Of a stretch of DNA of 36,656 nucleotides, positions 1 to 36,656 are shown in pieces. A program made the position numbers and the translations under genes. Positions within the stretch are counted from its first letter, which is position 1; every line of letters begins with the position of its first letter. The stretch covers positions 1 through 36,656 of the forward strand of contig VGYY01000006.1 of NCBI GenBank assembly GCA_016872815.1, read 5' to 3'. The notes beneath the pieces are model-generated. The model ran no database searches, was not told the origin of the DNA, and was given only the letters and a program-made list of their open reading frames with translations. The DNA is from Planctomycetota bacterium (GTDB lineage: Bacteria > Planctomycetota > B15-G4 > SIAN01).

Positions 1-361
1 GTCAATTCACGGCGACGGCGGTGCGGGAGTGGCTGGGGCACCTCGGCGTGAAGACGCTCTGCATCGAGCCTTGGAGCCCGTGGGAGAACGGCTACTGCGA
101 GAGCTTCAACGGGAAGCTGCGCGACGAACTGCTGAACGGCGAGATCTTCGAGACGCTCAAGGAGGCCAAGGTCGTCATCGAAGATTGGCGGCGGCACGAC
201 AACGAGGTCAGACCGCACAGCGCGCTGGGCTACGTCCCACCGGCACCACCGGCGAAGCTTCCAGTGGGGCCCGTCGTCGCTTCGCTCCTCCGGGCCCCGC
301 TGCCTTCACTCGTCCCGGGGAGTACAACTTGAGGCGTGGTACAACGATCGGGGGCAGGTCA
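1..361 (+). mobile_element. Right end of an IS3-family insertion sequence (truncated by window edge)
   Basis: IS3 OrfB C-terminus followed by a terminal-inverted-repeat-like end ...GTGGTACAACGATCGGGGGCAGGTCA (reverse complement TGACCTGCCCCC..., an end type I recall for IS3-family elements). Confidence 0.7.
3..332 (+). CDS. IS3 family transposase, C-terminal part (rve integrase core), 5' truncated by window edge
   Basis: QFTATAVREWLGHLGVKTLCIEPWSPWENGYCESFNGKLRDELLNGEIFETLKEAKVVIEDWRRHDNEVRPHSALGYVPPA is typical of the DDE transposase C-terminus; frame is open to the window edge. Confidence 0.9.
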   Translation, partial: QFTATAVREWLGHLGVKTLCIEPWSPWENGYCESFNGKLRDELLNGEIFETLKEAKVVIEDWRRHDNEVRPHSALGYVPPAPPAKLPVGPVVASLLRAPLPSLVPGSTT

Positions 362-612
362 GCCGGTCGCAGCATGCACGCCGAGTCGCGGAACGTGCCG
401 CGGCCTCGCCAGGGGAACGGACGACGACGAAACCGCGGCCGAAGCCGCAGGCGCAGCAGGCTGCTGCATGATCGACGCGCCTTTCTTTGGTAGTCCGACT
501 GCCAAAAGACGGCCAGCGTCGCACCGCCTCGCGAAGAGGCGGGTTGCCGCAAGTCGCGGCTCGACCGAAACGACTCTCACCCTGTCGCGCCCCGGGTACT
601 CCCGGAGGCGCC

Positions 613-634
613 GTGCCCGAGCGAAGCCGGGCAC
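613..634 (-). terminator. Hairpin just 3' of tRNA-Val, candidate terminator
   Basis: GTGCCCG-(8 nt)-CGGGCAC 7-bp perfect stem, 8 nt beyond the encoded CCA; no clear U-tract. Confidence 0.4.
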
Positions 635-642
635 CAAGATGA

Positions 643-719
643 TGGTGGGCGATACTGGACTCGAACCAGTGACCCCCAGCTTGTCGAGCTGGTGCTCTAG
701 CCAACTGAGCTAATCGCCC
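643..719 (-). tRNA. tRNA-Val(GAC), CCA encoded
   Basis: Reverse complement GGGCGATTAGCTCAGTTGGCTAGAGCACCAGCTCGACAAGCTGGGGGTCACTGGTTCGAGTCCAGTATCGCCCACCA folds as a full cloverleaf (7-bp acceptor, TTCGAGT T-loop); anticodon loop TCGACAA gives GAC; discriminator A73. Confidence 0.92.
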
Positions 720-761
720 GGCTCGCGCGCGCGGATGGCTCCGGCCCGCGAGAGGGGGAAG

Positions 762-791
762 TTTATAGGCCCGCGGCAGGCGGCTCCGCAA
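762..791 (-). promoter_or_regulatory. Candidate sigma70-type promoter of the tRNA-Val gene
   Basis: Minus strand TTGCGG - 18 nt - TATAAA, about 43 nt upstream of the tRNA 5' end. Confidence 0.5.
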
Positions 792-962
792 GCGTCGATC
801 TCGAGCGCCTCCCGTCGCGCCGGCCTGCAATTGCAAAGCGGCGAACCGTGCGCATGATGCGCCGCTTCGCCTGCGGGCGCGCGGGGCGGCTGCCCGGATG
901 CGGAACTTCGTTCCCACCGCCGCGCGTCCAGACGGGCGACGTGGATCGCCGATCACGAGGCC

Positions 963-1541
963 ATGGCGAAGGACGTACTCACGACGGGCGACGTGGCGAA
1001 GCTCTGCCACGTGACCATCCGCACCGTGATCAAGTGGTTCGAGAAGGGCCACCTGAAGGGGTACAAGATCCCCGGCTCGCGCGACCGCCGCTTCGCCCGC
1101 GCGGACGTGATCGAGTTCATGAAGGGCCACGGCATCCCGCTCACCGAGCGCGACGCCGACAGCACGGCGAAGAAACGGGTCCTTATCGTCGACGACGAGC
1201 CGGCGGTGGTCGAGGTGCTGGTCGAATACCTGCGGCAGCTCGGGCTGTTCGAGTGGCAGACGGCGCGCAACGGCTACGAGGCCGGGCTCAGGACCCAGTC
1301 GTTCCGCCCGCATCTGCTGCTGACCGACTACAACCTCGGCGACATCACCGGCGCGGACGTTGCGCACTCCGTTCGCGCGACGCCGGAACTCAGGGACACG
1401 CGCATCGTCGTCGTGTCGGGCTACCTGACCGAGGCCGATGTCCCGATGCTGCGCGAGAAGGGCGTTGACGCCTTCCTGCGCAAGCCCTTCACCTTCGAGC
1501 AGCTGCGCGACACGATCCTGACGCAGCTCAAGGTCATCTGA
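963..1541 (+). CDS. Excisionase/MerR-type HTH domain fused to a C-terminal response-regulator receiver domain
   Basis: N-term LTTGDVAKLCHVTIRTVIKWFEKGHLKGYKIPGSRDRRFARADVIEFM (helix-turn-helix); C-term VLIVDDEP...LLLTDYNLGD...VVVSGY...LRKPF (receiver acidic pair, phospho-Asp, Ser/Thr and Lys). Confidence 0.9.
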   Translation: MAKDVLTTGDVAKLCHVTIRTVIKWFEKGHLKGYKIPGSRDRRFARADVIEFMKGHGIPLTERDADSTAKKRVLIVDDEPAVVEVLVEYLRQLGLFEWQTARNGYEAGLRTQSFRPHLLLTDYNLGDITGADVAHSVRATPELRDTRIVVVSGYLTEADVPMLREKGVDAFLRKPFTFEQLRDTILTQLKVI

Positions 1542-1615
1542 CCCGCGCGAGCGGTACGGCTCGGCGACCCTACGGCTAGTCTGCCGCGCCTCGCGTTCAG
1601 CGATGGGGAGGGGGC

Positions 1616-2422
1616 GTGGAATTCTGGCAAGCGGCGCTGCTTGGCTTGGTGCAGGGACTCACCGAGTTCTTCCCGGTCTCCAGCGACGGCCATCTGGTGG
1701 CGCTCGAGCGGTGGCTCGGCGTGCGCCAGGCGGACAGCGGCGCCTCGATCGAGGCGATCCTCCACCTCGGCACCCTGATCGCGTGCGTCATCGCGTTCCG
1801 GCGCGAGCTGCCGCCGCTGCTCGGCCTCTGCTTCTCGCGCGTGGGCTGGCGGCGGATGGTCGCGCCGGCGGCGGACGACGCGCTCGGGCAGGACGCGCGG
1901 TTCGTCCTGGTCGGCACGGTGGCGACGGTGGCGACCGCACTGCCGACCAAGGATGCGCTGGTGGCGCTGTACGACGTCAAGTCGATCGTGGCGCTCTGCC
2001 TGGTGCTGACCGGGGTGTTCCTGCTCGGGTCGCGTTACCTGCTCGCGATCAGGGCGCGGACGCCGGCGTGGTGGCAGGGCGTGGTGGTCGGGATCTGCCA
2101 GACGGCCGCGATCCTGCCCGGACTGTCGCGCTCGTGCACCACCGTGCTGGTGGGGCTGCTGGTCGGCCTCGGTGCGCAGGACGTCGCCCGCCGTTCGTTC
2201 CTGCTGTCGATGCCGATCGTGCTGGCCGCAGTCGTGAGCAGCCTGGTCGACCATCTGCCGCCGCGCGAACTGATCGCGCCGCTGGTCGTCGGCAACCTGG
2301 TCGCGCTGGCGGTCGGGATGGTCGCCGTGCAGGCGATGCTGCGCTGGGTGCCACGCGGCCGGATGCACTGGTTCGCACCGTGGTGCTTCGCCGTCGCGGC
2401 CGCGGTCTGGTGGGGGACCTGA
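1616..2422 (+). CDS. uppP: Undecaprenyl-diphosphate phosphatase
   Basis: GTG start; MEFWQAALLGLVQGLTEFFPVSSDGHL and LPGLSRSCTT match BacA/UppP motifs; multi-TM. Confidence 0.92.
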   Translation: MEFWQAALLGLVQGLTEFFPVSSDGHLVALERWLGVRQADSGASIEAILHLGTLIACVIAFRRELPPLLGLCFSRVGWRRMVAPAADDALGQDARFVLVGTVATVATALPTKDALVALYDVKSIVALCLVLTGVFLLGSRYLLAIRARTPAWWQGVVVGICQTAAILPGLSRSCTTVLVGLLVGLGAQDVARRSFLLSMPIVLAAVVSSLVDHLPPRELIAPLVVGNLVALAVGMVAVQAMLRWVPRGRMHWFAPWCFAVAAAVWWGT

Positions 2423-2467
2423 GCGGTCGAGAGGGAACCCCCGACCGCGCCCGGCGCCGCTTCGCGC

Positions 2468-2489
2468 CCGCGCGGCCGCAGCCGCGCGG
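2468..2489. terminator. Hairpin between convergent uppP and amidase genes, candidate bidirectional terminator
   Basis: CCGCGCGGC-CGCA-GCCGCGCGG, 9-bp perfect stem. Confidence 0.5.
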
Positions 2490-2497
2490 TGTCTGGC

Positions 2498-3712
2498 TCA
2501 GCTCTTCACCACCTCGCGCCGCCATTGCTCGACGATGCGCTGCAGCGCCGGGCCGGGGCATTCGGTGCCGCCGCCGAGCAGCTCCTTGTGCGTGTAGACC
2601 CGTCCGTGCGCGACGCGGTACTTCGCGCAGAGCGAGTCGAGCAGATCGGTGAGCGCCCGCTTCTGCGCCGCGCTCGGCTGCTGCACGGTGAAGTCGCCGA
2701 TCAGCGCGATGCCGATGTTGCCGACGTTGAGCTGCGGGCTGCCGGCGTGCGCCCCCTGGTAGCTGATCGGACGCCCCTCCCAGATGCGACCGGACGGATC
2801 GATCAGGAAGTGGTAGCCGATGTCGGCCCACCCCTCCTTCTCCTGGTGCTCGCGCTGGTAGGACTTGATCGCGTCGGCGGCGACGCGCGCGGAGTTCCCC
2901 TGCAGGCGCGTCGCCGTGTGGTGGACGGTGAGCCGCGAGATCGGCGTCATCCGATCGAAGTTCGAGCGCGTCCGGCGCGCGCCCCAGGCAGTGCGCGGAA
3001 GGATCGGCGGCGACTTCGCCGCGGCGGTGGGGGCGGCCGGGGGCGGTGTCTTGGCGACGACCGGCGCGGCCGGACCGGACTTCGCCACCGTCGGCGCCTG
3101 CACATCGAGCATGCGCCGCAGCTCGTGGTAGAGCGGCGACTTCGGATCGCCGGCGGACCAGGCCAGCCGCTTGGCCCCCGCCGCGTCGCCGAGCCGCTCG
3201 GCCAGCAGCGACTGGCGGAACAGCACGGCGTCGCGCTCGCGGCCGCGCGCCTTCTTCAGCGCGGCATCGTAGTGGCGGCGCGCCTCCGCCGGCCGGTCCT
3301 CGAAGGCGAGGTCGCCCTGCAGGCAGGCGTGACGCATGCGCGCGACGCGTTCGTTGGTGCTGGCCGGCGGCAGGCGCTCGATCAGCCGGCTCGCCTTCTC
3401 GCCGTTCAGCGCCGCGAGCGGCGGCTTTCCATCGAGCAGCCAGCACTCCGCGGCATCGAACAGCAACGCGATCTGCGTCGGCGTCTCGTCGGCCTCGAGC
3501 GCGGCGAGCGCCGCCTGCTCGTAGAGGCGGGCGGCGGGACCGGCGCGGCCGCCCTCGCGCGCCGACTCGGCCTTGGCCGAAAGGCTCGTGATCGGATCGC
3601 TCCCGGAACTGCTGCTCGCGCAGGCGGACAGGCTCGCCAACAGGGCGAGTGCGAACAAGGCGACCGGGCGCAGCACGAACGTGCGGCGCGGCGCCCGACA
3701 GGCGTCGTGCAT
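2498..3712 (-). CDS. Lipoprotein N-acetylmuramoyl-L-alanine amidase / PGRP-fold protein with N-terminal TPR-like region
   Basis: Start MHDACRAP..., lipobox-like LLASLSAC; C-terminal amidase_2/PGRP signatures LTVHHTAT, GWADIGYHFLIDPSGRIWEGRPISYQGAHAG, THKELLGGGTECPGPAL. Confidence 0.88.
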   Translation of the reverse strand: MHDACRAPRRTFVLRPVALFALALLASLSACASSSSGSDPITSLSAKAESAREGGRAGPAARLYEQAALAALEADETPTQIALLFDAAECWLLDGKPPLAALNGEKASRLIERLPPASTNERVARMRHACLQGDLAFEDRPAEARRHYDAALKKARGRERDAVLFRQSLLAERLGDAAGAKRLAWSAGDPKSPLYHELRRMLDVQAPTVAKSGPAAPVVAKTPPPAAPTAAAKSPPILPRTAWGARRTRSNFDRMTPISRLTVHHTATRLQGNSARVAADAIKSYQREHQEKEGWADIGYHFLIDPSGRIWEGRPISYQGAHAGSPQLNVGNIGIALIGDFTVQQPSAAQKRALTDLLDSLCAKYRVAHGRVYTHKELLGGGTECPGPALQRIVEQWRREVVKS

Positions 3713-3910
3713 GGACTCCCTCCCAACCGTCGGCGCGAAGCTAGCCGCGCCTGAAACGCGATCAAGCGCGGCGACGCACGCGCCGACGGCGCGGTGGCGC
3801 TCGCCGCCACGCGCCCCGGTGCCTTGACCGCCCGTCGAAGCGCACCGAGAATCCACCGCCTCTTCACCGACGGCGCGTGGCGCGTCGCTCCCGAGAAGGT
3901 CACCAGACGA

Positions 3911-5101
3911 ATGGCATCCCGTCCCCTGGCGCTGGCGCGCCGCATGGAACGACTCGGCACCGAGACCGCGTTCGAGGTGCTGGCGCGCGCGCGGGAGCTC
4001 GAGCGGCAGGGGCGCTCGATCGTCCACCTCGAGATCGGCGAGCCCGACTTCGACACGCCGAAGCACATCGTCGATGCGGCGTGCGACGCGCTGCGCAGCG
4101 GCAAGACGCACTACGGCCCGTCGACCGGGCTGCCCGAGCTGCGCGAGGCGATCGCCGAGGACTTCACCGCACGCCGCGGCGTGAAGGTGACCGCCGACAT
4201 GGTCACCGTCCTGGCGGGCGGCAAGCCGGCGATCTTCTTCCCGTTCCTGGCGCTGCTCGAGGAAGGCGACGAGGCGATCTACCCGAACCCGGGTTTCCCG
4301 ATCTACGAGTCGATGATCGCCTTCAGCGGCGCCACGCCGGTGCCGCTGCCGCTGCTCGAGGAGAACCAGTTCCGCACCGACGTCGCGGAACTGAAGAAGC
4401 GGATCACGGCGAAGACCAGGATCGTGATCATCAACTCGCCGCACAACCCGTGCGGCAGCGTGCTCAAGCCGGCCGACGTCAAGGCGATCGCCGAGCTGTG
4501 CGCCGAGCGCGGCATCTGGCTGTTCACCGACGAGATCTACTGCCGGATCCTCTACGACGAGAAGCACGCGACGCCGCTCCAATGGGGCGACCGCGAGCGG
4601 ATCATCGTGTTGGACGGCTTCTCGAAGACGTTCGCGATGACCGGCTGGCGGCTCGGCTACTCGATCGCGCCACCCGACCTGGCGGCGAAGATCGCCAAGC
4701 TGCAGACCAACTGCAATTCGTGCCCGGCGACCTTCTCGCAGGTGGCGGCGGTGGCGGCGCTGAAGGGCCCGCAGGGCGACGTCGACACGATGGTCGCCGA
4801 GTTCCGCAAGCGGCGCGACCTGGTAGTGAAGGGGCTGAACGAGCTGCCGGGCGTGAGCTGCATCGCGCCGCAGGGCGCGTTCTACGCCTTCGCCAACGTC
4901 CGGAAGACCGGCCTCTCCGCCCGCGAGCTGCAGAAGGCGTTCCTCGAGGAGGCGGGCGTCGGCACGCTGGCCGGCACCGCGTTCGGCGCGCACGGCGAGG
5001 GCTACGTCCGCCTCAGCTACGCCAACTCGCAGGAGAACATCGCCGAGGCGCTGCGGCGCATGCGGCAGTACCTGGCCACGAAGCAGCCGGTCCGGGCGTG
5101 A
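3911..5101 (+). CDS. Pyridoxal-phosphate class I/II aminotransferase (aspartate aminotransferase-like)
   Basis: [64 protein letters not shown] (PLP lysine). Confidence 0.93.
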
Positions 5102-5111
5102 GCGAGCGCAC

Positions 5112-6185
5112 GTGACCCCCGCGGAACGCGGCAGCGGCGACGCCGACTTCCGCAGCGACACCGTCACCCGGCCCTGCGCGGCGATGCGCGCGGCGATGGC
5201 GGCGGCGGTGGTCGGCGACGACGTGCTGGGTGACGATCCGACCGTGCTCCGCCTGCAGGAGCGGGTCGCGGCGCAGTGCGGCATGGAGGCCGCGCTCTTC
5301 GTGCCGAGCGGCACCATGGGCAACCAGGTCGCGGTCAAGCTCCACACGCAGCCGGGCGAGGAGCTGATCTGCGAGGAGCGCTCCCACGTCTGGGTCAACG
5401 AGGCGGGCGGGCTCGGGCTGATCAGCGGCGTGCAGACCAAGACGCTCGCGGCGCCCTCGGGCTGCCCCGAGCCGGCGGCGATCGAGGCGGCGATCCGCGA
5501 CGAGGACGTGCACCATCCGCGGACGGCGCTGGTCGTGATCGAGAACACGCACAACTACGCGGGCGGTCGCGTGGTTCCGCTGCCGCGCCTCGCGGCGATC
5601 CGCGCGGTGGCGCGGCGCCGCGGGCTCAAGCTCCACCTCGACGGCGCGCGGCTGTGGAACGCGGTCGTGGCCACGAAGACGCCGATCGCGCGGTTCGCGG
5701 CGGAGGTCGACACGCTCACCTTCTGCTTCTCGAAGGGGCTCGGTTGCCCGGTCGGCTCGATGCTGGTCGGGTCGCGGCGCGACATCGAGCGGGCGCGGCG
5801 GATCCGCAAGGCGCTCGGCGGCGGGATGCGGCAGGTCGGGATCCTCGCGGCGGCGGCCGAGTTCGCGCTCGACCACCTGGTGGAGCGGCTCGCCGACGAC
5901 CACGCGCGCGCGCGCCGGCTGGCGACCGCGTTCGCCGCGCTGCCGGGATGCCGGGTCGATCCGGCGACGGTCGAGACCAACATCGTCTTCGTCGAACGGC
6001 CGGCGGCGGACGCTGGCGAGCTCGAGCGGCGGCTGGCGGCGGCGGGGGTGCGCGCGATCGCGCTCGCGGCCGACCGGCTGCGCTTCGTGACGCATCGCGA
6101 CGTGGGCGACGGCGAGGTGGCGCGCGCGATCGAGGCGATGGAGATGGCGACGCGGGCGCTCGCAGCGCCGGCGGGGAGGGACTGA
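5112..6185 (+). CDS. ltaE: Low-specificity L-threonine aldolase (beta-eliminating lyase family)
   Basis: [84 protein letters not shown]. Confidence 0.9.
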
Positions 6186-6187
6186 CA

Positions 6188-7543
6188 GTGGGCGTGTTCA
6201 AGGCATACGACATCCGCGGCGTCTATCCGACCGAGATCGACGAGAAGCTTGCGTGGAAGATCGGCGCCGGGCTGGTGAAGCTGCTCGCGGCGAAGAAGCT
6301 GGTGGTCGGGCGCGACATGCGCAAGAGCGCGCCGTCGATCCAGCAGGCGGTGATCGACGGCATCACCGCCCACGGCTGCGACGTCGTCGACATCGGGCTG
6401 GTGTCGACGCCGATGGCGTACTTCGGCATCGGCAGCCTCGCCTCGGACGGCGGCCTCACCACGACCGCCTCGCACAACCCGCCGCAGTACATCGGCGCGA
6501 AGATCTGCCGCGCCGGCGCGGTGCCGATGAGCAAGGACACTGGCATCGGCGAGCTCGAGCGGATGGCGAAGGGCGAGCTGGCGCCGCCGCCCGGCACGCG
6601 CCGCGGCAGCGTGACCGCGGTCGACATCCGCGCCGACTACCAGCGCCACCTCCGCCGCTTCATGCAGCCGTGGCCGGGGCTGAAGGTGGTGGTCGACACC
6701 GCCAACGGCATGGGCGGGCTCGAGGTGCCGCTGGTGCTGGAAGGCGCGGGCCTCGACTGGAGCGGCCTCTTCCTCGAGGTCGACGGCACCTTCCCGAACC
6801 ACGAGGCGAATCCGCTGGTCGACCAGAACATCGTCGACCTGCGGCGCGAGGTGGTGGCACGCAAGGCGCACGTCGGCTTCGCCTTCGACGGCGACGCCGA
6901 CCGCTGCTGCGCGGTCGACGAGAAGGGCGAGCGGATCGGCTCCGATCTGCTCACCGCGCTGCTGGCGCGCGAGTTCCTCGCCCGCGAGAAGGGCGCCGGG
7001 ATCGTCTACGACCTGCGCGCCAGCCGCGTCCTGCCCGAGGACATCGCCGCGCGCGGCGGCCGGCCGCTGCGCGAGCGGGTCGGCCACAGCTTCATCAAGG
7101 CGACCATGCGCCGGGAGAACGCGCCGTTCGCCGGCGAGCTCTCCGGCCACTTCTACTTCCGCGACCACTACTTCTCCGACTGCGGCACGCTGGCGATGGT
7201 GCACACGCTCAACGTGATGGCGCGCGAGCGGAAGCCGCTGTCGCAGCTGATCGCGCCGTTCCGGAAGTACTGCTCGACCGGCGAGCTCAACTTCGAGGTG
7301 CACGACGCCGACGCCAAGCTGGCGGAGCTGCGCGACGCCTACGCGAAGGGCGGCGCCGGCCTGAAGCCGCTGTCGAGCGACGAGCTCGACGGGCTCTCGG
7401 TGGTGTTCCAGGACTTCTGGTTCAACGTGCGCAAGAGCAACACGGAGCCGCTGCTGCGGCTGATGCTCGAGGCGCGCACGCCGGAGCTGCTGGCCGCGAA
7501 GCGGACCGAGGTGGTGGCGCGCATCGGCGGCCGCGCGCACTGA
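6188..7543 (+). CDS. Phosphomannomutase/phosphoglucomutase
   Basis: GTG start MGVFKAYDIRGVYPTEIDEKLAWKIG; catalytic TTTASHNPP; metal site FAFDGDADRCCAVD; sugar-binding GELSGHFYFRDHYFSDCG. Confidence 0.95.
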   Translation: MGVFKAYDIRGVYPTEIDEKLAWKIGAGLVKLLAAKKLVVGRDMRKSAPSIQQAVIDGITAHGCDVVDIGLVSTPMAYFGIGSLASDGGLTTTASHNPPQYIGAKICRAGAVPMSKDTGIGELERMAKGELAPPPGTRRGSVTAVDIRADYQRHLRRFMQPWPGLKVVVDTANGMGGLEVPLVLEGAGLDWSGLFLEVDGTFPNHEANPLVDQNIVDLRREVVARKAHVGFAFDGDADRCCAVDEKGERIGSDLLTALLAREFLAREKGAGIVYDLRASRVLPEDIAARGGRPLRERVGHSFIKATMRRENAPFAGELSGHFYFRDHYFSDCGTLAMVHTLNVMARERKPLSQLIAPFRKYCSTGELNFEVHDADAKLAELRDAYAKGGAGLKPLSSDELDGLSVVFQDFWFNVRKSNTEPLLRLMLEARTPELLAAKRTEVVARIGGRAH

Positions 7544-7566
7544 GCGGGGCGCCGTCGGCTCCGCTC

Positions 7567-7593
7567 GGCCCCGCGCAGCACAGGCGCGGGGCC
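7567..7593. terminator. Hairpin between convergent genes, candidate bidirectional terminator
   Basis: GGCCCCGCGC-AGCACAG-GCGCGGGGCC, 10-bp perfect stem in the intergenic gap. Confidence 0.55.
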
Positions 7594-7624
7594 GGTGCGG
7601 TTCGGCGCGCCGGGTCCGGGCGCC

Positions 7625-9355
7625 TCAGAACAGGTAGTAGAGGTCCGGCAGGAAGGTGAGCCCCATCGTGTAGTTGTGGTCGCGGGCGAAGCAGGACGAG
7701 AGCGGGCTGCGCGTCTCGTCGCAGAGCATCCCGAGCGCGGCGGTGGCGTGGGCGCGGACGTAGTCGAGTTCGCCGTCGCGCTGTGCGGCGGCGAGCAGCC
7801 GAGGTGCCGCGTCCTTGTCGCCGACGGCGCCGATCGAGTGCAGGTAGCTCGATCGCGCGATCACGTCCTTCTCGTCGCGGTGGAGCTGCTCGAGGCGCGG
7901 GACGATGTCGGCGTCGCCCATCAGGCCGAGCCCGAGCGCCGTCCAGTGCAGCACCGCCGGGTCGTTCGACCTGGCGAGCTGCTCGCGCAGCGCGGGGGCG
8001 GCGTCGACGTGCTGCAGGCGGCCGAGCGCCCACGCGAGGTAGCCCTTGAGGGCCGGATCGCTCGCCTTTTGGAACGCCTGGAAGAGGTCGCTGGCGGCCT
8101 CGCGCTCGTCGAGCAGCGCGATGGCGACGGCGGCGGCGGCGCCGACCGACGGGTTCGCCTCGGCGCGGAACAGCGCCAGCAATTCCGGCAGCGCCGACTG
8201 GTAGCCCGACAGCCCGATCGCGAGGGCGATGAACGGCCGCTCGCGCGTGCCGGCCTGGCGCAGCTTCTGCTTCAACCGGTCGACGATGGCCGGCGCGCCG
8301 TGGCTCGCCACGCGGCCGAGCGAGAGGATGGCGAAGTGGCGGGTGACGCCGTCGCCGTCGTCGTGCGCGGCGCGCTCGAGCGCGCGCACCGCATCGGCGT
8401 CATCGGGGCGCGCGGCAACGCCGAGCGCGAGCGCGGCGCTGCGGCGGACCGGCGTGGCGTCGTCGGTGAGGGCGGCGATCAGCGTCGAGTTGACCGCGCG
8501 ATCGCCGATCCGTCCGAGCGCCTCGATCGCGAGCGCGCGCTGGAAGTCGTCATGCCCGTGCGCCCGCAGGTAGGCATGGAGGAAGGGCGCGTTGCCCGGA
8601 TCCTGGGTCAGGCCGAGCGCGTAGATCGAGGCCAGCTTGAGGGTGTGCGGCAGGCGGCTCTCGGCGCCGCCGGAGAGCGCATCGCGCAGGACGCCGCCGG
8701 CGGCCGGAGCGCCGTTGATGCCGAGGGCGACCGCGGCCGTCGCTCGCAGCTCGTCCGGCGCGGTGTCGTCGACGAAGGTCGCGCGCAGCCGGTCGGTCGC
8801 CTTCGGGTTGCGCGAGAGTCCGAGCGAGAGCGTCGCGTTGATGCGCACCGACAGATCGGGATCGCTCACCGCCGCGTTGCTGAGGTAGGGCAGCGTCGAC
8901 TCGTCCTCGAGGCGCGCCAGCGCGTAGACCGCCGCCGAGCGGACGAGATCGTCGTCGTCGCGCAGCTGCGCGATCAGCGCGGGCATCAGCAGCTGCGCGC
9001 GCTCGGCCGGCGAGAACGGGGTGAACGGCGCCCGGCCGGCGGCCACCGGGGCGAGGCGGAGGTTCGGGCGGAGGTTGACCCAGGCGTCGTGGTTGAACTC
9101 CCACCAGAACTCCCAGCGCTCCTCCTGGAACGCCAGCGTCGGCGCGCTGCCCGGCACCGCATCGGCGCCCTCGCGGCCGGTGACGTTGGCGGGCGGCGCG
9201 TTAGGCGCATACGGATTCGCGGGCGACGGGAGCGGCGCGGTCGACGAGCCGCCACCCTGGCGGAAGAGGCCGCCGTGGGCGGCGGCGTCCACGGTCGCGC
9301 TGGCGACCGCGAGCCACGACAGGACGACGCGGACGAGGATCCCACTTCGCAGCAT
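7625..9355 (-). CDS. Secreted HEAT-repeat protein
   Basis: Start MLRSGILVRVVLSWLAVASATVDAAAHGG (signal peptide-like); many HEAT-like repeats (DDDLVRSAAVYALARL, DPDLSVRINATLSLGL, TPVRRSAALALG). Confidence 0.82.
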   Translation of the reverse strand: MLRSGILVRVVLSWLAVASATVDAAAHGGLFRQGGGSSTAPLPSPANPYAPNAPPANVTGREGADAVPGSAPTLAFQEERWEFWWEFNHDAWVNLRPNLRLAPVAAGRAPFTPFSPAERAQLLMPALIAQLRDDDDLVRSAAVYALARLEDESTLPYLSNAAVSDPDLSVRINATLSLGLSRNPKATDRLRATFVDDTAPDELRATAAVALGINGAPAAGGVLRDALSGGAESRLPHTLKLASIYALGLTQDPGNAPFLHAYLRAHGHDDFQRALAIEALGRIGDRAVNSTLIAALTDDATPVRRSAALALGVAARPDDADAVRALERAAHDDGDGVTRHFAILSLGRVASHGAPAIVDRLKQKLRQAGTRERPFIALAIGLSGYQSALPELLALFRAEANPSVGAAAAVAIALLDEREAASDLFQAFQKASDPALKGYLAWALGRLQHVDAAPALREQLARSNDPAVLHWTALGLGLMGDADIVPRLEQLHRDEKDVIARSSYLHSIGAVGDKDAAPRLLAAAQRDGELDYVRAHATAALGMLCDETRSPLSSCFARDHNYTMGLTFLPDLYYLF

Positions 9356-9633
9356 GACGATGCTCCAGGCCGGCACTGGCTCGCCGGCGCATCGGCCTTT
9401 TCGGCAGCGCGACCGCGCGCGTTGACGACCCGCTGCGCACTGCGGAAGGGGTTGCCGTTCTGCCGCGCGAGCGGGCGGTCGCGGCACGCGCCCGGGCCGG
9501 GCGGCGATGCGACGACGCCGTGCTCCGACCTTCCTGCTAGCGAACCGGATGCCGTCGCGCCGCGGCCGGCACCGCCCGGCGGCGGAAGACTCCGCCCCTA
9601 AGATCATCGGCCCTTCGGCGGCGGAGCGACACG

Positions 9634-10821
9634 ATGGCGTGCCTGTACTTCGACTGTTTCTCGGGAGCGGCGGGTGACATGTTGGTCGCCTCCCTGCTCG
9701 ATCTCGGCGCGTCGTTCGAGGCGCTGCGCGCCGATCTCGCCGCGTTGCGCCTGCCCGGTTTCTCGCTCGAGCGCGAGAAGCGCTGGCAGGGCGGACTGGC
9801 CGGCACCCGCTTCAGCGTGCGGCTCGATCCCGGCGCGGCGCCGCCGCGGCGGAACCTGCACGACATCGAGGCGCTGATCCGGGCGAGTTCGCTGGCCGCG
9901 CCGGTGCAGCGCAACGCGATCGCGGTGTTCCGGCGCCTTGGCGCGGCCGAGGCGAAGGTGCACGGCTGCGCGCTCGAGGAGGTCCACTTCCACGAGGTCG
10001 GAGCGGTCGACTCGATCGTCGACGTGGTCGGGTTCTGCGCGCTGCACCACCGGCTCGGTTCGCCGCGGATCTTCTGCTCGCCGATCGCGGTGGGGGAGGG
10101 CTTCATCCGCACCGAGCACGGGCTGCTGCCGGTGCCGGCGATGGCGACGCTCGAACTGCTGCGCGGCGTGCCGGTCGAGGCGGGCGGACTGCGCGAGGAG
10201 CTCTGCACGCCGACCGGCGCGGCGCTGCTCTCGACGCTGTGCGAACGGTTCGGTCGCGAACTCGCCTACGTCCCGCGCGCCGTCGGCTACGGCCTCGGGA
10301 CGCGCGAGCGCGCCAGCCCGCCGAACGCGATCCGCGTGGTCGAGTGCGACGTGCTCGAGCCGGCCGGCGAGCCGATCGTGGTGCTGGCGACCAACCTCGA
10401 TGACGCCAGCGGGCAGGAACTGGCGCGGGTGGTGGAGCGCTGCCTGGCCGAGGGGGCGCTCGACGTGACGGTGGCGCCGGTCAGCATGAAGAAGGGGCGG
10501 CCCGGCCATGTGATCGAGCTGCTGGCGCCGCCCGCGCGCGCCGCCGTGCTCGAGGAGCTCCTGTTGCGCGAGACGCCGACGCTCGGAGTGCGGCGGCACG
10601 CGGCGACGCGCCGGATCCTGCCGCGCGAGGCGGTCACGCTGGCGACGCCGCTCGGCCCGGTGCAGGCGAAGGCGGCGACGCTCCCCGACGGTTCGCGGCG
10701 GGTCGTGCCCGAGTTCGCGGAACTCGAGCGACTCGCCCGCGAGCAGGCGCTGCCGCTGGGCGAGGTGCGGCAGCGCATCGCGGCGGCGCTCACTCCGCCA
10801 CCGGAGCCGCCGGGTCGCTGA
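9634..10821 (+). CDS. larC: LarC family nickel-insertion protein (nickel-pincer cofactor biosynthesis; former DUF111)
   Basis: MACLYFDCFSGAAGDMLVASLLDLG, VHFHEVGAVDSIVDVVG, LCTPTGAALL, LATNLDDASGQ, APVSMKKGRPGH. Confidence 0.92.
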   Translation: MACLYFDCFSGAAGDMLVASLLDLGASFEALRADLAALRLPGFSLEREKRWQGGLAGTRFSVRLDPGAAPPRRNLHDIEALIRASSLAAPVQRNAIAVFRRLGAAEAKVHGCALEEVHFHEVGAVDSIVDVVGFCALHHRLGSPRIFCSPIAVGEGFIRTEHGLLPVPAMATLELLRGVPVEAGGLREELCTPTGAALLSTLCERFGRELAYVPRAVGYGLGTRERASPPNAIRVVECDVLEPAGEPIVVLATNLDDASGQELARVVERCLAEGALDVTVAPVSMKKGRPGHVIELLAPPARAAVLEELLLRETPTLGVRRHAATRRILPREAVTLATPLGPVQAKAATLPDGSRRVVPEFAELERLAREQALPLGEVRQRIAAALTPPPEPPGR

Positions 10822-11932
10822 GTTCCCGGTCGCGGTCGAGCCAGCGCCAGTCGATGCTGCCCGGCGTGGCGAGGTCGCGGCGCAGGTCGTCCAGCAACCG
10901 GCGGAAGAAGACCAGGTTGTGCTCGGTGGCGAGGATCGGGCCGAGCATCTCGTCGGCCTGGAAGAGGTGGCGCAGGTAGGCGCGCGTGTAGCGGGTGCAG
11001 GCGAGGCAGGGGCAGTCGGCCTCGATCGGCGCGTCCGCGTCGGCGTGCACGGCGTTGCGGATCCTGACCGTGCCGGCGCGCGAGAAGAGGAAGCCGTTGC
11101 GGGCGTTGCGGGTGGGCAGCACGCAGTCGAACAGGTCGATGCCGGCCCGCACCGCCGCGACCACCTCGCGCGGGCTGCCGACGCCCATGAGGTAGCGCGG
11201 CGTCGCCTCGGGCAGCAGCGGCGCGAAGCGGGTCACCTCGTCGCGGATGGTCGCCGCGTCCTCGCCGACGGCGATGCCGCCGAGCGCGAAACCGTCGAAC
11301 GGCAGCGTTCCGAGCTCGCGCGCCATTGCCGTCCGCAGCTCGAGCTCCTTGCCGCCCTGCACGATGGCGAAGCAGGCGCGCGCGTCGCCGAGACGCCGAT
11401 GCTCGGTGAGCGAGCGGCGCGCCCAGGCGAGGCTGCGGTCGCAGGCGCGGGCGATCGCGTCGCGCGGCGCGTCGGCCGGCGGGCATTCGTCGAGCACCAT
11501 CGCGATGTCGGAATCGAGCGCGTGCTGCACCTGCATCGCGCGCTCGGGAGTCAGGCGCAGTTCGCGCCCGTCGAGATGGCTCCGGAAGGTGACGCCGCCG
11601 TCGTCGAGCTGGCGGCGCTGCGCCAGCGAGAAGACCTGGAAGCCGCCGCTGTCGGTGAGCAGGATCCCGTCGTAGTCCATGAAACGGTGGAGCCCGCCGT
11701 GCGCCGCCACCGTCGCCTCGCCCGGCCGCAGCGCAAGGTGGTAGGTGTTGGCCAGCAGCGCATGGAAGCCGAGCTCGCGGATGCGGCCGCCGGCGATGCC
11801 CTTGAGCGTGCCCTGCGTCGCGACTGGCATGAAGGCCGGCGTCGGCGTGGTGCGACCGCGCACGGTCAGGGTGCCGAGCCGCGCCGCACCGGAGCGGGCG
11901 GTGATGGCGAAGCGGACGCGCGCGGCGCTCAC
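10790..11932 (-). CDS. tgt: tRNA-guanine(34) transglycosylase
   Basis: RTTPTPAFMPVATQGTLKG, LLANTYHLALRPGE, LLTDSGGFQVFSL, GVGSPREVVAAV, Zn site CPCLACTRYTRAYLRHLFQADEMLGPILATEHN; GTG start overlaps the upstream stop (GTGA). Confidence 0.95.
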   Translation of the reverse strand: MSAARVRFAITARSGAARLGTLTVRGRTTPTPAFMPVATQGTLKGIAGGRIRELGFHALLANTYHLALRPGEATVAAHGGLHRFMDYDGILLTDSGGFQVFSLAQRRQLDDGGVTFRSHLDGRELRLTPERAMQVQHALDSDIAMVLDECPPADAPRDAIARACDRSLAWARRSLTEHRRLGDARACFAIVQGGKELELRTAMARELGTLPFDGFALGGIAVGEDAATIRDEVTRFAPLLPEATPRYLMGVGSPREVVAAVRAGIDLFDCVLPTRNARNGFLFSRAGTVRIRNAVHADADAPIEADCPCLACTRYTRAYLRHLFQADEMLGPILATEHNLVFFRRLLDDLRRDLATPGSIDWRWLDRDRELSDPAAPVAE

Positions 11933-13179
11933 CAGCGCTTCACCAGCTGCGCGCCGCGGTAGTAGTGACCGATGATCTCGCGCCAGCCGCGCCCGGCCTT
12001 GGCCTGGCCCGCCGCGCCGTACTGGCAGAGGCCCACGCCGTGGCCGAAGCCGGCGCCGTCGATGCGGACGCCGCCGCGCGTCACCTCGAGCTGACGCGCC
12101 CACGGGCTCGGCAACTGCTCCTCCTTGCCGGCGCCGTCGTTCCAGGCGCGGCGGAAATCGAGTCCCTGGAACGTCCGGTTCTCGCCGCTGCCGCGCACCG
12201 TGAAGCGGATCGCGTGGCCGAACTTGTCGCGCTCCACGTCGATGGCCGCGACTTCCTTCACGCCGAGGCGGCGGGCGAGTTCGCCGGCCGCGAGCGTGCG
12301 CGTCCAGCGGTACTTGGGCGATTCGCGGCAGAAGTCGCAGGCGACACCGGCCAGCCCGGCCTTCGGCGTTTGCGTGAACACCAGCGGCGCGTCGACGGTG
12401 GCGCCACCGCAGGTGCTCATGAAATAGGAGCAGAGCGGCTCGCCGCCGACTTCGAGGACGAGGCCGCGCGACGCGGCGACCAGCGCGCGCGCCCGTTCCT
12501 GCAGGCGGGTGGTGCCGCCGTAGACTTGGTCGGCGTCGGTGGCGCGCAGCAGCTTCTCGCCGTGTTCGAGGCGGTAGCGCGCGTAGGTGCGCGCCGCGAC
12601 CGCCTGCGCCCGCAGCGCCTCGTCCGGGAAGTTCGCCGGCATCTCGGAGAAGAGCACGCCGGCGAGGTACTCCTCGACGTCGACGACGTTGACCACTTCG
12701 AGGCGGCCGCGAGCGTCGCGGCGGACGCGCAGATCGCCGGCATAGGTGCGCCCCTTGTAGGCGAGCTCGACGTCGTCCTCCGGCGCGAGCAGCACCGTCT
12801 CGGCCGTCAACGGCACTCCGTTCAGATCGAGGCCGCGGTCGCGCGCGCGCAGCCGGCCGCTCTTCAGGCGGGCACCGTCGGCGAGCGTGCCGCCTCTCGC
12901 GTCGAGGACGCGGTAGGGGCCGGGCAACGCGACTTCGACGCTGCTCAGATCGCGGTCGAGCAGCACCTCGACGTCGGGCGCCGCACTGCGCCGGGGCCCG
13001 GCGCAGCGCACCGCCGTCAGGGCGGCGGCGGCGGCGAGGACGGCGAGCGCGGCGCCGCGGCGCGGCTCGCCGGCGCCACGGACGAGCCGGCGAGCAGTGC
13101 CGACGAGTCGGTCGAGTCCCGCCCGGACCAGCGGCAGGACGCCACGACGGACGCGAGCGCGCACGCGATCAACCGCCAC
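11929..13179 (-). CDS. SpoIID/LytB domain protein (peptidoglycan lytic transglycosylase-like)
   Basis: VVDVEEYLAGVLFSEMPANFPDEALRAQAVAARTYARYRL and GFGHGVGLCQYGAAGQAKAGRGWREIIGHYYRGAQL. Confidence 0.9.
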   Translation of the reverse strand: MAVDRVRARVRRGVLPLVRAGLDRLVGTARRLVRGAGEPRRGAALAVLAAAAALTAVRCAGPRRSAAPDVEVLLDRDLSSVEVALPGPYRVLDARGGTLADGARLKSGRLRARDRGLDLNGVPLTAETVLLAPEDDVELAYKGRTYAGDLRVRRDARGRLEVVNVVDVEEYLAGVLFSEMPANFPDEALRAQAVAARTYARYRLEHGEKLLRATDADQVYGGTTRLQERARALVAASRGLVLEVGGEPLCSYFMSTCGGATVDAPLVFTQTPKAGLAGVACDFCRESPKYRWTRTLAAGELARRLGVKEVAAIDVERDKFGHAIRFTVRGSGENRTFQGLDFRRAWNDGAGKEEQLPSPWARQLEVTRGGVRIDGAGFGHGVGLCQYGAAGQAKAGRGWREIIGHYYRGAQLVKRW

Positions 13180-14185
13180 CGACTTCCTCCTCGGCGACGC
13201 CGTGAGCGACGCACCACTCGCGGCCGCGGACGGTGAGTTCGCGGCCGCGCGCTGTCTTGCGGATCAGTTCGAGGCGCAGCAGGTGCGGCTCGTAGACCTC
13301 CTCGATGGTCTCCTCGGCCTCGCCGATGCCGGCACCGATGGTCTTCAACCCGAGGACGCTCGGCGAGGCGCGTTGCAGCAGGCCGAGGATCCGCCGATCG
13401 GTCGCCTCGAGGCCGAGTTCGTCGATGCCGAGCCGGTGCAGTCCTTCGTGCGCGATCGCGGAATCGATCGCCGCGGCGCCGCGCACCTGGGCGAGGTCGC
13501 GCAGCCGACGCAGGAGCCGGTTGGCGATCCGCGGCGTGCCGCGCGCGCGCGTCGACAACTGCTCGGCGGCGCCATCGGCAAGGTCGCAGCCGAGGATGCG
13601 GGCGGTCCGCCGCACGATGCGGATGAGGTCGGCCGGCGGATAGGGGTCGAGTTTCTCGTGGATGCCGAACCGGCCGCGGAAGGCGGCGGTGAGCTTGCCC
13701 TCGCGGGTGGTGGCGCCGACCAGCGTGAACGGCTGCAGCGGCAGGCGGACGGTGCGCGCAGCCAGCCCCTGCTCGACCGGAACGTCGACGACGAAGTCCT
13801 CCATCGCGCCGTAGAGGTACTCCTCGACCGCGATCGGCAGGCGGTGCACCTCGTCGATGAAGAGCAGGTCGCCGCGTTCGAGCCCGGTGAGCAGCCCAGC
13901 GAGGTCGGCCGGTCGCGCCAAGGCCGGACCGGAGGTGACGTGGAGGCGCGCCCGGCACTCGCGCGCCAGTAGCGTGCAAAGAGTGGTCTTGCCGAGGCCC
14001 GGAAGCCCCGACAGCAGGACGTGATCGAGCGGTTCTTCACGCATCCGCGCGGCCTGCACCGCGATGCGCAGATTCTCGACGACCCGCTCCTGACCGACGA
14101 ATTCGTCGAGGCTGCGCGGGCGAAGTTCCTGCTCGTCGTTGTCGTCGTCGGCCCGATTGAGCTGGGCGAACGTGCTCGCGACCAT
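13169..14185 (-). CDS. ruvB: Holliday junction branch migration DNA helicase RuvB
   Basis: LRPRSLDEFVGQERVVENLRIAVQAARMREEPLDHVLLSGLPGLGKTTL, DLLFIDEVHRLPIAVEEYLYGAMEDF, LVGATTREGKLTAAFRGRFGI. Confidence 0.95.
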   Translation of the reverse strand: MVASTFAQLNRADDDNDEQELRPRSLDEFVGQERVVENLRIAVQAARMREEPLDHVLLSGLPGLGKTTLCTLLARECRARLHVTSGPALARPADLAGLLTGLERGDLLFIDEVHRLPIAVEEYLYGAMEDFVVDVPVEQGLAARTVRLPLQPFTLVGATTREGKLTAAFRGRFGIHEKLDPYPPADLIRIVRRTARILGCDLADGAAEQLSTRARGTPRIANRLLRRLRDLAQVRGAAAIDSAIAHEGLHRLGIDELGLEATDRRILGLLQRASPSVLGLKTIGAGIGEAEETIEEVYEPHLLRLELIRKTARGRELTVRGREWCVAHGVAEEEVGGG

Positions 14186-14472
14186 TGCGCTCCCCGCCAC
14201 TTCGGCTCGCTCGCGACGCTCCTTCCCCGGGGAGCGGCCGGCTCGATCCGGCGTGAAAGCGAACTGCGCTCGGCAGCATAGGCGGCCCTGGGGCCCCCGC
14301 AAGGAACGCGCGCGCCCGCGGCGGCGCGGACCGCCCGGTGCGGAACCGCTCAGGAATCGCGGCGCCAAGGGGCCGGTGACGCTGCCGCTCGGCAGTGCTA
14401 CGCAGTGGCACGCGAGGTGTACGGCCGTGGGCAGGCGCGGCCCCTGCCCGGGGGAGCGCGACCAGCTCGGCT

Positions 14473-14501
14473 TTGACCCGCCCGGGGACAGCGCTTACAA
14501 A
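14473..14501 (+). promoter_or_regulatory. Candidate sigma70-type promoter of giant lipoprotein 1
   Basis: TTGACC - 17 nt - TACAAA immediately upstream of the CDS and its GGAGG ribosome-binding site. Confidence 0.55.
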
Positions 14502-14524
14502 CAGTCGCTTCGATCGGAGGCGCA

Positions 14525-17500
14525 ATGACCGCACCCCGCGACAGAGCCCCGAGGAGATCCATGACCATGCGAGCCAGCGCCTCCCGCTCCCTCCTGCGGA
14601 TTGCGATGACCGCGACGCTCCCGGCGGCGCTGGCGCTGCTCGCGGCGGGCTGCGGTGGCGGTGGTGGTGGTGGGAAGCCGAGCAGCTCGGGCGAACCGCT
14701 GCTCGCGCTGCATGGCCCGACCGGCCGCCTGTCGCGACTGATCGCCGAGTCGAACGCCGACCGCGGCGGCACGCCGCTGCCGACCCTGCCGCCGGCGGTC
14801 ACCGTCACCAACCACTGGTTCCGGATCGAGTTTCCGCTCAACGTCAGCCGCCAGCACATCCTCGAGGACAGCTTCCTCACCGCACCGTTCTCCTACCTCA
14901 ACGGCACGATCACCGTCAGCGACCTCTTTGGCGCGCACCTGCCCGGCCTGGCGATGGTGAACGGTGTCGATGCCAAGGGCGTCGACCACTCAAACCACCC
15001 CGATTTCCCGCATGACCTCGTCGACGGGGTCGATCGCAACCTGGGGAAGAACGTCTTCCTCTACGTCGCCGACATCGACCGCAACCTGGCGACCTACGCG
15101 ACGTTCGGCTTCAACTTCGATCCGTTCAGCAACGCCAGCTCGGAGATCACGACCGTCACCGCGCACGAGAACGGCGTGCTCGACGCCGTGCGGATCACCG
15201 TCGCCGAGATCGGCGGGGTGAACTACAACGGCGTCTTCAGCATCTCGATCGGCGCCGGCGTCGACGCGCGGCGCCCGTCGGTCGTGCGGGTCGCGGCCGA
15301 GGAGCCGAGCCCGCTCGATCCGACCAACAAGGACAGCGCCGACGTCGACACGAGCTTCGTGGTCGAGTTCTCCGAACCGGTGGTGCCGGTCAGCGTCGGG
15401 CAGTCGCCGAAGTTCAACGCGGTGGCGTTCATCGGCAACATGCCGCGCACGCCGCGCTTCGCCAGCGGCGTCGACCTCGCCGGCAACCCGATTACGGTGC
15501 CGACCTTCCCGTACCCGAACTGCGCGCTCACGGCGACGGTCAATGCCGCGGTCGGGACGCTCTTCATCCCCTTCGACTGCCAGCCGGTCAGCGAGAACAA
15601 CCTCGCGACCTATCGGCTGCGGCCGCTGATCAGCCTGCCGCCGGACACGCCGTTCGACGTCGTCGTCCGCTCCCTGACCGGCAACACCAATGCTCTGAAC
15701 TTCGAGGCCGACTCGATCATCGACCTGTCCGGCAACTTCTACGACGGGCAGGACGCCGATCTCGACGGCAACCCCGATCAGATCGACTTCTCGAAGCGCT
15801 TCACCACCGGCCCCGGCCCCGGCCTGGTCAACATCCCGGTGTCGCCGGAAGTCCTCTACTGGCTGCCGGCGGGCACGGACGGGATCGGCGCGCTCGACCT
15901 GAACGGCAAGGGGATGTCCACCAACACGCCGGGCGCGAATGCCGAGCGGCGTGACAGCGCGATGCTCGTCACGAAGGTCTGGATCGACGTCAATACCAAC
16001 TGCGAGCTCAATCCCGGCGGGCTCAACCTCGCCAACGGCATCGGCCTGTGGGGCCAGCCGGGCAACGATCCGACGCCGACCGATCCCTGCACGACGCTGC
16101 CGATGATCGAGTACGGCCACAACAAGTTCCTCTTCCCGGTGGGACTCGGCAGCTATGGCTACGGGCCGGTCATCAACCAGACGCGCTCCGGAGCCGACCG
16201 CACCTGGAACGCCAACCTCGATCCGGGCAACCCGGGGACGCCCATGCCGGGCGTCAACGAGGGGTCGAGCGGGTTCGAGACGCTCTGCCGCGACAGCAAC
16301 GGCGACGTCATCCTGACCGGGCGCGAGTTCGGCTCGGTCGGATTGGTCGAGGACCTGATCGTCGGCGAATTCCTCGACCTGGTCTACTACGACCAGCAGT
16401 CGACGCGCGCCGCCAACAACTTGCACGTCAGCATCTGGAACACGGCACCGATCCACGGGCTCACCGGGCGCGGCAACACCATCGCCGATCCGCCGACGCC
16501 GAATCCGCCGCCGCTGCGCTACTGGCTCGGCATGCCGGAGGTGGCCACCGTCGCCGACGTCATCAATCCGGAGAACCCGCCGCTCTTGATCGAGGGGCAG
16601 GAGGTCTTCAGCTTCGCCCGCTTCAACGGCATCTTCGCGCCGGCGCAGCAGTTGAACGGCTGGAACTACCTCCAGCCGAACACCCTGCGACCCGACAACG
16701 CCGATGTCACCGTGTTCCCGCACATCGGGACCGGCCCGGGCGAGCAGTCGAGCTCGATCGCCGTCAGCTATTCGTCGCGGCAGCAGATCGGCAACTTCCT
16801 CTACGCGACGGATGCCAGCAACAACGTCATCCACGCGATCAACAGCAACACGATGCGGGTGATCGCCAGCATCCCGACGCCGGATCCGACCGGACTGGCG
16901 ATCGCCCCCGACATGTCGCGCCTCTACGTGACCAACTTCGGCTACGATTCGGTCTCGATCGTCGGCGCGAATCCGTATGCGGCCGACTTCCACCAGGAGA
17001 TCGCCCGGGTCAGCGTCGGCATTGGTCCGCGCGCCATCTGCGTGCAGCCGGAGCACGAGGAGATCCTGGTCTGCAATTACCTTGGCAACACGGTCTCGCT
17101 CATCAGCGAGGTCGACCTCTCGGTCCGCAAGACGATCGACGCGTTGATCAGCGGCCCGTACGACATCGAGGCGGCGCCGCGGCAGATCCAGCCGTTCTCG
17201 CCGTCGCCGCAGGCGCCGACCGCCATCGGCTGGGCCTGCGGGGTCTACTTCGCCTACATCTCGAACTTCACCGGCAACTCCGTCGTCGTCTTCGAATCGG
17301 GGCCGGACGGTCCGCAGGGGATCGGCATCGACAACGTGCGCGGTTCGCTGCCGACCGACGACGACACGACGAACGAGATCTTCGAGCCGCGCGGCCTCTG
17401 CTATGACCCGTTCGCCAATCCGGCCGGGCTCTTCGCCGGCGGCTGCTTCGTCGCCCATCGCGACTCGAGCGGCGCTGGCCGGGTGACCCAGATCCAGTTC

Positions 17501-17965
17501 ACGCAGCAGGCGTCGTTCGGCGCGCTGCCGATCAACGCGCCGCCGGGCCTGCAGACGCCGCCGGGCTTCCTCGATCGCGTGTTCGAGATCGTCCGCACCT
17601 ACGGCGGCGGCACCAACGACCGGTTCATCGGCGAGGTGCCGTCGGACGTCTCCCTGTGCGATCTCAACGTGGGTGGCTGGCGGACTGACGCGTCGCTCGG
17701 TCAGGCTTCGGCCGCGCCGAACTCCGGCTGGCTCGGGCCGGCCCCGGAACCGGCGAAGACCGGCGCCAGCAACTCGAAGCATCCCCTCCGGCTCAACGTC
17801 CCGTCCTGCTTCCCCTGCGTCACGCCGGACCGGCTCTACGTCGCGTTCGAGGATGTCGGCGCGATCCAGGTGCTCGATCCGGCGCAACCGGGGACCATCC
17901 TGAACACGATCATCGACCCGTCGGTGGACGGCATGCGGCGGATCACCGGGTACTGGCGTCAGTGA
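14525..17965 (+). CDS. Giant lipoprotein, paralogue 1 (SbsA Ig-like region plus YVTN-type beta-propeller)
   Basis: ATG at 14525 (GGAGG upstream) or 14561 (GAGGAG upstream); signal peptide ending LLAAGC followed by seven Gly; FVVEFSEPVVPVSVG Ig-like; YVTNFGYDSVSIVG, LVCNYLGNTVSLI propeller repeats. Confidence 0.88.
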   Translation: MTAPRDRAPRRSMTMRASASRSLLRIAMTATLPAALALLAAGCGGGGGGGKPSSSGEPLLALHGPTGRLSRLIAESNADRGGTPLPTLPPAVTVTNHWFRIEFPLNVSRQHILEDSFLTAPFSYLNGTITVSDLFGAHLPGLAMVNGVDAKGVDHSNHPDFPHDLVDGVDRNLGKNVFLYVADIDRNLATYATFGFNFDPFSNASSEITTVTAHENGVLDAVRITVAEIGGVNYNGVFSISIGAGVDARRPSVVRVAAEEPSPLDPTNKDSADVDTSFVVEFSEPVVPVSVGQSPKFNAVAFIGNMPRTPRFASGVDLAGNPITVPTFPYPNCALTATVNAAVGTLFIPFDCQPVSENNLATYRLRPLISLPPDTPFDVVVRSLTGNTNALNFEADSIIDLSGNFYDGQDADLDGNPDQIDFSKRFTTGPGPGLVNIPVSPEVLYWLPAGTDGIGALDLNGKGMSTNTPGANAERRDSAMLVTKVWIDVNTNCELNPGGLNLANGIGLWGQPGNDPTPTDPCTTLPMIEYGHNKFLFPVGLGSYGYGPVINQTRSGADRTWNANLDPGNPGTPMPGVNEGSSGFETLCRDSNGDVILTGREFGSVGLVEDLIVGEFLDLVYYDQQSTRAANNLHVSIWNTAPIHGLTGRGNTIADPPTPNPPPLRYWLGMPEVATVADVINPENPPLLIEGQEVFSFARFNGIFAPAQQLNGWNYLQPNTLRPDNADVTVFPHIGTGPGEQSSSIAVSYSSRQQIGNFLYATDASNNVIHAINSNTMRVIASIPTPDPTGLAIAPDMSRLYVTNFGYDSVSIVGANPYAADFHQEIARVSVGIGPRAICVQPEHEEILVCNYLGNTVSLISEVDLSVRKTIDALISGPYDIEAAPRQIQPFSPSPQAPTAIGWACGVYFAYISNFTGNSVVVFESGPDGPQGIGIDNVRGSLPTDDDTTNEIFEPRGLCYDPFANPAGLFAGGCFVAHRDSSGAGRVTQIQFTQQASFGALPINAPPGLQTPPGFLDRVFEIVRTYGGGTNDRFIGEVPSDVSLCDLNVGGWRTDASLGQASAAPNSGWLGPAPEPAKTGASNSKHPLRLNVPSCFPCVTPDRLYVAFEDVGAIQVLDPAQPGTILNTIIDPSVDGMRRITGYWRQ

Positions 17966-18023
17966 TCGGGGTCCGCACGGAGCCGCGGACGCAACCGCTC
18001 GCAGCAGCAATCGTCTGAGAACA

Positions 18024-18043
18024 CCGCCCGTCGCGACGGGCGG
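18024..18043 (+). terminator. Hairpin downstream of giant lipoprotein 1, candidate terminator
   Basis: Perfect 20-nt palindrome CCGCCCGTCGCGACGGGCGG about 60 nt after the stop. Confidence 0.5.
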
Positions 18044-18288
18044 CTTCGCTGCGTGGCCGGGCGTCACCGCGCCTCGAACCCGGATCTATGGCACTGCCCA
18101 ACGGTCGATCCGCCACGGGTGTGCCGAGGCCGTCTGCGCCGAACGGGGGCCGCCGCGCGATTCCGCTCGAACGGTCGTCGCCGCCGGCGGTTCCCGGAGG
18201 AATCAGTCATCGGATCGTGCGTGGCACGGGGGATGCTGATGGACCTGCGGAATGGGCCGTTTCCCGGGGCGCCCCCGGGGAGAGAACT

Positions 18289-18317
18289 TTGACCGGTTCT
18301 CTCCGGCGACCTATAAC
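18289..18317 (+). promoter_or_regulatory. Candidate sigma70-type promoter of giant lipoprotein 2
   Basis: TTGACC - 17 nt - TATAAC, 80 nt before the CDS start. Confidence 0.65.
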
Positions 18318-18396
18318 CCCGCCCTTTCCGCCGCGACATCGTTGGCGAAAGTGCGGCGGTGATGTGCCGCCGGATCGCATCAGGAGAGCGAGCGCA

Positions 18397-21300
18397 ATGC
18401 GAGCCATGCCACTCGGTCCGACCAAGGCTGTGCTCGGGGTGTCCTCGACCGCGCTGCTCGCCACCTTCTTCCTCCCGGGGTGCGGCGGAGGCGGGGGCGG
18501 CGGCACCTCCAACGGCGATCTCGCGGAGGTCCCGATCTCGGTGGTCGGAACGCCCGGGACGCTGGCGATGACGCCGGTCGAGGCGAACAACGCGAACGGA
18601 ACCGCTCCGCTGCCCACGTTCACACCGACCGTGACGACCGACAACCATTGGTTTCGGCTCGAGTTCCCGTTCGATCTCCAGCCGACCTCGCTGCTCAGCG
18701 CCGACGGCCTGTTCGAGCCGTTCTCGCAGTTGAACGGCAATCTCACGATCGTCGACGAGGCCGGCGCGCATGTCCCCGGCCTTGCCCTGATCAACGGCAT
18801 CGATGCGTTCGGCGTCGACCACTCGGCCGACATCGGGTTCCCGCACGACCTCGCACCGACCGGCAACGACCGCAATCTCGGCAAGGCGGTCTTCCTGTTC
18901 ATCGCCGATGTCGACGGCGACCTGTCGACGCCCGCACCGTTCGGCGGTTACGCCCCCGATCCGGGCAACGCCAACGAGACGATCGAGACCACGACGTCGG
19001 TGATCACGAAGATCCGCGTCAACCTCGACGCGGTGAACGGTGGCAGCACGAACGCGGCGTGGGCGTTCACGGTCGGGGCGGCCGATGCGCAAGCGCCGTT
19101 CGTGACGTCGATCGGCGCCGAGACGCGGAATCCGGTGGATCCGCTCAATCCGGCGTCCACGGCGGCCTCGGGGTCGTTCATCGTGACGTTCTCGGAGCCG
19201 GTCGTGCCGCGTTCGGTCGGCCGCTCGTCGACGCTCGACGGTGCGCCCTTCACCGGCAACCTGCCGAATCGATTCACCGGCCTGAACGCGCCGACCACGG
19301 TCGTGCGCGCGACCGTTCCGCTGGCGAACGGCACGCTGCAGGTGCCGTTCGACTGCAATCCGGTCAACATCAACAACCTGCTGTCCTACCGGCTGTCTCC
19401 GCTGATCGGGATGCCGTCGGATTCGTCGGTCGACGTCGTCCTGCTCACGCTGACCACCAACAATGGCCTGTCGGCGATCGATTTGGCCGGCAACGGCTAC
19501 GACGGACAGGACACCGATGGCGATGACGTCGGCGAGGGCGCCGATCACGCCGTCACCTTCACGGTCGGGCCCGGCCAGCCGGTGGTGAACATCCCGGTCT
19601 CGCCGGAAGTCGTCTACTTCCTCCCGTCCGGGGTTCCCGGTATCGGCGCGATCGACCTCAACGGCGAAGGTTTCGGCACCAACACTCCGGGTGTCAACAA
19701 CACCTTCGACCGCGCGTCGCTGGTGACGCGGAACTGGCTGGATGTGCTCGGTTGCGAGGCGAACCCGGGCGGCTTCAATCCTTTCAATGGCATCGGCCTC
19801 CTGACCTATCCGGCGAAGCTGCCGACGAACACCGATCCGTGCACGGGGCAGCCGATGGTCGAGTTCGCCTGCAACGCCTACTACTTCCCGATCGGCCTCG
19901 GCGGGTTCGCCTACGGTCCGACGATCAACGCCGAGCGGCGCATCAACGGCGATTTCCCGGATGCATGGAACTCGGCGATCTCGCTCGGCAACACCGGGAC
20001 CACGCTGCCCGGCGTGAACGAGGGGTCGGCCGGTTTCGAGACGCTCTGCCGCAACAGCGAAGGCGACGCGATCCTGACCGGCCGCACCTTCGGCGACATC
20101 GGCACCGCCACCGAGCTGATGGTCGGCGACTTCCTCGATCGGGTCTACTTCGACAAGTACAACACCCACGCGCAGACCGGCCTGCACGTCGCCTTCTTCG
20201 CCGGCGGCGCGGGTACGACGCGCAACCTGATCTCCGAGCCGCCGGTGCCCAATCCGCCGCCGACGCGCTATTGGGCCGGTTTGCCGCAGACGGATGTCTC
20301 GTTCGACGTCAACGCGCCGGGCACGCCGGGCGTGCTGATCGAAGGTGACGAGGTCTGGACCGGACATCGTCCGGCGGCGGTCTTCGGTTTCATCGCCGCG
20401 GGCCAGGCCGCGCCCTATTCGGCCGGCTACGTCCACCTGAAGAGCAACCCGCTCAATCCGGCGCTGCTGCCGGACTTGACCGTCACTCCGCACTCGATCG
20501 GCCCGAATGGAGCGGCGCTCGGCGGCAACGGCCCCGGCCATCAGTCGGCCACCGGGAACTACACGTACGCCTCGCGCATGCAGGTCGGCAACTTCCTGTA
20601 CGTGACCGATGCGTCGTCGCGATTGCTGCACGCGGTCAACTCGAACACCATGCGGGTGATCTCGAGCATCTCGCTGCCCGACCCGACCGGGATCGGCATG
20701 GCGCCGGACCTCTCGTACGCGTACGTCACCAACTTCTCGAACGACTCGCTCTCGATCGTCGGCATCGATCCGGGGTCGACTGACTTCCACCGCGAGGTGG
20801 CCCGCGTCCCGGTCGGCATCGGCCCGCGTGCGGTCGCCGTGCAACCGGAGCACGAGGACGTCATCGTCTGCAACTACCTCGGCAACACCGTCACCATCCT
20901 CGACCCGAAGCGGCTCACCATCCGCAAGACGCTTGATGCGTTGATCAGCGGGCCGTGGGACGTCGAGGCGACGCCGCGGCAGGAGCAGCCGACGGCGCCG
21001 CATCCGTCCGGTTGGCAGTGCGGCATCTACTTCGCTTACGTGTCGAACCTGACCGGCAACAGCGTCATCGTCTACGAATCGGGACCGGACGGTCCGCGCG
21101 GAATCGGCATTGACAACATCCGTGGGTCGCTCCCGACGGACGATTCGCCCGAGGAACTCATCGCTCCGCGCGGCCTCTGCTTCTCGCCCTTCGCCAATCC
21201 GGCCGGCCTGTTCGCCGGTGGCGTGTTCGTGGCGCACCAGGACGAAGGCGGCAATGGCCGGGTGTCGCACATCCAGTTCACGCAGCAGGCGCTGTTCGGG

Positions 21301-21729
21301 CCGCTGGTGATCCAGGTGCCGCCGGGCTTCTTCATCCCGCCGGGCTTCACCGACCGCGTCTTCGAGATCGTCGGAACGTGGGGCAACACCGACACCTCGC
21401 GGCTCGCGGGCTATCTCGTCGCCGATGTGACGCTGGCCGACATGAACACGGCCAGCTACCGCGGCAACCCCGCCGGCGCGCCGAACTTCGGCGGGCTCGG
21501 TGACGCGCCGCAATGGCAAGTCGCGGGCAGCGTGAACTCGAAGAACCCGTTGCGCATCACGTCGGGAGGCACGGCGATCGCGGTCGTGCCGGATCGGCTG
21601 TACATCGCGTACGAGGACTCGGATCAGATCCAGGTGGTCTCGCCGACGCAGCCCGGGCTGATCCTGAACACGATCGAGGGCCACGGTGGGCTGGGCACGA
21701 AGAAGCTCGGTTCGTACTGGCGGCAGTGA
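18397..21729 (+). CDS. Giant lipoprotein, paralogue 2 (SbsA Ig-like region plus YVTN-type beta-propeller)
   Basis: ATG preceded by AGGAG; lipobox FFLPGC then seven Gly; co-linear similarity with paralogues 1 and 3 along its whole length; YVTNFSNDSLSIVG, IVCNYLGNTVTIL. Confidence 0.88.
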   Translation: MRAMPLGPTKAVLGVSSTALLATFFLPGCGGGGGGGTSNGDLAEVPISVVGTPGTLAMTPVEANNANGTAPLPTFTPTVTTDNHWFRLEFPFDLQPTSLLSADGLFEPFSQLNGNLTIVDEAGAHVPGLALINGIDAFGVDHSADIGFPHDLAPTGNDRNLGKAVFLFIADVDGDLSTPAPFGGYAPDPGNANETIETTTSVITKIRVNLDAVNGGSTNAAWAFTVGAADAQAPFVTSIGAETRNPVDPLNPASTAASGSFIVTFSEPVVPRSVGRSSTLDGAPFTGNLPNRFTGLNAPTTVVRATVPLANGTLQVPFDCNPVNINNLLSYRLSPLIGMPSDSSVDVVLLTLTTNNGLSAIDLAGNGYDGQDTDGDDVGEGADHAVTFTVGPGQPVVNIPVSPEVVYFLPSGVPGIGAIDLNGEGFGTNTPGVNNTFDRASLVTRNWLDVLGCEANPGGFNPFNGIGLLTYPAKLPTNTDPCTGQPMVEFACNAYYFPIGLGGFAYGPTINAERRINGDFPDAWNSAISLGNTGTTLPGVNEGSAGFETLCRNSEGDAILTGRTFGDIGTATELMVGDFLDRVYFDKYNTHAQTGLHVAFFAGGAGTTRNLISEPPVPNPPPTRYWAGLPQTDVSFDVNAPGTPGVLIEGDEVWTGHRPAAVFGFIAAGQAAPYSAGYVHLKSNPLNPALLPDLTVTPHSIGPNGAALGGNGPGHQSATGNYTYASRMQVGNFLYVTDASSRLLHAVNSNTMRVISSISLPDPTGIGMAPDLSYAYVTNFSNDSLSIVGIDPGSTDFHREVARVPVGIGPRAVAVQPEHEDVIVCNYLGNTVTILDPKRLTIRKTLDALISGPWDVEATPRQEQPTAPHPSGWQCGIYFAYVSNLTGNSVIVYESGPDGPRGIGIDNIRGSLPTDDSPEELIAPRGLCFSPFANPAGLFAGGVFVAHQDEGGNGRVSHIQFTQQALFGPLVIQVPPGFFIPPGFTDRVFEIVGTWGNTDTSRLAGYLVADVTLADMNTASYRGNPAGAPNFGGLGDAPQWQVAGSVNSKNPLRITSGGTAIAVVPDRLYIAYEDSDQIQVVSPTQPGLILNTIEGHGGLGTKKLGSYWRQ

Positions 21730-21780
21730 CGGGTCGACGACGCAGGTCGATCCAGCACAAGGCGGACGGGACTCGAACGA

Positions 21781-22569
21781 ATGGAACGGCTCGATCCAGG
21801 ACAGAAGTCGGGTGCGGAGGTGCGGCGGATGTTCGACGCCGTGGCGCCGCGCTACGACCTCCTGAACCGGCTGTTGTCGGCGGGCAGCGATGTCCGCTGG
21901 CGGCGGCGAGCGGTTGCGGTCGCCCTCGCGGGTCGCGCGGGCGCGCGGGTCGCGGACATCTGCTGCGGCACCGGCGATCTCGCCCTGGAACTGGCCCGCG
22001 ATCCGCGCGTGGCGGCAGTGGCCGGCTTCGACTTCTCGGCGCCGATGGTGGTGCGGGCATGCCGGAAGGCGGCGGCCGCGCCGGCGCGCGGCGGGCCGCC
22101 CGGAACGGTCCGTTTCGCGGTCGGAGATGCGCAGAGGCTCCCGGTCGGAGCGGGCCAGTTCGACGTCGTCACCATCGCTTTCGGGTTGCGGAATCTGGTC
22201 GATCCGGCGGCAGCGATCGCGGAGTTCGCGCGGTTGCTGCAGCCTGGCGGACGGTTGGTGGTGCTCGAGTTCTTCCGGCCGGAAGGTGGGGGGGCGGCGG
22301 CGTTGTTCCGCGGCTACTTCCGCCACGTGCTGCCGCGGATCGGTCGCTGGCTGGCCGGCCGCGCGAGCGTCGACGCCTACCGCTATCTGCCGGATTCGGT
22401 GGAGGCATTCGCACCGCCGGAGCAGGTCGAAGGCTGGTTCCGTTCGGCCGGGTTCGAGTCGGTGGCGATCGAGCGGATGCTGTTCGGCGCGGTCGGCCTG
22501 GTGACGGGAACGAAGGTCGTCCCGGTTCCGGCACCGGCGGCGTCGACACGCGAATTGTGTCCGGTGTGA
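21781..22569 (+). CDS. ubiE: Demethylmenaquinone/ubiquinone C-methyltransferase UbiE/MenG
   Basis: VRRMFDAVAPRYDLLNRLLSAGSDVRWRRRAV, VADICCGTGDLALELA, VGDAQRLPVGAGQFDVVTIAFGLRNLVDP, YRYLPDSVEAF. Confidence 0.92.
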   Translation: MERLDPGQKSGAEVRRMFDAVAPRYDLLNRLLSAGSDVRWRRRAVAVALAGRAGARVADICCGTGDLALELARDPRVAAVAGFDFSAPMVVRACRKAAAAPARGGPPGTVRFAVGDAQRLPVGAGQFDVVTIAFGLRNLVDPAAAIAEFARLLQPGGRLVVLEFFRPEGGGAAALFRGYFRHVLPRIGRWLAGRASVDAYRYLPDSVEAFAPPEQVEGWFRSAGFESVAIERMLFGAVGLVTGTKVVPVPAPAASTRELCPV

Positions 22570-22706
22570 AGCGCGGGGTGTGAAGCACGCGGTCAGGCCG
22601 AGGCGGCGACGCCGCGGCCGCCGCTGAGGTGATAGTTCGGAAGATGATCGGGTCGGCCGCGAGGCTGGTCCGCCGAACCTTGGAGAACGATGTGTTCGGA
22701 GATCCC

Positions 22707-25700
22707 ATGAGTCGCGGTCGCGCGCGCAAGGGGTGGGGTGCTGCTGCCACCGTTGCGTCTCTGCTCGGGGCTTCGGCTTGCGGCGGGGGCGGCGGGGGCA
22801 ACGGTGCCGGCAACGGCAGCGATCTCGCCGACCCGGTGATCGCCTTGCTCGGCACCACCGGCAAGTACTCGCAGACGCCGGAGGAAGCGAACGCCTCGCG
22901 CGGTCAGCTGAAGCCGCCGGTCATGCCGAAGTCGGCCGGAGCGGCCAACCAGTTCTTGCGACTCGAGGTGCCGTTCGACGTGCGCCGGCAGGACGTCGCG
23001 TCCCCGGATCCGATCTTCGGCGCCTTCTCCCAGCTCATCGGCAACCTGATCGTCGTCGACGAGCAGGGCGCGCACGTCCCGGGCATCGTCCTGGTCAACG
23101 GCGTCGACGCCTTCGGGCGCAAGCGGATGGACGACCCCGGGTTCCCGCAGGATCTCGACGGCGCCGGCAAGAACCGCAACGTGGGCAAGGGCGTGATCCT
23201 CTACGTCGCCGATGACGGCGACGGCGATCTCTCGACCCTTGCCGCATTCGGCGGGCGCTCCAACGACAGCGACTCGAGCGTGCTGACCACCGACATCGCC
23301 CAGTTGCGCATCTCGCTTGGATCGCTCTGGGGGCGTTCGATCGATGCCTTCTACACCATCACCGTCGCCAACTCGGTGGCGGACGACGCGACCGGGCCGC
23401 GCGTCCTGTCGGTGGTCGCCGAGACGCCCGACGCCGAGGATCCGCTGGACGCCGGTCGGTGCGCCAGCACGACGCGGTTCATCGTCCGCTTCTCGGAGCC
23501 GTGCGTGCCGACGACCGTCGGCCAGTCCGCGGAGCTCGACGGCACGCCGTACCTTGGCAACATGCCGCTGCTCCCCCTGCCGGGATCGCCGCCGTCCAAG
23601 CCGCTGCCCCACACGCACATCACGGCGACGCTCAACTCCAATACGGCCCAGCTGTTCCTGCCGTGCGATGTGCGTCCGGTCAACTCGAACAACCTGGCCG
23701 CCTACTTCATCACGCCCCTGATCGACCTGCCGTCGCAGCGGGAAATCACGCTGGTGATCGTCGACGCCAACGCGAACAGGGACTCGTCGCAGACCCCGTT
23801 CGGCCCGATCGACCTCGTCGGCAACCTGCACACGCCGGGTGCCGATTCGCGCACCAACTTCACCGCCGGCCGCGGCCGCGTGCCGTGCAACGCCCCGGTC
23901 TCGCCGGAGGTGATGTACTGGCTGCCGATCTCCGCCAACGGCATCGGTGCGATCGACCTGAACGGCAACGGGTTCAACACCAACACGCCCGGCCGGTTCT
24001 CGAATGCCGATCCGGCGAACTACGTGCATGCAGCGCTCATCACGCGCTTCCCGGATACGGTGGGCGGCATCGGCATCCTCGGGGTCAGCAATCGCTACTC
24101 CTGGCCGGTCGGCACCGGCAGCTTCGTCTACGGGCCGGGCTTCTCGATCAATGGCCAGGCCTGGGTGGGCAACTCGGCGAACGACACCGGCAATTCCGGT
24201 ACGCCGATCCCCGGCGTCAACGAGATGTCGGCCGGCTTCGAGACGCTGGTGCGCAACGCCGAGGGCGACGTGCTGCTCAGCGGCACGACCGGCGGCACGC
24301 TCGGCATCGTCAATGACATGGTCGTCGGCGACTTCCTCGATGCCGGGATCTACGACACCCAGAACATCTGGGCGCAAGCGTCCTTCCGCGGTTCGTCGCG
24401 CAACCTCATCGCGCTGCCGGTGGTGCCGAACCCGCCGCCGCTGCGTTACTGGGTCGGCCTCAACCCGATCGACATCCTGATCGATCAGAACAATCCGCTG
24501 GCGAAGGCGCGCCTGATCGAGGGGGAAGAGGTCTGGAACGGTCTCTACAACTTCGTCGTCCCCGACAAGGTCACCGCTCTCGAGATCGACGATCCGCCGA
24601 TCGGCGGCGGCGTGAACGGGCCGGCGCCGCAGACCTCCACGTTGCCGTCCGCATTCGTCGCTCGCCAGCAGATCGGCAACTACCTCTACGTGGCGGACGC
24701 GACCGCCGGCCTGCTGCAGGTGGTCAACTCGAACACCTTCCAGGTGATCACGTCGCTCGACCTGCCCGAACCGGCCGGCGTCGCCGTCCGCTCGGACAGC
24801 CGATACGTGTTCACCGCCAACGCCGGCGACGACACCGTGTCGATGATCGGTTCCGATCCGACGCAGGTCGACTTCCACCAGGAACTCGCCCGGATCCCGG
24901 TCGGCCGCGGGCCGAAGGCGATCTCCTGCCAGGGCAACGGCGAGGACGTGCTGGTCGTCAACTCGCTCGACAACACCATCAGCATCGTCGAACTCGGCAC
25001 GCTGACCGTCCGCAAGACCCTCGATGCGCTGATCGACGGGCCGCGCGAGATGGTCGTGACAGCGCGGCAGAACGGCTACGGCTGGAACTGCGGCATCTAC
25101 TTCGCCTACATCGCCAATTTCACGGGCAACAACGTCGTCGTCTACGAGTCGGGGCCGGGCGGGCCGCTCGGCATCGGCTGCGACAACGTGCTCGGATCGC
25201 TGCCGACCGTCGACACCGACTACGAGATGTTCGAGCCGCGCGGGCTGTGCTACTCGCCGTTCATGAACGAACAGGGCCTGTTCGCCGGTGGCGTGTTCGT
25301 CGCGCACCGCGACAACGCCGGCCGCGGGCTGCTGAGCCACATCCAGTTCACCCACCAGGCGTTCTCGGGGCCGCTGCCCTGCGTGCTGCCGCCGGGCCAG
25401 TTCTTCATCCCGCCAGGCTTCAACGTCCGCGAGTTCGCCATCACCGGGCAGTGGGGCTCCAACTCCGACAGCGAGCTCCTCGGAAGCCAGCCGAGCTCGG
25501 TCTCCCTGATCGACTTCCGCCACGAGCACTACTCGACCAATCCGCCGGGCACCGCCAACCAGGACTTGCGCGGGACCCCGGGCTTCGGCGGCATCAACTC
25601 GCGCCACCCGATCCGCTTCATGCCCCCACCCGATCCGCGCGCCCCGCATACCGCCGCGGTCGAGCCCGACCGCATGTACGTCGCGTTCGAGGACACCGAC

Positions 25701-25808
25701 CGCATCCAGGTCCTCGATCCGGCGCGCGTGGGCATCTCGCTCGGCGAGCTCAAGGAAGGGACCGGCTTCGGCGTGCGTCGCCTGATCAGCTACTTCGAGA
25801 GCCAGTGA
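22707..25808 (+). CDS. Giant lipoprotein, paralogue 3 (SbsA Ig-like region plus YVTN-type beta-propeller)
   Basis: ATG preceded by GGAG; lipobox-like LLGASAC then six Gly; FIVRFSEPCVPTTVG, MYWLPISANGIGAIDLNGNGFNTNTPG and propeller segments align with paralogues 1 and 2. Confidence 0.87.
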   Translation: MSRGRARKGWGAAATVASLLGASACGGGGGGNGAGNGSDLADPVIALLGTTGKYSQTPEEANASRGQLKPPVMPKSAGAANQFLRLEVPFDVRRQDVASPDPIFGAFSQLIGNLIVVDEQGAHVPGIVLVNGVDAFGRKRMDDPGFPQDLDGAGKNRNVGKGVILYVADDGDGDLSTLAAFGGRSNDSDSSVLTTDIAQLRISLGSLWGRSIDAFYTITVANSVADDATGPRVLSVVAETPDAEDPLDAGRCASTTRFIVRFSEPCVPTTVGQSAELDGTPYLGNMPLLPLPGSPPSKPLPHTHITATLNSNTAQLFLPCDVRPVNSNNLAAYFITPLIDLPSQREITLVIVDANANRDSSQTPFGPIDLVGNLHTPGADSRTNFTAGRGRVPCNAPVSPEVMYWLPISANGIGAIDLNGNGFNTNTPGRFSNADPANYVHAALITRFPDTVGGIGILGVSNRYSWPVGTGSFVYGPGFSINGQAWVGNSANDTGNSGTPIPGVNEMSAGFETLVRNAEGDVLLSGTTGGTLGIVNDMVVGDFLDAGIYDTQNIWAQASFRGSSRNLIALPVVPNPPPLRYWVGLNPIDILIDQNNPLAKARLIEGEEVWNGLYNFVVPDKVTALEIDDPPIGGGVNGPAPQTSTLPSAFVARQQIGNYLYVADATAGLLQVVNSNTFQVITSLDLPEPAGVAVRSDSRYVFTANAGDDTVSMIGSDPTQVDFHQELARIPVGRGPKAISCQGNGEDVLVVNSLDNTISIVELGTLTVRKTLDALIDGPREMVVTARQNGYGWNCGIYFAYIANFTGNNVVVYESGPGGPLGIGCDNVLGSLPTVDTDYEMFEPRGLCYSPFMNEQGLFAGGVFVAHRDNAGRGLLSHIQFTHQAFSGPLPCVLPPGQFFIPPGFNVREFAITGQWGSNSDSELLGSQPSSVSLIDFRHEHYSTNPPGTANQDLRGTPGFGGINSRHPIRFMPPPDPRAPHTAAVEPDRMYVAFEDTDRIQVLDPARVGISLGELKEGTGFGVRRLISYFESQ

Positions 25809-25856
25809 CCAACCCGGAGCGCGGTGGAACGAACCGCTGCTGATCAAATCGTCGAA

Positions 25857-25892
25857 CGCGGGCCGCGGCTGCCAGGGCAGTCGCGGCCCGCG
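25857..25892 (+). terminator. Strong hairpin downstream of giant lipoprotein 3, candidate terminator
   Basis: CGCGGGCCGCGGCTGC-CAGG-GCAGTCGCGGCCCGCG, 16-bp stem with one G-U pair. Confidence 0.6.
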
Positions 25893-25952
25893 GTGCTTGC
25901 TGTAACGTCGCGTGATCGCGCCGTGGCGGCGCGCGGAGGGTGACGAGCGGCG

Positions 25953-26711
25953 ATGCGGGCGATGGCGGTGCGACGGCGCGCGGGCGCGCTGGATCTCGGG
26001 ACCTACCTGCGGCTGACCCGCGGGGTGACCGTCTCGATCGCCTACCTGTTGCCGCTGCTGGCCGCTTACGAGGTCGGCGTGCAGTGGAGCGGCAGCGATC
26101 TGCGCAACTCCGCCGAACTGTCGCTGAAGACGGCCGCCGGCATCTCGGGAACTCTGGGACCGTGGATCCAGCGCGCCGTGCTGCTCGGCGTGCTGGTGGT
26201 GGCGATCCGGCTGGCGCGGCGCAACGTACCGGCGCTGCGGCTCTATCCGGTGTTCCTGCTCGAGGCGGTGCTGTTCGCGCTGCTGCTCGGGCCGGCGGCG
26301 GCGGCGTTGGTCGACAGCGTCGGCCTCTCGGCGCCGGCGCCGACCGCCGCCGCGTCGGTTCCGTCGACGACGCAACGCCTCCTGCTGTCGATCGGCGCCG
26401 GCGTCTATGAGGAACTGGTGTTCCGCTTCCTGCTGCTCGCGGGGGGCTTCACGCTGCTCCACCGCGTGCTGGGTTTCCGGCGCGGGCCGTCCCTCGGCTG
26501 CGCCGTCGCCGTCTCCGCGCTGCTCTTCAGCGGCTACCACCACCTCGGTCCCGGCGCCGAGCCGTTCACCGCTCCGGTCTTCGCGTTCCGCGCCGCCGCC
26601 GGCCTTGCGCTCGGCATTCTGTTCACCTGGCGCGGCCTCGCGCTGTGCGCCTACCTGCACGCCTTCTACGACATGCTCTGCGACCTCACCCACTCCGGAG
26701 CGGCGCCATGA
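25953..26711 (+). CDS. CPBP family intramembrane glutamic protease (CAAX protease/bacteriocin-processing type)
   Basis: Multi-TM; motifs GVYEELVFRFLLL, FSGYHHLG, AYLHAFYDMLCD. Confidence 0.88.
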   Translation: MRAMAVRRRAGALDLGTYLRLTRGVTVSIAYLLPLLAAYEVGVQWSGSDLRNSAELSLKTAAGISGTLGPWIQRAVLLGVLVVAIRLARRNVPALRLYPVFLLEAVLFALLLGPAAAALVDSVGLSAPAPTAAASVPSTTQRLLLSIGAGVYEELVFRFLLLAGGFTLLHRVLGFRRGPSLGCAVAVSALLFSGYHHLGPGAEPFTAPVFAFRAAAGLALGILFTWRGLALCAYLHAFYDMLCDLTHSGAAP

Positions 26712-27307
26712 GCCGACTGATCGTCGCCATCACCGGCGCCTCGGGTGCCCCCTACGCCGTCGCGACCCTGGCGCGCCTGCTCGCGGCCGGCAGCGCGGTC
26801 GATCTGGTCGTCAGCGCCGCGGCCGAACGCGTCGCGCGCGACGAACTCGGCGACGACTGGTCGCCCGCCGCGCTGGAGCGTCGCTTCGGTGCAGGCGCGT
26901 CCGCGATCCGCCGCCACGAGCCGGGCGACATCGGGGCGACCATCGCCTCGGGCAGCGCGCCGGTCGACGGGATGATCGTGGTGCCGTGCTCGATGGGCAG
27001 CGCCGGACGGATCGCCGCCGGCCTCTCCGAATCGCTGATCGAGCGCGCCGCCGACGTGCAGCTCAAGGAGCGCCGGCCGCTGGTGCTCGTGGTGCGCGAG
27101 ACCCCGCTGTCGGTGATCCACCTCGAGAACCTGCTGCGCCTCGCCCACGCGGGCGCCACCGTGCTGCCGGCGGCGCCGGGGTTCTACGCGCGGCCGCGGG
27201 AGATCGCCGACCTGCTCGGGTTCGTCGCCGAGCGGGCGATCGCCGCCGCCGGGATCGCGCTGAAGCGGGAGGTCGAGTGGCGCGGCGACGGCGAGGGCGG
27301 GCGATGA
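26708..27307 (+). CDS. ubiX: UbiX family flavin prenyltransferase
   Basis: MSRLIVAITGASGAPYAVATLARLL, MIVVPCSMGSAGRIAAGLSESLIERAADVQLKERRPLVLVVRETPLSVIHLENLLRLAHAGATVLPAAPGFYARP. Confidence 0.93.
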   Translation: MSRLIVAITGASGAPYAVATLARLLAAGSAVDLVVSAAAERVARDELGDDWSPAALERRFGAGASAIRRHEPGDIGATIASGSAPVDGMIVVPCSMGSAGRIAAGLSESLIERAADVQLKERRPLVLVVRETPLSVIHLENLLRLAHAGATVLPAAPGFYARPREIADLLGFVAERAIAAAGIALKREVEWRGDGEGGR

Positions 27308-28197
27308 GCCGCGAGGCTCCCGCCGCCGCGCGGAATCTGCTCGCGCGCACCGCCATCACGCTCGAGATGGTCAAGGTGTCGCACACGATCTTCGCGCTGC
27401 CGTTCGCCCTGACGGCGCTGTTCCTCGCCGCCGACGGCTGGCCCGGTCTGCGCCGGTTCGGCCTCGTCGTCGGGGCGTTGCTGTGCGCGCGGGCCGGGGC
27501 GATGGCGTTCAATCGGCTGGTCGACGCCGATTTCGACGCGCGCAATCCACGGACGGCGGGGCGAGCGCTGCCGGCCGGCCTGCTGAGCCGGCGCTTCGCC
27601 GGCGGCTTCGTCGTCGTCTGCGCCCTGTCGTTCGTCGCCTGTTCCTATGCGCTGAACCGTCTCTGCCTCTGGCTGTCGCCGGTCGCGCTCGCGGTGACGC
27701 TCGGCTACTCCTACGCCAAGCGCTTCACGGCCCTCTGCCACCTCTGGCTCGGCGTCGCGCTCGGGATCTCGCCGCTGGCGGCGTGGTGCGCCGTCCGCGG
27801 GACGGTCGATGCGACCACGTGGATCCCCGGCGCGCTGGCGATCGCGGTCCTGTTCTGGGTGGCCGGATTCGACGTGATCTACGCCTGCCAGGACGCCGAG
27901 GTCGATCGGCGGCTCGGGCTCTTCAGCCTGCCGTCGCGCCTCGGGCCCGCGCGCGCGCTGCGCGTGGCCCGCGGGTTCCATGCGGTCACCGTGATCGCGC
28001 TGCTCGCCGCCGGCTGGCTGGCCGGGCTCGGGATCGCGTGGCACGTGGCCGTGGCGCTCGTCGCGGTGGCGCTGGTCGCGCAGCATCGCGTCGCCGATCC
28101 GGCCGACCCGCGCCGCCTGGAGCGCGCCTTCTTCCGGCTGAACGCCGGCGTCGGTCCGGCGCTCTTCGTCGCCGTGCTGGTCGAGCGCTGCACATGA
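27304..28197 (+). CDS. UbiA family polyprenyltransferase (MqnP-like)
   Basis: VKVSHTIFALPFALTALFL, AMAFNRLVDADFDARNPRTAGRALPAG, GFDVIYACQDAEVDRRLGLFSLPSRLG. Confidence 0.92.
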   Translation: MSREAPAAARNLLARTAITLEMVKVSHTIFALPFALTALFLAADGWPGLRRFGLVVGALLCARAGAMAFNRLVDADFDARNPRTAGRALPAGLLSRRFAGGFVVVCALSFVACSYALNRLCLWLSPVALAVTLGYSYAKRFTALCHLWLGVALGISPLAAWCAVRGTVDATTWIPGALAIAVLFWVAGFDVIYACQDAEVDRRLGLFSLPSRLGPARALRVARGFHAVTVIALLAAGWLAGLGIAWHVAVALVAVALVAQHRVADPADPRRLERAFFRLNAGVGPALFVAVLVERCT

Positions 28198-29219
28198 GCG
28201 GCGGCATCCAGTTCACGCCGGGCTCGCCGCTGCCGCCGGCGCTGCTGGTCGGCGGATCGGCGCGCTGCCTGCAGGAGGAGCTGCTGGCGAAGTGCCTGGC
28301 TCCGCTCGGCAAGGACGCCGAGGTCGAGCGCCTGCCGGCCGCCGCGCTGCAGAAGGAGAAGGACGAGGGCGGGCTCGCGCCGATCGTGCTGCGACGCCTG
28401 GCGAGCGTGTCGCTGTTCGGCGCGCGGCGCGTCGTGGTCGTGATCGGCGGGCAGGAGCTGCTGCGCGACAAGCAGTCGAAGGCGTGGATCGAGCGGCCGA
28501 CGCCGCGCGCGCACCTCATCATCGCGGCGACCCGGCCGGCGAAGGACGGGCCGTACGCCGTGCCCGCCGGCCTGCCGGTGGCGGTCTGCTGGGAGACCGG
28601 GCCGCAGTCCCCGGGCGAGGTCGAGCGCTTCCTCGAACGCCGCCTTGCGCTCCGCGGCGCCAAGGCGAGCCGCGCCGCGATCGCGGCGCTGGTCGAGCAG
28701 GCGGGAGGTTCGCTCGACGTGCTGGACGGCGAGATCGAGAAGCTGTCGCTCTACCGGCTCGGCGAGACGATCGAGGTCGCCGACGTCGAGGCGCTGTGCG
28801 GTCACACCGCCGGTCGCGACTTCGATCGGCTCTGGCAGGCGTTGCTGGCGGGTCGCGCCGGCGAGGCGCTCGCTGTGGTGCAGGCGATGGCGGTCGAGGG
28901 GCTGCTCCTGTTCGGCGGCGGCCGCGTGTTCGGGGCGGCGGCGGTGGCGAACGCGCTGCTGCCGATGCTGCTGGCCCGGGTCCGGCGCGTCGCGGCGGTC
29001 GCCTCGCCGAACGAGAAGCTGGTCGCGGCGGCAGCCGCCGCCTTCGGGATGAAGCCGGGCTACGTCCACTTCCTGCAGCGGGATGCGCGGGCGCTCGGCC
29101 CGCGGCTGCTGCGCTGGCAGGCGGCCGCGATCGGCGCGGAGGTGCAGCAGAAGCGCGGCGGGGCGCGCGAGGACGACGAACTGCTCGAGCACCTGCTGCT
29201 CGAGCTGGCGGCGCGCTGA
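28194..29219 (+). CDS. holA: DNA polymerase III subunit delta
   Basis: Overall HolA-like layout; LASVSLFGARRVVVVIG, LDGEIEKLSLYRLGETIEVADVEALCG, C-terminal helical collar region; weaker motif conservation than neighbouring calls. Confidence 0.75.
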   Translation: MSGGIQFTPGSPLPPALLVGGSARCLQEELLAKCLAPLGKDAEVERLPAAALQKEKDEGGLAPIVLRRLASVSLFGARRVVVVIGGQELLRDKQSKAWIERPTPRAHLIIAATRPAKDGPYAVPAGLPVAVCWETGPQSPGEVERFLERRLALRGAKASRAAIAALVEQAGGSLDVLDGEIEKLSLYRLGETIEVADVEALCGHTAGRDFDRLWQALLAGRAGEALAVVQAMAVEGLLLFGGGRVFGAAAVANALLPMLLARVRRVAAVASPNEKLVAAAAAAFGMKPGYVHFLQRDARALGPRLLRWQAAAIGAEVQQKRGGAREDDELLEHLLLELAAR

Positions 29220-29242
29220 CGGCGCGGTCGGGAGGGGGCGCG

Positions 29243-31075
29243 ATGACGATCCGGCGGCTGCCGCAGCACGTGGTCGACCAGATCGCCGCCGGCGAGGTGG
29301 TGGAGCGGCCGGCGTCGGTGGTGAAGGAGCTGATCGAGAACGCGCTCGACGCCGGCGCGCGCTCGCTGCGCATCGAGGTCGAGGGCGGCGGGCTCGACCG
29401 CATCGCCGTGCACGACGACGGCGCAGGCATCCCGCCCGAGGAGCTGCCGCTTGCGCTGGCGCAGCACGCCACGTCGAAGATCGCCGCCGCCGAGGACCTG
29501 CTCGGCGTGCGCAGTTACGGCTTCCGCGGCGAGGCGCTGGCCAGCATCGCCGCGATCTCGCACCTGACGATCGCGTCGCAGCCGCGCGGCGGCGACAGCG
29601 GCGCGCTGCTGGTGGCGCGCGCCGGGGTGGCGGAGCCGGTCCGCCCGCTCGCGCGCGCCGTCGGCACCACGATCGAGGTGCGCGACCTCTTCTTCAACAC
29701 GCCGGCGCGGCGCAAGTTCATGAAGGCCGAGTCGACCGAGCTCGCGCACGTGACCGAGACGGTCCTGCGACTCGCGCTGGCTCGGCGCGACGTCGCCTTC
29801 GAGCTGCTGGCGCACGGCCGACGCACGCTGCGGCTCGAGGCGGAGGAGTCGCTGCGCGCGCGCATCGCCGCCGGCTTCGGCAAGGAGCTGGCCGCGTCGC
29901 TGCTCGAGTGCGAACTCACGCTGCCCGACCTGCGCCTGTCCGGTTTCCTCGCGCCGCCGGATCAGGCGCGTGCGCGGTCGAGCCTGCAGCACCTCTGGAT
30001 CAACGGCCGCCATGTGCGCGACCGGACCGTGAGCGGCGCCGTGCGCGCGGCCTATCGCGACTTCCTCGCCGAGAGCCTGGCACCGGCCTGGTTCCTCTTC
30101 CTCGACCTCGCTCCGGCCGACGTCGACTGCAACGTCCACCCGACCAAGATCGAGGTGCGGTTGCGGCGACCGTCCGAGGTGTATCAGGCGGTGGTGGCGG
30201 CGGTCGAGCGAACGCTGCGCGGGGCCGATCTCGCCCCGCGCTTTCGCCTGCCGGCGCGACTGCCGCCGGCCTGGCCGCCGGTCGCCCCGGTTGCGGCGAC
30301 GCCGCCGGCCGAGCCGCCGCCGGCTGCGCTGCTGCGCGATGCCGCGGCCGGCGCGGAGCCCGCCGCGGACAGCCTGCTCGCCGTGCTGAGCGAGGCGCCG
30401 TCAGCGACCCCGGCGCGCGCTGCGGCTGGCTCGCTCCCGGTCGGGTCGCCGCCGCACCAGCCACCCCTCCTCGCCGTGCCGCCCTCCGCGCGGGTGCTTC
30501 CCGGACGGTTCGTGCAGGTGCTGAAGACCTATGTCGCCACCGCGTGCGAAGCGGGGCTGCTGATCTTCGATCAGCACGCGCTGCATGAGCGCGTGCTCTA
30601 CCGCCACCTGCGCGCGGAGTGGAGCGCGCGCGCGATCCGCCGGCAGGAGCTGCTGGTGCCGCTCGTGGTCGAGCTTCCGGCAGGCGACGTGCTGGCGCTC
30701 GAGGAGCAGACGGAGTTGCTCGAGTCGGTCGGCGTGCGCATCGCGCCGCTGTCGCGGACGACGGTCGGCGTGTCCTCGCTGCCGGCGGTGGCGGCGCCGA
30801 GCGATGTCGCCGGACTGCTCACGCGACTGGTCACGCTGGTCCGCGGCGAGCGGCCGGAGGGGCGCCGGGACGACTTCGCCGACCGCATGCTGTTCACGCT
30901 GGCGTGCCACCGGGCGGTCCGGGCCGGCGATGCCCTGGCCGAGGAGCAGATCGCCGGCCTGCTCGCGGAGGTCGATCGCGTCGAGCACACCCACACCTGC
31001 CCGCATGGCCGCCCGACGCGGGTGGTGATCCCGCTGGCCGAGCTCGAGAACCTGTTCAAGCGGCGCGGCTTCTGA
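29243..31075 (+). CDS. mutL: DNA mismatch repair protein MutL
   Basis: IRRLPQHVVDQIAAGEVVERPASVVKELIENALDAGA, DDGAGIPPEEL, HATSKI, SYGFRGEALASIAAIS, FFNTPARRKFMK; C-term DQHALHERVLY and CPHGRPTRVVIP. Confidence 0.97.
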   Translation: MTIRRLPQHVVDQIAAGEVVERPASVVKELIENALDAGARSLRIEVEGGGLDRIAVHDDGAGIPPEELPLALAQHATSKIAAAEDLLGVRSYGFRGEALASIAAISHLTIASQPRGGDSGALLVARAGVAEPVRPLARAVGTTIEVRDLFFNTPARRKFMKAESTELAHVTETVLRLALARRDVAFELLAHGRRTLRLEAEESLRARIAAGFGKELAASLLECELTLPDLRLSGFLAPPDQARARSSLQHLWINGRHVRDRTVSGAVRAAYRDFLAESLAPAWFLFLDLAPADVDCNVHPTKIEVRLRRPSEVYQAVVAAVERTLRGADLAPRFRLPARLPPAWPPVAPVAATPPAEPPPAALLRDAAAGAEPAADSLLAVLSEAPSATPARAAAGSLPVGSPPHQPPLLAVPPSARVLPGRFVQVLKTYVATACEAGLLIFDQHALHERVLYRHLRAEWSARAIRRQELLVPLVVELPAGDVLALEEQTELLESVGVRIAPLSRTTVGVSSLPAVAAPSDVAGLLTRLVTLVRGERPEGRRDDFADRMLFTLACHRAVRAGDALAEEQIAGLLAEVDRVEHTHTCPHGRPTRVVIPLAELENLFKRRGF

Positions 31076-31084
31076 CCCGTCGGC

Positions 31085-32038
31085 TCACTTCGGCGGGGCG
31101 AAGTCGGCGTCGGTGAACTGCGGTGTGACCGACAGGTTCGCCACCCACAGCACCTGCTCCGGCTCCTTGGCATCGTCGACGTAGATCTCGATCTTGCGGG
31201 GGACGTCGAGGCCGTCGTTGCGCTGGTGGCGGGTGAAGCAGATCTGCAGCGGCTTCTCGCCGGCGACCATCAGGCGGGCGCCCAGCAGTCGCTGCGTCTT
31301 CGCTTCGATCCAGAGCCGCAGCCGTGCCGCCACCTGCTTGCCGTCGCGCGGGAGTTCGACCGTCCCCTCGATCACGTGCGCGACGAGGCCGTGGCCCTGC
31401 TCGTCCGGCAGCGGCGCGAGCCCGCTGAGTCGCGGCGCCAGCCGGTCGAGCTGGAAGGCGGTGGTGAGCAGTTCGGTCAGTTCGAGGTCCTGTCGGAGCT
31501 GGCGCAGATCGGCCTCGGCCCCGGGCTCGTCGAGCCAGCGGATGCCCGCGGCACGACTCCACAGCCACGGCCGCGCGCCATCGAAGCCGCCGATCGTCTC
31601 GCTCTTCCGGAAGGTGTCGATCGCGCGGGTCCAGATCCGGTCGGGCGCGAGAAAGCGGCGTTCGGCGTCGAGGGAGATCTCGGAACCGTCGGGCGCCTTC
31701 CACTGCAGTTGCACCTTCGCGTGCAGGGCGAGCGGCGCTGTCTCCGATGACGGCTTGCTGTCACGCTGCGCCGCGGCGGCCCGCGCCAGCAAGGCGAGCG
31801 CCGCCGGGTCGTTTGCTGCGGGGGGCGCCGTCACGGGCGCCGCGGCCGGAGGTTCTGGCGCGTCCTGCGCGGCAGTCCCAGCGCCGGCGAGGCCGAGCCA
31901 CAGCGCCACCGCCGCGGCGGCGCGAGCGGCGCCGCAAAAAACGGCGGGACCGTCACCGCGCGGAGTGCCGGAGGTATTCGTGGCCGCTGAGACGCCCGGT
32001 CCGGTCCGCACCAGTCCCATCGTGAGCCACCGTTTCAT
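31085..32038 (-). CDS. Secreted protein of unknown function, possibly LolA-like fold
   Basis: Signal-peptide-like AAAAVALWLGLAGAGTAAQ; beta-rich sequence LHAKVQLQWKAPDGSEISLDAERRFLAPDRIWTRAID...; start uncertain (may begin downstream of 32038). Confidence 0.65.
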   Translation of the reverse strand: MKRWLTMGLVRTGPGVSAATNTSGTPRGDGPAVFCGAARAAAAVALWLGLAGAGTAAQDAPEPPAAAPVTAPPAANDPAALALLARAAAAQRDSKPSSETAPLALHAKVQLQWKAPDGSEISLDAERRFLAPDRIWTRAIDTFRKSETIGGFDGARPWLWSRAAGIRWLDEPGAEADLRQLRQDLELTELLTTAFQLDRLAPRLSGLAPLPDEQGHGLVAHVIEGTVELPRDGKQVAARLRLWIEAKTQRLLGARLMVAGEKPLQICFTRHQRNDGLDVPRKIEIYVDDAKEPEQVLWVANLSVTPQFTDADFAPPK

Positions 32039-33149
32039 GCCGGTTCCGTTCCTCGACGCCCGCCTGCAGGATGGATCGCTGCGCGAGGAAATCAAGGCGG
32101 CGGTGGTGGGGGTGCTCGAGCGCGGGCCGCTGGCGGCCGGAACCGGAGTCCTCGCGTTCGAGTCCCGCCTGGCGACGGAGTTCGAGGCGCGCGCTGCGGT
32201 CGCGGTCGCCAGCGGCTGCGATGCCCTGGTGAACGGCCTGCAGGCGATTGGGATCGGCGCCGGCGACGCCGTGCTGTTGCCGGCCCTGGCGGGGAGCGGC
32301 GTGCTGACGGCGGTGCAGCGCGCGGGCGCGACCCCAGTTTTCGTCGACATCGAGCGCACTTCGGCGCTGCTCGACCTGGCGGCCGTCGACGCGGCGGTGG
32401 TCCGCGCCCGCGCGTCGCCGGCGGTGCGGCGGGTCGCGGCGCTGCTGGTCGTCCACCTCTTCGGGCGGGCGCACGACCTCGTCGCCTGTCGCGAGGCGGC
32501 GGCGCGCAATGACCTGCTGCTGGTCGAGGAGGCCTCGGCGGCGTCGATGGCGCGTTCCGGCGGCGTCCGCGTCGGCACCGCCGGGGCGATCGGCGTGATC
32601 GACTTCGCCGCCCACACCAGCGACCTGGCCGGCGGCGCCGCGGTGCTGACCGATTCGACCGCCATGGCGCAGCAGTTGCGCGAGGCGTGCGACGGTGCCG
32701 GCACGCGCATGAAGCCGCTCGTCGCCGCGGTCCAGAACCGCGCGCTGGCGCGGCTCGAGGCGCAGGCGCGACAGCGCTTCGTGCTGGCGCATCGCTACCT
32801 CGCCTCGCTCTTTGGGCGCCGCCTGCTCGACCGCTTCTGTCCGCTCGACTTCGGCGAGCCGGGCGAGCACGTCTTCCAGCGCGTCGTCGTGCGCGTCGCC
32901 CGCCGCGAGGCGCTTCGCTCGCACCTCGCCGCCCGCGGCATTGGCACCGCCGTCGACTATCCTCGCGCACTGCACCTCGGGGTCGCCGGCGGCACGCCGC
33001 TGGCGCCGCTTGGCGCCTTCCCGGAAGCCGAGCGCGCGGCGGGCGCGTTGCTGGCGTTGCCGGCATGGCCCGGGCTGGCGCCAGCGCAGATCGACGAGGT
33101 GGTGGCGGCGCTCGCGGACTTCGGTGCGGCGGAGGCGGCAGGTGGCTGA
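32037..33149 (+). CDS. DegT/DnrJ/EryC1/StrS-family protein, probably not a classical aminotransferase
   Basis: MPVPFLDARLQDGSLREEI, FESRLATEFEARAAVAVASGCDALVNGL, GDAVLLPALAGSGVLTAVQRAGATPVFVDIE, VVHLFGRAHDLVACREAAARNDLLLVEEA follow the family scaffold; PLP-lysine region FAAHTSDLAGGAAVLT has no Lys. Confidence 0.8.
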   Translation: MPVPFLDARLQDGSLREEIKAAVVGVLERGPLAAGTGVLAFESRLATEFEARAAVAVASGCDALVNGLQAIGIGAGDAVLLPALAGSGVLTAVQRAGATPVFVDIERTSALLDLAAVDAAVVRARASPAVRRVAALLVVHLFGRAHDLVACREAAARNDLLLVEEASAASMARSGGVRVGTAGAIGVIDFAAHTSDLAGGAAVLTDSTAMAQQLREACDGAGTRMKPLVAAVQNRALARLEAQARQRFVLAHRYLASLFGRRLLDRFCPLDFGEPGEHVFQRVVVRVARREALRSHLAARGIGTAVDYPRALHLGVAGGTPLAPLGAFPEAERAAGALLALPAWPGLAPAQIDEVVAALADFGAAEAAGG

Positions 33150-34884
33150 AGCGGCGGGCAGGGCGGACCGGTTCCCGTGGCCCGGGTTCTCGGTCGGCCT
33201 GCTGCTGCTGGTCGCGCTGCACGGTCCGCTGCTGTCGCTGCCCGCCGTGTTCGATGAAGGTCCCTTCCTCGCGGGAATGGCGGAGAGCCGCGGCGCGGCG
33301 CTCGCCATGCGGTGGCTGCCGATCGAGGTCTCGCTGCTCGGCACTTCGGCCGCCGCCCACCGCCTGTTCGCGCTCTGCCTCGATGTGGCCGTGCTGGCGC
33401 TGGTGGCGCGAGCCGGTCGCGGCCTCCCGGCGCCGAATCTGGCGGTGGTGGCGGCGGCGGCATTCCTCGTCCATCCGTGGCGCACGGAGAGCTTCGTGCG
33501 GCTCGGCGCGCGCGGCGTCGTGCTCGCCGACCTGTTCGCGGCGGTGACGGCGGTGGCGCTCGTCGGGCGCCATGGCGCCTGGCGCGTGGTCGCGCCGGTG
33601 GCGGCGCTGCTCGCGACCGCGGCGCAGCCGGGGTACGCCTTCGTGGCATTCGCTGCTGCGGCGGCGGCCGCGCCGGCGCACCGCGTGCGCCTGCTCACGG
33701 TGGCGGCGGCGGCCGGCGCCGGGACCGGTCTCTGGTGGCTGGGGGCACCGCGCGCGGCGACGACCGGTTCGGCCTGGTGCGCGCTCGACCTGCTGATGCG
33801 GCCGTGGGCGACCGGACTCGAGCATCTGCGGGCTGATCCGTGGTGGGCGGGCTTCGGCGCGGCCGTCCTGCTGGGGGCGATGGTCGCGGCATGGCGACGA
33901 CGGAGCGCGATCGCGGCGCTGCTCGGGGTCGCCGCCCTGTTCGCCTGTGCGGCGTCGGCCGGCTTGCGACCGCCCCGCACCGGACTCGAGTACCTCGGCG
34001 GCGGCGCGACGCCGGAAGCGTGGCTGCCGTTCCTGTTGCTGCTGCAGGCGGTGCTGGTCGCGCTGGCGACCGGGAGTCGCTGGCGGACGCTGCCGCTGTG
34101 GTGCGCAACGGCGCTGGCGGTGGCGGGCGGCTTCCAGCAGGCGCGCCGTTTCGATCCGCCGCTGCAGTTGATCGACCACGCAGTCGCGGTGGCGCCGCAG
34201 AACGTCGAACTGCAGGTGCTGCGGGCGCAGATCGAGCTGGCGCACGGCAGCGCCGGACCGCGCGACGTGGCACGCAGCTTCGCCGCGACGGCGCTCGACC
34301 GGGTCGGTCGCGCGCTGATCGAGCGACCCGGCGACCCGGCCGCCCGGACGCTCGAGGTGATGGCGCTGGCGCTGCTGGGGCGCCTCGACGAGGCGCGGCG
34401 CCGGAGCGACCTGCTGCTGGCGGCGTTCCCCGACGACTGGCGCAGCCGGGTCGCCCGCGCGGAAGTCGAGGCGATCGCGGGCGATCGGCTCGCCGCGCTG
34501 CGCTGGATGCGGTCGGCGGTGGCGGCGCAACCTTCGCCGGAACTGCGCGCCGGCGCGACGCGGCTGCTCGACCAGCTCTACGGCGAGCTGCGCACTCGCC
34601 TCGCCGACCGCCAATGGAGCGCCGCGCGGCAGCTGGCGAAGGCGCTGGCCGAAGTCGCGCCGGAGGAGCAGCCGGCGCACGAGGCGTACGTCGATACCTT
34701 CTCTCTCGCCAAGGAGTGGCCGCAGGCGCTGGCCGCCGCGGAAACGCACTTCGCCCGCTTCCCGCGCTCCTCCGGCGCGGCGCGGCGACTGGCGGTGATC
34801 CACCAGCGGCTCGGCCACGAGGCGGAGGCCGTGCGGCACGACCGCCTCGCGCGCGAACTCGCGGCGGGCGGCGGCGCGCCATGA
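33142..34884 (+). CDS. Multi-TM membrane protein with GT-C-like N-terminus and C-terminal TPR-like region
   Basis: GTG start overlapping the upstream stop region; many hydrophobic segments; FDEG motif near TM1; C-terminal soluble helical repeats (ARTLEVMALALLGRLDEARRRSDLLLAAFP...). Confidence 0.7.
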   Translation: MAEAAGRADRFPWPGFSVGLLLLVALHGPLLSLPAVFDEGPFLAGMAESRGAALAMRWLPIEVSLLGTSAAAHRLFALCLDVAVLALVARAGRGLPAPNLAVVAAAAFLVHPWRTESFVRLGARGVVLADLFAAVTAVALVGRHGAWRVVAPVAALLATAAQPGYAFVAFAAAAAAAPAHRVRLLTVAAAAGAGTGLWWLGAPRAATTGSAWCALDLLMRPWATGLEHLRADPWWAGFGAAVLLGAMVAAWRRRSAIAALLGVAALFACAASAGLRPPRTGLEYLGGGATPEAWLPFLLLLQAVLVALATGSRWRTLPLWCATALAVAGGFQQARRFDPPLQLIDHAVAVAPQNVELQVLRAQIELAHGSAGPRDVARSFAATALDRVGRALIERPGDPAARTLEVMALALLGRLDEARRRSDLLLAAFPDDWRSRVARAEVEAIAGDRLAALRWMRSAVAAQPSPELRAGATRLLDQLYGELRTRLADRQWSAARQLAKALAEVAPEEQPAHEAYVDTFSLAKEWPQALAAAETHFARFPRSSGAARRLAVIHQRLGHEAEAVRHDRLARELAAGGGAP

Positions 34885-36395
34885 CCGGCGCCCCGCGCCG
34901 TCGCGCAGCGGTCGCCCTGCTGGTGGCGCTCGCCGCGGCAGCATTCCACGCGACCTACGCGTTCGACGGCATCGCGCTGTTCGATGAGGGCATCCTGATC
35001 GATGGAGCCTGGCGCGTCCGCGACGGCGCGATCCCCGGCATCGACGGCTGGATGCCGTACGGTCCCGGGATGTACTGGCTGCTGGCGCCGTTCCTCGCCT
35101 GGTGCGGCGAGAGCGTGGCGGTCGTGCGCGCCGTGCTGGTCGCGCTCCATGCGCTCTCCGCCGGTGCGCTCTGCTGGCTGCTGCTCGGAACGGCGACTCT
35201 GCCGGGCGCGCTGCTCGCGACCGCGGTCCTCGTGGTGGCGCATGGTTCGTTCCACAAGTCGGCGATCGTGGTGGCGGCACTGCTGGCGCTGTTCGCGGCC
35301 CAGCGCCTGGCGCGGCGCGACGGCCGCGGCGCGTTCGTGGCCGGACTGCTCTGCGCGCTCGGGTTCCTGTTCCGGCACGACGTGGGCGGCTTCGCGGCCG
35401 CGGCCTGCGGCGTGGCGCTGCTGGTCGAACCGGGAATGCCGTGGCGCCGGCGTTGCGCGGGGGCGGCGGCGCTGACCGCCGGTTTCGCAGCGCTGCTCGT
35501 GCCGCTGGTCCTGGCGCTGGTCGCGGCCGGCCTCGATCTGGGCGCGTGGTGGGAACACGAGTGGCAGCGCATCGCGGTGCAGGAACAGATCGCCGTGCCG
35601 CTGGCCGAGCCGCGGGTGGACGGGGAGTGGCGCGGCGGCCGCGTGGCGCTGCTTTGCGCGCTGCTGCTGGCGCCGCTGGTGCTGTTGCTGTGGGGGAGTG
35701 CGGCGTGGTGGCGGGCGCGGCGTGACGCCGCCGGACCACCGACGGGGGGCGAGACGCCGCGCATCGCCGCCGCGCTGTTCGGGCTCCTGCTGTTGAATCA
35801 GGTGCGGCTGATTCCGTCGGCCAACCACCTGTTCCAGGCGATCGCGCCGGTCGCGCTGGCCCTCGGCGATGCGCTGGCGCGGCGTGGCCGCGGCTGGCGT
35901 GGTCACGGCGCCCTGGCGCTGCTGGTCGTGCTCCTCGTGACCTGGGTCGCCGGTGCGCATCGCGGGATCTACTCCGGCACTTTCCGCCAGCGGCTCGAGC
36001 CCGGCGTCGAGCCGGCGCTCGAACGGGCGGGCATCCGGTTGAAGCCGGAGTTCGCGCGTGCGCTCGAGGCGACGGTGACGTCGATCCGCCGTCGCGTCGC
36101 GCCGAACCAGACGGTGGCGACCAGCCCCGGCGCGCCGCTGCTGGCGTTCCTCGCCGACCGGATGCTGGCGATCCCGTGCGCCGAGGCGAGCTACTGGTAC
36201 CACGAGCCGCGCTTCCAGGCGGAAGCGATCGCGGCGCTCGAACGGAACCAGCCGCCGCTGCTGGTCACCGACGGCAGCAGCCCGGCCACGTTCGCGTTCG
36301 AGGCGGCGGCGCCGCTGGTCGCCCGCTGGCTGGCGGAGCGCTATCGGCCGGTCGAGCAGCACGGCCCGTTCACGCTCCACGAGCGGCGGCGCTGA
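34881..36395 (+). CDS. Multi-TM glycosyltransferase-like (GT-C/GT39-type) membrane protein
   Basis: ATGA overlap with upstream gene; LFDEGILIDGAWRVRDGAIPGIDGWMPYGPGMYWLLAPFL resembles the GT-C first loop; about ten hydrophobic segments. Confidence 0.72.
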   Translation: MTGAPRRRAAVALLVALAAAAFHATYAFDGIALFDEGILIDGAWRVRDGAIPGIDGWMPYGPGMYWLLAPFLAWCGESVAVVRAVLVALHALSAGALCWLLLGTATLPGALLATAVLVVAHGSFHKSAIVVAALLALFAAQRLARRDGRGAFVAGLLCALGFLFRHDVGGFAAAACGVALLVEPGMPWRRRCAGAAALTAGFAALLVPLVLALVAAGLDLGAWWEHEWQRIAVQEQIAVPLAEPRVDGEWRGGRVALLCALLLAPLVLLLWGSAAWWRARRDAAGPPTGGETPRIAAALFGLLLLNQVRLIPSANHLFQAIAPVALALGDALARRGRGWRGHGALALLVVLLVTWVAGAHRGIYSGTFRQRLEPGVEPALERAGIRLKPEFARALEATVTSIRRRVAPNQTVATSPGAPLLAFLADRMLAIPCAEASYWYHEPRFQAEAIAALERNQPPLLVTDGSSPATFAFEAAAPLVARWLAERYRPVEQHGPFTLHERRR

Positions 36396-36408
36396 CGGTC
36401 GCCGGCAC

Positions 36409-36422
36409 GGCGCCGCGGCGCC
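36409..36422. terminator. Palindrome between convergent genes, possible terminator
   Basis: GGCGCCGCGGCGCC, 14-nt perfect palindrome in the short convergent gap. Confidence 0.3.
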
Positions 36423-36437
36423 CTCCCGCGGTTTCGC

Positions 36438-36656
36438 TCAGCGTGACCAGGCGGGCGGCGGCAGCAGGCGCCAGGCGTGGTGGAAGTCGTGCTGCGCCAC
36501 CTCGACGATCCACGGCTGGTCGGCGCATCCCGGTTCGACCTCGAAGACGACGTCGACGTCCCACGTGCCGGCCGCGGCGTCGATGTAGTGGCGAGCGAAC
36601 TCGGTCTCCCGGTCTGGCTTCGGCGCGTCGAATCGCCGCTCGACGGTCGCGCCGGC
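36438..36656 (-). CDS. Hypothetical protein, C-terminal fragment running off the window edge
   Basis: Open frame from the edge to TGA: AGATVERRFDAPKPDRETEFARHYIDAAAGTWDVDVVFEVEPGCADQPWIVEVAQHDFHHAWRLLPPPAWSR*. Protein-like composition; not in the ORF track because it has no start inside the window. Confidence 0.6.
   Translation of the reverse strand, partial: AGATVERRFDAPKPDRETEFARHYIDAAAGTWDVDVVFEVEPGCADQPWIVEVAQHDFHHAWRLLPPPAWSR

Follow-up and report, generated by a model that had tools for sequence, protein, structure and literature searches.

Relation to described propeller proteins

The described protein that comes closest to the family analysed here, LIP, is 1l0q, an archaeal surface-layer YVTN protein, which is both its best sequence match (E=4.7e-43, A4 profile) and its best Foldseek match. 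Like LIP, 1l0q is an exported protein that combines a propeller with a beta-sandwich domain, but the latter is a PKD domain in 1l0q and a Big_5 domain in LIP, and the match is limited to the regular blades, so that the N-terminal domain, the Ig-like domain and the middle inserts of LIP have no counterpart. The leptospiral protein Lp49 (3bws), a bacterial antigen whose propeller matches that of LIP, also combines an Ig-like domain with a propeller. In sequence it matches LIP weakly, over about 50 residues (profile E=0.008), and it is much smaller and devoid of the LIP N-terminal domain and inserts. The SbsA/Big_5-type Ig-like domain (PF13205), the putative stalk domain of LIP, is just one part of the whole protein.

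The BtuG proteins of Bacteroides are surface-exposed lipoproteins that are paired with BtuB transporters (PMC6143338, PMC10404256). Their propeller is related to that of LIP by Foldseek, BtuG1 and BtuG2 being among the matches, which raises the possibility that the LIP propeller takes a nutrient at the surface and hands it over to a TonB-dependent transporter. We consider this improbable: the propeller matches are generic, LIP has no full-length sequence match to BtuG, and near-universality at one locus (see below) is unlike what is seen for nutrient-specific transport loci. Moreover, BtuG is encoded beside BtuB transporters, whereas no TonB-dependent or BtuB transporter was identified in the conserved LIP neighbourhood.

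The generic YVTN blades of LIP also score above background against the models of hydrazine synthase beta, L-NosZ and YncE (NF052340, NF052460, NF052280), but the scores do not exceed 36 bits, where 400-700 are required, and LIP is not a member of these families. The window copies reach at most 35 bits for L-NosZ and 36 bits for hydrazine synthase beta (NCBIfam cutoffs 700 and 560, respectively), and 15-21 bits for YNCE (PF21783) and Lactonase (PF10282), below the gathering thresholds of 27.1 and 21.7. No full-length relative was found in Pfam, NCBIfam or the PDB, in agreement with the initial annotation, which had recognised no described family; only the YVTN repeats score above cutoff. The folds are known, while the family and its conservation appear to be undescribed. 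No description of planctomycete YVTN lipoproteins was found in the literature searched, and the one paper there that links Planctomycetes with YVTN concerns integrin-type propellers.

Three paralogous genes and their export signals

The window, that is, the whole stretch of 36,656 nucleotides that was analysed (Planctomycetota bacterium, GCA_016872815.1, contig VGYY01000006.1), carries three LIP genes on the same strand, with a methyltransferase gene among them:

14525..17965, forward strand: LipA, lipoprotein paralogue of 1146 aa; lipobox Cys codon at 14651; profile match E=0
18397..21729, forward strand: LipB, about 1110 aa; longest ORF from 18088, likely start ATG 18397; lipobox Cys codon at 18481
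21781..22569, forward strand: ubiE/COQ5-type methyltransferase (PF01209, E=5.4e-49); same position in relatives
22707..25808, forward strand: LipC, about 1033 aa; longest ORF from 22629, likely start ATG 22707; lipobox Cys codon at 22779

The ORFs and likely starts agree with the lengths of 1146, about 1111 and about 1034 aa given by the initial annotation. Its proposal of co-linear paralogues arisen by duplication also holds: the three proteins align co-linearly over their full length with 44-53% identity (53% between LipA and LipB and 45% between LipA and LipC, both far beyond chance), and the motif blocks quoted there were all found. A profile search of the whole 4.2 Mb genome returned exactly these three family copies (E ~0). 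The array is nevertheless not strictly tandem, as had been thought, because ubiE (21781-22569) separates LipB from LipC. The gene has this position between copies 2 and 3 in all three further genomes of the window's taxonomic family. Neither this gene nor the fixed genomic position across classes figured in the earlier description.

In LipA, LipB, LipC and most relatives, a hydrophobic stretch is followed by [GA]C and a poly-Gly run, and from this signal peptide and lipobox cysteine the three proteins are predicted to be lipidated. The lipobox and poly-Gly block, described as a shared feature, is indeed common to the three window copies but is not universal in the wider family: members from one taxonomic family (f2) are without a lipobox and apparently begin with an ordinary Sec signal, while a set of short homologues, Sec-secreted and made up of the "middle plus propeller" only, look soluble. 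Membrane anchoring is therefore not essential to every member. LipA, LipB and LipC themselves are presumably exposed at the cell surface.

Domain architecture and the probable start of the propeller

An AF2 model built on an alignment of 77 sequences (pLDDT 80, pTM 0.80) replaced an earlier run with 21 sequences, in which the middle of the protein had a pLDDT below 40. Its parts are an N-terminal domain, an Ig domain of the Big_5/SbsA type and, at the C-terminus, a YVTN propeller, which, in LipC, correspond to the following segments:

22821..23378, forward strand: N-terminal beta-rich domain, mature residues 15-200; AF2 pLDDT mostly >90
23385..23864, forward strand: SbsA/Big_5-type Ig-like domain by AF2, mature residues 203-362; Big_5 PF13205 in relatives
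23865..23963, forward strand: propeller-module start, with hairpin strands 378-383 and 390-393; motif NAPVSPEVMYWLP..GIGAIDLNG; putative closing-blade strands
23964..24203, forward strand: insert 1, low confidence (pLDDT 35-42 for most of the segment)
24204..24353, forward strand: PGVNExSxGFETL...VxDxxVGDFLD segment; strand 511-519, putative first strand of blade 1
24354..24674, forward strand: insert 2, with a conserved PNPPP motif; pLDDT 28-72
24675..25805, forward strand: main YVTN-type propeller, with a conserved C-terminal strand at its end

The N-terminal domain has no Pfam match of its own. The Ig-like domain was correctly recognised as SbsA-like from the start: in a Pfam scan of 35 alignment rows, PF13205 was matched by 10 of the 35 members (best E=3.4e-9), the window copies being below detection when scanned directly. 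The assignment of a YVTN propeller is likewise supported. TIGR02276 scores 38.7 bits in LipA and 36.5 in LipC (cutoff 27.85), with LipB below it at 16 bits; Foldseek gives a probability of 1.00 to many propellers, with E values of 1.4e-16 and 2.9e-13 to 1l0q, and the blades are modelled at high confidence. The head is probably seven-bladed, and anchor, Ig-like stalk and head are all of known folds.

The initial annotation placed an unrecognised extra domain between the Ig-like domain and the propeller. This is probably wrong. The structure prediction that it had proposed as a check yields the N-terminal, Ig and propeller modules, and a separate middle domain is most likely not present; together with the short secreted forms, the model points to one propeller module that starts inside the "middle". 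The short homologues begin at the hairpin motif, the same point as the propeller-module start, where pLDDT is about 94 at LipC residues 381-390. The AF2 strands at 378-393 and 999-1003 fall outside the main run of blades, and most members of the family end in Y[WF]xQ. The middle is likely to consist, in the predicted structure, of the first blade strands of the propeller and two poorly ordered, variable inserts. Insert 1 varies in length from 6 to 118 aa across the family; within insert 2, the P548-P553 region is more than 90% conserved in the 77 members. We call this correction likely rather than proven because a blade HMM did not separate the first hairpin of the middle from controls, its scores being no higher than those of shuffled or other-domain sequences.

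E722, R763 and E790 of mature LipC are strictly invariant charged residues, which could be catalytic or ligand-binding. They are one of the arguments for a secreted enzyme, a lactonase or a redox/quinone-linked propeller enzyme, as are the sub-threshold Lactonase and YNCE matches. Such an enzyme is distinctly improbable, since LIP scores far less than NCBIfam demands of lactonases, L-NosZ or hydrazine synthase, and the CxxCH heme motif is absent from all 77 members (0/77).

Genomic position, distribution and evolution

The remaining argument for an enzyme is the presence of ubiE and ubiA in the fixed neighbourhood, from which a function in quinone metabolism might be read. The conserved flanks are as follows:

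10790..12103, reverse strand: TGT (queuine tRNA-ribosyltransferase; PF01702, E=7e-129), conserved by synteny
11929..13179, reverse strand: SpoIID-domain protein (PF08486)
13169..14368, reverse strand: RuvB (PF05496), divergently transcribed
25953..26711, forward strand: CAAX-type (Rce1-like) membrane protease (PF02517)
26407..28197, forward strand: UbiA prenyltransferase ORF (PF01040); the domain lies at aa 330-579, so that the true start is inside the ORF
28292..31075, forward strand: MutL ORF (PF01119, PF08676); true start probably inside

UbiE is a cytoplasmic enzyme and LIP an exported protein. Since RuvB, TGT, SpoIID and MutL are neighbours as well, the gene order looks like slow rearrangement and not like a pathway, which also counts against an enzyme.

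The site is nearly constant: TGT-SpoIID-RuvB in reverse orientation, one to three LIP genes, then UbiE-CAAX-UbiA-MutL in forward orientation. LIP was found in all 14 genomes of the window's class, in 116 of the 121 of a second class and in 69 of the 392 sampled Planctomycetota (~17%). Members occur in at least 16 taxonomic families of the phylum, so that "lineage-specific", the term first applied to the system, is too narrow. One genome (G026) has the same gene cluster without LIP; a RuvB tree, in which loss could be set against ancestral absence, has no resolution at its base. The LIP gene tree tracks the hosts. Tandem duplication has taken place independently in about eight families, and dN/dS values of 0.07-0.29 indicate purifying selection. 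A mobile origin was considered and rejected: viral contigs hold no relative and plasmids yield only generic propeller matches.

The constant position of LIP and its near-universal presence favour a core function in the envelope over an accessory adhesin. A structural cell-coat (S-layer-like) component, or an accessory adhesin variable among strains, would accord with the archaeal surface-layer protein being the closest structural and sequence relative, with the Ig and propeller layout and with recurrent duplication. We nonetheless hold both to be improbable, because genomes usually have one to three copies and no large expanded set, Pfam scans gave no match to SLH or another S-layer anchor, and a variable adhesin is disfavoured by the low dN/dS and the near-universal occurrence. 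Should LIP prove to be no more than a common adhesin-like lipoprotein, its locus would still be of use as a clean natural series in which to study how genes duplicate in tandem at one fixed position.

A proposed role in the envelope

Little is understood of the core gene sets of deep Planctomycetota, most of which are uncultured, and the phylum has an unusual envelope and cell biology. The explanation that we favour, with confidence a little above even, is that LIP, a family so far without a name, is an envelope lipoprotein that is inherited vertically, is nearly universal in at least two Planctomycetota classes and has its propeller as a binding head. The lipid anchor and Gly tether would attach it to a membrane, probably the outer membrane, and the N-terminal and Ig domains would form a stalk. 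The propeller, predicted to be non-catalytic, would serve as a head for binding an envelope polymer, a protein or a small ligand as its partner; the localisation is likewise predicted. The former "middle domain" would be the propeller start, a closing-blade hairpin with two loop inserts; the ring would be closed by the conserved strand at the C-terminus. That the middle segment closes a blade is suggested by strand positions in the predicted structure.

A bolder and rather doubtful version makes LIP a class-defining, essential or near-essential envelope system of deep Planctomycetota, whose undescribed function would be peculiar to these bacteria. It would have remained at one site, beside ruvB, ubiE, ubiA and mutL, ever since several classes shared an ancestor, and the C-terminal strand would complete its propeller together with a remote hairpin from the N-terminal side. 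Being exported, present in ~96-100% of the genomes sampled from two classes, kept at one locus and repeatedly duplicated, LIP is a strong candidate for an envelope protein that defines its lineage; it is also a practical marker, with residues and domains already short-listed.

The favoured explanation also supposes that, after duplication, the N-terminal and Ig parts diversify faster while the propeller is held, and paralogues would then display a similar head on different stalks. Between paralogues, the N-terminal and Ig segments are usually less alike than the propeller.

Three LIP genes in the window

The initial annotation had described three long same-strand paralogues of a lipoprotein family (LIP) in the window. 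This is indeed the case, since LipA, LipB and LipC are co-linear over their full length. LipA is 53% identical to LipB and 45% to LipC; in a larger alignment, LipC is 44% identical to LipA and 47% to LipB. The quoted motifs are found in the sequences, and the protein lengths match once the likely starts of LipB and LipC are used.

14525-17965, +, LipA ORF
18088-21729, +, LipB ORF; likely start 18397, just before the signal peptide and lipobox
21781-22569, ubiE-type methyltransferase gene
22629-25808, +, LipC ORF; likely start 22707, just before the signal peptide and lipobox

The array is not strictly tandem: the ubiE-type gene, overlooked at first, separates LipB from LipC. A profile search, answering the proposal to count copies in the host genome, found exactly three.

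Domains and fold

Every recognisable part of LIP is a known fold. When individual copies were scanned, Pfam and NCBIfam gave no signals other than YVTN/YncE/Lactonase propeller ones, all of them in the C-terminal third; together with propeller matches in the PDB, they bear out the proposed YVTN propeller. The predicted SbsA-like Ig domain is likewise part of the family as judged from sequence, confirmed by PF13205 (Big_5) matches in 10 of the 35 members scanned (best E=3.4e-9). No counterpart to the full-length family, its class-wide presence or its locked position was found in the profile libraries, PDB and literature searched, within which the claim of an undescribed family holds.

The closest PDB likeness, by sequence and fold, is the archaeal surface-layer YVTN protein 1l0q; a role for LIP as a coat component or variable adhesin is nevertheless improbable. 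Hydrazine synthase beta ranks next, followed by many generic propellers including Lp49 and BtuG, and BtuG-like ligand capture is similarly unlikely. LIP proteins carry an export signal and, in most members, a lipobox. We lean slightly towards LIP as a core component of the envelope, a lipoprotein that would be membrane-anchored and exposed, arranged as stalk and head, and whose propeller would serve binding, not catalysis.

LIP ORFs of ~1500-2050 aa occur in five loci of host family f3 (L043-L047); in these, a long poly-Gly tether is followed by a long stretch of additional N-terminal sequence. Locus L023 (G032:C167) contains an open frame of 4848 aa that has several YVTN-like matches and may encode a giant protein of propeller repeats.

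The region between Ig domain and propeller

A first AlphaFold (AF2) model, built for LipA from 21 sequences, did not resolve mature residues 390-715. A second model, built for LipC from 77 sequences, had a mean pLDDT of 80 and a pTM of 0.80.

AF2 features of LipC (mature numbering)
15-200, N-domain, pLDDT mostly >90
203-362, Ig domain, pLDDT mostly >90
378-383/390-393, hairpin, confident
396-474 and 586-625, poorly ordered stretches
511-519, single strand
from 634, regular run of blade strands
999-1003, C-terminal strand, end of the blade run

From strand order, the hairpin (378-393) and the C-terminal strand would together form one closing blade of the propeller, strand 511-519 would be the first of blade 1, and 396-475 and 526-632 would be loop inserts. 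The "middle domain" that had seemed unrecognisable is thus likely the start of the propeller plus inserts. Three further findings argue for this: in short secreted homologues of family f32 (L125, L126) the hairpin motif follows a Sec-type signal by at most ~35 residues; the insert lengths vary across the family (6-118 and 43-178 residues); and a C-terminal Y[WF]xQ is kept in most members. Against it, a blade HMM scored the hairpin no differently from controls. Strong constraint on the middle-plus-propeller module is evident, at the sequence level, from its PNPPP motif and from invariant residues G517, G633, P665, E722, R763 and E790. The f32 homologues (L125:5689-7743 and L126:6261-8366; ~650 aa, Sec-secreted) consist of this module only and lie away from the conserved cluster.

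Distribution and conserved locus

The named relatives are without exception Planctomycetota MAGs, phyla beyond having been covered by a motif-based scan only. Profile matches were obtained in 24 of 39 relatives, some through generic propeller repeats only. At strict cutoffs, 51/294 and 69/392 genomes of two phylum-wide samples carry LIP, the surveyed genomes including MAGs, which are incomplete. All 14 genomes of the window's class have it. In a second class it is present in 116 of 121 genomes, and in 51 of the 52 that are of high quality; the five negatives there may be assembly gaps. Two contigs of genome G005 (C43 and C37; loci L048 and L049) stop within near-identical LIP genes, which suggests that recent tandem copies break assemblies and that MAG copy numbers are underestimates.

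The locus is fixed. In nearly all flanked loci compared (L034-L053, L059-L078), TGT, SpoIID and RuvB lie on one strand and one to three LIP copies, UbiE, CAAX, UbiA and MutL on the other. In the window's own family (f1) one LIP follows ubiE; in f2 (L037, L042) the LIP genes have the SpoIID-RuvB pair on their opposite side; LIP may stand on either side of CAAX in f10; and no UbiE match was seen at f10 and f27 loci. A few additional copies lie elsewhere (L066, L124-L126). Genome G026 (f16) offers a natural empty site: its cluster (L079, G026:C20:559000-576000) is complete, with RuvB adjoining UbiE and no LIP between them, through either loss or an ancestral state. The quinone genes could point to LIP as an enzyme tied to quinone metabolism, but because they are mixed with tRNA modification, DNA repair and recombination genes, we read the neighbourhood as slowly rearranging gene order, not a pathway, and consider such an enzyme quite unlikely.

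Also in the window are a 660-aa HEAT-repeat protein (7625-9607, -) beside a phosphoglucomutase/phosphomannomutase ORF (5276-7543, +), both of which have relatives close to the cluster in certain other genomes, and, downstream of mutL, a DegT/DnrJ/EryC1-type aminotransferase (31194-33149, +).

Duplication and divergence

In a propeller tree, sequences from the same host family group together. Duplicates fall together inside f1, f2, f10, f27, f32, f36, f63 and f84; tandem duplication therefore occurred independently about eight times. Two adjacent copies are likewise present in one f56 genome. Within f1, LipC, which sits after ubiE, branched first, followed by the split between LipA and LipB. 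Values of dN/dS are 0.07-0.29, and most paralogue pairs differ more in the N and Ig parts than in the propeller.
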